Origin: Nakamurella panacisegetis
GTDB taxonomy: Bacteria > Actinomycetota > Actinomycetes > Mycobacteriales > Nakamurellaceae
DNA: 64,000 nt
Reading direction: 5' to 3'
NCBI RefSeq assembly: GCF_900104535.1
Contig: NZ_LT629710.1
Span: 806,001-870,000, forward strand
Positions 1 to 64,000 of the stretch are shown here, piece after piece; the stretch's first letter is position 1, and each line of letters starts with the position of its first letter. The notes below the pieces were generated by a model, which had not been told where the DNA came from, did not search any database, and saw nothing but the letters and a program-made list of their open reading frames with translations. Made by a program: the position numbers and the translations under genes.

Positions 1-118
1 GCACGACGCCCGCGGTCACGTCGTCCCACACGTCGACCTGATCCAGTACGTCGAATCCGGGGAATCGGCCTCGCCCCTGCGGAGTCAGCCCGCGCCCGTC
101 ACGGCTGCGGTAGGTCAC
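1..118 (-). CDS. Gluconate 2-dehydrogenase subunit 3-like protein, N-terminal fragment
   Basis: Only the first 39 codons are in the window; the gene runs off the left edge. The frame starts with GTG at 118, overlapping the stop of the upstream small membrane protein gene by 4 bp (GTGA), so the two are probably translationally coupled. The peptide reads VTYRSRDGRGLTPQ..., then RGRFPGFDVLDQVDVWDDVT, which resembles the start of the gluconate 2-dehydrogenase subunit 3 family. Members of that family usually partner a GMC-type membrane dehydrogenase. The assignment rests on a short stretch and on memory of the family. Confidence 0.5.
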   Translation of the reverse strand, partial: MTYRSRDGRGLTPQGRGRFPGFDVLDQVDVWDDVTAGVV

Positions 119-579
119 GAGTCCTCGTTTCCCTCGCGGCGCAGCGCGGCGGCCAGAATGCCCATGCCGCCGACCAAGGACGCCAGCAACGGCGCGAACA
201 TCGGCGGCCCGCCTTCCATGTTGTACCGGGTCCAGCCACCGGGGCGTTGGGCGATACCCCGCCAATGCAGGTACGTGCCCTGCAGCCCGTTGATCACGAT
301 CGCGGCCGACGCGATCGGCAGGACGGTGCGGGCGGCTCGGGCCGAGAACACGGCGGCGATGCCGGCCGGGACGGCCGCCGGAATGATCACCACCGGCCAC
401 CACATCATCTTGTTCCCGAAACTGGCCCCGTCGTGGGACAGGAACACCTCGGCGGTGGTGGCCGCGGCGCCGGCGGCGGTGAGCGCCGACAAGGTCCGTT
501 CGAACCGGCCGGTGCGAACGTCCCAGAGCATCCGGCCCAGCACGGAGGTCGATCTCGCGATCAGGGGCGCCGCGTTCAT
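115..579 (-). CDS. Small four-helix membrane protein of unknown function
   Basis: This 154-residue protein has four likely membrane segments (about residues 28-47, 60-80, 86-106 and 127-147) and no motif I recognise. The ATG at 579 lies 32 bp after the stop of the pyruvate-oxidase-like gene. Its own stop overlaps the next start (GTGA at 115-118), so the three genes look like one minus-strand operon. A longer upstream reading is possible but would run into the preceding gene without better support. By context it may be a membrane partner of the dehydrogenase-type genes around it, but that is inference. Confidence 0.6.
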   Translation of the reverse strand: MNAAPLIARSTSVLGRMLWDVRTGRFERTLSALTAAGAAATTAEVFLSHDGASFGNKMMWWPVVIIPAAVPAGIAAVFSARAARTVLPIASAAIVINGLQGTYLHWRGIAQRPGGWTRYNMEGGPPMFAPLLASLVGGMGILAAALRREGNEDS

Positions 580-611
580 CGCGGCCCTCCCGAGAAGCGG
601 TAGGACATGAT

Positions 612-2405
612 TCAACCCTTCTTGCTGGTGGGCCGGAATTCCTGTGCTTTCTGCTTCACGCCCTGTTTGACGAATCCCCACGCGTTCTCGTCGCCGTGCA
701 GGATGGCCCCGGCCACGGCTTTGGCCTGAGCGAAGGTGGCGTGCGGAGGGATGGGCGGCACGTCCGGGTCGCAGCGGATGTCCAGGACGGTCGGACGACC
801 CGCCCCCAACGCCGCCTGCCACGCGGGCCCGATCTCCTCCGGGTCGTCGATGTTCACTCCGTTCAGACCGAGACTGCGGGCGAACGCGGCGAAGTCGACA
901 TCGGGCAATGTCTGTGACTCGGCGAATTTCGGAGCGCCTTCCATGGCCCGCATCTCCCAGGTCACCTGGTTCAGGTCGTTGTTGTGCAGAATCGCCACGA
1001 TCAACCGCGGGTCGGACCATTGCGACCAGTAGTGAGCGATCGTGATGAGTTCGGCCATGCCGTTCATCTGCATGGCCCCGTCGCCCACCAAGGCGATCGC
1101 CGGGCGGCCCGGATGGGCCCATTTGGCCCCGATCGCATACGGCACGGCGGGGCCCATGGTGGCCAATGTCCCGGAGAGCGAACCACGCATCTGGCCGTGG
1201 AATTTCAGCTGCCGGGCGTACCAGTTCGCGGCGCTGCCGGAATCGGCGGCGACGATCGCATCGGCTGGCAGCCGAATGGACAGCTCATGGAAGATCCGCA
1301 TCGGATTGATCGGATCGGCACCGGTCATCGCCCGGTGCTCCACCGTCTCCCACCAGTCCGCGGTATCGGCTTCGATCTTCTCCCGCCAACTGCGGTCGGC
1401 TTTGCGTTCCAGCAACGGGATCAGGGCCCGCAGGGTGGCCCTGGCGTCGCCGACCAGGTTGATCTCGTACGGGTACCGCATGCCGATCCATTTGCCGGAC
1501 CGGTCGATCTGCACCGCGCGAGCCTGGTCCAGCGGCGGGAGGAACTGGGTGTACGGGAAGTTCGATCCAATGGTGAGCAGCGTGTCGCAGCCCATCATCA
1601 TGTTGTAGCTCGCCCGCGTCCCCAGCAGACCGATGGAACCGGTCACCCAGGCCAACGTGTCGGGCAGTACATCCTTGCCCAGCAAGGCCTTCGCCGCCCC
1701 GGCTCCGAGGAGGTCCGCGACCCGGGTGAGCTCGTCGACGCAGCCGCGCGCACCCTGCCCGACCAGCAGGGCGACCTTCTGGCCGGCGTTGAGCAGCTCG
1801 GCCACCTGCCGCAAGGCCTGCGGGTCGGGCGTCGCCGTGGCCTCGGCCAGACCGAGACTCGACGGCACCTGTTTGAACTCGTGTCCGGGCGGGACATAGG
1901 TCAGATCGAACACGTCGGACGGGATGATGATGCACGTCGGTGCCTGTTCGCTCGTGGCGATCCTGATCGCCCGGTCGATCAGGTTCGGCAGCTGCTCCGG
2001 AACGGTGCACATCTGCACGTAGTCGGAGCAGACGTCCTTGAACAGGGTCAGCAGATCCACTTCCTGCTGATAGGACCCGCCCATGGCGGAACGTTCCGTC
2101 TGCCCGACGATGGCGACCACCGGCACGTGATCCAACTTCGCGTCGTACAGCCCGTTGAGCAGATGAATGGCGCCCGGTCCGCTGGTCGCCACGCAGACCC
2201 CGACCTTCCCGGAGAACTTCGCGAACCCGACGGCGGCGAACGCGGCCATTTCCTCGTGCCGGGCCTGCACGAACTCCGGATCGTCGTCGGCCCGCCCCCA
2301 GGCCGCCAGCAAGCCGTTGATCCCATCACCGGGATAGCCGAAGACCTGCTTCACGCCCCACTGCCGCAACCGGGCCAACAAAACGTCAGCGACTGTCTCC
2401 GCCAT
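612..2405 (-). CDS. Thiamine-diphosphate-dependent pyruvate oxidase/dehydrogenase (quinone)-type enzyme
   Basis: This 597-residue protein has the three-domain layout of the acetolactate synthase/pyruvate oxidase superfamily. The N-terminal ThDP domain carries the activating glutamate in RHEEMAAFAAVG (about residue 51). The central domain is the FAD/nucleotide-type domain. The C-terminal ThDP domain carries GDG at 441-443 and NND at 475-477, which bind Mg-diphosphate. Overall it resembles PoxB-type pyruvate:quinone oxidoreductases, which decarboxylate pyruvate to acetate and CO2 at the membrane. Stress-induced TPP enzymes of unknown substrate in actinobacteria look similar, so the substrate is not certain. 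It is the first gene of a minus-strand operon and diverges from a MarR-family regulator gene. Confidence 0.82.
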   Translation of the reverse strand: MAETVADVLLARLRQWGVKQVFGYPGDGINGLLAAWGRADDDPEFVQARHEEMAAFAAVGFAKFSGKVGVCVATSGPGAIHLLNGLYDAKLDHVPVVAIVGQTERSAMGGSYQQEVDLLTLFKDVCSDYVQMCTVPEQLPNLIDRAIRIATSEQAPTCIIIPSDVFDLTYVPPGHEFKQVPSSLGLAEATATPDPQALRQVAELLNAGQKVALLVGQGARGCVDELTRVADLLGAGAAKALLGKDVLPDTLAWVTGSIGLLGTRASYNMMMGCDTLLTIGSNFPYTQFLPPLDQARAVQIDRSGKWIGMRYPYEINLVGDARATLRALIPLLERKADRSWREKIEADTADWWETVEHRAMTGADPINPMRIFHELSIRLPADAIVAADSGSAANWYARQLKFHGQMRGSLSGTLATMGPAVPYAIGAKWAHPGRPAIALVGDGAMQMNGMAELITIAHYWSQWSDPRLIVAILHNNDLNQVTWEMRAMEGAPKFAESQTLPDVDFAAFARSLGLNGVNIDDPEEIGPAWQAALGAGRPTVLDIRCDPDVPPIPPHATFAQAKAVAGAILHGDENAWGFVKQGVKQKAQEFRPTSKKG

Positions 2406-2466
2406 GAAATCCGCTCCCTTCTGAGGGTCACAGGACGCCGGGTGGACCGCGCGAGTCCTGCTGCCC

Positions 2467-2520
2467 GCGCAATTGCGCTGTTACCATTCGAGTCCACTCC
2501 CAAACGTTGCGCGTCCGCAA
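2467..2520. promoter_or_regulatory. Candidate MarR operators between the divergent ThDP-enzyme and marR genes
   Basis: Two small palindromes lie in the divergent intergenic region: GCGCAATTGCGC at 2467-2478 (perfect 12-bp palindrome) and TTGCG-CGTC-CGCAA at 2507-2520. Both are built from TTGCG/CGCAA half-sites. MarR dimers commonly bind short palindromes next to their own gene, so these are plausible operators for the regulator at 2578. No convincing -35/-10 pair was found. Confidence 0.4.
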
Positions 2521-2577
2521 TGATTGCCGCAGACTCGGTACATGGTCGGGCGACGCGCAGAAGAGGCAGGAACAACA

Positions 2578-3099
2578 ATGATCGCCTCCCCGCAACCCGC
2601 CCTCGATCCCGACGACGACGAGGTGACCGACGCCGTGTTGGCCGCGGCACGCGTGCTGGTCGGCGTGGCGATCCGGTCCATCGCCGCCGCGGAGGAGTCG
2701 ATCGGCGTCAATCAGTTCCGCGCCCTGGTCATCATCGCCAGCCGCGGCCCGCTGCACTCGGCGGCGCTGGCTGAGGCAATGGGCCTGCACCCCTCCAATG
2801 CGACTCGGACCTGCGACCGGTTGGTCGCCGAGAAGCTGCTGGACCGCCGGGACAATCCGGCCGACCGCCGGCACCTCCAGCTGATCCTGACCAAGAAAGG
2901 TCGCCGATTGGTCGACGGGGTGATGAACCGCCGCCGGACGCTCATCAAGGGCATCCTGGCCCAGATGCCCGATGGCGATCGGCGTCAGCTGGCCGACGTA
3001 CTCAACGAGTTCGCCCAGGCCGGCGGAGAACCGGCGGAGCAGGACCTGTGGTCGGTGGGGTGGACGACGCAGACCCCCGACGACAACGGGGCGCCCTGA
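2578..3099 (+). CDS. MarR-family transcriptional regulator
   Basis: The protein has 173 residues from the ATG at 2578, which is preceded by a purine-rich AGAGGCAGGA ribosome site; upstream in-frame starts lack one. The winged-helix core is clear: an HTH around LHSAALAEAMGLHPSNATRT, then the wing DRRDNPADRRHLQLILTKKG typical of MarR proteins. It is transcribed away from the ThDP-enzyme operon and 61 bp upstream of an SDR gene. It probably controls one or both through the palindromes between 2467 and 2520. The ligand is unknown. Confidence 0.85.
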   Translation: MIASPQPALDPDDDEVTDAVLAAARVLVGVAIRSIAAAEESIGVNQFRALVIIASRGPLHSAALAEAMGLHPSNATRTCDRLVAEKLLDRRDNPADRRHLQLILTKKGRRLVDGVMNRRRTLIKGILAQMPDGDRRQLADVLNEFAQAGGEPAEQDLWSVGWTTQTPDDNGAP

Positions 3100-3160
3100 C
3101 CTTTCCATCGCCGCGGTGGCGCGGCCAGAAGCACCATCAAATCAAGAAGAGGTGAGGCAC

Positions 3161-4165
3161 GTGGAGAAGCGAGTTGTGGTGGTCACCGGCGCCAGTGGCG
3201 GGATCGGCCGGGCCACCGCCCTGGCCTTCGGCGCACGCGGGGACACGGTGGCCCTGCTGGCCCGCGGCGACACGGGCCTGGCGGCCGCGGCGCAGGAAGT
3301 GCGGGACGCGGGCGGCACGGCCCTTGTCGTGCCGTTGGACGTGGCCGACCCGGATGCCGTAGCGGCCGCTGTCGAGCACATCGAGACCGAGCTGGGCCCG
3401 ATCGACGTATGGGTGAACGTGGCCTTCACGTCGGTCTTCTCCCCGTTCGAGAAGATCACACCGCAGGAGTACAAGCGGGTCACCGAGGTGTCCTACCTCG
3501 GATACGTCTACGCCACCATGGCCGTCCTGCCGAGGATGAAGGCGCGCGACCGCGGCACCATCGTGCAGGTCGGGTCCGCTCTGGCCTACCGGGGCATTCC
3601 GTTGCAGACCGCGTACTGCGGAGCCAAACATGCCATTCAGGGCTTTCACGAGGCTTTGCGCTGTGAGTTGTTGCACGACAAGAGCAATGTGCACGTGACG
3701 ATGGTGCAGATGCCGGCCGTGAACACGCCGCAGTTCTCCTGGGTGCTGTCCCGGCTGCCGCATCAGGCCCAACCGGTGCCCCCGATCTACCAGCCCGAAT
3801 TCGCGGCCCGCGGCGTGCTGTGGGCGGCCGATCATCCGAAGCGGCGCGAGTACTGGGTCGGGGGTTCGACCGCGGCCACGCTCGCGGCCAATGCCATCGC
3901 TCCCGGTCTGCTCGATCGCTATCTGGGCCGGGTCGGCTTCGCCAACCAGCAGACCGAGCAGAAGGTGTCTCCGGATGCTCCGGAGAACCTGTGGAATGCC
4001 GCCGACGGAGCCGACGGACGAGACTTCGGAGCGCGCGGCATCTTCGACCGTCAGGCCGTCAGGGGGAAGGGTCAGTTGTGGGCCTCCCATCATCACGGCA
4101 GCCTGCTGGCCGCCGGCGCCGCCACGCTGACCGCGGCGGCGGTCCTGCTGGGGCGCAAGCGATGA
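3161..4165 (+). CDS. Short-chain dehydrogenase/reductase with C-terminal membrane anchor
   Basis: The GTG at 3161, behind an AGAGGTGAGG ribosome site, gives a 334-residue protein. The Rossmann motif TGASGGIG sits at 9-16 and the catalytic residues are Ser139, Tyr152 and Lys156 (YCGAK). The usual NNAG motif is replaced by NVAF near residue 86. About 80 residues follow the SDR core, ending in a hydrophobic helix LLAAGAATLTAAAVLL and a basic tail, suggesting a membrane-anchored enzyme. The stop overlaps the next gene (ATGA), so it heads a three-gene operon with a small membrane protein and a GH15 enzyme. The substrate is unknown. Confidence 0.85.
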   Translation: MEKRVVVVTGASGGIGRATALAFGARGDTVALLARGDTGLAAAAQEVRDAGGTALVVPLDVADPDAVAAAVEHIETELGPIDVWVNVAFTSVFSPFEKITPQEYKRVTEVSYLGYVYATMAVLPRMKARDRGTIVQVGSALAYRGIPLQTAYCGAKHAIQGFHEALRCELLHDKSNVHVTMVQMPAVNTPQFSWVLSRLPHQAQPVPPIYQPEFAARGVLWAADHPKRREYWVGGSTAATLAANAIAPGLLDRYLGRVGFANQQTEQKVSPDAPENLWNAADGADGRDFGARGIFDRQAVRGKGQLWASHHHGSLLAAGAATLTAAAVLLGRKR

Positions 4166-4518
4166 CCCGCACCAGCGCCGCCCGTGTCTGGGGTGGGACC
4201 ACGGCCGTGATCGGCGCGGTCCTGCTCATCCGGCCAGCCGCGGTCACCGCGCGGGTGTCCGCCGGTGCATCGACACCCGACCTCACGATCGTGCGCGTCC
4301 TCGGCGGCCGGCAACTCCTGCAGGGCGGCGCGGTGCTCGTTCGCCCCGGCTCGGCGGCGCTGCTGAGGCTCGGTAGCGTGGTCGACCTGCTGCACGCGGC
4401 GAGCATGGTCGCCGCCGCGACCCTCTGGCCGCGCTACCGGCGACCGGCACTGGCGAGTGCCGTCCTCGCCGGCACCTCCGCCGCGGCCGGTGCCCTGATC
4501 GGCCGTCGGCGTCGATGA
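4162..4518 (+). CDS. Small membrane protein of unknown function
   Basis: This 118-residue protein has three or four alanine/leucine-rich hydrophobic stretches and a terminal RRRR. Its start overlaps the SDR stop by 4 bp (4162-4165) and its stop overlaps the GH15 start by 4 bp (4515-4518). That makes it the middle gene of a tightly coupled operon. No family motif is recognised. Proteins of this shape often accompany actinobacterial SDR genes, but no function can be read from the sequence. Confidence 0.7.
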   Translation: MTRTSAARVWGGTTAVIGAVLLIRPAAVTARVSAGASTPDLTIVRVLGGRQLLQGGAVLVRPGSAALLRLGSVVDLLHAASMVAAATLWPRYRRPALASAVLAGTSAAAGALIGRRRR

Positions 4519-6269
4519 CCACCGACCGAGATCGGTTCCCGCCCCAAGTGTTGCGGGAGTACGCGCTGCTGGCCGACGGCGAACGTGGCGCACTCGTGGG
4601 GCCGCGCGGGGACATCGTCTGGATGTGCGCCCCACGATGGGATTCCGGTGCCGTCTTCAGCGCGCTGCTGGGCGGTCGCAGCGGATACTCGGTGACGCCG
4701 AGAGGCCGGTTCGTCTGGGGCGGCTTCTACGAAGAGGGCACGCTCATCTGGCGCAGCCGCTGGGTCACCGAAACCGGCATCGTCGAATGTCGCGAGGCTC
4801 TCGCATTTCCCGGCGACCCACACCGAGCGGTGATCCTCCGCCGCATCATCGCCGTCGACGCCGATGCCACGGTCACCGTCACCTTGGACCCCCGCGCCGA
4901 TTTCGACCAGCACCACCTGCTCGAACTACGCCGGCAGGACGGCCGGTGGACGGCGACCTCTGGTGGCCTGCACCTGAGGTGGACCGTCGGATCGTGCTGC
5001 CGACCCGACCCCGACGTGCAGCAAGGGCTGGTCGGCGAGATCACCGTACCGGCCGGCACTCATCACGATCTCGTGCTCGAGATCAGCGATCAGACACTTC
5101 CGGTCGATCCCGACCGGGCCGACATCCTCTGGCCGGCAACGGAAGCCGCCTGGGCGCAGGCCGTTCCCGCCTTGGACCGCACGCTCGACGCCCGGGACAG
5201 CCGACGCGCCTACGCCGTGATGCGCGGGTTGACATCGGCCAGCGGGGGCATGGTGGCGGCGGCCACCACCAGCCTTCCCGAACGCGCCGAGGCCGGACGC
5301 AACTACGACTACCGCTACGTATGGATCCGCGATCAGTGCTACGCGGGCCAGGCGGTCGCCGCTGCCGGGCCGCACCGCCTGCTGGACGATGCGGTCCGGT
5401 TCGTCTCCGAACGGCTGCTCGACCACGGTGACCAACTGCGACCCGCCTACACGGTCACCGGTGATTCCGTCCCCGATCAGGTCGAATTGCAGCTTCCCGG
5501 ATACCCGGGTGGGCACAACAAGACGGGCAACTGGGTCAACCGGCAATTCCAGCTCGACGCCTTCGGTGAGTCGCTCCTGCTGTTCGCGGCCGCGGCCGCC
5601 CATCAGAAACTGGACAGCGACCACCGTCGGGCCGCGGGTGTGGCCGCGCTGGCCATCGCCCGGCGATGGCGTGAACCGGACGCCGGCATCTGGGAGATCG
5701 ACAATCAGGCCTGGACCCACAGTCGCCTGATCTGTGCCGCCGGCCTGCGGGCCTACGCCGCCCACGAACCGGCCGACACGGCCGCCGGATGGCTGACCCT
5801 GGCTGATCAGATCATCGCCGACACCGGTCGGCACGCCACCCACCCCACCGGCCGTTGGCAACGGTCGGCTACCGATCCGAACCTGGACGCCGCCCTGCTG
5901 CTGCCGCCGCTGCGCGGTGCGATCGCCGTCGACGATCCCCGCACGGTGGCCACCCTGGACGCGTACCTGTCCGAACTGACCGTCGACGGATACGCGTACC
6001 GGTTCCGGCACGACGGCCGTCCGTTGGCCCAGGCCGAGGGATCGTTCACCCTGTGCGGCTTCATCACCGCTCAGGCCCTGCATCAACAGGGACAGTCGGT
6101 CGTCGCCGCCCGATGGTACGAGCGGACGCGTGGCGCCCAAGGTCCGCCCGAGTTGTACTCGGAGGAATTCGACGCCGGGGAACACCAACTCCGCGGGAAC
6201 CTGCCGCAGGCGTTCGTCCACGCGCTGCACCTGCAGACGGCCGCGTCCCTGGCGGCCGACGTCGGGTAG
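4515..6269 (+). CDS. Glycoside hydrolase family 15 (glucoamylase/trehalase-like) protein
   Basis: This 584-residue protein has an N-terminal beta-sandwich domain (about 1-230) followed by an (alpha/alpha)6 barrel. The barrel motif [14 protein letters not shown] starts at residue 263 and the second motif is [10 protein letters not shown], with a probable catalytic Glu508. The length and both motifs fit the bacterial GH15 family, whose actinobacterial members include glucoamylases and trehalases that hydrolyse alpha-glucosidic bonds. There is no signal peptide, so it acts in the cytosol. It is the last gene of the operon with the SDR and small membrane protein. The exact substrate cannot be decided from sequence. 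Confidence 0.85.
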
Positions 6270-6388
6270 CAGGCGACGCCCGCCCGCACCCGCCAAGCGC
6301 CTGCAGTGCGCATCTACCCGTACCGACGTCCCGTCAACACCCCGAACCGCATGTCGCCGCAACACCTATCACGTCAGGAGAACCGGCC

Positions 6389-8113
6389 ATGACCGCTGTG
6401 GCGCCCCGACCGAGCCGCCGCCCTTATCCGGTGAAACGTCATCACCCCGGCGTCAAGTTCCTTGGTTATCTGAAGACGACCGATCCGAAGGAGCTCGGGG
6501 TCATGTACATCGCGACCTCCCTGTTCTTCTTCATGGTGGGCGGTGTCATGGCCCTGCTGATGCGCGCCGAGCTGGCTCGCCCCGGCCTGCAGTTCCTGAG
6601 CCAGGAGCAGTACAACCAGCTGTTCACCATGCACGGCACGATCATGCTGTTGTTCTATGCGACCCCCATCGTCTTCGGGTTCGCGAACTACGTACTGCCG
6701 TTGCAGATCGGCGCACCGGACGTGGCCTTTCCCCGTCTCAACGCATTCTCGTACTGGTTGTACCTGTTCGGCGCGATCGTCTCGGTGTCCGGTTTCTTCA
6801 CCCCCGGTGGCGCCGCCGCGTTCGGCTGGACCGCCTACAGCCCGCTGTCCAACGCCACGAACTCCCCCGGTGTGGGCGGCGACCTGTGGGCGATGGGACT
6901 GGTCATCGCCGGTCTCGGCACCATCCTCGGAGCCGTCAACATGATCACCACGATCATCTGCCTACGGTGCCCGGGCATGACGATGTGGCGAATGCCGGTG
7001 TTCACCTGGGAAATCCTCGTCACCGCCATCCTGATCCTGATCGCGTTCCCGGTGCTGGCCGCCGCGCTCCTGGGCCTGGAGGCCGACCGGCACCTCGGCT
7101 CGCACGTGTTCGACCCGGCCAACGGCGGCGCAATCCTGTGGCAGCACCTGTTCTGGTTCTTCGGGCACCCAGAGGTCTACATCGTGGCCCTGCCGTTCTT
7201 CGGCATCGTCACCGAGGTGATCCCGGTCTTCTCGCGCAAGCCGGTGTTCGGATACCGGGGGCTGGTATACGCCACCTTCGGCATCGCCGCCCTGTCGGTC
7301 ACCGTGTGGGCCCACCACATGTTCGCCACCGGCGCCGTCCTTCTGCCCTTCTTCTCGTTCATGACGTTCCTGATCGCGGTGCCGACCGGTATCAAGTTCT
7401 TCAACTGGATCGGCACCATGTGGAAAGGACAGATCACCTTCGAGACGCCGATGCTCTTCGCCGCCGGATTCATGGTCACCTTCCTGTTCGGCGGCCTGAC
7501 CGGCGTCATCCTGGCCTCACCGGCATTGGACTTCCACGTCTCCGACACCTATTTCGTCGTCGCCCATTTCCACTACGTGCTCTTCGGGACCATTGTGTTC
7601 GCCACCTTCTCCGGGATCTACTTCTGGTTCCCGAAGATGACCGGGCGATTCCTGGACGAAGGTCTGGGGAAGTTCCACTTCTGGACCACGTTCGTCGGGT
7701 TCCACCTGACGTTCCTGATCCAGCACTGGCTGGGCAACATGGGCATGCCCCGGCGCTACGCCGACTACCTGCCGGCGGACGGTTTCACCACGCTGAACAC
7801 GATCTCGACCATCGGGGCGTTCATTCTCGGCGCCTCGCTACTGCCCTTCGGCTGGAACGTGTTCCGGTCCCTTCGATACGGGGAGGTCACCACGGCGGAC
7901 GACCCGTGGGGGTACGGGAATTCCCTGGAGTGGGCCACCTCCACCCCGCCGCCCCGCCACAATTTCACCTCACTGCCCCGCATCCGTTCCGAACGGCCCG
8001 CGTTCGAACTGCATCACCCGGACATGATCGGACGCATGCGCGACGAAGGCCACGCCGGACGGCGTCCGCAATCCGTGGCCCCGGGACCCGGCCCGGCAGA
8101 CCCGGACCGGTGA
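6389..8113 (+). CDS. ctaD: Cytochrome c oxidase subunit I (aa3-type)
   Basis: The ATG at 6389, behind TCAGGAG, gives 574 residues with about 12 membrane helices. All metal ligands of a haem-copper oxidase are present: haem a His82 and His395, haem a3 His393, and CuB His260 (in GHPEVY, with the crosslinked Tyr264), His309 and His310. This is the catalytic subunit that reduces O2 and pumps protons at the end of the respiratory chain. It stands alone: no subunit II, III or cytochrome bc1 genes are nearby. It may therefore be a second copy or a dispersed core gene, as seen in many actinobacteria. Confidence 0.95.
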
Positions 8114-8136
8114 CGGGTCAGTCGGTCACCGTCGGG

Positions 8137-9009
8137 TCAGGCGGAGCCGGATCGTTTCGACGGGCGGGTCTTCCTCGGTATCGAGGCGGCATGGTCGGGG
8201 ACGTACCGGAACTTCTCGATGGACGGCCGCTGGTAGTCGCCGGCCGGGGGACGCCGCGGGATCTTGATCTCCTGCGGCTCGAGGTGCGCGTACGCGATCG
8301 TTGACAGGAGGTGATGCATGACGTTGACCCGGGCCGATCTCTTGTCGTCGCCCTCGACGACGAACCAAGGACACAACAACGTGTCCGTCTGTTCGAACAT
8401 GTCGTCCTTGGCTCGGGAATAGTCGATCCACTTGGTGATCGACTGGACGTCGACCTCCGACAGCTTCCACCGTCGCATCGGGTCGTTGTGCCGGCTTCGG
8501 AATCGGCGTTCCTGCTCCACATCGGACACCGAGAACCAGTACTTGCGCAGCAATATGCCGTCTTCGACCAGCATCTGCTCGAAGACCGGGGCCTGATGGA
8601 GGAATCGGATGTACTCGTCAGCCGTGCAGAAGCCCATGACCCGCTCCACACCGGCCCGGTTGTACCAGGAACGGTCGAACAGGACGATCTCGCCGGCCGA
8701 CGGCAGGTGCTCGATGTAGCGCTGGAAGTACCACTGGGTCCGTTCCCGCTCGGTCGGGGTGGGCAACGCGACGATGCGGCACCAGCGAGGGTTGAGATAT
8801 TCGGTGATCCGCTTGATGGCCGAACCCTTGCCCGCCGCATCCCGCCCTTCGAAGATCACCACCACCCGGGAGCCGGTTTCCTTGACCCACTCCTGCATGG
8901 CCACCAACTCGGCCTGCAACCGACGCAACTCCGCCTCGTAGACGCGGGCCGGCAGGCGGCCGGGTCCGGTTCGGGTCTGACCATTGATACCGACTGGGGT
9001 GGAGTTCAT
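8137..9009 (-). CDS. ppk2: Polyphosphate kinase 2
   Basis: The 290-residue protein is a one-domain PPK2. The Walker A motif GRDAAGKG is at 55-62, Walker B FDRSWYNRAGVE at 111-122, and the lid region around RRFRSRHNDPMRRWKLSEVD is rich in arginines. The family moves phosphate between polyphosphate and nucleoside di- or monophosphates. The length and single domain fit the class that phosphorylates NDPs (or NMPs) from polyphosphate. It converges on the oxidase gene with only 23 bp between stops. The substrate class is not certain from motifs alone. Confidence 0.9.
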   Translation of the reverse strand: MNSTPVGINGQTRTGPGRLPARVYEAELRRLQAELVAMQEWVKETGSRVVVIFEGRDAAGKGSAIKRITEYLNPRWCRIVALPTPTERERTQWYFQRYIEHLPSAGEIVLFDRSWYNRAGVERVMGFCTADEYIRFLHQAPVFEQMLVEDGILLRKYWFSVSDVEQERRFRSRHNDPMRRWKLSEVDVQSITKWIDYSRAKDDMFEQTDTLLCPWFVVEGDDKRSARVNVMHHLLSTIAYAHLEPQEIKIPRRPPAGDYQRPSIEKFRYVPDHAASIPRKTRPSKRSGSA

Positions 9010-9073
9010 CAGCTGCCTCCGACGTCGGACGGCCGACCACCGGTCGGCGGCCCGGCCAGGTGCCCGTACGCGC

Positions 9074-9520
9074 TCACCGCGGACGTGGACGCTGGAGCGC
9101 CGAGACGATCAGGACCACGCCGGCCAGGGCAACGGCGAACGGCCAGAAGACGACCGCGTTGAACCAGGGAACGAGTTGGTGCAGCAGCATCAGTCCGCCG
9201 ATACCGAGCAGGATCGCCCCGGCCACGATGGCGGCGCCGCGCTGGCCCGGGCGGCGCACGACGATCGGCTCCTGGCCGGGAGCCTCCGGGATGCCGATCC
9301 AGCCGATGATGTACAGGAGCACACCACCACCGCCGCCCAGGGAGATCGCCACCGCGGCAATCCGGATGACGACCGGATCGACCCCCAGATAGCGGGCCAG
9401 GCCGCCGCAGACCCCGGCGATCACCCGGTCCTCGCGGCTCCGATACAGCCGACGAACCGGCGGGTTCGGGCCCGACGGAGGCTCGGCGACCGATGGTGGA
9501 CGGTCGTCCCAGGTGGACAT
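9074..9520 (-). CDS. PspC-domain membrane protein
   Basis: The start is the ATG at 9520, which has a GGAGGG ribosome site; a TTG six codons upstream lies on that site and is unlikely. The 148-residue product has a PspC domain (LYRSREDRVIAGVCGGLARYLG, about 25-46, then a helix ending GWIGIPEAP) and two further C-terminal membrane helices. PspC proteins take part in envelope-stress sensing, either in the phage-shock response or as partners of histidine kinases. It diverges from the ECF sigma factor gene at 9773; a link to it is inference. Confidence 0.85.
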   Translation of the reverse strand: MSTWDDRPPSVAEPPSGPNPPVRRLYRSREDRVIAGVCGGLARYLGVDPVVIRIAAVAISLGGGGGVLLYIIGWIGIPEAPGQEPIVVRRPGQRGAAIVAGAILLGIGGLMLLHQLVPWFNAVVFWPFAVALAGVVLIVSALQRPRPR

Positions 9521-9772
9521 GGCGGCTCCCTCCTGCAAGGTGAGCTACCAGCCTTTCCGCTCGGCCGCCGCGTCCACCAGATCTGAAGGTCCATGCGATC
9601 AGGGCCGAAAGGCCCTTCGATCAAGGACCTTCGATCGGCTCCCGGTTCGCCCGATTCGCCTACCGTCACGGCATGACCAGCGGGTGGCCCGAGATGCCGG
9701 GCCTCGTGCTGCGCGCCGCGGCGTTCCGATCCAGGCCAAGACGCCCCGCCCCCCACTGAGAAGGACGAATCC

Positions 9773-10378
9773 GTGGCCACCCCGACCGTGCCGATCACCG
9801 ACCTGGTCGTTCGTGGCGCGCGCGGGGATCAGGAAGCCTGGAACTCGATCGTCGATCGCTACCTCCCGCTCGTGACGTCGGTGATCCGCCGCTGTCGGGT
9901 GACCGAAGAGGACAGGGAGGACGTCAGCCAGACGGTGTGGTTGCGGCTGGTCGAGAACCTGGGGCGAATACGGGATCCGCAGGCGCTGCCGGCCTGGATC
10001 ATCCGGACGACCCGGAACGAGGCCCTGCGGGTGCTGCGGCAGCGGGCCCGGGCGGTGCCGGTCGACCCCATCGACGGACCGGATCTGGACGCCCGACCCG
10101 ACCCGGACGAGATCGACCGCGAAATCCTCCGCCAGGAACGCGCTCAGGCGTTGCGCGACGGATTGGCCGAACTCAGTGTCGGCCAGCGGAACCTGTTGCT
10201 GCTGTTGGTGGCCGATCCCCCGCTGTCCTACGAGACGATCAGTCGTCGAGTGGGCATGCCGGTCGGCAGCATCGGACCGACCAGGGCCAGATACCTGGCC
10301 AAACTCCGGTCGACCCCAGCGGTCAGGGCACTGGTGTCCGGCCCGACCCAGACCCGATCGGCAGGCAACGTCAGCTAA
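9773..10378 (+). CDS. ECF-subfamily RNA polymerase sigma factor
   Basis: The GTG at 9773, behind GAGAAGGAC, gives 201 residues. Sigma region 2 lies at about 20-90 (QEAWNSIVDRYLPLVTSVIRRC ... EDVSQTVWLRLVENL) and region 4 at about 140-190 (RNLLLLLVADPPLSYETISRRVGMPVGSI). The spacer between them is acidic. No anti-sigma gene follows; the next gene is an unrelated DinB protein more than 100 bp downstream. How the factor is held inactive is not apparent, and the neighbouring PspC protein is only a contextual candidate. Confidence 0.88.
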   Translation: MATPTVPITDLVVRGARGDQEAWNSIVDRYLPLVTSVIRRCRVTEEDREDVSQTVWLRLVENLGRIRDPQALPAWIIRTTRNEALRVLRQRARAVPVDPIDGPDLDARPDPDEIDREILRQERAQALRDGLAELSVGQRNLLLLLVADPPLSYETISRRVGMPVGSIGPTRARYLAKLRSTPAVRALVSGPTQTRSAGNVS

Positions 10379-10482
10379 CCGGACAGCCGGCCTCGATGTC
10401 GGTGATCAGGAGGCAAACCGACCTGATCGCGGGGCACGATGGCCCTCATCAGACATGTCAGACCCGGAGCTGGAGGATCACC

Positions 10483-11031
10483 ATGGCCGTGAACTGGACG
10501 ACCGAACTGCTCGATCAGCTGAACTGGCACTGGGACCGGCAACTCCGGCCCCGACTGGACGGCCTGACCGACGACGAGTACTTCTGGGAGCCGGTGCGCG
10601 GAGCGTGGAACCTGCGGCCGCGCGGTGAGGCCGTGACGCCGATGGCGGCCGGTTCGGGTGACTACGTGCTCGACTACGCTTTTCCCGAACCACGTCCGGC
10701 GCCGGTGACGACGATCGCCTGGCGCATAGGTCACCTGCTGGTCGGGGTGTTCGGAATGCGCAACGCTTCCCATTTCGGCGGGCCGGCCCTCGACTACCCG
10801 ACCTACCGCTATCCGGAGCATGCCGACGAAGCGCTGCACCAACTCGACGAGATGCAGGCGGCCTGGCGGGCCGGAGTCGCGACCCTCGACGAGCTCGGGA
10901 TGGCGGCGCCGTCGGGCGAGGCCGGGCACGAGGACGCCCCGATGGCCACGCTCGTGCTGCACATCAACCGCGAAGTGATCCATCACGGCGCCGAGATCGC
11001 TTTGCTGCGGGATCTGTACGCCTGGCGCTGA
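10483..11031 (+). CDS. DinB-like four-helix-bundle protein
   Basis: The ATG at 10483 follows a good GGAGGA site and gives 182 residues. The pattern fits the DinB/YfiT superfamily: an N-terminal helix with LDQLNWHWDRQL, a central HLLVGVFGMRNASHF and a C-terminal HINREVIHHGAEIALLRDL. The histidines (in IGHLLVGV and INREVIHHGAE) probably form the metal site. In actinobacteria this family includes mycothiol- or bacillithiol-dependent S-transferases and uncharacterised enzymes. The substrate is unknown. Confidence 0.82.
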   Translation: MAVNWTTELLDQLNWHWDRQLRPRLDGLTDDEYFWEPVRGAWNLRPRGEAVTPMAAGSGDYVLDYAFPEPRPAPVTTIAWRIGHLLVGVFGMRNASHFGGPALDYPTYRYPEHADEALHQLDEMQAAWRAGVATLDELGMAAPSGEAGHEDAPMATLVLHINREVIHHGAEIALLRDLYAWR

Positions 11032-11105
11032 CCCGGCCGGACCTGTGATCAGCGTTGATCCATCGTGCCTTTACACAGCGGTCCCGCACCGTCGATCATG
11101 CCCGC

Positions 11106-12017
11106 ATGACCCAATTCCGCGCGCAGTTCGACGCCACCATCACCTTCCTCAACGGCGGCGGCCTGCAGACGCAGGGATTCCTCCTCGACGTTCGATCCGA
11201 GCAGGTCGAGGACACCGACCTCGCTCTCGCCCTGGTCCGTCACCTGGGCCTGCTGATGGTCGAGGACGTGAGTGTGAGCAACGTACGAGTGGTGCCGGCC
11301 GCCCATCGCGGGTCACGCGGGACCGGCGGCCCGGCCGCGTCGCCGGGACGGCTGATCGACCTGTCCCACGTCATCCGGGAGGGCATGGTCACCTATCCGG
11401 GGCTGCCGGGACCGGAGTTCCGGCCTTACCTCTCGCGCGAGGATTCCAAGGCGGTGTACGCGGACGGCACCCAGTTCACCATCGACCGGATCAGCATGCT
11501 CGGCAACACGGGCACCTACCTGGACAGTCCGCACCACCGCTACGACGGCGGGACCGACCTGGCCGGGCTGCACCTGGAGCAGCTGGCCGATCTGCCCATC
11601 TCGGTCGGGCGACTCGACGGCAGCACGTCCCGTGGCATTGCGGCCGCAGCGCTGGCCGCCCTGGACGTCGCCGGCCGCGCCGTCCTGTTGCAGACCGGGT
11701 GGGACCGGCACTTCGGCACCGAGGCCTACGCCGGCCCGGCGCCGTACCTGACCGAGGACGGCGCCCGTTACCTGGTCGAGCACGGCGCGGCCCTGGTCGG
11801 GATCGATTCGGTGAACATCGACGACACGGCGCCGACGTCCGGTGGCCGTCGACCGGCCCACTCCCTACTGCTGGCCGCCGGGATACCGGTACTGGAGCAT
11901 CTGACCGCCCTGGCCGATGTGCCCGCCGACGGCGCCCGTCTGCACGCCGTTCCGCCGAAGGTCGCCGGCTTCGGCACCTTTCCGGTGCGCGCCTACGCCG
12001 TCGTGCGACCGGACTGA
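11106..12017 (+). CDS. Cyclase/kynurenine-formamidase-like hydrolase with fused N-terminal domain
   Basis: The ATG at 11106 gives 303 residues. Residues 1-65 form a small domain (MTQFRAQFDATITFLNGGGL ... VRHLGLLMVEDVSVSNVRVV) that I recall as a free-standing small protein elsewhere. Residues 80-303 are a cyclase-family metal hydrolase (DLSHVIREGMVTYPG ...). The usual metal motif HxGTHxDxPxH appears as NTGTYLDSPHH at 134-144, so one histidine ligand is Asn and another is Tyr; I recall this in one subgroup of the family. It converges on the aldehyde dehydrogenase gene (5 bp apart). The substrate is unknown. Confidence 0.78.
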   Translation: MTQFRAQFDATITFLNGGGLQTQGFLLDVRSEQVEDTDLALALVRHLGLLMVEDVSVSNVRVVPAAHRGSRGTGGPAASPGRLIDLSHVIREGMVTYPGLPGPEFRPYLSREDSKAVYADGTQFTIDRISMLGNTGTYLDSPHHRYDGGTDLAGLHLEQLADLPISVGRLDGSTSRGIAAAALAALDVAGRAVLLQTGWDRHFGTEAYAGPAPYLTEDGARYLVEHGAALVGIDSVNIDDTAPTSGGRRPAHSLLLAAGIPVLEHLTALADVPADGARLHAVPPKVAGFGTFPVRAYAVVRPD

Positions 12018-12022
12018 GACCA

Positions 12023-13747
12023 TCAGCCCCGGAGTGCCGACGCGAAGATGCCGGGCAGTTTCACCCATGACGGATTCGCCGCGAAGGCGGTGAGACGACG
12101 GCCGGTGGTGGCCTGGGTCCGGTTGGTGACGAACCACGGCGGCCTCGGCGACAGGGTGAACTCGCCGGCCCCCAAGGACCGGTGCCACGGACGGAACGGT
12201 CCTCGCACCACCGTGCGCTCCGCGTCGTCGAGCAGGAGAGCGTTGTGCACCAGACCGATGCCGCTCTGCACATCGGTCAAGGTGTGCCCGGGGAACGCAC
12301 CCCAGGTCGCGCGCGCGGTCAGGAAACCGAACCCGGTCCACGCGTTCACCGCGATGCATCCGTATCGCAGGTCGGCCAGCGCCTCTTCGAAGGCCGCGCC
12401 GGCCGCGCGCAGCGTCCGCGGGTGGGCGATCACGTTGACGCCCAGGGTCCCGGCGAACTTCTCGTTGGCCGTGGCGACAGCCGCCCGCAGGAAGTCCAGA
12501 CCCGAGCCCGGCAGTTCGGTCACGGCCAGGACCGGTGCGAAGTACTCGGTCGTCATTGCCTTCTCGCCGTCCGCGGACCCGATCCCGGTGATCAGCAGGC
12601 GCCCGTTGGGCAGCGTCTCGGCGGACGGGTAGCTCGACTTCGCCCCCGCCACCCGCTGGTCGCTGCCCGGGTAGTAGGCGGCCCGCTGCGGCGCCCTGGA
12701 CAGGGCCGAACGGACCTGCGCCAGGAACTCTCCACGCTGCGGCCAGTCCGACGACAGGACGACGACCTGACCGGCGATGCAGTTGTAGCCGCCGTTGTGC
12801 AGACGTTGGGTCGCGATGTGCTCGGCCTGGAAGCGCAGATCCGCCTTCGACCAGCGACCGGGGACAATGATGATGGGCGACACACCACCCAGCTCACTGG
12901 TGATCTCCTTGTCCAGCAACGGCTCTGCGGCGCCGACCCGAGCGGCCGCCTTACGGGCGGCGCCTTCGACGCCCCCACCGAAGACGATCGCGTCATGGCT
13001 CAGTGCGCTGCCGGTGATGTGGACGTGGTCGACCAGGTCGTGGTGCACCAGGTACTGCCCGACGTCGGCACCACCGGTGACGATCCGGAGGAATCCGGCC
13101 GCCACCAAGGGCTGCAGGGCCGACTGGAACACCGGGGCGATCGTCTCGGTGATCGGATTCAACTTGAGCAGGACGACCCGGTTGTGAGCGAACAGCTCGT
13201 AGAGCACGTCCAGCACCGGAATGGAGGTGATGTTGCCGGCGCCCAGCACCAGACCGACCCCGCCCCCTCGACTCGGGGTGAGTTGCCCCAGGCCGGCCCG
13301 GGCCCGCACGTCGTCGGCGCCGATCCCTGGTCGCATCCAGACCTCGGCGCGGTACCCGCTCAGCAGCAGGCTGTCGAAGAGGTTGTGCGGCAGGACTTTC
13401 ACGGCCACCCGATTGCCGGGCACGGAACCGATCGGGACGTCGTCCACCGGACTGCGGCCCGACTCCAGGGCCCGGAGCGACTCGGTCAGAGCGGTGAGCG
13501 CGGACAGCACGGCGTACGGGCCGGACGTCCATTCCTCGCCGACCAGCGACGACGATGGTTCCAGGCCCTTGTAGGAGGCGGCCACCCGCACCCAGTCGTC
13601 GGCCTGCCGGGACACCGCGGTCGACACGCGGGACAGCAGGTCGAGGCGGCCGGACAGTGGGAGTGCGGTCCACCGGCCGGCGCCGGCCACAAGGTCGGAC
13701 AGGGCCGAGTCCAATTCCTCGGTGCCGTGCTGGAGCTGCGCCGTCAT
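12023..13747 (-). CDS. Aldehyde dehydrogenase family protein
   Basis: This 574-residue protein is longer than the usual 480-500 residue ALDH. The catalytic cysteine is Cys323 in NGGYNCIAGQV and the general-base glutamate is Glu285 in ELGG. The cofactor-domain pattern LVLGAGNITSIPVLDVLYEL replaces the usual PWNFP-type loop, and the spacing of the catalytic pair is normal. It may oxidise a bulky or unusual aldehyde. The gene diverges from the MDR oxidoreductase at 13885, a plausible functional pairing that the sequence does not prove. Confidence 0.83.
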   Translation of the reverse strand: MTAQLQHGTEELDSALSDLVAGAGRWTALPLSGRLDLLSRVSTAVSRQADDWVRVAASYKGLEPSSSLVGEEWTSGPYAVLSALTALTESLRALESGRSPVDDVPIGSVPGNRVAVKVLPHNLFDSLLLSGYRAEVWMRPGIGADDVRARAGLGQLTPSRGGGVGLVLGAGNITSIPVLDVLYELFAHNRVVLLKLNPITETIAPVFQSALQPLVAAGFLRIVTGGADVGQYLVHHDLVDHVHITGSALSHDAIVFGGGVEGAARKAAARVGAAEPLLDKEITSELGGVSPIIIVPGRWSKADLRFQAEHIATQRLHNGGYNCIAGQVVVLSSDWPQRGEFLAQVRSALSRAPQRAAYYPGSDQRVAGAKSSYPSAETLPNGRLLITGIGSADGEKAMTTEYFAPVLAVTELPGSGLDFLRAAVATANEKFAGTLGVNVIAHPRTLRAAGAAFEEALADLRYGCIAVNAWTGFGFLTARATWGAFPGHTLTDVQSGIGLVHNALLLDDAERTVVRGPFRPWHRSLGAGEFTLSPRPPWFVTNRTQATTGRRLTAFAANPSWVKLPGIFASALRG

Positions 13748-13884
13748 CGTGGTCCACCTTCGCTGGGATCGGTCACCTTACCGACGCCGGCCGGAACCGT
13801 CCCGCCGGTGTCCTTCACTGTGCCACGGCGCGCGGCGTAACGTGGCGGCCGCCCGTCGACCAGCAACCGGACAGGACATCTGAC

Positions 13885-14895
<1,011 letters not shown>

Positions 14896-14906
14896 CCGGC
14901 CGTCAC

Positions 14907-15391
14907 TCAGCGGCGGCCACGGTTGAGCCAGGCGATCGCGATGTTGAGGACGGTGGCGAACCCGCACCAGGCCGGGTACGGAGCCAGCGCCCACCCCGTA
15001 CGACGGTCGGTGGCGCCGACCCGGCGCACCAGGTCGGCCGAACTGACGGTGATCGCTGCGCACTCGGCGGCGGCGATCCATGGACGATGCAGGCGGAAGA
15101 ACAGCCAGTTCCATGCCCCGTTCAGCGTCAGGTTCACTGCGAGAGCCTTGACCAGGGAACGCTTTCGGGCCAGATCACCCCGCCGCTCCAGGGTCTGGAC
15201 GGCCTGGCCGTGGTCACCGCGATATCGGCGTAGAGAGGGGTCCAGACGAGGCCGAACGCCGGTGCGGGCGGCTGCCACGCCGGCTTCCGCAGTCCGATGT
15301 AGTAGGCCGAACCTGGGTCGGTGGCCAGTCCGCCGGTCACTGCGGCGGCCGTGACCGCGGCTCCGATCGTCGCCAGCGTGCGCACGTTCAT
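14907..15391 (-). pseudogene. TspO/MBR-family tryptophan-rich sensory protein, interrupted by a frameshift
   Basis: Two overlapping frames together make one TspO protein. The N-terminal part starts at the ATG at 15391 and includes the PAWQPPAPAFGLVWTPLYAD stretch. The C-terminal part, in another frame, runs from about GQAVQTLERRG to the stop at 14907 and includes LAVNLTLNGAWNWLFF and WALAPYPAWCGFATVLN. The frames join near 15205-15216, where one extra base would restore a 161-residue protein, the normal family length. TspO is a five-helix membrane protein that binds porphyrins. Either the gene is broken or the assembly lost a G here; both halves look well conserved, which favours a recent event or a sequencing error. 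Confidence 0.82.
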
Positions 15392-15510
15392 CCATCCTCT
15401 TTCCGTCGTCGGTGGTCGGGGCACCCGGCCGTCGGAGGCACAATCGCTGGAGTTCCCCAGCCGGACCGGTGCAAACGCGCGGGCCGTCCAACGCAGCTCA
15501 GGAGTGAACG

Positions 15511-16392
15511 ATGACCGACGACTCACCGGCCGCGGCGGCCGGGACCTTCCTGTTCGGCGGTGACCTGACGGTCAACCGTCTCGGCTACGGATCGATGCGA
15601 TTGTCCGGCCCGGGCATCATGGGGCCGCCGGCCGACCGTGACGAGGCCATCGCCGTGCTGCGCACCGCGGTCGAACTGGGTGTCAACCACATCGACACCA
15701 GCGACTACTACGGCCCCTACATCGTCAACGAGTTGATCAGGGAGGCGCTGCACCCCTATCCGGACGACCTGGTGCTGGTGACCAAGGTCGGCGCCCGCCG
15801 CGACGCCCAGGGGCAGTGGCTGCCCGCGCTCACCCCGGGCGAGTTGGTCAGCGCCGTCCGGGACAACCTGGACCACCTCGGACTCGACGTCATCCACGCG
15901 GTGAACCTGCGCATGGCCGACGAGCACGGTGGAGTCATGCGCGAGGGTTCACTGGCCCCGCAGTTCGAGGTACTCGCCGGGTTGCAGCAGCAGGGCCTGA
16001 TCCGGCATCTCGGGGTCAGCAACGTCGGACGGGACCAACTCGTCGAGGCCCAGACCATCGCCCCGGTGGCGTGCGTGCAGAACGCGTACAACGTGGTCGA
16101 CCGGGCCGACGACGAGCTGGTCGACACGTGCGCCGCCGAAGGCATCGCCTTCGTCCCGTTCTTCCCACTCGGCGGTTTCACGCCGCTCGCCGCCGATCGG
16201 TTCGGCACGATCGCGGAATCGCTCGGCGCGACCACCATGCAGTTGGCCCTGGCCTGGTTGCTGCATCGTTCGCCCGCGATCCTCTGCATTCCGGGCACGT
16301 CGAGCGTCCAGCATCTGCGGGAGAACGTCGGCGCCGCATCGATTGTGCTGACCGCCGACCAGCTCGACGACCTTGACCGGCTGACGATGTGA
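15511..16392 (+). CDS. Aldo/keto reductase
   Basis: This 293-residue (beta/alpha)8 protein has the AKR signature GVNHIDTSDYYGP, with catalytic Asp62, Tyr67 and Lys92. The catalytic histidine position reads VNLR (Asn132), as I recall for the E. coli YdbC-like subgroup. A GGAG ribosome site precedes the ATG. The C-terminal nucleotide site (CIPGTSSVQHLRENVGA) is intact. It should reduce aldehydes or ketones with NADPH; the substrate is unknown. It is transcribed divergently from the frameshifted tspO. Confidence 0.88.
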   Translation: MTDDSPAAAAGTFLFGGDLTVNRLGYGSMRLSGPGIMGPPADRDEAIAVLRTAVELGVNHIDTSDYYGPYIVNELIREALHPYPDDLVLVTKVGARRDAQGQWLPALTPGELVSAVRDNLDHLGLDVIHAVNLRMADEHGGVMREGSLAPQFEVLAGLQQQGLIRHLGVSNVGRDQLVEAQTIAPVACVQNAYNVVDRADDELVDTCAAEGIAFVPFFPLGGFTPLAADRFGTIAESLGATTMQLALAWLLHRSPAILCIPGTSSVQHLRENVGAASIVLTADQLDDLDRLTM

Positions 16393-16494
16393 CCGGAGGA
16401 CAGTTCGTCACGGCGGCTTCACGACGTGCCCTGAGATGATCATGGTGACTCGCGCGCCCCACCGGGGGCGCCTGACGTACCGGAGGTTCCATTC

Positions 16495-16962
16495 ATGACG
16501 TTGACCGAGATTGCCGACCAGGCCGCGATTCCCGCCGCCAGTCGGGTGTGGCCGCGTCGGGCGGTGCTCGCCGGTTCCGGCGCCGCCCTGCTGGCCTGCG
16601 CCGCCTGCGGCTCGAAATCCACCGCCACGAGCTCGGCGAGCACCACCAGCACCGCCGCCGCCGCGAACTCTTCCGCGGCCGGGGGCAGCCCCATCGCCTC
16701 GGTCAGCGCGATCCCCGCCGATTCCGGCCTGATCGCCGATGCTCCGTCCGGCAAGGTCATTCTGGCCAAGTCGAACGGAAAGGTCGTGGCCCACAGCGCA
16801 ATCTGCACGCACCAGGGTGCGGTCATCGACGGGACCGGCACCTGCCCGCTGCACGGGTCGAAGTTCAACCCGGCCACCGGTGCCGTCATCAACGGCCCGG
16901 CCGGCAGCCCGCTCGCGGCCGTCGCCGTGACCGAGAAGGACGGCAAGGTCTACCCGGCCTGA
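16495..16962 (+). CDS. Exported Rieske [2Fe-2S] lipoprotein
   Basis: The protein has 155 residues. The N-terminus carries a twin-arginine-like signal (PRRAVLAGSGAALLACAAC) ending in a lipobox-like LACAAC, so it is probably exported folded and lipid-anchored. A low-complexity Ser/Thr/Ala linker covers about 41-68. The Rieske cluster ligands are Cys104 and His106 (CTHQG) and Cys117 and His120 (CPLHGS). It is too short for a bc1 subunit and resembles the stand-alone Rieske proteins of actinobacteria. Its electron partner is unknown. Confidence 0.87.
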   Translation: MTLTEIADQAAIPAASRVWPRRAVLAGSGAALLACAACGSKSTATSSASTTSTAAAANSSAAGGSPIASVSAIPADSGLIADAPSGKVILAKSNGKVVAHSAICTHQGAVIDGTGTCPLHGSKFNPATGAVINGPAGSPLAAVAVTEKDGKVYPA

Positions 16963-16979
16963 GCCGGCAGCGGCTCCGG

Positions 16980-17699
16980 TCAGACCGTCGGCTGACCGGA
17001 GCTGCCACCGCTCGACCCGGTACCTCCGTTGGGCGCGGTACCTCCGTTGGGCGCCGTACCTCCATTGGGCGCGGTACCTCCGTTGGGCGCGGTACCTCCG
17101 TTGGATCCCGTACCGCCGTTGGATCCGGTGCCTCCGGTCGACCCTGGTCCACCGGGAAGGTTCTGCCCGCCCTGGCTACCTCCGGGGAAGCTGCCCGTGC
17201 CGTCGGTGGTACCCGATCCGGCGCCACCCAGGCCGGGGCCCCCGGTCGACCCCCCGCCGAATCCGCCGCCGCCGGGCAGACCCCCGCCCGGCCCACCGAA
17301 CTGGTTGGTGGTCGAGGACGTGGAGGCATTGGCCGCCGTCACGGCGATGGTCCCGCCGATGGCGACGGCAGCCGCCACCCCGACCGCCGTGATGGTCTTG
17401 GCCATGGTCGAGATCTTCTTCCCGTCGACGGGCACGGCGGCGTCGACCCGAACATCGCCGGCCGCCCCTGCCCGCGCACCCCACACCGGCCCGTCCTCCG
17501 ACTCGGACCGGGCGTCACCGGCGGGCGGCGGAACCAGCACGGTGTGCACCGGAAGAGGCTGGCCGGCCCAGGCCGCGCCCCGGTCGGTCCAACCGGCATA
17601 CGGATCGGCCGCGGGGCCGACGGAGGCATCGGCCGGAAGGGCGCGGGGATCGCCCTCCCCCGCCGGCCGGGTGGGTGCGGACTGGGGATATTCGGACAT
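16980..17699 (-). CDS. Glycine-rich single-pass membrane protein
   Basis: This 239-residue protein has a proline/alanine-rich cytoplasmic part (1-98), one membrane helix (about 101-123) and a long low-complexity Gly/Ser/Thr/Asn tail. The tail ends in six-residue repeats (NGGTAP, NGGTGS) encoded by an 18-bp tandem array. The exported tail resembles the Gly/Ser/Thr-rich loops in the two GT39 proteins downstream. The gene diverges from a PhoP-like regulator and shares its control region. A wall-exposed or glycosylated protein of this signalling block is a reasonable guess; no function is known. Confidence 0.65.
   Translation of the reverse strand: MSEYPQSAPTRPAGEGDPRALPADASVGPAADPYAGWTDRGAAWAGQPLPVHTVLVPPPAGDARSESEDGPVWGARAGAAGDVRVDAAVPVDGKKISTMAKTITAVGVAAAVAIGGTIAVTAANASTSSTTNQFGGPGGGLPGGGGFGGGSTGGPGLGGAGSGTTDGTGSFPGGSQGGQNLPGGPGSTGGTGSNGGTGSNGGTAPNGGTAPNGGTAPNGGTAPNGGTGSSGGSSGQPTV
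17020..17127. repeat. 18-bp tandem repeat inside the glycine-rich protein gene
   Basis: Six in-frame copies of an 18-bp unit (plus strand GTACCTCCGTTGGGCGCG and variants) start at 17020, 17038, 17056, 17074, 17092 and 17110, with a decayed seventh at 17128. Each encodes one six-residue unit of the protein tail. The first four copies are nearly identical, so the array is probably prone to gain and loss of units. Confidence 0.85.
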
Positions 17700-17793
17700 G
17701 GTGGACCCTTTCGGTTCGAGACGATCCGCGGCGGCCAGGACCGTCGGTCCGGGGATGCCGGGAACCAGCAGGACACCACCGTGCAGGTCGAAG

Positions 17794-17809
17794 CTGTCCG
17801 CCGGCTGTG
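17794..17809 (-). promoter_or_regulatory. Inverted-orientation CACAG/GACAG half-sites upstream of the glycine-rich protein gene
   Basis: CTGTC at 17794 and CTGTG at 17805 are 11 bp apart. Read on the minus strand they are CACAG then GACAG, the same phasing as the plus-strand boxes in this block. They lie about 95-110 bp upstream of the start at 17699 and could place that gene under the same regulator. With only two half-sites, support is modest. Confidence 0.35.
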
Positions 17810-17856
17810 CGGTCGGCCCCAGCCCTGTGTGTGTCGCAGGAGCATGATGGGTGCAG

Positions 17857-17895
17857 CCACAGCTTTGACACAGCCAAGACCTAGCTGGGCCACAC
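17857..17895 (+). promoter_or_regulatory. PhoP-box-like 11-bp direct repeats upstream of the first response regulator
   Basis: Half-sites in one phase are CACAG at 17858, CACAG at 17869, CCTAG at 17880 and CACAC at 17891. The first two form CCACAGC-TTTG-ACACAGC, close to the TCACAGC-N4-TCACAGC direct repeat known for mycobacterial PhoP. The site ends about 25 bp upstream of the ATG at 17918, so autoregulation is likely. Confidence 0.6.
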
Positions 17896-17917
17896 GCCCC
17901 TACACGAGGATCACCTC

Positions 17918-18679
17918 ATGACGAGCTCTCCCTTCGCAACCTTCACCCCCCGCGTCGAGAACGGACGCGAGACCTTGCGAGGCCCGGAGGGTCGTCCGAT
18001 CAAGGTCCTGGTGGTGGACGACGAGCAGACCTTGTCCGAGCTGCTGGGTCTTGCCCTGCGCTACGAGGGCTGGGATGTCCGCACCGCCGGTGACGGCGCG
18101 TCCGCGATCACGGCGGCCCGGGAGATGCGCCCCGATCTCGTCGTCCTGGACGTGATGTTGCCCGACATGGACGGACTGGAGGTCCTCCGCCGCCTCCGCA
18201 CCGACTCCGACCGCACCCCCGTGCTGTTCCTGACCGCCCGCGACGCCGTCGAGGACCGCATTGCCGGCCTCACCGCGGGCGGCGACGATTACGTGACCAA
18301 GCCCTTCTCGATCGAAGAGTTGGTGCTGCGGCTGCGGGCCCTGCTGCGCCGCTCGCACACGGCGCTCACCGCGGATTCGTCGCTGCTGACGGTGGGCGAC
18401 CTGACGCTGGACGAGGACTCGCGCGAGGTGCACCGCTCCGGCGATCTGATCGCCCTGACCGCCACCGAGTTCGAGTTGCTCCGCTTCCTGATGCGCAACG
18501 CCAAGCGCGTGCTGAGCAAGGCCCAGATCCTGGACCGGGTCTGGAACTACGACTTCGGCGGCCAGGCCAACATCGTCGAGCTCTACATCTCCTACCTGCG
18601 CAAGAAGATCGACTCCGGCCGTGAGCCGATGATCCACACCATGCGCGGGTTCGGCTACGTCCTCAAGCCGGTCGGCTGA
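17918..18679 (+). CDS. PhoP-like (OmpR/PhoB family) response regulator, copy 1
   Basis: The protein has 253 residues. The receiver domain (about 28-145) has the acidic pair DDE near 34-36, phospho-acceptor Asp78 in VVLDVMLPDMDG, the switch Thr in FLTARD and Lys in VTKPFS. The winged-helix domain follows (about 155-252), with recognition helix region QANIVELYISYLRKKI. The winged-helix region closely resembles mycobacterial PhoP/TrcR-type proteins (RVWNYDFGGQ). A histidine kinase gene starts 5 bp after its stop. Phased CACAG boxes precede it. A close paralogue lies at 22280 with a 128-bp almost identical segment in the DNA-binding domain. Confidence 0.92.
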   Translation: MTSSPFATFTPRVENGRETLRGPEGRPIKVLVVDDEQTLSELLGLALRYEGWDVRTAGDGASAITAAREMRPDLVVLDVMLPDMDGLEVLRRLRTDSDRTPVLFLTARDAVEDRIAGLTAGGDDYVTKPFSIEELVLRLRALLRRSHTALTADSSLLTVGDLTLDEDSREVHRSGDLIALTATEFELLRFLMRNAKRVLSKAQILDRVWNYDFGGQANIVELYISYLRKKIDSGREPMIHTMRGFGYVLKPVG

Positions 18680-18684
18680 ACCTC

Positions 18685-20298
18685 GTGTCCGTTTCCGCCC
18701 CGACCAGCCCCCCGACACCCCCGGCAGTGGACCGCTCACACAAACCCCGGCGCGCAGTCACTCTGCGTACCAAGCTGATTGCGAGCATCGTCGGGTTGAT
18801 CGTGCTGCTCAGTGCGGTCATCGGTGTCACGACCGAGTTGTTCCTCAGCCGGTATCTCGTCCAGCAGCTCGATCAGCGCCTCGTCGGGGTTCAGGAACAC
18901 GCGCCCGACATCGTGGCCGCCGGCGGATCGACGACGTCCATCCCACCGCCCAGTGGCTCCACGGCGCCGGACCAGCGGGCGCCGTCCTGCCTGATCAATG
19001 CAGGCGGCTTCCGGCAGCTGGACGGGCTCTCGATCTGCATCACCGGAACGACCGTGACCAGAGCGGTGATCTGGTCGAACTTCGTTCCGACGACCCTGAC
19101 CGCCACGCAACTGGCAGCCGTCCGTTCGGCCGCCCTGAGCGCCTCCGCCTCGACCGTGTCCATTCCTGGATGGGGCGAGTACCGAGTCGTGCAGGTCGTC
19201 CCACGCGGTCTGTCCACCACCGGCGACAAGATCACGCTGATCAACGGCTTGTCCCTGTCGAGCGTGACCGACACCCAGCGCCGCCTGGCCCTGGTCATGG
19301 CCCTGGTCGCCGGGGGCGCCATCATCCTGGGTGGCCTGATCGTCTTCGTCATCGTGCGGCGTTCGGTGCGCCCCCTGGAGCGGGTGGCGGCCACGGCGCG
19401 CAAGGTGGCCACCCTTCCCCTGGACAAGGGGGATGTGGATCTGACCATCCGGGTGCCGGCCAGGGACACCGACTCCCGGACCGAGATCGGCTCGGTGGGC
19501 GCGGCGATCAACCAGATGCTCGGTCATGTGTCCGGCGCACTCAGCGCCCGCCATGCGTCCGAGACCAGGGTCCGGCAGTTCGTCGCCGATGCCTCGCACG
19601 AGCTGCGCACTCCGCTGGCCGCGATCCGCGGGTACGCCGAGCTGGCCCGTCGCGGCGAGCACGAACCCGGGGCCGTCGCTCACGCGCTGCGGCGGGTGGA
19701 ATCCGAGACCGGACGCATGACCACCCTGGTGGAGGATCTGTTGTTGTTGGCGCGCCTGGATTCCGGACGTCCGTTGGCCAACGAGGAGGTCGACCTGACG
19801 ATGCTCGTGGTCGACCGGGTGTCCGACGCCCGGGTGGCCGGGCCCGACCATCGCTGGCAGCTGGACCTGCCGGACGAACCGGTCACCGTGACCGGCGACA
19901 GCGCCCGCCTGCACCAGGTGCTGGCCAACCTGCTGGCCAACGCGCGCACCCACACTCCACCGGGAACGGTGGTGGTGACGGGCCTGCGGCGCGAGCCCGG
20001 CGGTGTCGTGATGACCGTGACCGACAACGGCCCGGGCATTCCGGCCGAACTGCAGCCGGAGATCTTCGGGCGGTTCGTCCGCGGCGACTCCTCCCGCTCG
20101 CGGGCCGCCGGTTCGACCGGTCTTGGCCTGTCCATCGTGACGGCCGTCATCGCGGCCCACGGCGGGACGGTCACCGTCGAGAGCCGCCCCGGCCGTACCT
20201 GCGCCCGAGTGTGGTTGCCCGACAACGTGAACCTGCCGGGGGCGCCGTTCGACACCCTGCCCGCCACCTCCGGCCTGCCGAGCCCTTCCGCCGCCTGA
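18685..20298 (+). CDS. Membrane sensor histidine kinase
   Basis: The GTG at 18685 gives 537 residues. There is a membrane helix at about 30-52, an extracytoplasmic sensor domain (about 53-200, with two cysteines that could pair), a second helix at about 205-232, then HAMP. The HisKA domain has phospho-acceptor His305 in FVADASHELRTPLAAIRGY. The HATPase domain has the N box HQVLANLLANARTHTPPGT, DNGPGIP and STGLGLSIV. It is the cognate kinase of the regulator 5 bp upstream. The second regulator at 22280 has no kinase gene of its own, so this kinase may serve both. Confidence 0.93.
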   Translation: MSVSAPTSPPTPPAVDRSHKPRRAVTLRTKLIASIVGLIVLLSAVIGVTTELFLSRYLVQQLDQRLVGVQEHAPDIVAAGGSTTSIPPPSGSTAPDQRAPSCLINAGGFRQLDGLSICITGTTVTRAVIWSNFVPTTLTATQLAAVRSAALSASASTVSIPGWGEYRVVQVVPRGLSTTGDKITLINGLSLSSVTDTQRRLALVMALVAGGAIILGGLIVFVIVRRSVRPLERVAATARKVATLPLDKGDVDLTIRVPARDTDSRTEIGSVGAAINQMLGHVSGALSARHASETRVRQFVADASHELRTPLAAIRGYAELARRGEHEPGAVAHALRRVESETGRMTTLVEDLLLLARLDSGRPLANEEVDLTMLVVDRVSDARVAGPDHRWQLDLPDEPVTVTGDSARLHQVLANLLANARTHTPPGTVVVTGLRREPGGVVMTVTDNGPGIPAELQPEIFGRFVRGDSSRSRAAGSTGLGLSIVTAVIAAHGGTVTVESRPGRTCARVWLPDNVNLPGAPFDTLPATSGLPSPSAA

Positions 20299-20301
20299 CG
20301 A

Positions 20302-20341
20302 GGGTGGGACCGCCCCGGGAATCCGGGCCGCTCCCCCACCC
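20302..20341 (+). terminator. Hairpin after the kinase gene
   Basis: An outer stem GGGTGGG (20302-20308) pairs with CCCACCC (20335-20341), and an inner stem CCCGG/CCGGG closes on a 4-base loop GAAT. There is no T-run. It sits 3 bp after the kinase stop and upstream of the next set of regulator boxes, as expected for a terminator that separates two transcription units. Confidence 0.45.
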
Positions 20342-20359
20342 CGTCCCGGGGTGCACCCT

Positions 20360-20412
20360 CACAGCCGCGGCACAGTCGGGGCGGGCGGTAGGCACAGTGC
20401 GGGCGAGCACAG
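20360..20412 (+). promoter_or_regulatory. CACAG direct repeats upstream of the GT2-GtrA gene
   Basis: CACAG occurs at 20360, 20371 and 20393 (phases 0, 11 and 33) and again at 20408. Each is followed by a G/C-rich hexamer (CCGCGG, TCGGGG, TGCGGG). The spacing matches the boxes upstream of both response regulators. The last copy lies 8 bp before the start codon at 20421, so part of the array overlaps the translation start region. Confidence 0.55.
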
Positions 20413-20420
20413 TGGCCCTC

Positions 20421-21707
20421 ATGACCACCGACACCTTCGCTTCCGAATTCACCAGCAGCGGCGATGGGCGGCTAGTGGCCACCAGCACCGACGCTGCGTC
20501 CGATCACACCGTCGTCACCTCGCTCGACGTCGTCATCCCCGTGTACAACGAACAGGGCGACCTGGCCCGGGCTGTGAGCCGCCTGCACACCTACCTGTCC
20601 ACCTCGCTGCCGTACAGCTTTCGCATCACCATCGCCGACAATGCCTCCACCGATGGCACTCCGGCGATCGCCGACGAACTGTGCGAGTTCTACGAGGAAG
20701 TCGAAGTCCTGCACCTGGCCGAGAAGGGGCGAGGCCGCGCCCTCAAGGCGGCCTGGGCCCAGTCGGACGCAAAGGTGTTGGCCTACATGGACGTCGACCT
20801 GTCCACCGATCTGGCCGCGCTCCTCCCGCTGATCGCCCCGCTGCTCAGCGGGCACTCCGATCTGGCCATCGGCAGCCGACTGGCTCGGGGTTCCCGGGTC
20901 GTCCGCGGGCCGAAACGAGAATTCATCTCCCGCAGCTACAACCAGATTCTCCGGCGCACCCTGTCGGCCCATTTCTCTGACGCCCAGTGTGGTTTCAAGG
21001 CCATTCGCTCCGACGTCGCGAAGCAGCTTCTGCCGCTGGTGCAGGACAACGGTTGGTTCTTCGACACCGAGATGCTGGTGCTGGCCGAGCGGTCCGGCCT
21101 GCGGATCCACGAAGTCCCGGTCGACTGGGTGGACGACCCGAATTCCAGCGTCGACATCGTCGCCACCGCCATGACCGACCTCAAGGGTGTCTGGCGGGTC
21201 GGCCGGGCCCTGGCCACCGGTTCCCTGCCGCTGGCCCAGGTCCGGGCACAGCTCGGCCGCGGCTCCATCGAACCCGAGACCCCGGGGGTACCGGACGGCA
21301 TGGTCCGACAGATCGTTCGGTTCGGCGCCATCGGCGTCATCTCCACTTTGGCCTACCTCGTGCTGTTCGTCGCCTTCCACCCGTTCATGGGCGCCCAGGT
21401 CGCGAACTTCCTGGCTCTGGCCATCACCGCCGTCGCCAACACGTCGGCCAACCGTCGCTTCACGTTCGGCCTGAAGGACCGCGCCGGGGCCGGACGTCAC
21501 CAGCTGCAGGGATTCGGGATCTTCCTGCTCGGGCTGGGCATCACCAGCGGCTCGCTGGCCGTGCTGCACGCCACCGCTCCGAATGCCGGGCGGATGCTGG
21601 AGCTCAGCGTGCTGGTCGCGGCCAATCTGGCCGCCACCGTGGTCCGATTCCTGCTGATGCGGGGCTGGGTGTTCCGCCGAGCCGCAGTGACCGACGGCCA
21701 GATGTAG
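20421..21707 (+). CDS. Family 2 glycosyltransferase fused to a GtrA-like membrane domain
   Basis: The ATG at 20421 gives 428 residues. The N-terminal GT-A domain has VVIPVYNEQGDL near 37-48 and the metal-binding DVD at 124-126, and resembles polyprenyl-phosphate mannosyl/glucosyl transferases (DPM1/GtrB-like). The C-terminal part (about 295-425) has four membrane helices of the GtrA type (RFGAIGVISTLAYLVLFV ... NFLALAITAVANTSANRRFTF). It should make a lipid-linked sugar at the inner membrane and help flip it. That would supply donor for the two GT39 enzymes downstream, an inference from context. Confidence 0.88.
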   Translation: MTTDTFASEFTSSGDGRLVATSTDAASDHTVVTSLDVVIPVYNEQGDLARAVSRLHTYLSTSLPYSFRITIADNASTDGTPAIADELCEFYEEVEVLHLAEKGRGRALKAAWAQSDAKVLAYMDVDLSTDLAALLPLIAPLLSGHSDLAIGSRLARGSRVVRGPKREFISRSYNQILRRTLSAHFSDAQCGFKAIRSDVAKQLLPLVQDNGWFFDTEMLVLAERSGLRIHEVPVDWVDDPNSSVDIVATAMTDLKGVWRVGRALATGSLPLAQVRAQLGRGSIEPETPGVPDGMVRQIVRFGAIGVISTLAYLVLFVAFHPFMGAQVANFLALAITAVANTSANRRFTFGLKDRAGAGRHQLQGFGIFLLGLGITSGSLAVLHATAPNAGRMLELSVLVAANLAATVVRFLLMRGWVFRRAAVTDGQM

Positions 21708-21871
21708 ACCGGGATGTCATTGCGGTTCTCGTCGGCGGTCACCGCGTTCCCGGCGGCACCGGTCGGCCAGCGGCCGGTCGGCGGGCGGCAGGTGCGTATC
21801 CGGCGGTGGTTCGGCCCCGGCGCGCCGGCTTTCAACAGGCGCGTCCGGGCCGTGGGCAGCACACTCGATCC

Positions 21872-22204
21872 ATGCAGAAGCTCTCCTTGCAGGCCACTGC
21901 CCGCGAGCAACTCAGCGCGGCCGGTGCCTCGTCCAACGGCCGGAGCGCCCGTACGGTGTACGGCGGTCATGAACACGTTCTCCGGCAGACGGTCATCGCC
22001 CTGACCGCCGGCAACTCGCTGGCCGAACACGACAACCCAGGGGACGCAACCATTCTCGTGCTGTCCGGCCGGGTGCGACTGACCGCCGGCACGGTGGACT
22101 GGGAAGGCCGCGAGGGTGATCTCCTGCTGATCCCGCGGGCCCGTCATTCATTGCTCGCGATCGAGGACGCCACCGTCCTGCTCTCGGCTGCCGCCCGGCC
22201 CTGA
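21872..22204 (+). CDS. Small cupin-domain protein
   Basis: The ATG at 21872 gives 110 residues in a single beta-barrel cupin. Motif 1 is degenerate (ALTAGNSLAEHDNPGDATILVLSGRVRL) and motif 2 reads GDLLLIPRARHSLLAIED. Few metal-ligand histidines remain (His in AEHDN and ARHSL). Such proteins often bind small molecules or act as LuxR-like quality-control factors. It lies between the GT2 gene and the second regulator, and no function can be assigned. The 164 bp before it hold nothing I recognise. Confidence 0.72.
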   Translation: MQKLSLQATAREQLSAAGASSNGRSARTVYGGHEHVLRQTVIALTAGNSLAEHDNPGDATILVLSGRVRLTAGTVDWEGREGDLLLIPRARHSLLAIEDATVLLSAAARP

Positions 22205-22219
22205 CCGGGGAGAATCGCA

Positions 22220-22257
22220 CACAGGAAAGCCATAGTCGGCGCTCAGCGTCAGCATCA
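22220..22257 (+). promoter_or_regulatory. Four 11-bp-phased half-sites upstream of the second response regulator
   Basis: CACAG (22220), CATAG (22231), CTCAG (22242) and CATCA (22253) occur exactly every 11 bp. The array ends about 23 bp before the ATG at 22280, close to its position before the paralogous regulator gene. It looks like an OmpR-type tandem operator for auto- or cross-regulation. Confidence 0.55.
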
Positions 22258-22279
22258 CCCGGCGGCCCACACTTGTTCC

Positions 22280-23050
22280 ATGACCATCACCGCCCCCTTC
22301 GCCGGGTTCGTCCCCACCCCCGACCGGTCCCGTGAATCGTTGCGCGGGCCAGGTAACCGAGCCATCAAGGCCCTCGTCGTCGACGACGAGCAGACCCTGG
22401 CCGAGTTGGTCGGTCTGGCCCTCCGTTTCGAGGGCTGGGACATCCGGCTGGCCGGGGACGGCAAGTCGGCCATTACCGCCGCCCGGGAGTTCCGGCCGGA
22501 TCTGGTGATCCTGGACGTCATGCTCCCCGACATGGACGGCATGGAGGTCCTGCGTCGTATCCGGGCCGAGATCGACCACCTGCCCGTCCTTTTCCTCACG
22601 GCACGAGACTCCGTCGAGGACCGGATCGCCGGTCTCACCGCGGGCGGCGACGACTACGTCACCAAACCGTTCTCCATCGAGGAGTTGGTACTGCGTCTGC
22701 GAGCCCTCCTGCTGCGGTCGAAACTGAACGTCAGCACCAACTCGTCCGCCCTCTCGGTCGGCGACCTGACGCTGGACGAGGACACCCGGGAGGTGTTCCG
22801 GGGCGGCGAGTCGATCCAGCTGACCGCCACCGAGTTCGAACTGCTGCGTTTCCTGATGCGCAACGCCAAGCGCGTGCTGAGCAAGGCCCAGATCCTGGAC
22901 CGGGTGTGGAACTACGACTTCGGCGGCCAGGCCAACATCGTCGAGCTCTACATCTCCTACCTGCGCAAGAAGATCGATGCCGGGCGCGACCCGATGATCC
23001 ACACCGTGCGCGGTTTCGGGTACGTCATCAAACCCGCCGCCGGGGCGTGA
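22280..23050 (+). CDS. PhoP-like response regulator, copy 2 (no kinase gene)
   Basis: The protein has 256 residues and is a paralogue of the regulator at 17918, sharing a distinctive N-terminal leader (PFA.F.P....RE.LRGP). The phospho-acceptor is Asp79. The winged-helix domain is almost unchanged, including an identical recognition helix region, so both probably read the same DNA sites. No kinase gene follows; a GT39 glycosyltransferase starts 77 bp after its stop and is probably co-transcribed. From 22850 to 22977 the DNA differs from copy 1 at a single base. Confidence 0.9.
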   Translation: MTITAPFAGFVPTPDRSRESLRGPGNRAIKALVVDDEQTLAELVGLALRFEGWDIRLAGDGKSAITAAREFRPDLVILDVMLPDMDGMEVLRRIRAEIDHLPVLFLTARDSVEDRIAGLTAGGDDYVTKPFSIEELVLRLRALLLRSKLNVSTNSSALSVGDLTLDEDTREVFRGGESIQLTATEFELLRFLMRNAKRVLSKAQILDRVWNYDFGGQANIVELYISYLRKKIDAGRDPMIHTVRGFGYVIKPAAGA

Positions 23051-23127
23051 GCCCAGCCCGCGTCACATCCCCTTCCCCGAAGTCCTTCCCGCTCCCTGTC
23101 CGCACGGAGCCCGAGAGTGAGGTTCCG

Positions 23128-25164
23128 ATGACGGCAACCCTCGAGAAGTCCCCACCGGTCGCGGAACCACCCGGTCCGGCCGAGGCGCCGGCCCCGCCGC
23201 GACGGCGGCTGATCATCCGGATCTGGCGCGGTGGCGCGGACGATCCGCGCTGGGCCCGCCCGGCCCTGTTCGGTCTGCTGGCCGTCACGGCCGTCCTGTA
23301 CCTGGTCAACCTGACCGCGTCCGGCTGGGCCAATGCGTTCTACTCGGCCGCGGCCCAGGCCGGGTCGGTGTCCTGGAAGGCCTTCTTCTTCGGGTCCTCC
23401 GATGCCGGGAACGCGATCACGGTGGACAAGACACCGGGATCGTTGTGGTTCATGGCCCTGTCGGCGCGGCTGTTCGGCGTCAACTCGTTCGCGATCCTGC
23501 TGCCGCAGGCATTCATGGGCATCGCCTCGGTCGGGGTTCTCTACTCGACCGTCAAGCGGGTGGCCACGCCGATGGCCGGATTGCTGGCTGGCCTCGCCCT
23601 GGCCGTGACACCGGTTGCGGCGCTGATGTTCCGGTTCAACAACCCGGACGCGATGATGGTGCTGTGCCTGGTGCTCGGGGCCTGGGCCATGACGCAGGCC
23701 ATCGCGACCGGCCGCACCAAGTGGCTGCTCTGGTGCGGCGCGTTCATCGGCTTCGCCTTCCTGGCCAAGATGATGCAGGCGTTCCTGGTGGTGCCCGGGT
23801 TCGGCCTGGCCTATCTGGTGGCCGGCCCGCCGAGGCTGCGCCGCCGCATCGGACAACTCGTCGGCGCTCTCGTCGCGATGATCGTCGCCGGCGGCTGGTG
23901 GGTGGCGGTCGTGATGCTGTGGGCGGCCGCCGACCGCCCGTACATCGGCGGGTCGCAGACCAACTCGGTACTGGATCTGTTGTTCGGCTACAACGGTTTC
24001 GGCCGACTGACCGGTGACGAGGTCGGTAGCGTCGGTTGGACCGACCAGGCGTCGCCGACCAAGCTGATCGACTCGGAGATGGGCGGTCAGATCGCATGGC
24101 TGCTGCCGGCCGCATTGGTCGCCCTCATCGCCGGCCTGGTGATCACCGCGCGCCGCAAGCGCACCGACCCGGTCCGCGCCTCGTTGATCATCTGGGGCGG
24201 CTGGCTTCTGGTCACCGGCATCACCTTCTCGGCCATGCAGGGCATCATCCACCCGTACTACACGGTCGCCCTGGCCCCGGCGATCGCCGCTCTGGTCGGG
24301 ATCGGCGCACATCAGCTCTGGAAGCACCGGGACTCCCCGCTCGCCATCGGCACCATGGCCGGAACCGTCGTGGTCTCCGCGGTCTGGGCGAAGATCTTGC
24401 TGGCCCGGACATCCGACTTCCTGCCGTGGCTCGGCACCACCGTCCTCGTCGTCGGATTCGTGGCGGCGGCGGCCGTCCTGGTCGCCGGCCTGCTACCCGG
24501 CCGTCGGGCCCGGATCCTCACCCCGATCGCCGCCGTGCTGGCCGCCGCCGTCCTGCTGGCCGGCCCGACCGCCTACACCGTCGACACCATCTCCACCGGC
24601 CACACCGGCGCCTTGCCCTCGGCCGGACCGAGCAGTGCCGGTGGCTTCGGAGGTGGGGCGCGGCCCGGCGGCACCTTCGGCGGAGCCGGCAACCTGCCCA
24701 GCGGCCAGTTCTCGCCCGGGGGCCAGGGGACGACGTCCACCGGCACCACGGCGACCGCTCGCGGGTTCGGCGGCGGGGGCGGAATGGGTGGCCTGCTCGG
24801 CGCGTCCACCCCGTCGGCGACGATGATCTCGACGCTCAAGGCCAACTCGTCCAACTACACCTGGGCCGCCGCGGTCGTCGGGTCGAACAACGCCGCCGGC
24901 TATCAACTGGCGACCGGACTGCCGGTCATGGCAGTCGGGGGCTTCAACGGCACCGATCCGGCCCCGACCCTGGCCCAGTTCCAGGCTCTGGCCAAGGCGG
25001 GGAAGATCCACTACTTCATCGCCGGCACCATCAGCGGCGGCGGATCGAGCAGCACGTCGGGCCAGGACGCCAGCCTGATCGCGGCGTGGGTGGAGTCTCA
25101 TTACACCGCAACCACTGTCGGGTCGGTGACGATCTACGACCTCACGCCCGGCAGTGCGAGCTGA
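23128..25164 (+). CDS. GT39-family membrane glycosyltransferase (YkcB-type), copy 1
   Basis: The ATG at 23128 gives 678 residues. About eleven membrane helices occupy 45-490. The family pattern is visible: NAFYSAAAQAGSVSWKAFFF, then VDKTPGSLWFMALSARLFG (about 99-117) and RFNNPDAMM. A Gly/Ser/Thr-rich linker follows (about 500-565). The C-terminal soluble domain (SSNYTWAAAVVGSNNAAGYQ ... FNGTDPAPTLAQFQAL) is typical of YkcA/YkcB-like mannosyltransferases. The family transfers sugar from a polyprenyl-phosphate donor outside the membrane. It follows the second regulator, probably in the same transcript. Confidence 0.86.
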   Translation: MTATLEKSPPVAEPPGPAEAPAPPRRRLIIRIWRGGADDPRWARPALFGLLAVTAVLYLVNLTASGWANAFYSAAAQAGSVSWKAFFFGSSDAGNAITVDKTPGSLWFMALSARLFGVNSFAILLPQAFMGIASVGVLYSTVKRVATPMAGLLAGLALAVTPVAALMFRFNNPDAMMVLCLVLGAWAMTQAIATGRTKWLLWCGAFIGFAFLAKMMQAFLVVPGFGLAYLVAGPPRLRRRIGQLVGALVAMIVAGGWWVAVVMLWAAADRPYIGGSQTNSVLDLLFGYNGFGRLTGDEVGSVGWTDQASPTKLIDSEMGGQIAWLLPAALVALIAGLVITARRKRTDPVRASLIIWGGWLLVTGITFSAMQGIIHPYYTVALAPAIAALVGIGAHQLWKHRDSPLAIGTMAGTVVVSAVWAKILLARTSDFLPWLGTTVLVVGFVAAAAVLVAGLLPGRRARILTPIAAVLAAAVLLAGPTAYTVDTISTGHTGALPSAGPSSAGGFGGGARPGGTFGGAGNLPSGQFSPGGQGTTSTGTTATARGFGGGGGMGGLLGASTPSATMISTLKANSSNYTWAAAVVGSNNAAGYQLATGLPVMAVGGFNGTDPAPTLAQFQALAKAGKIHYFIAGTISGGGSSSTSGQDASLIAAWVESHYTATTVGSVTIYDLTPGSAS

Positions 25165-25220
25165 TCCCGACACAGCCTCGCCCGGCCGCGCGTCGGAAGT
25201 CCCGACCTTTCGAACCAGCC

Positions 25221-25264
25221 CACAGGAAGCGCAAAGGAGCAGCACCGAGCGGCCACAGTCGCAT
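25221..25264 (+). promoter_or_regulatory. Four consecutive 11-bp half-sites upstream of the second GT39 gene
   Basis: CACAG (25221), CAAAG (25232), CACCG (25243) and CACAG (25254) repeat exactly every 11 bp, with GACAG at 25269 out of phase. This matches the arrays before both response-regulator genes and the GT2 gene, and suggests that the second GT39 gene has its own regulated promoter. The array lies 98-141 bp upstream of the chosen start at 25362. Confidence 0.55.
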
Positions 25265-25361
25265 CAACGACAGTGACTTCATGACCACCAGGCCGCTTCC
25301 TGATCGGCTGCTCACCGACCTCCCGCCCTCTCGCCCCGATAGCCCGAAGGAATCAAGGACA

Positions 25362-27482
25362 ATGACCACCACCTCCGGTCTCACCACTGTGCCTCCCCCA
25401 TCCGGGACGGCCTCCGCCGAACCGGTGGATCACCCTCGGGACACCCATCCGTCGACCCCTTCCGGCCCGCCGCAGCGCGGGCGGTTCAGCCGCTTGATCC
25501 GTGGCGGCACCGATGATCCACGGTGGGCCCGCCCGTTGTTGATCGCGCTGCTGGTGATCACGGCCGCGGCCTACCTGTGGGATCTGTCGATCAACGGCAA
25601 TGCCAACGAGTTCTACGCGGCGGCCGTGAAGTCAGGGACCGAGAGCTGGAAGGCGTGGCTGTTCGGATCCCTGGATTCCAGCAACGCGATCACCGTCGAC
25701 AAACCACCGGCTTCGCTCTGGATCATGGGGCTGTCCGGCCGGATCTTCGGATTCTCGTCATTCTCGATGCTCCTACCCGAGGCCCTCATGGGAGTCGGCA
25801 CCGTGGCCCTGCTGTACGCCGCGGTTCGCCGGACCTCCGGCCACGCCGCCGGTCTGGTCGCCGGCGCCTTGGTCGCGTTGACTCCCGTTGCGGCGCTTAT
25901 GTTCCGCTTCAACAACCCGGACGCCATGCTGGTGCTGCTGATGACCCTGGGCGCGTACTTCGTGGTCCGGGCCATCGAGAAGGTCCCGGCCGACCGGAAG
26001 TCCCACGCGTTGCGCTGGCTCTTGCTGGCCGGCACCGCGATCGGGTTCGCGTTCCTGACCAAGATGTTGCAGGGCCTTCTCGTCCTTCCCGCCTTCGGCG
26101 TGGTGTACCTGCCGGCGTCGGACAACAAACTCTGGACCCGCATCTGGCACCTGCTGGCCGCTCTCGGTGCCGTCGTCGTGTCGGCCGGCTGGTTCGTCGC
26201 CCTGGTCGCCCTGTGGCCGGCCGATTCCCGCCCGTACATCGGCGGCTCCACGACGAACTCGTTGTGGGAGTTGGCCATCGGCTACAACGGTCTGGGGCGG
26301 ATCTTCGGTGGGTCCGGCAACGGCGGGGGTGGGGGTGGGGGCGGCGGCATCAGCTTCGGCGGTACCACCGGCCTCACCCGGATGTTCGGCACCGCGTTCG
26401 GTTCGCAGATCTCCTGGCTGATCCCGGCCGCCCTGGTCGCGTTCATCGCCGGCATGTGGTTCACCCGCAAGGCTCCCCGCACCGACCGGACCCGCGCCGG
26501 CATCCTGCTCTGGGGTGGCTGGACGATCGTCACCGCCCTCGTCCTGTCGTACATGCAGGGCACGGTGCACCCCTACTACTCGGTCGCCTTGGTTCCCGGC
26601 ATCGCCGGAGTGGTCGCGATCGCCGGAAAGGAACTCTGGCGCGGACGCGAATCCCATCTGGCCCGCGCCACGCTGGCCTTGATGATCACCGTCACCGCCG
26701 GGTGGTCGTACTACCTGATGGACCGCGACGCCCCGACCTTCCTGCCGTGGCTCCGCTGGACGGTGCTGATCGCCGGCGTGCTCGGAGCCGCGGTTCTGGC
26801 CGCGTCCGTCGGCCGGTTGAAGAAGTACGCGGTGATCGGCCTGCTGGTCGGTTCCGTCGCCGCCATGGCCGGCTCGGCCGCCTTCACGGTCGACACCATT
26901 GGCACCGCCCACACCGGCGCCACCCCGACGGCCGGCCCGGCCACCGCACGCGGCGGGTTCCCCGGCGGGGGTGCCCTTCCGTCCGGTCTCACCTCCGGTG
27001 ACTTCAGCGGCACGATGCCGGGCGGGACGATGCCCAGCGGGACTCTGCCCAGCGGGACGAGCGGCACGATGCCCAGCGGCGCACTGCCCAGCGGTATGGG
27101 CGGTGGCGGAAGCACCACCACCAACACCGCTCTGGTTGCCCTGCTCAACAAGACGACCAACCGCTGGGCCGCGGCCACGGTCAGCGCTCAGTCGGCCGAG
27201 ACCTACATCCTGAGCAGCGACAAGGCCGTCATGGCCATCGGCGGCTTCAGCGGGACCGACAACTCGCCGACTCTGGCGCAGTTCCAGGCCTACGTCGCTG
27301 CCGGTGACATCCACTACTTCATCTCCGGTGGTTTCGGCGGCGGTGGAGGCGGTTTCGCCGGCGGACAGAGTGGCAGCACCACCTCGGCCAGTCAGATCAC
27401 GGCCTGGGTCAAGGCCCACTACACCGCGACCACCGTCGGCGGGGTGACCGTCTACGACCTGACCACGGCCACCACGAGCTGA
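25362..27482 (+). CDS. GT39-family membrane glycosyltransferase (YkcB-type), copy 2
   Basis: The protein has 706 residues and is a paralogue of the copy ending at 25164. The same blocks appear: NEFYAAAVKSGTESWKAWLF, VDKPPASLWIMGLSGRIFG, RFNNPDAML and a C-terminal soluble domain with FSGTDNSPTLAQFQAY. It differs by an inserted poly-glycine loop (GC-only run near 26324-26351) and by SGTMP/SGTLP-type repeats before the C-terminal domain. The ATG at 25362 has an AAGGA site; an in-frame ATG at 25281 lacks one. Two copies suggest two acceptors or donors, but that is inference. Confidence 0.86.
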   Translation: MTTTSGLTTVPPPSGTASAEPVDHPRDTHPSTPSGPPQRGRFSRLIRGGTDDPRWARPLLIALLVITAAAYLWDLSINGNANEFYAAAVKSGTESWKAWLFGSLDSSNAITVDKPPASLWIMGLSGRIFGFSSFSMLLPEALMGVGTVALLYAAVRRTSGHAAGLVAGALVALTPVAALMFRFNNPDAMLVLLMTLGAYFVVRAIEKVPADRKSHALRWLLLAGTAIGFAFLTKMLQGLLVLPAFGVVYLPASDNKLWTRIWHLLAALGAVVVSAGWFVALVALWPADSRPYIGGSTTNSLWELAIGYNGLGRIFGGSGNGGGGGGGGGISFGGTTGLTRMFGTAFGSQISWLIPAALVAFIAGMWFTRKAPRTDRTRAGILLWGGWTIVTALVLSYMQGTVHPYYSVALVPGIAGVVAIAGKELWRGRESHLARATLALMITVTAGWSYYLMDRDAPTFLPWLRWTVLIAGVLGAAVLAASVGRLKKYAVIGLLVGSVAAMAGSAAFTVDTIGTAHTGATPTAGPATARGGFPGGGALPSGLTSGDFSGTMPGGTMPSGTLPSGTSGTMPSGALPSGMGGGGSTTTNTALVALLNKTTNRWAAATVSAQSAETYILSSDKAVMAIGGFSGTDNSPTLAQFQAYVAAGDIHYFISGGFGGGGGGFAGGQSGSTTSASQITAWVKAHYTATTVGGVTVYDLTTATTS

Positions 27483-27519
27483 CCGGCGCACCCGCTCCGT
27501 CCCCATCCGGAAGCGAGCC

Positions 27520-27550
27520 GCAGGCCCGGACCATCCCGGTCCGGGCCTGC
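27520..27550. terminator. Terminator after the second GT39 gene
   Basis: A perfect 13-bp stem, GCAGGCCCGGACC (27520-27532) with GGTCCGGGCCTGC (27538-27550), closes on a 5-base loop ATCCC. It starts 38 bp after the stop. No strong T-run follows, as is common in GC-rich actinobacteria. Confidence 0.75.
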
Positions 27551-27591
27551 TGTGCGTCGTGGGGGCGACGCAAGCAGTTCGGGATTTCGGC

Positions 27592-27620
27592 TTGACCCTG
27601 ACGTAGCGTCAGGCTGCATC
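27592..27620 (+). promoter_or_regulatory. TipA/MerR-type promoter with operator between -35 and -10
   Basis: A -35 element TTGACC (27592-27597) is followed by the perfect inverted repeat CCTGACG-TAG-CGTCAGG (27597-27613), then a weak -10 region around TGCATCGT. MerR-family activators bind such a repeat in a lengthened spacer and untwist it. The site lies about 75-100 bp before the merR start at 27690, so the gene is probably autoregulated. Confidence 0.75.
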
Positions 27621-27689
27621 GTGGAGGTGTCCGGCCGACCGGTCGGAACAAGATCAGCAGTCACCGATGACGAATCACGGGGAACGAAG

Positions 27690-28445
27690 ATGAGCTACTC
27701 GGTGGGCCAGGTCGCCCGCCTGACGGGCATCACGGTCCGGACGTTGCACCACTACGACCGCATCGGCCTGCTCGAGGCGGCCGACCGGAGCGGAGCCGGC
27801 TACCGCCGGTACTCCGACGCCGACCTGGATCGCCTGCAGCACATCCTGTTCTACCGGGAACTCGGGTTTTCGCTGGAGGACGTCGCAACCGTCCTCGACC
27901 AGCCGGGCGCGAACAGCAGCGAGCATCTGCGCAGGCAGCACGAGTTGCTGCAGAAGCGGATCGCCCGGTTGACCGTCATGGTGAAGGCAGTGGAGAAAGA
28001 GATGGAGGCCCACCAGATGGGTATCGCCCTGACCCCCGAGGAGAAGTTCGAGATCTTCGGACCGAACTACAGCGAGGACTACGAAGCCGAGGCGCAGCAG
28101 CGCTGGGGTGACACGGAGGCCTGGCAGCAATCGCAGTCACGGACGTCCAAGTTCACCAAGGCCGATTGGCAGCGGGTGAAGACCGAGACGGACGACCTGA
28201 ACCGGCGTCTGGCCGCTTCGATGTCCAGCGGCATGGCCTCGGACAGTCTCGAAGCCATGGACCTGGCCCAGGAGCATCTCCGCGCCATCGAGGTGTTCTA
28301 CGACTGCTCGTACGCCATGCATCGAGGGATCGGCGACATGTACCTGGCCGACGAACGATTCACCCAGACGTACGAGGAACTGGCGCCCGGTCTGGCCCGA
28401 TGGCTGCGAGACGCCATCCATGCCAACGCCGATCGCCACGAGTAG
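27690..28445 (+). CDS. TipA-like MerR-family transcriptional regulator
   Basis: The ATG at 27690 gives 251 residues. Residues 1-70 are a MerR winged helix (YSVGQVARLTGITVRTLHHY ... LLEAADRSGAGYRRYSDADL), followed by a dimerisation coiled coil (about 75-115). Residues 120-250 are a TipAS ligand-binding domain (FEIFGPNYSEDYEAEAQQRW ... MHRGIGDMYLADERFTQTYE). TipA proteins bind thiopeptide-like antibiotics covalently through a cysteine; Cys in FYDCSYAMHRG is the candidate here. Its own promoter carries a matching inverted repeat. No target gene other than itself is apparent. Confidence 0.9.
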   Translation: MSYSVGQVARLTGITVRTLHHYDRIGLLEAADRSGAGYRRYSDADLDRLQHILFYRELGFSLEDVATVLDQPGANSSEHLRRQHELLQKRIARLTVMVKAVEKEMEAHQMGIALTPEEKFEIFGPNYSEDYEAEAQQRWGDTEAWQQSQSRTSKFTKADWQRVKTETDDLNRRLAASMSSGMASDSLEAMDLAQEHLRAIEVFYDCSYAMHRGIGDMYLADERFTQTYEELAPGLARWLRDAIHANADRHE

Positions 28446-28457
28446 CCGTCCAGCGGC

Positions 28458-28498
28458 GCCCGGTCGTTCCTCCCCGCCCGGGAGAGGAACGACCGGGC
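28458..28498. terminator. Bidirectional terminator between merR and the small exported protein gene
   Basis: A perfect 15-bp stem, GCCCGGTCGTTCCTC (28458-28472) with GAGGAACGACCGGGC (28484-28498), has an 11-base loop. It lies between two convergent stops and can serve both. Confidence 0.8.
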
Positions 28499-28508
28499 CT
28501 GGGCCTGT

Positions 28509-28829
28509 TCAGGAACCGCCGGATCCGGCGTGGGAGCTCCCGCCGCCGGATTGGGGTAACTGCTGGGCCGGGACGAGCTGCTGGTCGCCCGTGCCTTCCG
28601 GCCAGCCCGAACCCGCGTCGCCGTTGGCGACGCCGCTGGTGGACTGCTGGTCGGCCACCCGGGCCGGCGTCGTCGGTTCGCTGCCCGCCGCCGCGTTGCC
28701 CGACAGCACCACGGTCAGGGCAATCGCCCCGGCGGCCGAGGCCACCACCGTGCCGGCGGTGATCGCCCGGACCGTCGACCGGATCCGAGCCCGCTCGTCG
28801 ATCTTCGCGAAGCGTTGGAGCTGATTCAC
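28509..28829 (-). CDS. Small single-pass exported or membrane protein
   Basis: The GTG at 28829 has a GAGAGG ribosome site and gives 106 residues. A charged N-terminus (1-20) is followed by one hydrophobic helix (about 21-47, ending NAAAG) and a polar Ser/Gly/Gln-rich tail. The layout is like that of the glycine-rich protein at 16980 but smaller. It has no recognised domain, and it converges on the TipA-like regulator gene. Confidence 0.6.
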   Translation of the reverse strand: MNQLQRFAKIDERARIRSTVRAITAGTVVASAAGAIALTVVLSGNAAAGSEPTTPARVADQQSTSGVANGDAGSGWPEGTGDQQLVPAQQLPQSGGGSSHAGSGGS

Positions 28830-28967
28830 CGGCCGGCCTCTCGTCGTGTCTGGTGACCATCACGCTGATCCGGGGACCTGTGCCGCCCGTGTGCCTGATT
28901 TGTGGATCAGCTGCAGATCACCCGGCCGGCCGGGCGGTCCTCGCCCCGCCGCGGGATCAGACCCGTT

Positions 28968-30482
28968 CTACAGGCCGGCCGAGATCTCCCGTTTGAGGAT
29001 CTTGCCGCTGGGCCCCATCGGGAAGGCCTCGGTGAACTCGACCCGTCTCGGGTACTTGTAGCGGCCCAGCCGCTCCTGCGACCAGGCGATCAGCGTCGGG
29101 CCGTCGAGGTCGGCCCCTTCCGGCGAGCGGACGACCACAGCGCAGATCTCCTCGCCGTGCACCTCACTCGGATAGCCAACGACCGCCACCTGAGCGACCC
29201 CGGGGTGGCCGGCCAGAACCTCCTCGACCTCCCGCGGATAGACGTTGAACCCGCCGCGCAGGATCATGTCCTTCTTGCGATCGACGATCGAGAGGAACCC
29301 GTCCTCGTCCTTGACGCCCAGATCGCCGGTGCGGAACCAGCCATCCACGAGGACGGCTCGGGTGGCCTCGGGATTGCCCAGGTAGCCGGCGAAGATGTTG
29401 TGGCCCCGAATCACCACCTCACCCAGCTGACCGGCCGGCAGCAGTTCGATGCGTCCCTCCACCTCGGCCGCGGCGATCTCGGCGTCGACCCCCCAGATGG
29501 CGCGGCCCACGGTGCCCGGCTTCCGCCCGAACACCGGCTGGTTGAACGTGGCCACGGGCGAGGTCTCGGACAGTCCGTAGCCCTCGTAGATGTCGGCGTC
29601 GAACACTTCGGCGAACCGGTCGATGACGGCCACCGGGAGGCTCGCGCCGCCGGAGATCGCGATGCGCAGCTTCGGCCGGCGCGGATCGGTCCGTGCCGCT
29701 GCCAGCAAGCCGATGTACATGGTGGGCACTCCCATGAACACGTTCACGCCTTCCGCCTCGATCAGGTCCAGCGCCGCCGCACCGTCGAACCGGGGCAGCA
29801 TGACGAGCGTGGCACCGGCGAAGAAGCCGGCGTTCATCGCGCAGGTCTGCCCGAACGAATGGAACAGCGGAAGGCATCCGAGAATGGTGTCCTCGCTGGT
29901 CAGGAAGATGACCGAGGCGGCAGAGACGATCGCGTTCATCGTCATGTTGAGTTGCGTCAGCACAGCACCCTTGGGGGCACCGGTGGTACCCGACGTGTAG
30001 AGGATCACCGCCTCGTCGCCGGCTTCCCGTTCGACGTAGGACGCCACCGGCGCCACCGTGGCGGCCAGCCGGTCGAGGCGCGGGCCGTCACCGCCCATCA
30101 CGGAAAACAGGCCGATCCCGGCGGCGGCCGCGGCCGGGCCTCCTTCGGCCAGCAGCGGCGCTCCGACAACGAGAACCTTCGCACCGGAGTTCTGCAGCAC
30201 GTAGGTGATCTCCCGGGCGACCAGCAGGGCATGCACCGGCACCACCACCGCACCCAGGGCCAATGCCGCGAAGTACACGCGGGGGAAGTCGGGCACATTG
30301 GGCATGAGGAGGGCGACCCGGTCCCCCGGCCCCACCCCGGCGTCGGCCAGCACGGTCGCGTACCGGCGCGCCTGCTCCCACAGGTCGGCGTAGGAAACCC
30401 GCTCCTGGCCCATCACCACCGCGTCCGCCCCCGGGTACCGCTGCGCCGATTCGGCGAGAATGCTGGCCAAGGTCAGGCTCAT
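28968..30482 (-). CDS. AMP-dependent acyl-CoA synthetase/ligase
   Basis: The ATG at 30482, preceded by GGAGCGG, gives 504 residues; an in-frame ATG at 30512 has a poorer site. The adenylation motifs are all present: YTSGTTGAPKGAV, GYGLSETSP, GWFRTGDLG and the C-terminal lysine in GPSGKILKRE. It has the length of single-enzyme fatty acyl-CoA synthetases (FadD) and should activate a medium- or long-chain acid with ATP and CoA. It diverges from gltA across 260 bp that contain a 10-bp inverted repeat. Confidence 0.9.
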   Translation of the reverse strand: MSLTLASILAESAQRYPGADAVVMGQERVSYADLWEQARRYATVLADAGVGPGDRVALLMPNVPDFPRVYFAALALGAVVVPVHALLVAREITYVLQNSGAKVLVVGAPLLAEGGPAAAAAGIGLFSVMGGDGPRLDRLAATVAPVASYVEREAGDEAVILYTSGTTGAPKGAVLTQLNMTMNAIVSAASVIFLTSEDTILGCLPLFHSFGQTCAMNAGFFAGATLVMLPRFDGAAALDLIEAEGVNVFMGVPTMYIGLLAAARTDPRRPKLRIAISGGASLPVAVIDRFAEVFDADIYEGYGLSETSPVATFNQPVFGRKPGTVGRAIWGVDAEIAAAEVEGRIELLPAGQLGEVVIRGHNIFAGYLGNPEATRAVLVDGWFRTGDLGVKDEDGFLSIVDRKKDMILRGGFNVYPREVEEVLAGHPGVAQVAVVGYPSEVHGEEICAVVVRSPEGADLDGPTLIAWSQERLGRYKYPRRVEFTEAFPMGPSGKILKREISAGL

Positions 30483-30585
30483 CGCGCTGGTCCGCTCCGT
30501 TCGATGGTTCATGCCGGCTGCCGCACGTGTACCGCCAGAACCCCGGACAACTGGGACCAACGTCACAAGCCGACCATACGCACAC

Positions 30586-30625
30586 CGCGAATGGCGCACC
30601 CGGTTCGCCCGGCCGGCCATTCGCG
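30586..30625. promoter_or_regulatory. Inverted repeat between acyl-CoA synthetase and gltA
   Basis: CGCGAATGGC (30586-30595) and GCCATTCGCG (30616-30625) are perfect complements 20 bp apart. The region separates two divergent genes that make and consume acyl/acetyl-CoA. A regulator binding here could control both; which family is unknown. The rest of 30483-30742 shows nothing else I can name. Confidence 0.4.
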
Positions 30626-30742
30626 AAGTAGATTCCCGGCAAAGAGTTCCACCCCGGGGCCCGGTGCGCGCCGACCAGCGCGACCGCGAAGGCCGGGGGA
30701 CGTACCGCTGTAGTCAAAAACTGTGAAGAAGCGGAGACACAT

Positions 30743-32086
30743 ATGTCCGAGGTCAACGAAGCCCCCACCGAGACGCCCACACCCACCGAAAGCCCAGCGC
30801 CGCCGGAGAGTGGCAGCCTGACCTACAACGGCGCCACGCTGGACCTGAAGGTCGTCCCGGCCACCGAGGGCGCCTCGGGCGTGGAAATCGGCAAGCTGCT
30901 CTCCACCACCGGGGTCGTCACCCTCGATCCCGGCTTCACCAACACCGGATCGACCACGTCGGCGATCACCTACATCGACGGCGACGCCGGCATCCTGCGC
31001 TACCGCGGCTACCCCATCGAGCAGCTGGCCAAGCAGTCCACCTTCATCGAGACCAGCTACCTGTTGATCTACGGCGAACTGCCGACCGAGACCCAGCTCG
31101 CCAACTTCACCTCGCGGATCAACCGGCACACGCTGCTGCACGAGGACCTGAAGCGGTTCTTCGACGGATTCCCCCGCGACGCGCACCCGATGCCGGTGCT
31201 CTCCAGCGCGGTGAGTGCGCTGTCGACCTTCTACCAGGACTCGCTGGACCCGTTCAATCCGGAACACGTCGAGCTGTCGACCGTTCGCCTGCTGGCCAAG
31301 CTGCCGACCATCGCCGCCTATGCCTACAAGAAGACCGTCGGCCAGCCGCTGCTCTACCCGGACAACTCCCTCGGGCTGGTGGAGAACTTCCTGCGGATGT
31401 CCTTCGGCTTTCCGGCGGAGCCCTACGACGTCGACCCCAAGCTGGCCAAGGCCCTCGACCAGCTGTTCATCCTGCACGCGGACCACGAACAGAACTGTTC
31501 CACCTCGACCGTCCGGCTGGTCGGCTCGGCCCACGCCAACCTCTTCGTGTCGGTCGCGGCGGGCATCAACGCCCTGTTCGGTCCCCTGCACGGCGGCGCG
31601 AACGAGGCCGTGCTGCAGATGCTCGGCTCGATCCGTGACGACGGCGGCGACATCGACAAGTTCGTCCAGCGGGTCAAGGCCAAGGAGCCGGGCGTCAAGC
31701 TGATGGGCTTCGGGCACCGGGTGTACAAGAACTACGACCCGCGCGCGGCCATCGTCAAGCAGACGGCGGACGGCATCCTGGAATCCCTCGGCGCGAACGA
31801 CGAGTTGCTCGACCTCGCGAAGCAGCTGGAAGAGGTCGCCCTGCACGACGACTACTTCATCCAGCGCAAGCTGTACCCGAACGTGGACTTCTACACCGGC
31901 CTGATCTACAAGGCGATGGGTTTCCCGACCAAGATGTTCACCGTCCTGTTCGCGATCGGCCGGCTGCCCGGCTGGATCGCCCAGTGGCGCGAGATGATCC
32001 AGGACCCGGCCACCAAGATCGGCCGGCCGCGCCAGGTCTACACCGGCTACACCGCCCGTGACTACGTCCCCGGCGACAACCGCTGA
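30743..32086 (+). CDS. gltA: Citrate synthase (main TCA-cycle type)
   Basis: The protein has 447 residues, the length of the actinobacterial GltA2 type, with a proline-rich N-terminal 25 residues. The catalytic triad is intact: His283 in GPLHGGAN, His325 in GFGHRVY and Asp382 in NVDFYTG. It condenses acetyl-CoA with oxaloacetate in the cytosol. Five bases after the stop begins an inverted-repeat element also found behind the second citrate synthase gene. The gene diverges from an acyl-CoA synthetase. Confidence 0.96.
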   Translation: MSEVNEAPTETPTPTESPAPPESGSLTYNGATLDLKVVPATEGASGVEIGKLLSTTGVVTLDPGFTNTGSTTSAITYIDGDAGILRYRGYPIEQLAKQSTFIETSYLLIYGELPTETQLANFTSRINRHTLLHEDLKRFFDGFPRDAHPMPVLSSAVSALSTFYQDSLDPFNPEHVELSTVRLLAKLPTIAAYAYKKTVGQPLLYPDNSLGLVENFLRMSFGFPAEPYDVDPKLAKALDQLFILHADHEQNCSTSTVRLVGSAHANLFVSVAAGINALFGPLHGGANEAVLQMLGSIRDDGGDIDKFVQRVKAKEPGVKLMGFGHRVYKNYDPRAAIVKQTADGILESLGANDELLDLAKQLEEVALHDDYFIQRKLYPNVDFYTGLIYKAMGFPTKMFTVLFAIGRLPGWIAQWREMIQDPATKIGRPRQVYTGYTARDYVPGDNR

Positions 32087-32091
32087 CCTCT

Positions 32092-32191
32092 GCGCATACG
32101 GAACTGCCTTGCGCATACGGAACTGCCCAAATGGAGTCGGGTTGGCTTCGGAATAGGCACTTCTGCATGCGCGGGGCAGTTTGGTATGCGC
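32092..32191. repeat. Inverted-repeat element behind gltA
   Basis: Two direct copies of GCGCATACGGAACTGCC (32092-32108 and 32111-32127) are followed by about 47 bp, then the complementary arm GGCAGTTTGGTATGCGC (32175-32191; 15 of 17 positions pair). Either left arm could pair with the right arm in RNA, giving two exclusive stems. The same 17-mers recur behind the second citrate synthase gene at 39644-39937. The central parts of the two elements are not similar. Confidence 0.85.
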
Positions 32192-32231
32192 GGGAGGTGT
32201 CGGGGGGCCGGGACGCGGGAATTGCCCTGCC

Positions 32232-33599
32232 GTGACCTCTCTCCTGTGGTTCCGGCGTGACCTGCGACTCGACGACCACCCGGCGCTGCTGCATGCCGCC
32301 GAAAGTGGCGACGTGCTCGGGGTTTTCGTCGCCGACGACACGCTGCTGCACGTATCCGGCGCCCCGCGGCGGCACTTCCTGGCGGGCTGCGTCCAGGCCC
32401 TGTCCGAATCCATGCACGGCCGGCTGCTGGTCACGCACGGCCGACCGGATCACGTCATCCCCCAGCTGGCCGCGGACATCGGCGCCGATGCGGTGCACGT
32501 GTCGGCCGACTACGGCCCGTACGGCCGAGCCCGTGACGAACGGGTGGCGAAAGCCCTGCAGGCCAAAGGCATCGACCTTGTTGCCACCGGTTCGCCGTAC
32601 GCTGTCGCCCCGGGCCGGGTGCGCAAGCCGGACGGCACCCCGTACGCCGTGTTCACTCCGTTCCACCGCGCCTGGTCGGCGCACGGCTGGCGCCGCCCGG
32701 CCGGTCCGGGCACCGACGTCAGATGGGTCGATCCGGCCGGCTTTGGGCACCCATTCGACCCGGCCGAGCTGTCGGCCCGGATTCCGAGCGGAATGAAATT
32801 GCCGACGGCGGGCGAGACGGCAGCGCGGACGGTGTGGGCGCAATTTCTCGACCGGGGCATCGACGCCTACGACGACGAACGGAATCGCCCCGATCATCCT
32901 GGCACCAGCCACATGTCGGCCTACCTGAAATGGGGTTGCATCCACCCCCGGACATTGATGGCCGATCTGGCCGTTCACCGGTCCGCCGGCGCCGCCTCGT
33001 ATCAACGGGAGCTCGCCTTCCGGGAGTTCTACGCCGATATCCTCTTCCACCACCCGGAGACCCTGACCACCTCGGCCGACCCGATCATCGACCGATTAAC
33101 GTGGGACTCCGGCCCCGAGGCCGAATCGCGACTCGCGGCCTGGAAGGCGGGCCGGACCGGCTACCCGTACATCGACGCCGGCCTGCGGCAGTTGCTGGCC
33201 GAGGGCTGGATCCACAACCGCGTCCGGATGGGGGTGGCGTCATTCCTGATCAAGGACCTGCACGTGGCCTGGCCACTGGGAGCGGCGCATTTCCTGGACC
33301 ACCTGGTCGACGGCGACATCGCGTCCAACACCCACGGTTGGCAGTGGGTGGCCGGCGCCGGAGCCCAGGCCGCCCCGTACTACCGGGTGTTCAATCCGGT
33401 CACCCAGGGCGAGAAGTTCGACCCGGCCGGCCATTACGTCCGCGCCTACGTGCCTGAACTGGCCGGCGTCCCGGGTAGGGCCGTCCACCAGCCGTGGAAC
33501 CTGCCGGGCGGCATCCCCGCCGGGTACGTCGAGCCGATCGTCGACCACGCCGCGGAACGAGCCGAGACCCTGCGCCGCTGGGAGCAGCGGCCCCGATGA
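32232..33599 (+). CDS. phrB: Deoxyribodipyrimidine photolyase/cryptochrome family protein
   Basis: The GTG at 32232 gives 455 residues. The N-terminal antenna domain starts LLWFRRDLRLDDHPALL. The FAD domain has the family stretches RELAFREFYADILFHHPETL, YPYIDAGLRQLLAEGWIHNR, and ASNTHGWQWVAGAGAQAAPY. It repairs cyclobutane pyrimidine dimers with blue light. The ribosome site is weak, and the inverted-repeat element behind gltA ends only 40 bp upstream. The expected tryptophans for electron transfer are present, so an active photolyase is likelier than a sensory cryptochrome. Confidence 0.92.
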   Translation: MTSLLWFRRDLRLDDHPALLHAAESGDVLGVFVADDTLLHVSGAPRRHFLAGCVQALSESMHGRLLVTHGRPDHVIPQLAADIGADAVHVSADYGPYGRARDERVAKALQAKGIDLVATGSPYAVAPGRVRKPDGTPYAVFTPFHRAWSAHGWRRPAGPGTDVRWVDPAGFGHPFDPAELSARIPSGMKLPTAGETAARTVWAQFLDRGIDAYDDERNRPDHPGTSHMSAYLKWGCIHPRTLMADLAVHRSAGAASYQRELAFREFYADILFHHPETLTTSADPIIDRLTWDSGPEAESRLAAWKAGRTGYPYIDAGLRQLLAEGWIHNRVRMGVASFLIKDLHVAWPLGAAHFLDHLVDGDIASNTHGWQWVAGAGAQAAPYYRVFNPVTQGEKFDPAGHYVRAYVPELAGVPGRAVHQPWNLPGGIPAGYVEPIVDHAAERAETLRRWEQRPR

Positions 33600-33630
33600 C
33601 GCAGGGCTCGTGGTCGAGCACGGGCGAGAG

Positions 33631-33876
33631 CTACTGCAGGTAGCCCTCGACGGTCTTCACCGGGCGGGCCTCGGCGGCGTCCGGGTTCTCGCCGAACTCG
33701 CTCTTCGCGCGACGCTGACGAAGCAGATCCCAGCACTGGTCGAGGGCTTCCTCGAGCTGCTGTAGTTGGGCGTGCTCGTCCTGCGAGTCGATGTCGCCGG
33801 CCGCTCGCCTGGCTCGCAGGGCGTGCTCCTGATCGACCAGGGAACGGACGGTGCCGAGAATGTCGTGCTCTGTCAT
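33631..33876 (-). CDS. DUF2630 family protein
   Basis: This 81-residue protein starts MTEHDILGTVRSLVDQEHAL and has the pattern DEHAQLQQLEEALDQCWDLLRQRRA, the signature of a small actinobacterial family (DUF2630). It is mostly helical, with a predicted coiled coil. Its function is unknown. It sits between the convergent photolyase gene and the aldose epimerase gene upstream on the same strand. Confidence 0.85.
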   Translation of the reverse strand: MTEHDILGTVRSLVDQEHALRARRAAGDIDSQDEHAQLQQLEEALDQCWDLLRQRRAKSEFGENPDAAEARPVKTVEGYLQ

Positions 33877-33926
33877 GAGAATTTCCGATCCGTGAGTTGG
33901 GTACCTGCCGGTCAACGGTAGAACGG

Positions 33927-34859
33927 TCAGAAACCTTCCGGCCGCAGACCCCAACTCGCCGACCACTGGGCGCCGGGCTCGAGCCACTGCAGTCCGCGAC
34001 CGGAGTTGAAGGCATCGACCGCGCAGGTCATCGGCTCGATGGCGATGGCCACCCGCTGGTCGGCGCGACCGGGCACCGGAAACTGGTGGGGCGAGAACAC
34101 CTGCACCCAGCCGAACACCTCGTCCGCCCACAACACCAGGGACGTGCCGTCCGGGGCCGAGAGCCGATGGGCGACACCACCGTCGACGACGTCGAAGTCG
34201 GTCAGGGCGACGTCGGCCCGCAGGTCGCCGACCCGCATCCCGGATCGCAGATCGACGTGGGTGCCCTCGACCGGCTCCAGCGCGATCGGGATCATCGTCG
34301 TGCCGTCCACCCGAGCGTGGGTACGCCCGGAGACGGTGACCGTCAGGTCGGCGGCCGGCACATCACCGACTCGCAGGTAGGGGTGGGCCCCGATCCCGAA
34401 CGGCGCGGCCGCCGTCCCGGCGTTCGTCAGCCGGTGGGTCACCTGCAGGCCGTGGTCGGTCAGCTCGTAGGTGACCGAGGTGTCCAGGATGAACGGGTAG
34501 CCGTGCTGCGGGTAGATCGACGCACCGATGGTCACCGACGATTCCGTCTGGCCCAGCACCTCGTACACCGCGTTCCGCAACAGCCCGTGGATGGCGTTGC
34601 CCCGTGACGGCTCGGTGATGTCCAGCTGTTGCGCCACCCCGTGCAGGGCCCACGCGCCACCGGCCACCCGGTTCGGCCACGGGGCCAGGACCAGGCCACA
34701 GCCCATCGGCGCGACCAGGTCGTCGGCCCAGGTCTCGGTGAACTGGACGCCGCCGACCGAGAACTCCCGGAGCACCGCGGCGACCTGGCCGATGCGGGCG
34801 AACGCATCACCCCGGCGAAGCTCGAACTGGCGGCCGGAGACCGCGCGCGGCGCCGTCAT
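33927..34859 (-). CDS. Aldose 1-epimerase family protein
   Basis: The 310-residue protein has the galactose-mutarotase fold: RVAGGAWALHG, then NAIHGLLRN with the first catalytic histidine, and GAHPYLR with the second. The general-base glutamate is probably in AIAIEPMTCAVDAFNSG. It interconverts anomers of aldohexoses or similar sugars in the cytosol. Its start overlaps the stop of the upstream hypothetical gene by 4 bp, so the two are co-expressed. Confidence 0.88.
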   Translation of the reverse strand: MTAPRAVSGRQFELRRGDAFARIGQVAAVLREFSVGGVQFTETWADDLVAPMGCGLVLAPWPNRVAGGAWALHGVAQQLDITEPSRGNAIHGLLRNAVYEVLGQTESSVTIGASIYPQHGYPFILDTSVTYELTDHGLQVTHRLTNAGTAAAPFGIGAHPYLRVGDVPAADLTVTVSGRTHARVDGTTMIPIALEPVEGTHVDLRSGMRVGDLRADVALTDFDVVDGGVAHRLSAPDGTSLVLWADEVFGWVQVFSPHQFPVPGRADQRVAIAIEPMTCAVDAFNSGRGLQWLEPGAQWSASWGLRPEGF

Positions 34860-35431
34860 CGGGTGAGCGCCGTGAAATGCGAGACGGCCCGGCCGAACTG
34901 CAGCAACCGCTGCATCTGGGCCAGTCCACCGTCGGTCACGGACTTGGAGAAACGGTAGGTCTCCACGTACTGCACAGTGCGGGTCTCGTTCGCCTCGGTC
35001 AGCTCGGTCATCGACCGCTCCGGCGTCTGCGTCGACAGGTAGAGCATGACCGCGTGCATGGTCCGCGAGCCGTCGGGTTCGGCCTTGAACCGGTTGCGCA
35101 GACCCTGGTCGACGATGGCCGACAGCGGGATGGTGCGGACCGAGGACGAGAACATCAGGACGTCCGGCCGGTCGTCATCGGTCTCGTCGTCGCCGTGCCA
35201 GAGGATGAGCCGGCGGCCGTCGGTGACGGCGACCTCCTGCCAGAGCGATTCGCCCCAGCTCTGGGTCGATGCCACCCGCTCGCACGTGAACGCCTTGACC
35301 TCTTGTGGATCGATCACGCCGTAGAGCGCCTCGAGCGCGGCGTCGGCGTCGCGGATGTACGCGCGTACGGCTTCGTCCAGTTGCGGGTACGGCGCCCAGT
35401 CCTGGGGAGGGTGCGGTGCGGGGTAGGACAT
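34856..35431 (-). CDS. Hypothetical protein (191 aa)
   Basis: The ATG at 35431 follows a strong AGGAGG site. The protein is soluble, with an N-terminal Pro-rich stretch, then HGDDETDDDRPD near residue 79 and a C-terminal segment that looks helical. I recognise no family. It overlaps the aldose epimerase start by 4 bp and so is probably co-translated with it. The context gives no clear role. Confidence 0.7.
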   Translation of the reverse strand: MSYPAPHPPQDWAPYPQLDEAVRAYIRDADAALEALYGVIDPQEVKAFTCERVASTQSWGESLWQEVAVTDGRRLILWHGDDETDDDRPDVLMFSSSVRTIPLSAIVDQGLRNRFKAEPDGSRTMHAVMLYLSTQTPERSMTELTEANETRTVQYVETYRFSKSVTDGGLAQMQRLLQFGRAVSHFTALTR

Positions 35432-35511
35432 GAACGACGCCTCCTGGGCAGTCACGGCAGCGAGTGGTTCCAGCTTGAATCCTGCCCTACGAACCGGGCT
35501 GCGGGCGCCGC

Positions 35512-36108
35512 CTACCCCAGCGGAACATTGCGGTTGCGCGACCAGGCCCGGACGTCGGCCCCCAGTGACAAGGCGATGGCGATGATCGGGAGGACTGCGT
35601 AGATCAGTGGCACCCAGATCGCGAAGTCCAGCCCCGCGTAGTCGGACAACCGGATGACGAAGTACACCGAGATCGCGATCGAGAGGCCGCATCCCACGCC
35701 CAGCAGGGCCGGGCGGCGACCGAGAATGGTGACGCCGCCGGCGATCAGCAGGCCCCCGGCGATCATCGTCAGGATGCCGATGACGGTGAACTCGGAACTC
35801 AGGCTGCGGTCCACGGAATCGAATCCGGCGGCCCCGGTGAGGATGACCAGGGCACCCATCAGTACGAACCCGGCCTGGACGAAGCTCAGGACGGCCGCCG
35901 CGACCGCTCCGCCCGGCTTCGGGGGTTGCTGTTGGTACATCGGGTAGATGGGCACGAGCTGGTAGCCGACCGGCGGGTAGCCGGGTGCCGGAGCCGACGC
36001 GTAGGGATCGACCGCGGAATACGCCGGCGGTCCCGGCGGTAGCGGTTGCCCGGTCACCGGGTCGTATCCCGACGGGTATGAGCTGTTCCAGTTCGGACCG
36101 CCGGTCAT
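35512..36108 (-). CDS. Four-helix membrane protein with Pro/Tyr-rich N-terminus
   Basis: From the ATG at 36108 the protein has 198 residues; an in-frame ATG at 36150 would add 14. The first 65 residues are rich in Pro, Tyr and Gly (GYDPVTGQPLPPGPPAYS), followed by four membrane helices and a short basic tail. Such N-termini are common in actinobacterial membrane proteins of unknown role. No catalytic motif is seen. Confidence 0.72.
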   Translation of the reverse strand: MTGGPNWNSSYPSGYDPVTGQPLPPGPPAYSAVDPYASAPAPGYPPVGYQLVPIYPMYQQQPPKPGGAVAAAVLSFVQAGFVLMGALVILTGAAGFDSVDRSLSSEFTVIGILTMIAGGLLIAGGVTILGRRPALLGVGCGLSIAISVYFVIRLSDYAGLDFAIWVPLIYAVLPIIAIALSLGADVRAWSRNRNVPLG

Positions 36109-36243
36109 GCCCGGTCGCACTCGTCTGCCGTCACTGCAGGCTCCCCTCATCCGCCGTCCGGGCCACCCATGGGCATCGAGGCTGATTGTGCCCGACGCCG
36201 ACCCTGACGGAGGCGGTTTCCCCGGTCTTTTCGCTCGGGGCGG

Positions 36244-37542
36244 TCAGGTCGACCGTTCGACGACCCGCCCGGGCTCGTCGTGGGTGGGCGAGCGCGAGTC
36301 GTAGTCGCGCAGCGATCGGCCGAACCAGCCCGCGACGATTGTCAGGACCACGCAGAGCAGCCCGCCGCCGACCACGGCGACCGTGGTCGAGGTCGCGTCC
36401 GCGACCACCCCGTGCACCAAGTCGGCCAGCCGCGGCCCACCGGCCACGACGACGGTGAACACCCCCTGCATCCGCCCGCGCATCTCGTCCGTCGCCGCGA
36501 CCTGGAGCAACGTCGAGCGGTAGACCGAACTGACCAGATCGGCGAACCCGCCGACGGCCAGGTACAACACGGCCAGCCACAACAGCGAGGTGCTGCCGAA
36601 CAGGGCCATCGAGATGCCCCACAGGACGACGGCGATCAGGATCGCCATGCCCTGCCGATGGACGCGGGTGATCCATCCGCCGGTGAGCCCGCCGAGCAGG
36701 GACCCGGCGGCCAGCCCGGCGTTCAGCAGGCCGAGGGCCACCCCGCCACCCGGCGGACCCCCGAAGGTGTGCTCGGCCATCTCCGGGAACAGGGCCCTGG
36801 GCATGCCGCAGACCATCGCGATGATGTCGATGACGAAGGTCATCAGCAGCAACGGCCGGGCGCGCAGGTAGACCAGGCCGTCGCTGACCTTGGCCCGCCC
36901 GCGCCCGGCACCGGCCGGCGGGATCGGCGGCAGCCGGAAGACGGCGTACAGGACACCGGTCAGGGTCAACGCGTCGAGGAAGTACAGCCACGGCAGGCCG
37001 ATGACCGGGATGAGCACACCGACCAGCAAAGGGCCGACGATCACCCCGGTCGCGAAGACCGTCATGTTGAGGGCGTTGGCGGCCGGCACGAGCTCGGCCG
37101 GCACGATCCGCGGCAGCACCGCGCTGCGGGTCGGCTGGTTGACCGCGAAGAACCCCTGCTGGACGGCCAGCAGCAGCATGATCACCCAGACCTGCCGGCT
37201 GCCGCCCAGTGCGGTCAGCCACAGGGCGAGGCTGGTCGCCGCGATGCCGACCGAGGTGATCATCAACAGACGCCGCCGGTCGAAGCTGTCGGCGACCGCC
37301 CCACCGAGCAGGCCGAACACCACCAGCGGCACCAACGCGACGAGCGAGGCCAGACCGACCAGGGCGGAGCTGCCGGTGAGGTCGAAGATCTGCTGCTGAA
37401 CGGCCACCGCCGTCAGCTGCGAGCCGATGACGGTGGCCACCTGCGAGACGAACATCCGGCGGAAGTTCCCGATCCGCAGGGGGCGTGGGTCCGGGATGAT
37501 GCGCCGGAGTCGGCCGTCCGGGCGGGGTGGGATCGCCGTCAC
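36244..37542 (-). CDS. MFS efflux transporter (EntS/enterobactin-exporter-like)
   Basis: The 432-residue protein has 12 likely helices. The MFS loop motif reads GLLGGAVADSFDRRRLL, and NQPTRSAVLPRIVPAELVPAANALN is typical of the EntS/MdtH-type drug and siderophore exporter branch. Its start overlaps the stop of pdxH by 4 bp (GTGA at 37539-37542). The substrate is unknown; no siderophore genes are in the window. Confidence 0.86.
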   Translation of the reverse strand: MTAIPPRPDGRLRRIIPDPRPLRIGNFRRMFVSQVATVIGSQLTAVAVQQQIFDLTGSSALVGLASLVALVPLVVFGLLGGAVADSFDRRRLLMITSVGIAATSLALWLTALGGSRQVWVIMLLLAVQQGFFAVNQPTRSAVLPRIVPAELVPAANALNMTVFATGVIVGPLLVGVLIPVIGLPWLYFLDALTLTGVLYAVFRLPPIPPAGAGRGRAKVSDGLVYLRARPLLLMTFVIDIIAMVCGMPRALFPEMAEHTFGGPPGGGVALGLLNAGLAAGSLLGGLTGGWITRVHRQGMAILIAVVLWGISMALFGSTSLLWLAVLYLAVGGFADLVSSVYRSTLLQVAATDEMRGRMQGVFTVVVAGGPRLADLVHGVVADATSTTVAVVGGGLLCVVLTIVAGWFGRSLRDYDSRSPTHDEPGRVVERST

Positions 37543-38198
37543 GGAGCCAGCCGCTCGACGACCCAGCGGGCGTCATCGGACTGCTCGTCGACCATTCGGT
37601 ACCGGAGACGATCGTGCATGCGACCGGTCCGGCCCTGCCAGAACTCGACCGTGACCGGCTCGATCCGCCACCCGCCCCAGTGCGGCGGCAGAGGCACCTC
37701 GCGATCGCCGAACTGGCCCAGGATGTGGGCCTCCGAGCGGTCGAGTTCGTCCCGGCCGCTGACGACGGACGACTGGGGGCTGGCCCAGGCGCCCAGCTGC
37801 GATGCGCGGGGTCGGGTCTGCCAGTAAGCCAGCGATTCCGCCCGGTCAACCGGGTGGACCCGACCGTGGAGGTGAATCTGCCGCTGCAGGCCGTACCAGG
37901 GAAAAGTGACGGCCGCCCAGGGATTCTCGTCCAGATCGTGACTCTTGGCCGAGGTGTAGTTGGTGTAGAACACCACCCCGGCGGCGTCCACCGTCTTGGC
38001 CAGCACGGTCCGGGCGGACGGGCGGCCGGTCGGGCTGGCCGTGGCCAGCACCATGGCGTTCGGTTCGACGATCCCGGCCGCGACCGCCTCGGCCATCCAC
38101 TTCTGGAACTGACTGACCCAATCGGCGGCCAGATCGGCCTCGTCCAACCCGGCCATCGTGTAGTTCTGCCGCATCGTCGCGAGGTCGTCGAGCGTCAC
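37539..38198 (-). CDS. pdxH: Pyridoxamine 5'-phosphate oxidase
   Basis: The GTG at 38198, with AAGGACG eight bases upstream, gives 219 residues; an internal ATG at 38174 is a weaker choice. The FMN-binding split-barrel pattern is clear: ASPTGRPSARTVLAK, VFYTNYTSAKSHDLDENPWA and RQIHLHGRV. The C-terminal stretch GWRIEPVTVEFWQGRTGRMHDR is diagnostic of PdxH. It oxidises pyridoxine or pyridoxamine phosphate to PLP. PLP is used by SerC encoded about 2.4 kb away, but a link beyond shared need for the cofactor is inference. Confidence 0.94.
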   Translation of the reverse strand: MTLDDLATMRQNYTMAGLDEADLAADWVSQFQKWMAEAVAAGIVEPNAMVLATASPTGRPSARTVLAKTVDAAGVVFYTNYTSAKSHDLDENPWAAVTFPWYGLQRQIHLHGRVHPVDRAESLAYWQTRPRASQLGAWASPQSSVVSGRDELDRSEAHILGQFGDREVPLPPHWGGWRIEPVTVEFWQGRTGRMHDRLRYRMVDEQSDDARWVVERLAP

Positions 38199-38513
38199 CG
38201 TATTCGTCCTTTTCCGCCCACCTGCCGGCGTCCGTATTCGATCATTTGTGACTCTAACCAACCCGTGCCGCACCGGGCACGGCTTTTGCGTCACCACGAC
38301 GTGACCAAAAGCACCGGACCCAGACATGGCACCGACACAGCACGAAGGAGGACAGTGTCGGCAGGGAAACGTGAACCGCGGTTATCCGCGGTCGAACACT
38401 TCCGGGGGACGTCGGCGGATCGAACGCCGTCCGATCCGTCCCCGCATGCAACTTCGCCGGCCCCGCCGGCCGGGGTGACGTCCGAAGGTCCGTCCTCAAC
38501 GTGGAGGTGCCAC
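38199..38513. other. Intergenic region between pdxH and citA
   Basis: This 315-bp divergent region contains no credible gene. A 7-bp inverted repeat, CCGACAC (38332-38338) and GTGTCGG (38355-38361) with 16 bp between, could be an operator for citA. A weak CACAG/GACAG pair inside it (38336, 38351) is 15 bp apart and not in the 11-bp phase of the regulator boxes at 17-25 kb. GTGGAGGTG just before 38514 is the citA ribosome site. Confidence 0.4.
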
Positions 38514-39626
38514 ATGGCTACGACGAACGACAGTTTTGTCCCCGGGCTGGAGGGCGTGGTCGCCTTTCACTCCGCCATCGCCGAACCCGACAAGGACGGC
38601 GGCGCACTGCGCTACCGCGGAGTGAACATCGACGACCTGGTCGGCCGGGTCGGCTTCGAGGACGTCTGGTCCCTGCTGGTCGACGACGCCTTCGGCGCCC
38701 GTCTTCCGGTGGACATCTCGTTCCCCGCCTTCTCCTCCGGCGACGTGCGGGTCGACGTGCAGGCGTCCCTCCCCCTCCTCGCCCCGGCCCGGGGCTTCGG
38801 CCCGCTGCTCGACATCACCGACGAGCAGGCCCGCGATCACCTGGCCCAGACGACCTCCGCGACCCTGGCCTACGCCGCCCGGTCGGCCCGCGGCGACCGG
38901 CCGGAGGTACCTCAGTCGATGATCGACGGGGCCCCGACCGTGGTCGAGCGGTTCCTCACCATGTGGCTCGGTGAGCCGACGCCGGAGCAGGTCAGGGCGA
39001 TCGACGCCTACTGGGTGTCGGCCGCCGAGCATGGCATGAACGCCTCGACGTTCACCGCTCGCGTAGTCGCCTCGACCGGCGCCGACGTGCCGGCGTGCTT
39101 CGCCGGTGCGGTCGGCTCGATGTCGGGTCCCCTGCACGGCGGCGCTCCGGCGCGCGTGCTCCCGATGATCGAGCAGACCGAACGCACCGGCGATGCGGCG
39201 GCCGTGGTGAAGGGCATCCTCGATCGTCACGAGCGGTTGATGGGCTTCGGGCATCGGGTGTACCGGGCCGAGGACCCGCGGGCCCGCGTGCTGCGCCGGA
39301 CCTGCCAGGAACTGAACGCGCCGCGATACGAGGCGGCCGCCGCGCTGGAGCAGGCGGCGCTGACGGAGCTGCGGGAACGCCGTCCTGACCGCCCGATCGA
39401 AACCAACGTGGAGTTCTGGGCGGCGGTCATCCTCGATTTCGCCGGTGTGCCGGCGCCGATGATGCCGGCCATGTTCACTTGTGCCCGGACCGCCGGCTGG
39501 AGCGCCCACATCCTGGAGCAGAAGCGACTCGGCCGCCTGGTCCGCCCGGCCGCGGTCTACAACGGCCACCCGCCGCGCACCCCGGAGAACGTCGTCGGCT
39601 TCGGCGAACTGGCTCTCGCCGGCTGA
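38514..39626 (+). CDS. citA: Citrate synthase 2 (CitA type)
   Basis: The ATG at 38514 behind GGAGGTG gives 370 residues, shorter than GltA, as expected for the CitA family. Catalytic His208 (GPLHGGAP) and His247 (GFGHRVY) are present. The catalytic aspartate position is Glu300 (NVEFWAA), which I recall as usual in this actinobacterial family, so activity may differ from GltA. Its C-terminal ARTAGWSAHILEQKRLGRLV is well conserved. Seventeen bases after the stop begins the same inverted-repeat family as behind gltA. Confidence 0.92.
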   Translation: MATTNDSFVPGLEGVVAFHSAIAEPDKDGGALRYRGVNIDDLVGRVGFEDVWSLLVDDAFGARLPVDISFPAFSSGDVRVDVQASLPLLAPARGFGPLLDITDEQARDHLAQTTSATLAYAARSARGDRPEVPQSMIDGAPTVVERFLTMWLGEPTPEQVRAIDAYWVSAAEHGMNASTFTARVVASTGADVPACFAGAVGSMSGPLHGGAPARVLPMIEQTERTGDAAAVVKGILDRHERLMGFGHRVYRAEDPRARVLRRTCQELNAPRYEAAAALEQAALTELRERRPDRPIETNVEFWAAVILDFAGVPAPMMPAMFTCARTAGWSAHILEQKRLGRLVRPAAVYNGHPPRTPENVVGFGELALAG

Positions 39627-39643
39627 GCGCACCGCCCGTTACT

Positions 39644-39937
39644 GCGCATACGGAACTGCCTCACTGCGCATACGGAACTGCCCCGCGCAGATGTTTCTGC
39701 CCAGATCAGGCGCTCAACCGCCGATTTCGGGACGGACCGTATGCGCACGGCAGTTCCATATGCGCACAGGACTTCGGGCCCGGCCGTTCCGCATACGGAA
39801 CTGCCCCGCGCATATGTTTCTGCCCAAATCAGGCACTCAACCGCCGATTTCGGGACGGACCGTATGCGCACGGAAGTTCTGTATGCGCACAGGACTTCGG
39901 CAGTTCCGTAGGGGCGGCGCGGCAGCTCCGTAGGCGC
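39644..39937. repeat. Array of inverted-repeat arms behind citA, with a 123-bp tandem duplication
   Basis: Left arms (GCGCATACGGAACTGCC or one change) lie at 39644, 39666 and 39789. Right arms (GGCAGTTCCATATGCGC and variants) lie at 39749, 39872, 39899 and 39921. A 123-bp unit, 39668-39790, is repeated at 39791-39913, nearly identical over its first 107 bp. The unit also holds a conserved core CAACCGCCGATTTCGGGACG. Left and right arms can pair at 14-16 of 17 positions. The region 39627-39982 has no credible gene. Arms and doubling match the element behind gltA. Confidence 0.85.
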
Positions 39938-39982
39938 ACAGGAGTGCGGCCGGTCCGTACGTGCCGGGGACGGGTGTGCGGG

Positions 39983-41678
<1,696 letters not shown>

Positions 41679-41697
41679 TTCGCCGACGCCCGCACCA

Positions 41698-41732
41698 CCG
41701 GAGCCCCGCCGATCTGATCGGCGGGGCTCCGG
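41698..41732 (+). terminator. Strong terminator after serC
   Basis: A perfect 16-bp stem, CCGGAGCCCCGCCGAT (41698-41713) with ATCGGCGGGGCTCCGG (41717-41732), closes on a 3-base loop CTG and is followed by CCTTTCC. It begins 19 bp after the serC stop and insulates the ArsR promoter that starts 15 bp later. Confidence 0.88.
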
Positions 41733-41747
41733 CCTTTCCGATCGGGG

Positions 41748-41798
41748 TTGACATCCCGATTCCGGATGCTGATACTTAGGCATGTGCCTAAGTATCAG
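41748..41798 (+). promoter_or_regulatory. arsR-family promoter and self-operator, leaderless
   Basis: TTGACA (41748-41753), a 17-bp spacer and GATACT (41771-41776) make a good promoter. The perfect inverted repeat CTGATACTTAGGCA (41769-41782), TG, TGCCTAAGTATCAG (41785-41798) covers the -10 box, the expected transcription start near 41783 and the GTG start at 41784. A bound ArsR dimer would block initiation. The mRNA probably begins at or next to the start codon. Confidence 0.78.
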
Positions 41799-42209
41799 TC
41801 CGACGACCTGGACCGGCTGTTCCATGCCCTCGGCGATCGCAGCCGCCGCGCGATGATCGAACGACTGACCCGCGGCCCGGCCTCGGTCTCGGACCTGGCC
41901 CGGCCGTTCGACATGGCTCTACCCAGCCTGGTCCAGCACCTCGGGGTACTGGAGGCGGCCGGACTCGTCACCTCCACCAAGGTCGGGCGGGTCAGGACCG
42001 TGCAACTGGTCCCGGGCGCCCTCGAGCCGGCCCGGACCTGGGTGACCGCCCAGAAGATGCCGGCCGAACGGCAACTCGACCGGCTGGGGGCATACCTGGC
42101 CACCGGGGGCGGGCCGCGCGACCCGCCCGGCGCGACCGATCCACCCGGTTCCGCATCACCCCGTCCGTCACCACCCCATTCGTCCCACGACCAGGAGGTA
42201 GCACCATGA
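41784..42209 (+). CDS. ArsR-family transcriptional repressor
   Basis: Starting at GTG 41784, which coincides with the expected transcription start, the protein has 141 residues; the in-frame ATG at 41766 lies within the promoter. The winged helix is DRLFHALGDRSRRAMIERLT ... VSDLARPFDMALPSLVQHLGVLEAAGLV. No metal-binding cysteines are present, so it is the non-metal branch of the family that pairs with SRPBCC proteins. The stop overlaps the SRPBCC gene start by 4 bp (42206-42209). Confidence 0.9.
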   Translation: MPKYQSDDLDRLFHALGDRSRRAMIERLTRGPASVSDLARPFDMALPSLVQHLGVLEAAGLVTSTKVGRVRTVQLVPGALEPARTWVTAQKMPAERQLDRLGAYLATGGGPRDPPGATDPPGSASPRPSPPHSSHDQEVAP

Positions 42210-42691
42210 CCAGCATCGACACCGCGACGTCCGAACGCAGCACCACGCACGGCACCTTCGTGATCGAACGCACCTATCCCGTCCCGGTCGCCGAAGTGTG
42301 GACCGCACTGACCGACGACGCCGCCCGGGAGCAATGGTTCGGCGGTGGCCCGGAATTCGACGCGACCGAGCGCTCCCACGAGTTCCGCGTCGGCGGGCAC
42401 ACAACGGAGGAGGGTCAGTGGCACGGCGGCCCGCGGTCGAGGTTCCGGGCCACGTACACCGACATCGTCGACCGCAACCGCATGGTGTTCACCTACGACA
42501 TGTGGATCGACGGCGCGCACCTGTCGACCTCGCTGACCACCATCACGGTGGCCCCCGACGGAGACGGCACGCTGCTCACCTTCACCGAGCAGGGCGTGTT
42601 CTTCGACGGGATCGACACCATCGAGACCCGCGAGGGCGGGACCCGCGGCTTGCTCGACAACCTCGGCGCCTTCCTCACCGCCACGCGCTGA
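42206..42691 (+). CDS. SRPBCC (AHSA1-like) domain protein
   Basis: This 161-residue protein has the AHSA1/START-like pattern: FVIERTYPVPVAEVWTALTD, REQWFGGG and the C-terminal GTRGLLDNLGAFL. It forms a hydrophobic-cavity fold that binds small lipophilic ligands. It overlaps the ArsR gene by 4 bp, so both come from the self-repressed promoter at 41748. A ligand-binding partner of that regulator is a common arrangement; the ligand is unknown. Confidence 0.88.
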   Translation: MTSIDTATSERSTTHGTFVIERTYPVPVAEVWTALTDDAAREQWFGGGPEFDATERSHEFRVGGHTTEEGQWHGGPRSRFRATYTDIVDRNRMVFTYDMWIDGAHLSTSLTTITVAPDGDGTLLTFTEQGVFFDGIDTIETREGGTRGLLDNLGAFLTATR

Positions 42692-42822
42692 GCCACCGGT
42701 CCGGATCGCCGTGCCGTCAGCCGGTGACGGTACGGCGCGCCTCGGCCGGGTGGTCCGCGCCCGCGGATAGATTCACATACGGACAGCCAGCGGAGTTCCT
42801 GCCGGCGCGGGAGGAGAACGCC

Positions 42823-43872
42823 ATGCGTGCGCTACGGGTGCTCGGTCTTTCCGACGCACCGGTCGAAGGCGCGGAGAAGGGTTCCGTCAAGAACCTGGTC
42901 TGCGAGGATCCGGTGACCGGCGAGCAATTCTCCATTCCCTGCGACGACCGGCTCAAAGCCGGCGCTCGCGGTGACCTCAGCCGGTTCGGGCAACTGGAGA
43001 TCGAGATGGAGTCACAGCTGCGTCCCCGTGAGATCCAGGCCCGGATCCGGTCCGGCGCGACCGTCGAACAGGTTGCGGCCCAGGCCGGGACCACGGCCTC
43101 CCGGGTCGACCGGTTCGCCTACCCCGTACTCCTGGAGCGGGCCAGCGTGGCCGAGAAGGCCCGAAAGGCCCGCCCCGCCATCGACGGCATCACCGCGGCG
43201 ACCTCGGTCGAGGACACCGTGGCGGCCACCCTGGCCGCTCGCGGACACGACGGTGACGTCACCTGGGACGCGTTCAAGGACGACGAGGGCTGGATCCTGG
43301 CGCTGACCTGGCACGTCGGACGGTCGGAGAACCGGGCCCACTGGGTCTTCCACCCCGGTTCCGACGGCGGCACCCTCAGTGCCCGCGACGACGCCGCGGC
43401 GGAGATCGTCGACCCGGCATTGCGGATCCTGCGACCGCTCCGCCCGGTCCGGCCGGACACGGTGCCCACCGTCCTGATCGACCCGACGGTGCCCACCGAG
43501 CCGTCTCGGCCGGTCGACACCGCGCCTCGCTCCGGGCATCCGGCCGGCAGCAAGCTCACGACGGCGCCCAAGCCCGCCGCCCAACAACCGCGTACCCCCC
43601 GCCCCTCGCGTTTCGGCGTGGACGCCGCGGCCACCGAGCCGAGCGCCGCGGAGCGCATCGTCGAGGAGACGGTCACCGACGAACGCACCGGCGTCAACCC
43701 GGTCATCACCCGGCGGGAAGAGGTGCGGACCGGAACCGAACCGGTCCGAGCCGCCTCGACCCCGTCCCCCGCCGCTCGCTCCAGTGCCGCCAAGTCGTCC
43801 CGCAAGGGATCCCGCCCGGCCATGCCCTCGTGGGAAGACGTCCTGCTCGGGACACGGTCCAACGGACACTGA
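42823..43872 (+). CDS. sepH: Septation protein SepH
   Basis: The ATG at 42823 behind GGGAGGAG gives 349 residues. Residues 1-165 are the DUF3071 domain, beginning MRALRVLGLSDAPVEGAEKG, with a helix-turn-helix-like segment REIQARIRSGATVEQVAAQAG. The rest is disordered and Pro/Ala-rich, ending PSWEDVLLGTRSNGH, which is also conserved in the family. SepH stimulates FtsZ assembly in actinobacterial division. Its neighbours serC and, beyond the accessory block, DUF2537 match the mycobacterial order. Confidence 0.93.
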   Translation: MRALRVLGLSDAPVEGAEKGSVKNLVCEDPVTGEQFSIPCDDRLKAGARGDLSRFGQLEIEMESQLRPREIQARIRSGATVEQVAAQAGTTASRVDRFAYPVLLERASVAEKARKARPAIDGITAATSVEDTVAATLAARGHDGDVTWDAFKDDEGWILALTWHVGRSENRAHWVFHPGSDGGTLSARDDAAAEIVDPALRILRPLRPVRPDTVPTVLIDPTVPTEPSRPVDTAPRSGHPAGSKLTTAPKPAAQQPRTPRPSRFGVDAAATEPSAAERIVEETVTDERTGVNPVITRREEVRTGTEPVRAASTPSPAARSSAAKSSRKGSRPAMPSWEDVLLGTRSNGH

Positions 43873-43876
43873 TTCG

Positions 43877-44749
43877 ATGCGTCGGATACCGGTCGCCGGT
43901 GGTGACCTCGCGGTCCACGAACTCGGCGGCGGCGACGTCACCGTCGTCGCACTGCACGGCATCACGGCCAACGGCCTGACCTGGCTCCGGCTGGCCGGAG
44001 CCCTGGACGGAACCGCCCGGGTCCTCGCACCCGACCTGCGCGGACGGGCGGCGTCAGCCGGCACCACGTCGCCGCGCGGGCTGGGCGCCCACGTCGACGA
44101 CCTGCTGGCCGTCCTGGACGCCTACGGGCTCGAGAACACCGTTCTGATCGGCCATTCCATGGGCGCCTACGTGGCCGCCCTGGCCGGGGCCCGTCACCCG
44201 GACCGCTTCGCGGGAGTGGTGCTCGTCGACGGCGGTGTGGCCTTCCCGCCGCCGCCGGACCTCGACATCGATGCCCGCCTCGTCGCCACCATCGGACCGG
44301 CCATGCAGCGCCTGTCGATGACCTTCGCCTCGCCGGCGGCCTATCTCGACTTCTGGCGTCCGCACCCCGCGGTGGGTCCGCTGCTGACCGGTCCGACCGC
44401 CCATGACGTGGAGCAGTACCTGCAGCACGACCTGGTCCGGGACGGCGCCGAGTTCCGGTCCAGCTGCGTGGCCGAGGTGATCAGGGCCGATGGCGCTGAC
44501 GTGCTGGCCGATCCGGAGACGCACCGGGCGGCGGCCGCCGCGACCGTGCCGACCAGCCTCCTGTGGGCCGAGCGCGGCCTGCTCGACCAGGCTCCCGGCC
44601 TGCTCACCGCGGAGTCCATCGAGGCGGCCGGACTGCCGTCGACGGTCGACCTCCGGTTCGTGCCGGATGTGAACCACTACTCGATCATCATCGGCGACGC
44701 CGGCGTCCGTACCGTCGCCGAAACGGTCCGCCGGCACCTGCACCGCTGA
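43877..44749 (+). CDS. Alpha/beta hydrolase
   Basis: The ATG at 43877 lies 5 bp after the sepH stop, giving 290 residues. The oxyanion loop is LHGITANGLTW, the nucleophile elbow GHSMGAYVAAL (Ser in GHSMG), and the catalytic histidine is probably in VPDVNHYSIII. The fold and length fit haloalkane-dehalogenase- or esterase-like hydrolases. The substrate is unknown. It marks the left edge of the gene block that separates sepH from DUF2537. Confidence 0.88.
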   Translation: MRRIPVAGGDLAVHELGGGDVTVVALHGITANGLTWLRLAGALDGTARVLAPDLRGRAASAGTTSPRGLGAHVDDLLAVLDAYGLENTVLIGHSMGAYVAALAGARHPDRFAGVVLVDGGVAFPPPPDLDIDARLVATIGPAMQRLSMTFASPAAYLDFWRPHPAVGPLLTGPTAHDVEQYLQHDLVRDGAEFRSSCVAEVIRADGADVLADPETHRAAAAATVPTSLLWAERGLLDQAPGLLTAESIEAAGLPSTVDLRFVPDVNHYSIIIGDAGVRTVAETVRRHLHR

Positions 44750-44826
44750 GCAGAGCACGGGAACGAGTTCCGACCGCGCGAAAAGAACTGGGTCCTGTCG
44801 GTGGCCCGACGTAGCCTGACCCGGCC

Positions 44827-46647
44827 ATGACGAATTCGAAACCAACTGCCCCGACGGCCCCGGCGAATCCTCGCACCACGACCACGGCGTCATTGAAACG
44901 CTTGCTGCCGTTCGCCCGCCCGGCCCTCCCCGCCCTTGGCGCCTCCGCTGTCGCGGCGATCGTGGCAACGGTTTGCGGCCTGACGTTTCCGCTGGTCATC
45001 CAGTGGATCATCGACGGCCCGATCGCGCGTCGGCAGCTAGGCGGGCTGTGGTGGCCGGCCGTCTTGCTGGTGATCCTGGGCGTCGCCGAGGCCACCCTCT
45101 TCTGGGCCCGGCGCATGCTCGCCACCCGCCCCACCATGCGGGTCGAGGCGTCGATGCGCGCGGCGCTGTACGAGCGCCTGCAGCAACTTCCGGTGTCGTT
45201 CCACGACCGCTGGCCGGCCGGCCAGCTGTTGTCCAGGGCCGTGTCCGACCTGTCGACGATCCGACGATTTCTGGCCTTCGGCCTGGTCTTCCTGGTCGTC
45301 AACCTGGCCACCTTCGTGATCGGGGTGGGCATCCTGATCACGCTGTCCTGGCCGCTCGGCCTCATCGTCGCCGCGCTGGCCATCCCGTTGGTGTTGTTGT
45401 CGTTCCAGTACGAATCGCGCTACCAGATCCTGGCCCGCCGCTCCCAGGACCAGGTGGGCGACCTGGCCACCGTCGTCGAGGAATCGGTCCTGGGCGTCCG
45501 CATCCTGAAGGCCTTCGGCCGCAGTTCGCACCTGCGGCGATCGTTCCTGCGGCAGGCCGGCGACCTCCGCGACACGGAACTGTCGAAGTCGAAGGTGATC
45601 TCCGTGCTGTGGGCCGTGATCATCGCGCTGCCCGAGATCGCGCTGGGCATCGCCCTCGTCCTCGGGGTTCGGCAGGTGGCCGCCGGCACGCTATCGGCGG
45701 GCACGCTGGTCGCCTTCTTCGGTACCGCCATGGGCCTGCGCTGGCCGATCGATTCGATCGGATGGCTGCTGGCCATCGCCAACGACACCGCCGCCGCGTC
45801 CGACCGCTACTTCGAGGTGATGGACGCGCCGGTCACCGTCACCTCGCCGGACCACCCGATCCCGGCACCGAACCCTTCCGGGCGGCTCAGGCTCAAGGAC
45901 GTGCGGTTCCACTTCGCCGACGCGGCCGCCGTGGACGGGCACCCCGCCGACACGCTCCGCGGCATCGACCTGGATCTGCACCCCGGCGAGACGGTGGCCC
46001 TGGTCGGGGCGACCGGGTCCGGCAAGACAACCCTGTCAGCCCTGATCAACCGGCTCTACGACGTCACCGGCGGCTCGATCGAGCTGGACGGTGTCGACAT
46101 CCGCGACCTGGATCTGGATGTGCTGCGCTCCCGTGTCTCGGTCGCCTTCGAGGAACCCACCCTGTTCTCCGCCTCGGTGCGGGAGAACGTGCTGATGGGC
46201 AAGCCGGACGGGTCCGATGACGAGGTGCGCGCCGCTCTGGCCGTCTCCCGCGCCGACTTCGTCGACGAGCTGCCGTGGGGCCTGGACACCCGGATCGGAG
46301 AGCAGGGGATGTCCTTGTCCGGTGGCCAGCGGCAGCGACTGGCCCTGGCCCGCGCCGTCGTCGCGCACCCGAGCGTGCTGGTGATGGACGATCCGCTCTC
46401 GGCGCTCGACATCCACACCGAGGCCGAGGTGGAGGCCGGCCTGCGCTCCGTCCTGGCCGGCACCACCACGCTGGTCATCGCGCACCGGGCGTCCACCGTC
46501 ATGCTCGCCGACCGGGTCGCGCTGCTGCAGCACGGCCGGATCGCGGCCGTCGGTACGCACTCGGAACTGATGAGTACCGTGCCCGCCTACCGGGATCTGC
46601 TGGCCAGCCGGGACGACGCGGCTCGCGCGGCGGAGGTGAACGCATGA
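44827..46647 (+). CDS. ABC exporter half-transporter with degenerate Walker B site
   Basis: The 606-residue protein has six membrane helices followed by an ATPase domain. Walker A is GATGSGKTT (Lys400), the signature is LSGGQRQRLALARAV, and Walker B reads VLVMDDPLSALD. The residue after the Walker B aspartate is Asp522 instead of the catalytic glutamate. This is the hallmark of the degenerate half of heterodimeric exporters (TM287/288, BmrCD type). Its stop overlaps the partner gene start (ATGA). Lipids, drugs or peptides are possible cargo. Confidence 0.92.
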   Translation: MTNSKPTAPTAPANPRTTTTASLKRLLPFARPALPALGASAVAAIVATVCGLTFPLVIQWIIDGPIARRQLGGLWWPAVLLVILGVAEATLFWARRMLATRPTMRVEASMRAALYERLQQLPVSFHDRWPAGQLLSRAVSDLSTIRRFLAFGLVFLVVNLATFVIGVGILITLSWPLGLIVAALAIPLVLLSFQYESRYQILARRSQDQVGDLATVVEESVLGVRILKAFGRSSHLRRSFLRQAGDLRDTELSKSKVISVLWAVIIALPEIALGIALVLGVRQVAAGTLSAGTLVAFFGTAMGLRWPIDSIGWLLAIANDTAAASDRYFEVMDAPVTVTSPDHPIPAPNPSGRLRLKDVRFHFADAAAVDGHPADTLRGIDLDLHPGETVALVGATGSGKTTLSALINRLYDVTGGSIELDGVDIRDLDLDVLRSRVSVAFEEPTLFSASVRENVLMGKPDGSDDEVRAALAVSRADFVDELPWGLDTRIGEQGMSLSGGQRQRLALARAVVAHPSVLVMDDPLSALDIHTEAEVEAGLRSVLAGTTTLVIAHRASTVMLADRVALLQHGRIAAVGTHSELMSTVPAYRDLLASRDDAARAAEVNA

Positions 46648-48539
46648 CCGATCAGAACAACACCACCGGGACCGGCGGGCTGGGAACGAGGATGATGAGC
46701 ACCCCCGCCGTGCCGCTCGACCCGAACGCCGACAACGCCTGGCGCGGAGTCGCCGCCGAGGATTCGGGCGACATCTCGGTCGAGGTCGGCATCAAGCTCC
46801 AAGCGCGATCGCGCCGACTGCTCGGGTCACTGCTGCGGCCGCACCGCCGACTCACCGTGCTGGCCACCGTCATGGTCGTGATCAGCGAACTGGCCTTCCT
46901 GGTCGGCCCGTTGATCGTCGCCTACGGGATCGACACCGCGGTGCCGGCCCTGTCCGCCGGCAACGGAGCTCCGCTGACCTTCACGGCCATCGCCTACCTC
47001 GGAGCCGGGGTGGTCAATGCGTTGGCCAAGGCCACCTTCGTGCGGTTGTCGGCACGGATCTCGCAGGCCGTGTTGTTCGACCTCCGGGGTCGGGTCTTCA
47101 CCCATTCCCAGTCGCTGAGCCTGTCCTTCCACGAGAAGTACACCTCGGGACGGGTCATCGCGCGGATGACGAGCGACCTCGACACCCTCTCCGACCTGGC
47201 TGAACAAGGTCTCGACGGGCTGATCTCGGGTGTGCTGTCAGTGGTGGCGATCAGCGTCGCGCTGCTGTTCCTGGATCTGCCGCTCGGCCTGATCGCGCTA
47301 CTGGCGATGGTTCCGGTCTTCCTGCTGACCCGATGGTTCCAGGGCACCTCCCGCACGATCTACCGGCGCACCCGCGCCGCCATCGCATCGCTGATCGTGC
47401 AGTTCACCGAGACGATGAACGGCCTCCGGGCAGTGCTGACGTTCCGGCGGCAGGGCCGCAACGCAGCCATCTTCGCCGGGTTCAACAACGAGAACGCGGC
47501 CGCCAACGGCGACGGGTTGGTCGCACTGGCCCGCTACACCCCCGGGGTGCGGCTGGTCGGAAACCTGGCGCTGACCGCCGTGATGATCGTCGGCGCGGTG
47601 CAGGTGATCAACTCGCAGCTGGACATCGGCGTGCTCGCGGCGTTCCTGCTGTACGTGCGCCGGATGTACGACCCGCTCGACGAGCTGGCCATGTTCTACA
47701 ACTCCTACCAGTCGGCGGCGGCCGCGCTCGAGAAGTTGTCGGGCCTGCTCGAAGAGGTACCGAGCGTCCCGGAACCGGTCGACCCGGTCCCGCTGCCCGA
47801 CGTCACCGGACACGTCCGGTTCGAACAGGTGGAATTCTCCTACCACCCGGACGTGCCGGTGCTGCCGACTTTCGATCTGGATCTGCCGGCCGGGCAGACC
47901 CTGGCCGTGGTCGGCGCCACCGGAGCCGGAAAGTCGACGCTGGCCAAATTGCTGGCCCGGTTCTACGACCCGACCGCCGGCCGGGTCCTGCTCGACGACG
48001 TGGACGTCTCCCACCTCTCGACGGCCGATCTGCGCCGCGGAGTGGTGATGGTGACCCAGGAGTCCTTCCTGTTCTCGGGCTCGGTGGCCGACAACATAGC
48101 GCTGGGCAAGCCGGAGGCCACGCGGGCCGAGATCGAGGCCGCGGCCGACGAGATCGGGGCCGGGGACTTCATCCGGGCCCTCCCCGACGGCTTCGACACC
48201 GACGTCCGCAAGCGGGGCGGGCGGCTGTCGGCCGGGCAACGTCAGCTGGTCGGGTTCGCCCGTGCATTCCTGGCCGATCCGGCCGTGCTGATCCTCGACG
48301 AGGCCACGGCCTCCCTCGACATTCCGTCGGAGCGAGCGGTGCAGGCCGCCCTGCGGACCGTGCTGCACAACCGGACCGCGGTGATCATCGCCCACCGGCT
48401 GTCGACCGTCGAGATCGCCGATCGGGTGCTGGTGATGGAGCACGGACGGATCGCCGAGGACGGCCGGCCCGCCGACCTGATCGGCGGCGGCGGCCGATTC
48501 GCCGGCCTGCACACCGCCTGGCAGGATTCGCTGGTCTGA
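46644..48539 (+). CDS. ABC exporter half-transporter with catalytic Walker B site
   Basis: The ATG at 46644 gives 631 residues. A soluble N-terminal part of about 65 residues precedes six membrane helices. The ATPase domain has GATGAGKST (Lys430), signature LSAGQRQLVGFARAF and VLILDEATASLD with catalytic Glu553. The signature has Ala in place of the second Gly, which matches the degenerate site it would form with the partner's Asp522. With the overlapping upstream gene it makes one heterodimeric exporter. Confidence 0.92.
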   Translation: MTDQNNTTGTGGLGTRMMSTPAVPLDPNADNAWRGVAAEDSGDISVEVGIKLQARSRRLLGSLLRPHRRLTVLATVMVVISELAFLVGPLIVAYGIDTAVPALSAGNGAPLTFTAIAYLGAGVVNALAKATFVRLSARISQAVLFDLRGRVFTHSQSLSLSFHEKYTSGRVIARMTSDLDTLSDLAEQGLDGLISGVLSVVAISVALLFLDLPLGLIALLAMVPVFLLTRWFQGTSRTIYRRTRAAIASLIVQFTETMNGLRAVLTFRRQGRNAAIFAGFNNENAAANGDGLVALARYTPGVRLVGNLALTAVMIVGAVQVINSQLDIGVLAAFLLYVRRMYDPLDELAMFYNSYQSAAAALEKLSGLLEEVPSVPEPVDPVPLPDVTGHVRFEQVEFSYHPDVPVLPTFDLDLPAGQTLAVVGATGAGKSTLAKLLARFYDPTAGRVLLDDVDVSHLSTADLRRGVVMVTQESFLFSGSVADNIALGKPEATRAEIEAAADEIGAGDFIRALPDGFDTDVRKRGGRLSAGQRQLVGFARAFLADPAVLILDEATASLDIPSERAVQAALRTVLHNRTAVIIAHRLSTVEIADRVLVMEHGRIAEDGRPADLIGGGGRFAGLHTAWQDSLV

Positions 48540-48626
48540 GCGGCGGAACGCGGCGCTCGGCCAACCGACCGGGCCTGCCCGGCGCGGAGCGCGGTTCAAC
48601 TCACCGGCGCCGGGAGACGGGCCCGG

Positions 48627-49514
48627 TCAGCTGATCTGGGCGATGTTCTGGACGGCCACGAACAGTCCGATCGCGATCAACATGGCGGCGAAGATCCGGG
48701 TCAGCAACCGGTCCGGGAGACGGCCGGCGATGGTCTTCCCGGCGAGGGAGGCCGCCATGGCGGCGATCGTGAACGGCACGATGATCGCCCAGTGGAAGTG
48801 CGCCGTGCCGGCCCGGGCCACCAGGGAGGCGGCGGAGTTGATCGCGATGATCAGCAACGATGTGGCCGCCGCGACCGGCATCGACAGGTCGAACAACAAC
48901 ACCAGGACCGGGACGATGACGAAACCGCCGCCGACGCCGAAGAATCCGGTCATGAAGCCGACCCCGAGGCCGGCGACGAGGATCTTCGCGCCCGCGGTCC
49001 AGCGGCTGCCCTGGCCGAACTCCCGGGACCGCGCCGGAGCCTCGCCGACCGGCGAAGCGGCGCGGGCAGCGACGGTCCGTTCGGCGTCGGAGCTCTCGGC
49101 CGGTCCCGCGAATCTCGCGGCCCCGACGGAAGCGGTTGCCGGCTCGGGCTTTCGGTTGCGGGCGCGCAGCAGCATGCCGGTGGCCGCCAGACCCATCACC
49201 ACCGCGAAGGCGATCAGCAGGTAGTGCTGGTTGACCTGCCGGTTCAGGGCCGTCCCGAGGTAGGCGGCCGCCGTGCCGGCGATGCCGAACATCACCCCGA
49301 GTCGCCAGCGGACGTGCCCGCTGCGGGCGTAGCCGATCATGCCGGTCAGCGCGGCCGCCCCCACGATGATCAGGCTGCTGGTGGTCGCGTCGCGGGCCGA
49401 CTGTCCCAGCAGATACACCAGGGCGGGCACGGTCAGGATCGCGCCGCCGCCGCCCAGGGCACCGAGGAAGGCCCCGATCACCAGCCCGAGGCCCAGTGCG
49501 GCCAGGGCGGTCAT
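48627..49514 (-). CDS. TauE/SafE-family sulfite/sulfonate exporter
   Basis: The ATG at 49514 gives 295 residues with about eight membrane helices in two homologous halves. The family motifs appear as FLGALGGGGAILTVPALVYL in the first half and TGFFGVGGGFVIVPVLVLLF in the second. A hydrophilic loop of about 50 residues separates the halves. Members export sulfite, sulfoacetate or related sulfur anions. Its start overlaps the stop of a GntR regulator (49511-49514), and a persulfide-dioxygenase-like gene diverges from them. The set suggests removal of sulfite made from persulfides. Confidence 0.88.
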   Translation of the reverse strand: MTALAALGLGLVIGAFLGALGGGGAILTVPALVYLLGQSARDATTSSLIIVGAAALTGMIGYARSGHVRWRLGVMFGIAGTAAAYLGTALNRQVNQHYLLIAFAVVMGLAATGMLLRARNRKPEPATASVGAARFAGPAESSDAERTVAARAASPVGEAPARSREFGQGSRWTAGAKILVAGLGVGFMTGFFGVGGGFVIVPVLVLLFDLSMPVAAATSLLIIAINSAASLVARAGTAHFHWAIIVPFTIAAMAASLAGKTIAGRLPDRLLTRIFAAMLIAIGLFVAVQNIAQIS

Positions 49515-50356
49515 GCGACGGTCCCGGCGATGTGGGTGGAGCCCGGCGGTCGCGGGGCCGTGACGCCGGCGCCGGGGTCGAAGTGGTAGCCGGCCGGGGT
49601 GAACTGGGCGGTGAGGCTGAATCGGTCGGCCCGGACGAGGGTGTGCCGCCACTCGACCGGCACCCCGTCCGAGCAGCCCAACCGGTCAAGAGCCAGGGCC
49701 GCCACCTCCGGTGGGTTCTGCAGCAACCGCGCTTCGCCCGCCGTCGGGACGACGGCGCGGATGAGTTCCTGACCGCCGGTCAGCCGGACGCCGCAGAGTC
49801 TGTGCATCTGCTCGTACAAGGAAGTGTGGGTGAAGTCGACCTCCAGCAGCGGTGCGGCCCAGGACGCCGCCAGGTAGATCCGGTCCACGGCAAGCGGTTC
49901 ATCCCCGGCCAACCGGAGACGCTCGAGGTGCACCAGCGGCGTGGACTCCTCGAGTCCAAGGCGGGTGGCGACGACCCCGTCGGCGCGGACGTCCAGCCGA
50001 CGGACGATGCTGCGCTGGGTCAACCCCGCAGCCTCGACCGACGCGAACAGGCTGTAGAGCGCGCCACCCATCTGCTGCTGGATCACCGTCGGCTCCGCGA
50101 CGGTCGACGCCCGCCCCCGGGCGGCGGTCACCAGACCGTCACTGCGCAACGACCGCAACGCTTCACGGATGGTGTGCCGGCTCGCCGCGTACTCCTGCGC
50201 CAAGGCATGCTCGCCGGGGAACCCGTCGTGGAACTGACCGGCCAGCAGCCGTGCCTGCAGGTCTTCACGCACCTGACGCCACAGCGGGCCGACGCCGGTC
50301 AGCGCGCGTCCGTCGACCGCCCGAGGTGACCGGTACGGCACCTTCATCGTCCTCAT
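49511..50356 (-). CDS. GntR-family (HutC-like) transcriptional regulator
   Basis: The ATG at 50356, with GAGG upstream, gives 281 residues; ATG 50347 is a second choice. The winged helix is WRQVREDLQARLLAGQF ... GEHALAQEYAASRHTIREALRSL. The C-terminal UTRA-type domain ends in WRHTLVRADRFSLTAQFTPA. The upstream palindrome at 50406 is a good operator. It is the first gene of a two-gene operon with the TauE/SafE exporter and diverges from the MBL-rhodanese gene, so it probably senses a sulfur compound. Confidence 0.88.
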   Translation of the reverse strand: MRTMKVPYRSPRAVDGRALTGVGPLWRQVREDLQARLLAGQFHDGFPGEHALAQEYAASRHTIREALRSLRSDGLVTAARGRASTVAEPTVIQQQMGGALYSLFASVEAAGLTQRSIVRRLDVRADGVVATRLGLEESTPLVHLERLRLAGDEPLAVDRIYLAASWAAPLLEVDFTHTSLYEQMHRLCGVRLTGGQELIRAVVPTAGEARLLQNPPEVAALALDRLGCSDGVPVEWRHTLVRADRFSLTAQFTPAGYHFDPGAGVTAPRPPGSTHIAGTVA

Positions 50357-50405
50357 CACGCGGGACCTCGATTCCGTTTGTCGTCCACTCGGCCTAGAGT
50401 ACCGA

Positions 50406-50419
50406 AATGTACGTACATT
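50406..50419. promoter_or_regulatory. Perfect 14-bp palindrome, probable GntR operator
   Basis: AATGTACGTACATT lies between gntR (start 50356, minus) and the MBL-rhodanese gene (start 50470, plus). It contains a GT-N4-AC core (GTACGTAC) as in GntR-family sites. One dimer here could control both directions. Confidence 0.7.
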
Positions 50420-50469
50420 CAACGCGGTGGCCATACGGACACCGAAACGCGCGGCGACGAGGAGAACCC

Positions 50470-51921
50470 ATGAGGGTCGAAGTGATCGACACCAGCGAGC
50501 TCGGTGACCGGAGCTACGTGGTCCACGACGGGCGCACGGCGATCGTGGTCGACCCGCAACGCGACGTCGACCGGGTCGAGGCGATCCTGGCCACCAAGGC
50601 TCTGAGCTGCGAGGCGGTACTGGAGACCCACATCCACAACGACTACGTCACCGGTGGGTACGTGCTGGCTCAGCGCACCGGCGGGGCCTACGTTCTCTCC
50701 GGCGCCGATCCGGTCGATTTCGATCGGGTTCCGGTCGAGGACGGCGCCGTGTTGAACTTCGGCGCCCTGCGGGTGCGGGTGATCGCCACTCCGGGCCACA
50801 CCGACACCCACCTGGCGTACGTGGTCGACCAACCGGGCTCGGCCGACTCCCCGGCGGTGTTCACCGGCGGTTCGCTGCTGTTCGGTTCAGTGGGCCGGAC
50901 CGATCTGGTCGACCCGGCGCGGACCGAGGAACTCACCCACGCGCAGTACCACTCCGCCCGTCGGCTCTCGTCGATGCTCGATCCCGACGTGCCGGTCTAC
51001 CCCACCCACGGGTTCGGCTCGTTCTGCTCGTCCGGCTCGGCCACCGGCGGCGACTCCTCCACCATCGGAGCCGAACGCGCCCGCAACGACGCCCTCACAG
51101 CGGCCGACGAGGAAGGCTTCGTCGCGGCGCTCATCGCCAACCTCACGGCCTACCCGGCCTACTACGCACACATGGCACCGCTGAACCGGCAGGGTCCGAC
51201 CGCCATGGATCTTTCGGCACCGAAAGTGGTTGGCCCGCAACAGCTGCCGCATCTGATCTCGGCCGGTGACTGGGTGGTGGATCTGCGGGAACGCACCGCC
51301 TACGCGGCCTCCCACCTCGACGGGACGATCAGCATCGCGCTCGGCGCCCAGTTCGCCACCTACCTGGGCTGGTTGATGCCCTGGGGTGAGAATCTGACCC
51401 TGCTCGGCGAGACGGCCGAGCAGATCACCGACGCCCAGCGCCAACTCGCCCGGATCGGTATCGACCGACCGGACGGCGCCGCGGTCGGCGCCGCCGAATA
51501 CCTGGCCGCCGGGCGGCTCAGCAGCTACCCGCGGGTCAGCTTCCCCGACGCCGCCCACGCGCTGGGCCTGGGACACACCCACGATCACGGCCATCCGCAC
51601 GGCCACCACGACCGCAACGGTCAGGTCGTACTGGACGTGCGGCGCGACGACGAGCGCGCCGTCGGCTTCATCCCCGGATCCGCCCACATTCCGCTGCACT
51701 CGCTGCTGGCCCGACTGGACGAGGTCCCACCGGGACGGTTGTGGGTGCACTGCGCCAGTGGGTTCCGGGCCTCCATCGCCGCCAGCCTGCTCGCCCGCGC
51801 CGGCCGCGAGGTCATGTACATCGACGACACCTACGACACCGCGGTGGCCATGGGGCTGACCTCGACGCGCATCGAACTCCAGGACGAATCAGAACGGGAC
51901 GCGGGCCTCGTGCGCGGCTGA
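50470..51921 (+). CDS. Metallo-beta-lactamase persulfide-dioxygenase-like protein with two rhodanese domains
   Basis: The ATG at 50470 behind GGAG gives 483 residues. The N-terminal MBL domain has THIHNDYVTGG (His54, His56, Asp58), GHTDTH and TGGSLLFGSVGRTDL, as in ETHE1/CstB proteins. A first rhodanese domain (about 275-335) lacks a catalytic cysteine. A second (about 385-470) has Cys428 in VHCASGFRAS. A His-rich loop HTHDHGHPHGHH joins them. CstB-type enzymes oxidise low-molecular-weight persulfides to thiosulfate or sulfite. The divergent GntR-TauE operon would then regulate and export the product. Confidence 0.9.
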   Translation: MRVEVIDTSELGDRSYVVHDGRTAIVVDPQRDVDRVEAILATKALSCEAVLETHIHNDYVTGGYVLAQRTGGAYVLSGADPVDFDRVPVEDGAVLNFGALRVRVIATPGHTDTHLAYVVDQPGSADSPAVFTGGSLLFGSVGRTDLVDPARTEELTHAQYHSARRLSSMLDPDVPVYPTHGFGSFCSSGSATGGDSSTIGAERARNDALTAADEEGFVAALIANLTAYPAYYAHMAPLNRQGPTAMDLSAPKVVGPQQLPHLISAGDWVVDLRERTAYAASHLDGTISIALGAQFATYLGWLMPWGENLTLLGETAEQITDAQRQLARIGIDRPDGAAVGAAEYLAAGRLSSYPRVSFPDAAHALGLGHTHDHGHPHGHHDRNGQVVLDVRRDDERAVGFIPGSAHIPLHSLLARLDEVPPGRLWVHCASGFRASIAASLLARAGREVMYIDDTYDTAVAMGLTSTRIELQDESERDAGLVRG

Positions 51922-52092
51922 CACCACGGCGGCGATCCGCCGCACGCGGTCACCCCAGCGACCTCGCGTCTCCGGCTGGACGGGCACCGGCAGCGCTTCG
52001 GGATGCGGCTCGACCGGAGCGGTCGGGTCGTGGTGCGGCACGGGCGGAGTCTGGTCGCCATACGGCAACGCGGAAGGCCTGGTGTACGACAT
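51889..52092 (-). CDS. Possible small protein (67 aa), weakly supported
   Basis: A frame from ATG 52092 encodes a Pro-rich soluble peptide ending WGDRVRRIAAVVSAAHEARVPF. It overlaps the end of the MBL-rhodanese gene by 33 bp and has no clear ribosome site. The C-terminal helix looks protein-like, but no family is recognised. It may be a non-coding frame. Confidence 0.3.
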   Translation of the reverse strand: MSYTRPSALPYGDQTPPVPHHDPTAPVEPHPEALPVPVQPETRGRWGDRVRRIAAVVSAAHEARVPF

Positions 52093-52374
52093 GAGATGAC
52101 TCGGATTCTGTGAAGGTGGCGGCAGGTGACGGGCCGCGAACCATCAAAGAGGTGGCTCAGCGGCAGGCGTCGCCGCAACAGAGCCGATCATCAACCGACA
52201 GGGGCGTCACACCGATCAGGCACACGCAGAATGCTGTGCCCGCTCCCGGCGCGATGGTGTCCACGGGACCAGAGAACCACACCGTCACCTCGAGGGGCAA
52301 CCACGCGAGGTCGGTCCGTCCCCGCGCTCCGCGCCGGTCACCCCCGGCCCGGCGCCCCGATCCGGCGGCGGGAC
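52093..52374. other. Region with no clear gene; possible Cys-rich leader peptide at 52157-52225 (minus)
   Basis: No standard gene is visible. On the minus strand a 22-codon frame from GTG 52225 (or 17 codons from GTG 52210) ends at 52157 and encodes TPLSVDDRLCCGDACR. The clustered cysteines are suggestive beside sulfur and arsenic genes, like cysteine-sensing leader peptides. There is no good ribosome site, and the only downstream frame is the weak one at 52092, so support is low. Confidence 0.3.
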
Positions 52375-52800
52375 CTACGACTGGCCGACGTCGGCCCGTA
52401 GGTGCTCGGCGAGAGCCCGGACCCGGGCGGCGATGTCGTCGCGCACGAGCCGCATCCGCTCGATCCCGTCTATCCCCCGCTCGGAGGGTTCGTCGGTGTC
52501 CCAGACCTCGACCGGGGTGTCACCGACCGGCCGGACGTGCGCGTCGCGGCCCAGCACGACGACGCGGTCGGCGGCGGCGACCATGTCGTCGGTGAGCTGC
52601 CGGGTCCGCTCGCCCGTGATGTCGACTCCCAGTTCCAGCAACGACTGCGCGGACAGGGCGTTGATCGTGTCGCCCGGCTGTGTCCCGGCCGAGGACACCT
52701 CGACCTCGTCGCCGACGGCGGCTCGCATGAGCCCCGCGGCCATCTGCGACTTTCCGCCGTTCTTCACGCACACGAACAGGACAGACGGTCGATCGGTCAT
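52375..52800 (-). CDS. arsC: Arsenate reductase, mycothiol-dependent type (ArsC1/ArsC2-like)
   Basis: The 141-residue protein has the low-molecular-weight phosphatase fold. Its P-loop is CVKNGGKSQM (Cys11), with Lys17 at the usual arginine position. This NGGKSQ form is that of the Corynebacterium arsenate-mycothiol transferases, which join arsenate to mycothiol for reduction by mycoredoxin. There is no second cysteine pair. It is the last gene of the minus-strand arsenic cluster. Confidence 0.85.
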   Translation of the reverse strand: MTDRPSVLFVCVKNGGKSQMAAGLMRAAVGDEVEVSSAGTQPGDTINALSAQSLLELGVDITGERTRQLTDDMVAAADRVVVLGRDAHVRPVGDTPVEVWDTDEPSERGIDGIERMRLVRDDIAARVRALAEHLRADVGQS

Positions 52801-52881
52801 CGGCTGCTCCGGGTGGTGTCGGCCTGGCCGGGGCGGACCCGGCCCGCGGTCGATGGAGTCGCGTTCGCGATCACGACGTCG

Positions 52882-53292
52882 TCAGACCTTGGCCGGGAGC
52901 AACTCGGCGATCAGAGCCTCGACCCGGCGGCGGATCTCGTCGCGGATCGGCCGGACCGCCTCCACGCCCTGACCGGCCGGATCCTCCAGCTCCCAGTCCT
53001 CGTAGCGTTTGCCGGGGAAGATCGGGCAGGCGTCACCGCAGCCCATGGTGATCACCACGTCGGAGGCCCGCACGGCCTCGGAGGTCAGCACCTTGGGCAC
53101 CTGCGCGGTGATGTCGACTCCCACCTCGGACATGGCCTCGACGGCGGCCGGATTGACCTGATCGGCGGGCACGGATCCGGCCGAGCGGACTTCGATGGCG
53201 CCACCGGACAGGGCGGTCAAGAACCCGGCGGCCATCTGGGACCGACCCGCGTTGTGGACACAGACGAATAGCACGGAAGGCTGGTGAGGCAT
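52882..53292 (-). CDS. arsC: Arsenate reductase, second type with internal cysteines
   Basis: The 136-residue protein has a canonical P-loop CVHNAGRSQM (Cys11, Arg17) and a second motif MGCGDACPIFPGKRYEDW with Cys85 and Cys89. The extra cysteines suggest an intramolecular disulfide mechanism recycled by thioredoxin-like proteins. With the neighbouring mycothiol-type enzyme the cell would have two routes from arsenate to arsenite. It lies 43 bp downstream of acr3. Confidence 0.88.
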   Translation of the reverse strand: MPHQPSVLFVCVHNAGRSQMAAGFLTALSGGAIEVRSAGSVPADQVNPAAVEAMSEVGVDITAQVPKVLTSEAVRASDVVITMGCGDACPIFPGKRYEDWELEDPAGQGVEAVRPIRDEIRRRVEALIAELLPAKV

Positions 53293-53335
53293 CAGTGGTG
53301 ACTCCGATCGGGACGGGATTCGGGACAGGACATGG

Positions 53336-54460
53336 TCAGGACTTCACGGCCGTGCCGATCCCGCGGCCGGTCGCGGGGACAGCGGGGTCGTCGGGGAACA
53401 GGCGTCGGCCGGCCCAGAGGGCGACGTAGACCAGGGCGACCAGGGCCGGCACTTCGATCAGCGGCCCGACCACTCCGGCCAGGGCCTGACCGGACGTGAC
53501 GCCGAAGGTACCGATGGCCACCGCGATGGCCAGTTCGAAGTTGTTGCCGGCGGCGGTGAAGGCCAAGGTGGCGGTCTTGGCGTAGCCGAGGCCAAGGCGG
53601 CGGCCGAGGCCGAATCCCACGCCGAAGGTGATCACGAAGTACACGATCAGCGGCAGCGCGATCCGGGCGACGTCCCAGGGCCGGCTGGTGATCTGGTTTC
53701 CCTGCAGGGCGAACAACACGACGATGGTGAACAACAGCCCGTACAGCGCCCACGGCCCGATCTTCGGCAGCACGGTCGACTCGTAGTACGCCCGGCCCTT
53801 TCGCTTCTCGCCCAGGGTCCGGGTCAGGAAGCCGGCCACCAGCGGTATCCCGAGGAACACCAGCACGGAGACAGTGATCGCGCCGACCGAGAACCCGGCC
53901 GAGGTGGTGGCCAGCCCGAGCCAGCCCGGCAGCACCTGCAGGTAGAACCAACCGAGCGCACCGAAGGCAAGGACCTGGAAGACGGAATTGATGGCCACCA
54001 GCACGGCCGCAGCTTCCCGGTCGCCGCAGGCCAGTTCGTTCCAGATCATCACCATGGCGATGCAGCGGGCCAGCCCGACGATGATGAGCCCGGTCCGGTA
54101 CTCGGGCAGATCCGGCAGCAGCAGCCACGCCAGCGTGAACATCAGCGCCGGCCCGACGATCCAGTTCATCACCACGGACGCGATCAGCAGGCGTTTGTCG
54201 CCGGTGACCCGGCGGGTCTCGTTGTAGCGGACCTTGGCCAGCACCGGGTACATCATCACCAGCAGGCCGATGGCGATCGGCAACGACACCGACCCGACCT
54301 TCACCGCGTCCAGGCCCTTGGACAGGCCGGGGACCACCCGGCCCAGCAGCAACCCGACGGCCATGGCCGCGATGATCCAGACCGGGAGGAACCGGTCCAG
54401 CCGGGACAGCTTGGCCAGCACCGCCGGGGCGGCGACGTCCGGTGCGGGGGCCGTGGTCAC
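53336..54460 (-). CDS. acr3: Arsenite efflux permease, Acr3 family
   Basis: The GTG at 54460 overlaps the arsM stop by 4 bp (GTGA) and gives 374 residues with about ten membrane helices. Diagnostic stretches are VGLARCIAMVMIWNELACGD, with the essential cysteine, and FTAAGNNFELAIAVAIGTFG. Acr3 carriers expel arsenite by proton exchange. The gene is in the order arsM-acr3-arsC-arsC. Confidence 0.93.
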   Translation of the reverse strand: MTTAPAPDVAAPAVLAKLSRLDRFLPVWIIAAMAVGLLLGRVVPGLSKGLDAVKVGSVSLPIAIGLLVMMYPVLAKVRYNETRRVTGDKRLLIASVVMNWIVGPALMFTLAWLLLPDLPEYRTGLIIVGLARCIAMVMIWNELACGDREAAAVLVAINSVFQVLAFGALGWFYLQVLPGWLGLATTSAGFSVGAITVSVLVFLGIPLVAGFLTRTLGEKRKGRAYYESTVLPKIGPWALYGLLFTIVVLFALQGNQITSRPWDVARIALPLIVYFVITFGVGFGLGRRLGLGYAKTATLAFTAAGNNFELAIAVAIGTFGVTSGQALAGVVGPLIEVPALVALVYVALWAGRRLFPDDPAVPATGRGIGTAVKS

Positions 54461-55344
54461 CGGCACCCACAGGCCGTTGTCGGGGCCTGCCCGGTGGCGC
54501 TGGTGTCGCAACAGGCGGACTCGTCCGCTGGATCGTGGCGGGCGGCCGGCGCCGACGACGCACAGCAGTCGGCCGCGGCGGGCTTGGCGGCTCGGATGAT
54601 CGCGCCGTGCAGACCGTCGGCCACCTGGTGGGTGAACACGACCTCCGGGCCGTCGAACCCGGCCGCGACCAGTCCGTCGAGATATTCGGTGACCGACAGC
54701 GCACCCGCGATGCAGCCGACGTAGGAGCCTCGATCGGTCCGATCGGCGGGGGTGAGGCGATCCTCGGCCACGACGTCGGAGATGCCGATCCGTCCCGCCG
54801 GCGCCAGTACCCGGAACATCTCGGCCAGTACGGCCGGCTTGTCGGTCGACAGATTGATGACGCAGTTGGAGATGATCACGTCGATCGATGCGTCAGGGAG
54901 CGGGATCTGTTCGATCTGCCCCTTGAGGAACTCGACGTTCTGCGCGCCCGCGCGAGAGGCGTTGGCGCGAGCCAGCTCCAGCATCTCGTCGGTCATGTCC
55001 AAGCCGTAGGCGAAGCCCGATGGACCGACCCGTCGAGCCGAGAGCAGCACATCGATACCCCCTCCGGATCCCAGATCCAGCACCCTCTCCCCGTCCCGGA
55101 GATCCGCGACGGCCAGCGGGTTACCGCAGCCGAGCGATGCCAGCACCGCCTCGGCCGGCAGGCCGTCGGTCTCGTCGGCCCCGTACAGGTTCGCACCGAA
55201 CCGGTCGGATTCGTCACCGATCGCGACCACCGACAGTGCGTCGGTCGGGCCGCAGCAACTGGCGCCCGTTCCGGAACCGACAGCTCGCGCGGCGGCGGCG
55301 TAGCGGTCGCGGACGTGCTCACGGAGCTCGTCGGTCTGGCTCAT
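54457..55344 (-). CDS. arsM: Arsenite S-adenosylmethionine methyltransferase with Cys-rich tail
   Basis: The ATG at 55344 follows AAGGG and gives 295 residues. The SAM motif is [16 protein letters not shown]. Arsenic-binding cysteines are Cys30/31, Cys161 (SNCVINLS) and Cys211 (GSYVGCIAG). The last 36 residues add three further cysteine groups (260/261, 278/279, 292/294), ending ACGCR. ArsM methylates arsenite to volatile or less toxic forms. The tail is an extension beyond the family core. It is the first gene after the divergent arsR. Confidence 0.93.
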
Positions 55345-55393
55345 GGCTGACACCCTTCATAGATGAACGTCGATGCCTCAACCATGGCTGTAC

Positions 55394-55413
55394 ACATAGA
55401 CCTTTGTCAATGT
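55394..55413. promoter_or_regulatory. Probable ArsR operator in the arsM-arsR divergent region
   Basis: ACATAGAC-CTTT-GTCAATGT is an inverted repeat with one mismatch in eight. It lies 20 bp before the arsR start and about 50 bp before the arsM start, well placed to repress both. Confidence 0.55.
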
Positions 55414-55432
55414 CTGGCGCATACTGGTCTCC

Positions 55433-55801
55433 ATGACGAGCCGGACCGATCTGCCGCTGACCGACGTGGCGTGCTGCGCCCCGCTCACCCGCGTGCCCTT
55501 GACCGCGGCGGACGCCTCCGCCCTGGCTCAGACACTGAAGGCCATCGCCGACCCGACCCGACTGCGGTTGCTGTCCATGGTCGCCGCGCACGAGGGCGGC
55601 GAGGCGTGCGTCTGTGATCTGACCGAGCCGCTCGGCCTGACCCAGCCGACCATCTCCCACCACCTCAGGGTCTTGGTCGACGCCGGGCTGCTGACCCGCG
55701 ACAAGCGAGGCGTGTGGGCGTACTTCACGTTGGTGCCGGGTGCGTTGGACTCCCTCGCCGCGGTGCTGTCCAGCCAGGACCCGGCAGTGGTCACGGCCTG
55801 A
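55433..55801 (+). CDS. arsR: ArsR arsenic-responsive repressor
   Basis: The 122-residue winged-helix protein has the metalloid-sensing pattern EACVCDLTEPLGLTQPTISH (CVC at the start of the DNA-binding helix) and an N-terminal VACCAPL that may supply more ligands. It diverges from arsM-acr3-arsC-arsC and should release DNA on binding As(III). An imperfect palindrome lies 20 bp upstream. Confidence 0.92.
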   Translation: MTSRTDLPLTDVACCAPLTRVPLTAADASALAQTLKAIADPTRLRLLSMVAAHEGGEACVCDLTEPLGLTQPTISHHLRVLVDAGLLTRDKRGVWAYFTLVPGALDSLAAVLSSQDPAVVTA

Positions 55802-55826
55802 CCGGCGGCTCCGGAGGTGCCCCGGC

Positions 55827-56216
55827 TCAGACGAGGAAGACCAGCGCGCACAGCCAGGCGGACAACAGTCCCAGCACGGCGCCGGCTCCGATCCAGCGAA
55901 GGACCGGCAGATTCCGCGACAGCCACAGCGCGGGCCCGAGACCGCCCGCGACGAGGACGTTGACGGCAATGGCCAGGATCGGGCGGTCCGCCAGCCCCGA
56001 CGAGAGCACGTAGACCGCACTGGCCACGAGGAACAGGGTGAATCCGGACAGGGCCAGCCCGGGCCCCCACGGGACGGGCTCGCCGCCCGCGCGCCACTCC
56101 TCCACCCAGGCCCATTCGACCGGTTCGTACTGGTCGACCGATTCCTCGGCGTGGACCGGCTCATCGAGATCGGCCGGTTCAGCGTCGCCTGACCGTGGGT
56201 CCGACGGCGTGTTCAC
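55827..56216 (-). CDS. DUF2537 membrane protein
   Basis: The C-terminal part is a small protein with four membrane helices (ALSGFTLFLVASAVYVLSS ... VLGLLSAWLCALVFLV) and a conserved WAWVEEWRAGGEPVPWGPG before them, typical of the actinobacterial DUF2537 family (M. tuberculosis Rv0882-like). The start is uncertain: GTG 56216 gives 129 residues, while a TTG at 56396 would overlap the methyltransferase gene. It follows that gene on the same strand, as in mycobacteria. Function unknown. Confidence 0.75.
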   Translation of the reverse strand: MNTPSDPRSGDAEPADLDEPVHAEESVDQYEPVEWAWVEEWRAGGEPVPWGPGLALSGFTLFLVASAVYVLSSGLADRPILAIAVNVLVAGGLGPALWLSRNLPVLRWIGAGAVLGLLSAWLCALVFLV

Positions 56217-56373
56217 CTCGGGGTCCGGCGTCCGCGTGACCACCTGCAGCACCCTCGGCGCCGAGTCCTGCGGCCCCACGGACGGGTCGCCGTGCGGCCC
56301 GGTCACGGCCGGCCAGCGATCGGCAGTCGGGTGAACGAAGCTTCCATCAGCACAGTCTGCCGCACGCCGTCGG

Positions 56374-57174
56374 TCATCCGGTCGCGATCTCGGCAAAGGC
56401 GATGGCGCCGGCGGTGGCCACGTTCAGCGAGTCGACACCGGGCGCCATCGGTATGCGCACCTGCAGGTCGGCCGACTCCAATGCCGCGTCGGTCAGCCCT
56501 GGCCCTTCCGAGCCCAGGAGCACGGCCACCTTCCGGCCGGCCAACCCGGCTTGCCGCAGCGTCACCGCCGACGGTTTCGGGGTCAGCGCGGTCACGGTGA
56601 AACCCTTGCTGCGCAACAACTCCGCCGGGGCAGGCCATGACCCGGACAACCCGGCGAACGGAACCAGCAACACCGTACCCATGGACACCCGGACACTGCG
56701 GCGGTACAGCGGGTCCGCGCAGCCCTCACCCAGGAGGACCGCCCCGATCCCCAACGCGGCCGCGTTGCGGAAGATCGACCCGAGGTTCTCGTGGTCGCCG
56801 ACGCCTTCCAGCACGGCCACCGAGCGGACCGAATCCAGAAGCTGCGCCGTGGGCGGGAAGGCGATCCGGTCGGCGGTGGCCAACACCCCGCGGTTCAGGT
56901 GGAACCCGACCACCCGGGCCATCAGGTCAGCGGACGCCACATAGAACGGCGCCTCCAGGTCACTCAGATCCGGGGCCAGTTCGTCGAACCGGCCCCGGAC
57001 CCCCAACAGGGCGCGCACCGGGTAGGCCGATGCAATCAGCCGACGGACCACGACGGTGCCTTCGGCGATCACCAGCCCGCGGCCGCCGGGCCGGTCGGGT
57101 CGGCGGTCGGCCGTCGTCAGGTCGCGGAAGTCGTCGAGGCGAGGGTCGGCGGGGTCGGTGATGTGGATCGGCAT
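56374..57174 (-). CDS. SpoU-family RNA 2'-O-methyltransferase
   Basis: The ATG at 57174 gives 266 residues. The N-terminal substrate-binding domain (1-105) is followed by a SPOUT knot with all three motifs: ENLGSIFRNAAALG, VLLGSEGPGL and IPMAPGVDSLNVATAGAIA. It methylates ribose 2'-OH in rRNA or tRNA. The M. tuberculosis counterpart in the same gene order is Rv0881. The target site cannot be read from the sequence. Confidence 0.9.
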   Translation of the reverse strand: MPIHITDPADPRLDDFRDLTTADRRPDRPGGRGLVIAEGTVVVRRLIASAYPVRALLGVRGRFDELAPDLSDLEAPFYVASADLMARVVGFHLNRGVLATADRIAFPPTAQLLDSVRSVAVLEGVGDHENLGSIFRNAAALGIGAVLLGEGCADPLYRRSVRVSMGTVLLVPFAGLSGSWPAPAELLRSKGFTVTALTPKPSAVTLRQAGLAGRKVAVLLGSEGPGLTDAALESADLQVRIPMAPGVDSLNVATAGAIAFAEIATG

Positions 57175-57212
57175 CGTCACGTGCTGATGTGGCTGGTTCG
57201 TTCGGCCCGCGG

Positions 57213-57635
57213 TCAGTGGCCGGCGAGCTCGTTGAGGATGACGGCCGCGCGGTGCAGGGTTTCCCGGTCCTTGGGTGGCAGCTCGGCCAGCAGCTGGGCC
57301 AGCCACGCCTCACGGGCCTCGACGTAGCTCTCCATCCGACGGATCCCGTCCTCCGTGATCTCGACCAGCACCTGACGACCGTCGGCCGGGTTGTCCTTGC
57401 GGATCACGGCGCCGGCGCTCTCCAACCCGTCGACCACCCGGGTGATCGACGGCGGGCGAACCTGTTCACGGACCGCCAGATCGCCCGCGGTGATCGGTCC
57501 CTCGCGCCAGATGATGGCCAGAGCCGAGATCTGCGTCAGCGTCAGGTCGTGGGTGGGGTGCTGCTGCCGCATCCGTCGGGTCATCCGATGGATGGCGAGG
57601 CGGAGTTCGTTGGCCAGCGGGGCGACGTCAGGCAT
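57213..57635 (-). CDS. MarR-family transcriptional regulator
   Basis: This 140-residue protein has the helix LTQISALAIIWREGPITAGDL, recognition helix around VRPPSITRVVDGLESAGAV and wing RKDNPADGRQVLVEITEDG. Its ATG is preceded by AAGGTG. It matches the MarR gene in the same position in mycobacteria (Rv0880). A 7-bp inverted repeat about 70-100 bp upstream may be its operator. It lies 38 bp upstream of the methyltransferase gene on the same strand. Confidence 0.88.
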   Translation of the reverse strand: MPDVAPLANELRLAIHRMTRRMRQQHPTHDLTLTQISALAIIWREGPITAGDLAVREQVRPPSITRVVDGLESAGAVIRKDNPADGRQVLVEITEDGIRRMESYVEAREAWLAQLLAELPPKDRETLHRAAVILNELAGH

Positions 57636-57705
57636 GTCGTTGGTTCACCTTACTTTTGGGGGTCGAGCCGAGGGCCGCGACCGGAACCGCCACCTGCTGT
57701 GAGCA

Positions 57706-57732
57706 CTTGTGTAAAGACGCGGATCATACAAG
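57706..57732. promoter_or_regulatory. Candidate MarR operator upstream of the marR and DUF2530 genes
   Basis: CTTGTGT (57706-57712) and ATACAAG (57726-57732) form an inverted repeat with one mismatch and a 13-bp spacer, in the divergent region between marR (minus) and DUF2530 (plus). It is A/T-rich relative to its surroundings. Long spacing for a MarR dimer lowers confidence. Confidence 0.35.
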
Positions 57733-57829
57733 AGCCTTTCGCATCGCTACACGTGACCAACGGTCCGGACCCCGTTCGCGTTCCGGGCCGGGCGGACGGT
57801 GACCACCGGCCGGACACTACGCTGGACCC

Positions 57830-58123
57830 GTGGCCGTCGACGGGACGAACGAGCAGCCGTACACGCCGCCGCCCCTGCCCCCGGTCCGGTCGAACCTGTT
57901 CCATATCGTGGCCCCGCTGACCGGGGTCTGGTTCGTCGTGCTGGCCGTCCTGATGACCCAGATTCCGGGCCTGCGCGCGCACGACCACCTGATCTGGCTG
58001 TGGACGGCGGCGGCCGGGACCTTCCTCGGCGGCCTGGGTCTGTCGATCTACGGCTGGCAGCGCAGCGCCGCCCGGCGCGGGCGGCGGTCGGCCCAGCCGA
58101 TGGCTCTCGACGAGAAGATCTGA
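57830..58123 (+). CDS. DUF2530 membrane protein
   Basis: The GTG at 57830 gives 97 residues: a Pro-rich N-terminus (1-22), two membrane helices (about 27-46 and 55-75) and a basic tail. This is the small actinobacterial DUF2530 family, found next to the same MarR gene in mycobacteria (Rv0879c-like). It converges on the large ATPase gene. Function unknown. Confidence 0.85.
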   Translation: MAVDGTNEQPYTPPPLPPVRSNLFHIVAPLTGVWFVVLAVLMTQIPGLRAHDHLIWLWTAAAGTFLGGLGLSIYGWQRSAARRGRRSAQPMALDEKI

Positions 58124-58151
58124 CCGGACGGTGACCTGCTCGACGGCCTGA

Positions 58152-61100
58152 TCAGCTCAGCCCGTCCTCGGCGAAGGTCAGCGGATCACCGGCCGCGGCC
58201 GCCACGGCCAGCGCCCGGTCACTCCAACGCCCGGCCAGGTGCGCGACCGCCCGGCCTATCCCGTCGGGCGATCCGTCGGTGACCACGCCGTCCCCCGGCC
58301 CGGGCCACCACCGCACCCGCCGCGGCGCGCCGTCGTGGTCCACGGTCAACTCGGGGTCCGTGGTCAAGCCGCTCGGAAAGGTGACGGCCAGGGTGACGGC
58401 GGCCCGCGCGGCGGCCGCCGACTCGGCGTCCGACAGCGGCGCCCCGACGGCTGCCGACGGGACACGGACGACCTCCGACGCCAGTTCCAGTTCCAGCGCC
58501 GCGGCCACCGCGTCGGGTGCAGCGCCGCCGGCCACCAGACGTCCGGGATCGAGCACCTGGGCCAGCCACGGCCGGTCGAGCACCAGGGCGTCGGCGGCCG
58601 CCACCACGGCACCGTTCAACGCCCGCACCAGGTCCGGTAGGCGCAGTCGGGGATCGCGTTCCAGCACGGTCTCCGCCGCGGCGGTCAGCGCGGGGACCGC
58701 ACCGGCCGGGACAACCCGGCCCTGGTCGGCCAGACGGTCCAGCAGGTCCTGGCCGTCCGCGTCGGAGGCGTCGGTCAGCACCCCGATCGCCGCCGCCACC
58801 GCTGGGTCGACGGCCACCGGGAGCGGGTCGTACAGGCCGGTCAGTACCACCGCGTCGGGACGCCGCCAATAGGTCGGCGGGTGCCCGCCGAGCCGGGCGT
58901 AACGGGTCAGCCACCATCGGGTGTAGGACGGTGCCGGTTCTCCGGTCAGTGTGGCCCGCGCGGCCGGGTCGGCGGCCAACATCGTCAGCAACTCCGGCCA
59001 GCGATCGTCATCGACCAGATCGAGGTCGGCGACGGCATCGAAGGCGTCCGGCGGCAACGCCTCGCCGACCACCTCGGACCACCACTCGTCCAGGTCCGGC
59101 AGATCGGCGTCCCGATCGTCGACGCGCACGATCTTCAACCCGGTCCGCACCCCGACCAGGGAGAGAGTTTCCGGCGGCAGTTCCGACCACGGGGCACCGA
59201 CCAGCGGCAGGTCGGCGTCGGCGGCCAGCACGCCGGCCAGCGGCGCCCCCGGGGCCAGCAACTCGGCCGCCGGCCAGGGCTGCCCGTCGACGTCGGTCAA
59301 CACCACGTCGTCCAGCAGGCCTCCGGCCGGCGCGCCGCTGCGGGCCAGGTCGAACGCCAGATCGGCCAGTTCGCTCAGTTCGCCCAGGTCTGGATCGTCG
59401 TCCTCCAGGTCCTCCCGGAAGCGGGCGAACACCTCGATCAGCGCCGGGTCCGAGACCAGGGCGGCCGCGTCGGCCGGCCCCGCGCCGAGCCGGGACAGCA
59501 AGGGATGCACGGCATCCGGGTGCACGATCCGCAGGTCAGGGGCCAGCGCCACCGCCCTGGTCAGGACGTGTCGGTCGATCGCGTCAGCCGCCGGCAGCAG
59601 CAGACCGGCCGGCCCGATCCGCCGGCCGCCGCCGATCAGCGGCACCGGAAGGTTCGCCAGGTCCTCGGAATCCTGGTCGGCCAGCGCCGAGTACACGTCG
59701 CGCCAGAACGCCGGTTCGTCGTCCAGGCCGGCCAGGGCCGCCGTCGCGTCGGCCAGCGGGAGGATGCTCACCCCGAGCATCCGCAGCGCGTCCAGGTCCG
59801 ACGGGTGGTGCGGCGGCGGCAGCAGTCCCGGAACGGCGCGCCCGAGCAGAAAGGCCGCCTCGTCCGAGATCCCGGTGATCACGCAGGCCGAGGAGGGGAC
59901 GACGAGGTCGCCCAGTGTGGAGACCAGGACCGGCGACCGTGACAACCGGCGCACGATGCCCGCGCGAAGAGTGGCGTCGACCGGACCGAGCGGGAACCCG
60001 GCCGTCGGAACCAGGGACAACCGGCGTCCCGGCGCGACGGCCTCGGCCAGGTCGACGTAGGCCTGGGCCGCCTGGGCCAGCAGGTGGTCGGTGAGCGGAC
60101 CGGACGCGAGCCGCCGCCGGGTGTCGTCCACCGGGAAGGTGCCGATGAGGCGGGCCGGGAGCGAGAGCGGCTCGTCGGTCGGCGTCGGCGCCCCCAGGAA
60201 GTGCGGCGCCGGGACGGCGACGTCGAACAGATCGACCGCCGCCGGGACCTCGACCGGCTCCGGCCAGACCCAGGTCAGTGTCCACTCGTCACGGGCCCGT
60301 TCCTCCACCGGACGATCGGCCAGCAACGCCGCCGGGATCGTGCCCGAACGGGCCCCGGTGACGTACCGGGTCGACTCCACTCCGGCGGTGATGACCGTGA
60401 CGCCCTCGTCGAGGTCCTCCCGGGTGAGCATGCGGTCTGGTCGGCCGGGCAGCACCACCTCGACCACGGCCAGCCCGGGCAGGGCCCAGAGCAACTCGTC
60501 GCCGAGGTCGTCGAGCATCTTCCTGACCTCGGCGCGGACCTCCTCCCGGAGCGGCAGGCGGACCTGCGTGTCGAACCCGTCCGGCACCGGGTCGGAGCGC
60601 AGGTCGGCCTCCGGGACGGGCCACGGCAGCCGCAGGGCGGGCACCTGGCCGGCCCGGGCGGCCAGCTCCGCGGTCAGATCCGCGTGGTCCAGTTCGGTGA
60701 CGGCCGCGGTGGTCCGGGCCCGGGAGAACGCGATTCCACCCGTGCGGGACACGACTGCCGGTTCGTCGGACACGGCCATCACCGCGGTGAAGCCCACCCC
60801 GAAATGACCGACCGTGGCGCCCCGGCCCCGTTTCGCCGACGCGCGCAAGGAGGCCAGGCCGGACACGCCGGCCGCAGTCAGTGGGGCACCGACGTTGGCC
60901 GCGCGCAACTCGCCGGCGCTGTCCAGGCTGAAGCGAACCCGGCCCGGGACGCCCATCTCCCGGGCCGCGTCGACCGCGTTCGCGGCCAGCTCGATCAGCA
61001 GCCGGCCGGCGTACCCGCCGGTGGCCAGTGCCTCCTCGGCGTTCGCGTCCTCCCGGAACCGCGCCGGCGAACGGGACCAGGCGTCCAGGACGGACGAGCG

Positions 61101-61160
61101 CAGCCCGGCCGTCCCGAACGGGTCGGACGCCGGGGCGGTCAGTCCTTGCCCGGCGACCAC
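58152..61160 (-). CDS. Large protein with N-terminal sacsin-like GHKL ATPase domain
   Basis: With GTG 61160 the protein has about 1,002 residues; CTG 61142, overlapping the DUF3027 stop by 4 bp, is an alternative. The N-terminus is a Bergerat ATPase: LLIELAANAVDAAREMG (Glu57, Asn61), SAKRGRGATVGHFGVGFTAV with the lid glycines at 118-124. This resembles the Hsp90-like domain of sacsin. The remaining roughly 750 residues are acidic, Ala/Leu/Asp-rich and not recognised. It lies immediately downstream of DUF3027 in one operon. A chaperone-like role is only a guess. Confidence 0.82.
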   Translation of the reverse strand: MVAGQGLTAPASDPFGTAGLRSSVLDAWSRSPARFREDANAEEALATGGYAGRLLIELAANAVDAAREMGVPGRVRFSLDSAGELRAANVGAPLTAAGVSGLASLRASAKRGRGATVGHFGVGFTAVMAVSDEPAVVSRTGGIAFSRARTTAAVTELDHADLTAELAARAGQVPALRLPWPVPEADLRSDPVPDGFDTQVRLPLREEVRAEVRKMLDDLGDELLWALPGLAVVEVVLPGRPDRMLTREDLDEGVTVITAGVESTRYVTGARSGTIPAALLADRPVEERARDEWTLTWVWPEPVEVPAAVDLFDVAVPAPHFLGAPTPTDEPLSLPARLIGTFPVDDTRRRLASGPLTDHLLAQAAQAYVDLAEAVAPGRRLSLVPTAGFPLGPVDATLRAGIVRRLSRSPVLVSTLGDLVVPSSACVITGISDEAAFLLGRAVPGLLPPPHHPSDLDALRMLGVSILPLADATAALAGLDDEPAFWRDVYSALADQDSEDLANLPVPLIGGGRRIGPAGLLLPAADAIDRHVLTRAVALAPDLRIVHPDAVHPLLSRLGAGPADAAALVSDPALIEVFARFREDLEDDDPDLGELSELADLAFDLARSGAPAGGLLDDVVLTDVDGQPWPAAELLAPGAPLAGVLAADADLPLVGAPWSELPPETLSLVGVRTGLKIVRVDDRDADLPDLDEWWSEVVGEALPPDAFDAVADLDLVDDDRWPELLTMLAADPAARATLTGEPAPSYTRWWLTRYARLGGHPPTYWRRPDAVVLTGLYDPLPVAVDPAVAAAIGVLTDASDADGQDLLDRLADQGRVVPAGAVPALTAAAETVLERDPRLRLPDLVRALNGAVVAAADALVLDRPWLAQVLDPGRLVAGGAAPDAVAAALELELASEVVRVPSAAVGAPLSDAESAAAARAAVTLAVTFPSGLTTDPELTVDHDGAPRRVRWWPGPGDGVVTDGSPDGIGRAVAHLAGRWSDRALAVAAAAGDPLTFAEDGLS

Positions 61161-62191
61161 TGGTCGTCCGGCTCGGCGGCCGCGTCGAGCAGGGCGGCCT
61201 CTTCCAGTTCGGCCTCGGCCAGTTCGGCGCCGACGATGTACGGGTCGGCCCACTCGTCGAGCGCGGGGTCGCTGACCTCGAGTGGCGGCGGGCCCTCGAC
61301 CGCGATGCGGCGGTGGACCTCCAGCGTGAGTTCGTCGATGACGGTGTCGGTCGCGGCCGATCGGGCCGGCATGACGATCACCGTCTCGGAGTGGGCGCCG
61401 CAGCCGTAGCCGGCATCGACCACCCGACCGTCGGCCGGGGAGAGGTCATTGCCGCACGCTCCGAGCAACTGCCCGAGCGAGCCGGCCAACGGCAGGTAGA
61501 ACGCGCACGTGACGCAGTGGGCCGGCGCGGCCAGCGCCATCTCGTCGCCCGGCCCGAACCGACCGTCGTGCAGACGCTCGGCAAAGTCGACGCGGCCCTC
61601 GCGGGACATCACCCGGACGCGCCCCAGTCCGATCTCGGTGGCGACGGCCTCGACGGCCGGATCGTCGGACTGCAGGTAGGCCGGGACGATCCGCGGGTCG
61701 TCGGGCGAGGGCGGCAGCAGGTCGCCGGCGCCGAGATCGCCGGGCCGGATCCGCTCGTCCCAGGGAATCCAGGCCGGAGCCAGCAGGGCTCCCTCTCCCG
61801 GCAGCAGGACGACCTCGCTGACCGTCGGATGGGACGCGTCGAGCACCGCGAGGGTGACCGACCAGTGCCAGCCCTGGTACCCCGGCTGATTGGCCCGGAA
61901 ATTCGCCGTGACGGCCACGTCGTCCTCGGCCACGGCGAGCAGAAACTCGCCGACGTCGGACGGATCGAGGGCCTCGGCTTCGGCGGCGGATCGGGCCAGG
62001 CTGGTCGCGGTCTCGTCGAGGATCACCACGACCGGGCCGGCGGTGGCCGCATCAACCTCGCTGACCTGCTCCGATACGGGTTCGTCGGCTCCGCCGGCGG
62101 TCGGCTCGGCATCGGCGTGGACATGGTCGACCAGGGCGGTGGATGCTGGGTTGGAACTCACCAGTCCATCTTGCCGCATCCGTTCCCCCAC
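61139..62191 (-). CDS. DUF3027 family protein
   Basis: The GTG at 62191 has an excellent GGGAGGTGA site and gives 350 residues. The family core includes NQPGYQGWHWSVTLAVLD, PAWIPWDERIRPGDLGAGDLLP and a Cys/His set (HCVTCAFYLP, GACGN, GYGCGAHSE) that could bind a metal. The order and divergence from the MFS gene match M. tuberculosis Rv0877/Rv0876c. It is acidic and probably cytosolic. Function unknown. Confidence 0.85.
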   Translation of the reverse strand: MGERMRQDGLVSSNPASTALVDHVHADAEPTAGGADEPVSEQVSEVDAATAGPVVVILDETATSLARSAAEAEALDPSDVGEFLLAVAEDDVAVTANFRANQPGYQGWHWSVTLAVLDASHPTVSEVVLLPGEGALLAPAWIPWDERIRPGDLGAGDLLPPSPDDPRIVPAYLQSDDPAVEAVATEIGLGRVRVMSREGRVDFAERLHDGRFGPGDEMALAAPAHCVTCAFYLPLAGSLGQLLGACGNDLSPADGRVVDAGYGCGAHSETVIVMPARSAATDTVIDELTLEVHRRIAVEGPPPLEVSDPALDEWADPYIVGAELAEAELEEAALLDAAAEPDDQWSPGKD

Positions 62192-62247
62192 GACTCACCT
62201 CCCGAGTCCCGGATGGTGCGCGGCAGCGGGCGAGCGTGGGGCAGGAT

Positions 62248-64000
62248 ATGGGGGTGAGCGTGCCCGGTTCCGATTCCGGGGGCGCCGGGAGCGACCGGCG
62301 GCCCGACCGTCCTGCTGCCGCGTCCGGGGACGGGTACGACGAGTACGGCGACCCACTGGAGCAGCCCACCACGGCGTTCCGGCGGCCGGCCACGCCGCCG
62401 CGGCCGGCCGCTCAGGACCGACCCTCGACGTACACGTCGCCGACCCGCGGACCGGCCGCTCCGGTCAGTTACGGGCCGCCCCCGGCGAACGGCGTCACCC
62501 CGACCTACGGCCCCCATCGGGCACCCGGCGCCCCGCCCACCTACGGCACCTCTCCCACCTACGGCACCTCGCCGGCCTACGGCCCCCCGCCGGCGTACGG
62601 CACCCCGCCGGGAGGCACACCGGGCTACACCTCGGCCACCCCCGGGGCACCGGTCCACGGCCCGGCGGTCGCGGGCGGGCGCGGGCCCGGATCTCCGCGG
62701 CTCTCGGGTGATCCGTCCTGGCAACCCACCACGGCGCTGCCCCGTCCGCCCCACGAGTCGGGGTCGACGCCGTCTGCGGGGACCGGGCCACGACCCGAGT
62801 CGCGTCCGCCGGCGCCCGACGCGCGGCGGCCGCCGTACTCCGGCCGCATCCCACCCGTCGGTCCGAGCTGGGCCGATCAGGGCGGGTACGGATCGGCGCC
62901 GATGACCGACCACCACGAGCCGCGCCCCCGAAGCGGCGGCCCGACCGACGACTACCGCAACCGTTACCAGGACCAGGACACCTCCGATCGCGCCGAGTAC
63001 GACAGCTGGGCGCAGGAGTCCTACCACTCGGCGCCGCCCATCCCCGAGGTCCGGCATCAGCCGCCGCCGCGGGGCAGCCACCTGCCGCCCTACCAGGAGC
63101 CCCTGGCCCTGGCCGACACGGTCAAACCGCCGACCAGTGGCATCCGGCAGCCGCGGAAGATGACGGTCACCCGGGTGGCCGCCCTGCGCGGCCGGGAGCT
63201 GACCACCCGTGGCGTGCAGATGTTCCACCGGGCCACCACGGCCGACGGGGCCGACAAGTCCGGGTTGACCGCCCTCACCTACGCGGTGATGGCCAACTAC
63301 GCGGTTGACGCCATCCTCGCCGTGGCGTTGGCCGGCACGCTGTTCTTCGCGGCGGCCACCGCGGAATCAACCGGCCGGGTGTTGCTCTACCTGTTGATCA
63401 CCGTCGCCCCATTCGCGTTCATCGCCCCGCTCATCGGGCCGATGCTCGATCGGCTGCAGAGCGGCCGCCGCCTGGCCCTTGGCCTGTCCAGCTTCGGCCG
63501 CGCCCTGTTGGCGATCCTGATGGCGTTCAACTTCTCGCACTTCAATCCGTGGGTCATCTACCCGTGTGCCCTGGGCAACCTCGTGCTGTCCAAGGCGTTC
63601 GGCGTGCTCAAATCCTCGCTCACCCCCCGGGTGCTGCCGGAGCAGATCACCCTGGTGAAGACCAACTCCCGCCTCACCACCTTCGGCATGATCGCCGGCG
63701 GCGTGGCCGGCGGCGTGGCCGCCGGCCTGAGCAAGATCTTCGGGTCGCCGGGGGCCCTGGTCCTGATGGCCGCGTGCGCGATCGCCGGTGGAGTGCTGTG
63801 CCTGCGGATCCCGTCCTGGGTGGAATCCACCGAGGGCGAGGTGCCGGTCAGGCTGGCCGATCACCGGACGAAGCGGGGTTTCCCGACCATCGTGGTCGCC
63901 ACCTTGTGGGCGAACAGTGTCATCCGGGTCGAGACCGGATTCCTGGCCTTGTTCATCGCGTTCGTGGTGAAGAGCCAGTATCCGAACCACAGCGCGTTCA
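62248..64000 (+). CDS. MFS-type membrane protein with long disordered N-terminus (partial)
   Basis: The frame is open from ATG 62248 to the right edge, so 584 residues are seen without a stop. Residues 1-300 are disordered, rich in Pro, Tyr, Gly and Arg, with TYGTSP/AYGPPP repeats at about 90-125. The core begins near RKMTVTRVAALRGRELTTRG, followed by at least six membrane helices. The pattern fits the actinobacterial MFS family of M. tuberculosis Rv0876c. It diverges from DUF3027. The cargo is unknown. The start could also be GTG 62254. Confidence 0.8.
   Translation, partial: MGVSVPGSDSGGAGSDRRPDRPAAASGDGYDEYGDPLEQPTTAFRRPATPPRPAAQDRPSTYTSPTRGPAAPVSYGPPPANGVTPTYGPHRAPGAPPTYGTSPTYGTSPAYGPPPAYGTPPGGTPGYTSATPGAPVHGPAVAGGRGPGSPRLSGDPSWQPTTALPRPPHESGSTPSAGTGPRPESRPPAPDARRPPYSGRIPPVGPSWADQGGYGSAPMTDHHEPRPRSGGPTDDYRNRYQDQDTSDRAEYDSWAQESYHSAPPIPEVRHQPPPRGSHLPPYQEPLALADTVKPPTSGIRQPRKMTVTRVAALRGRELTTRGVQMFHRATTADGADKSGLTALTYAVMANYAVDAILAVALAGTLFFAAATAESTGRVLLYLLITVAPFAFIAPLIGPMLDRLQSGRRLALGLSSFGRALLAILMAFNFSHFNPWVIYPCALGNLVLSKAFGVLKSSLTPRVLPEQITLVKTNSRLTTFGMIAGGVAGGVAAGLSKIFGSPGALVLMAACAIAGGVLCLRIPSWVESTEGEVPVRLADHRTKRGFPTIVVATLWANSVIRVETGFLALFIAFVVKSQYPNHSAF

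Follow-up and report, generated by a model that had tools for sequence, protein, structure and literature searches.

A GntR-type regulator encoded by Nakamurella panacisegetis is probably an autoregulating repressor of a sulfur-detoxification regulon, released from its operator by a ligand, which is most likely sulfite; the probability of this model as a whole was put at about 0.7. The gene is located in a window of 64,000 nucleotides (contig NZ_LT629710.1, positions 806,001 to 870,000; all coordinates below refer to this stretch). Regulator, operator, and regulon look real, judging by their conservation across genomes, although the operator is a predicted one. The regulator, which carries a C-terminal UTRA domain, would bind a palindrome (consensus RATGTMCGKACATY) that separates its own gene from that for a metallo-β-lactamase (MBL)-rhodanese protein and, when bound, repress both divergent promoters. 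Oxidation of sulfide or persulfide would yield a sulfur oxyanion, most likely sulfite, which would enter the UTRA pocket and cause GntR to be released; the MBL-rhodanese protein would then process persulfide sulfur, and a TauE/SafE protein would export sulfite.

The preliminary description of the locus had a GntR gene and a TauE/SafE gene, overlapping by 4 bp, diverge from the MBL-rhodanese gene around a perfect palindrome, and the coordinates, the ATGA overlap, and the Pfam matches all agree with this arrangement. The gene for the TauE/SafE-family anion exporter (48,627 to 49,514, minus strand; 295 aa) encodes a protein matching the profile of such exporters (PF01925, E 6.8e-47). Its reading frame overlaps that of gntR at 49,511 to 49,514 (ATGA). 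The regulator gene (49,511 to about 50,356, minus strand; 281 aa; PF00392, E 1.5e-12; PF07702, E 5.3e-30) likely starts at 50,356, which is a judgement: its open frame reaches an upstream ATG at 50,434, and homology begins downstream of that codon, the use of which would place the palindrome within gntR. The gene for the MBL protein with a degenerate and a second rhodanese domain occupies 50,470 to 51,921 on the plus strand (483 aa; PF00753 and one PF00581). The perfect palindrome AATGTACGTACATT (50,406 to 50,419, no strand assigned), the probable operator, which is conserved upstream of GntR relatives and sulfur genes, is placed halfway between the divergent starts, at a distance of 49 bp from the likely start of GntR and of 50 bp from the ATG of the MBL gene. 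Neither sigma-70-like promoters, whose absence counts against the model, nor terminators were found in 50,300 to 50,520, nothing exceeded the Rfam thresholds for RNA elements in 46,000 to 56,000, and the window section 44,001 to 57,000 held no YeiH match.

The palindrome AATGTACGTACATT occurred exactly once in the whole genome of 5.01 Mb. It was also the only match in the window when up to three mismatches were permitted (0.11 expected in shuffles). With the degenerate motif at up to two mismatches, the genome contained 98 matches per strand, compared with 13 for the reversed control; those listed were mostly GC-rich half-sites. As the only exact site is the one in the window, no wider regulon is shown in this genome, and none is claimed.

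Within the family, 3 of 17 genomes encode relatives of the regulator (E 1e-25), and within the class, 17 of 394 do (E 1e-45), the own genome included in both cases; relatives were also present in 20 of 72,556 plasmid records (E 1e-40). A scan of named genomes returned 535 relatives, the best 80 of which were analyzed; proportions derived from these may not hold for more distant members. Together with 27 further loci, those from the inspected plasmid records among them, and the window itself, they made up a set of 108 GntR loci, in each of which a stretch of 330 bp preceding residue 24 of GntR was scanned. RATGTMCGKACATY was found at up to two mismatches in 66 of the 108 loci, 44 of them with an exact fit, as opposed to 27 of 2081 random fragments from the same loci, some of which may be further operators. 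Pairwise identity of the 66 sites was 87% within the 14 bp but 30% in 40 flanking bases; as the sites had been selected by the motif, only the contrast with the flanks is informative. In the remaining 42 loci, the motif was absent upstream of GntR. One of these, L046, scored as motif-less, has an exact site that precedes its MBL match by ∼120 bp.

The motif was accompanied by sulfur genes. Six types were considered (MBL, TauE, SQR-like, rhodanese, YeiH, and sulfite oxidase) within a radius of 5 kb. Any one of them was present at 63 of the 66 motif loci, compared with 13 of the 42 motif-less ones (Fisher, 4e-13, a value that overstates independence because many loci stem from close kin, among them several Pseudonocardia and Amycolatopsis). 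That 42 loci are motif-less, 13 of them with sulfur genes nonetheless, counts against the model. The sharpest partner of the motif is an exporter-type gene, as either TauE or YeiH was found at 60/66 loci with and 7/42 without the motif; the respective numbers for MBL were 39/66 and 12/42, and for SQR-like genes 23/66 and 7/42. "SQR-like" here denotes an FAD/NAD(P)-binding oxidoreductase, for which the best NCBIfam model was type III sulfide:quinone reductase at a score of 233.7 (cut-off 525). SQR-like genes act upstream of sulfite, and their presence near motif loci is equally compatible with sulfide or persulfide as the signal. Genes resembling PhsA, PhsB, or SulP did not track the motif (3/66 with, 8/42 without). 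The three motif loci devoid of all six types carried a DsbA/thioredoxin-type and a CcdA/DsbD-type gene (L031), a SulP transporter and a molybdo-oxidoreductase (L034), and a TtrB/PhsA-like pair (L073). The preliminary description had named a lack of conservation of the gene set or palindrome in other genomes among its refuting conditions; both recur there beside GntR relatives.

Among the best 80 of the 535 relatives, MBL was encoded within 5 kb at 36 loci, TauE at 30, SQR-like at 22, and rhodanese at 20, and MBL, SQR-like, and TauE were all absent within that distance at 42, of which 19 carry a gene belonging to a single cluster, the YeiH type. The member of this cluster that was profiled (L069) scored over the cut-off of PF03601 and below that of TIGR00698 for YeiH (129.5 vs 232.6). 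Across the set of 108, YeiH was near 20 of the 66 motif loci and the sole sulfur type of the six at 18; at each of the 19 named loci among the best 80 that combine motif and YeiH, the YeiH and GntR genes diverge with the site between them. On plasmids, seven stretches were inspected; in all five with gene annotation (Rhodococcus, Mycobacterium), genes for TauE and an MBL hydrolase are close to gntR, and four of the five also encode the FAD/NAD(P)-binding oxidoreductase and rhodanese, and one a sulfite oxidase.

The palindrome was also searched for by itself, without starting from GntR. Exact AATGTMCGTACATT was restricted to 2 of 296 class genomes, the own one and that of L046. Exact RATGTMCGTACATY was found at 10 places in 394 class genomes, 6 of them at GntR orthologs; for the other 4, no reference-set gene was present within 5 kb. 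The pattern in reverse, used as a control, had matches in 7 of the 394 genomes; this result and the 4 isolated sites count against the model. Eleven whole genomes, 10 of them Pseudonocardia, were scanned by pattern; in nine, the GntR locus itself is motif-less. At up to one mismatch, AATGTMCGTACATT was present in 9/11 genomes and its reversed control in 1/11. All listed sites from these genomes gave 13 regions, and in 10 of them the site was situated ∼200 bp or less, on the promoter side, from a match to MBL, SQR-like, rhodanese, YeiH, or GntR. A GntR match was absent from 8 of these 10 (one of the eight, L168, is ∼10 kb away from the GntR of L118). Three regions fell outside this group (L161, L163, and L164); at L164, a one-mismatch site is located upstream of a JAB-domain gene, behind which comes one for a cysteine synthase (TIGR01136, over cut-off). 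The positions of these sites are good evidence for a predicted regulon that acts also away from the regulator gene.

The enzyme is less easily assigned. The chain aligns with PDB 3tp9 over residues 14 to 445 and with 3r2u, which we take to be CstB, over residues 11 to 333 plus 383 to 453. Like that Staphylococcus aureus protein, it combines in a single chain an MBL domain, a degenerate rhodanese domain, and a Cys-bearing rhodanese domain, the order expected of CstB or a persulfide dioxygenase. The C-terminal rhodanese contains Cys428 (in CASGFRA); the middle one is free of Cys and was recognized by alignment to 3tp9 and 3r2u, with Pfam silent. The earlier designation "double rhodanese" therefore holds by alignment with these PDB entries, whereas Pfam calls one PF00581 only. 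The mono-iron ligands of CstB and persulfide dioxygenases are presumably His, His, and Asp. The His motifs are present in the protein studied here; Gly134, however, replaces the Asp of the "GD" seen in all five PDB relatives listed, 3r2u among them, so that the ligand set is incomplete and dioxygenase activity cannot be assumed. Thus, "CstB-like" is apt for the domain order and not for the metal site; the enzyme was not filed as CstB, and Gly134 weakens the case for sulfite production. Among 58 aligned stretches from other loci, 35 read GGS, 18 read GD, and 5 were partial or disrupted. Both the GGS and the GD type are present in GntR loci.

With winged helix (PF00392) and C-terminal domain (PF07702) both over cut-off, the regulator belongs to the HutC/UTRA subfamily of the GntR family; no NCBIfam equivalog model reached its cut-off. 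Its PDB relatives are 3f8m, DasR, and YvoA, and like YvoA, DasR, and PhnF, it consists of the two domains GntR and UTRA with an aligned pair of Arg. Alignment A1 shows no variation at R146, R148, and R237, the former two aligning with the RVR of YvoA, and these residues presumably line an anion pocket. Known UTRA-domain GntR regulators respond to sugar phosphates, histidine intermediates, or phosphonate/phosphate signals. As only the GntR and UTRA profiles match, the protein is not a LysR-type regulator of the kind represented by the sulfite sensor YeiE.

Sulfite is favored as the ligand because the best-shared partners of the regulator are genes of the sulfite-export type, and the probability that it is the signal, rather than any of the others combined, is put slightly below one half. 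Small metabolites are the usual ligands of UTRA domains, and the effector might instead be thiosulfate, sulfate, an organic sulfonate, or a thiol metabolite, which we regard as doubtful. The genes for SulP, molybdo-oxidoreductase, or thioredoxin/CcdA-type proteins at some loci fit such an effector, as do the site preceding the JAB-domain and cysteine synthase genes at L164 and the label of TauE in the cst operon of S. aureus, putative sulfonate/thiosulfate efflux (PMC5480029, in the text available). The YeiH-type genes point the other way: in the available part of PMC12880088, Salmonella owes its resistance to sulfite in vitro mainly to YeiH, which is under the control of YeiE, a LysR-type protein that binds sulfite. 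No sulfonate-degradation gene was noticed in passing at the loci inspected. It is unlikely that GntR senses persulfide or polysulfide via Cys188 in its UTRA domain, by thiol modification as in Streptomyces coelicolor, where persulfidation of Cys37 releases ScCsoR (PMC7533328, available text). Besides this precedent, such a reading could draw on the conservation of the residue, which all 11 members of alignment A2 share (L031, one of them, has no sulfur link by the count used) and which is present in 35 of the 63 loci with motif and sulfur genes. However, Thr (22) or Ala (5) replaces it in 27 of the 63, and one has a gap, with operator and genes still kept; moreover, the regulators of L065 and L130 are devoid of Cys whichever possible start is used, and that of L066 is likewise Cys-free if its start matches that of L065. 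As some regulators lack Cys altogether, a thiol switch cannot be the general mechanism, and Cys188 was rejected in that role; a persulfide signal read via a thiol is not upheld as a general rule.

The adjacency might also be incidental, that is, a generic GntR beside unrelated sulfur genes and a chance palindrome. In its favor are the 29 of the 108 loci that have neither the motif nor any of the six sulfur types, and the unrelated neighbors in some Pseudonocardia. Yet the motif accompanies sulfur genes far more often than controls do, and at sites remote from GntR too, which leaves this explanation highly improbable. Extended to a widespread actinobacterial GntR/UTRA subfamily, the proposal that it senses sulfite or another inorganic sulfur oxyanion and links sulfide and persulfide oxidation to sulfite export through one conserved 14-bp operator is tentative and slightly more likely to fail than to hold.

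The preliminary description had GntR stand in place of the CsoR/CstR-type sensors usual for such genes. In that form the reading is not supported, as both kinds are encoded in the genome. CsoR-family profiles matched at three places, and a second MBL-rhodanese gene, its product 55% identical, is arranged tail to tail with a CsoR-family gene. Two of the CsoR places and two copies of the 55%-identical MBL-rhodanese are found at matching positions near both ends of the contig. The terminal stretches of 9 kb align over their full length with 0 mismatches and 11 gaps (they are not letter-identical); the contig ends therefore probably overlap, and the two CsoR and MBL-rhodanese positions would represent one locus. 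In a cst-type operon, the CsoR-family sensor is beside the enzyme gene, whereas GntR takes that position in the window and CsoR-family genes lie elsewhere. As an MBL-rhodanese gene adjoins a CsoR-family gene in the same genome, the GntR unit is an additional one. The best SQR match in the genome is distant (29% identity).

Known circuits offer partial parallels. In S. coelicolor, a persulfide dioxygenase, a rhodanese, and TauE are under one self-repressing repressor (PMC7533328, available text), similar to the set described here; however, ScCsoR belongs to the CsoR family, works through Cys37, and binds ATACCn6GGTAT, as opposed to a GntR/UTRA protein and RATGTMCGKACATY. The YeiE-YeiH pair (PMC12880088, available text) likewise comprises a divergent regulator and an exporter-like gene, and a YeiH-family gene is divergent from GntR in 19 named motif loci; yet YeiE is a LysR-type activator of yeiH, whereas the GntR/UTRA loci include a wider set with sulfide/persulfide oxidation genes. 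The S. aureus cst system resembles the present set in that its regulon includes tauE and sqr; it differs in its regulator, CstR, and in retaining the Asp that is Gly134 here; gntR of S. aureus, according to the text available, is a sulfide-induced gluconate repressor and not a cst regulator (PMC5480029). The sulfide/persulfide responses met in the literature use thiol-based sensors, for example, ScCsoR (PMC7533328) and CstR (PMC5480029), as far as the available texts go. The available parts of PMC8707978, PMC8148161, and PMC11356490 mention no GntR regulator of sulfur genes, and a GntR gene mutated in desulfurizing Rhodococcus (PMC5218467, available text) cannot be tied to the present GntR. 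In the open-licence literature searched, no listed title or beginning of an abstract describes GntR control of persulfide or sulfite genes; the conserved set of regulator, operator, and genes, for which this literature held no description, appears to be real.

If a conserved GntR/UTRA regulator governs SQR-like, MBL-rhodanese, rhodanese, TauE, and YeiH genes through a sharp operator, actinobacteria would possess a second route, probably one that relies on ligand binding. This points to a function for a GntR subfamily of which one scan yielded 535 candidate relatives. A single protein and a single DNA probe would suffice for a direct test of sulfite sensing. If true, a sulfite-sensing GntR/UTRA protein would correspond to YeiE while belonging to an unrelated family, and it would offer an alternative without thiol chemistry to sulfur sensors of the CsoR/BigR type.

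The enzyme encoded at 50470-51921 (forward strand), the MBL-rhodanese protein P0001, has glycine at residue 134 (window 50869-50871), a position that we take to be that of an iron ligand. At the corresponding position, GGS replaces GD in 35 of the 58 aligned stretches from other loci, and, as judged from these alignments, GGS-type sequences are a group among MBL-rhodanese proteins. The organism's own genome carries a second MBL-rhodanese gene, arranged tail to tail with a CsoR-family gene, at both contig ends (regions L183, at 2970-4721, and L189). These ends probably overlap, because the 9 kb compared align with 0 mismatches and 11 gaps; provided that the register holds, the overlap would be ∼13.5 kb long.

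Directly downstream of the sulfur module lies an arsenic cluster (52375-55801), which comprises two LMWPc-family (ArsC-like) genes, a divergently oriented gene of the ArsR family, and genes for an ACR3 arsenite exporter and an arsenite methyltransferase, whose matches to TIGR00832 and NF008823, respectively, exceed the cut-offs. On the module's other side, two neighboring forward-strand genes (44827-48539) encode MsbA-like ABC exporters that perhaps form a heterodimer; their scores fall short of the thresholds set for the NCBIfam models listed.

In Amycolatopsis and relatives (loci L110, L114, L119, L120, L121, L124, L125, and others), GntR is encoded divergently from a YeiH-family protein, and the palindrome lies between the two genes in all 19 named loci having both the palindrome and YeiH. 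The palindrome-only search also yielded, in locus L164, a site with one mismatch (1331-1344) upstream of a JAB-domain gene, which is followed by a cysteine synthase gene. This single-mismatch site may be a chance occurrence; alternatively, it hints that the GntR regulon may reach as far as cysteine synthesis.
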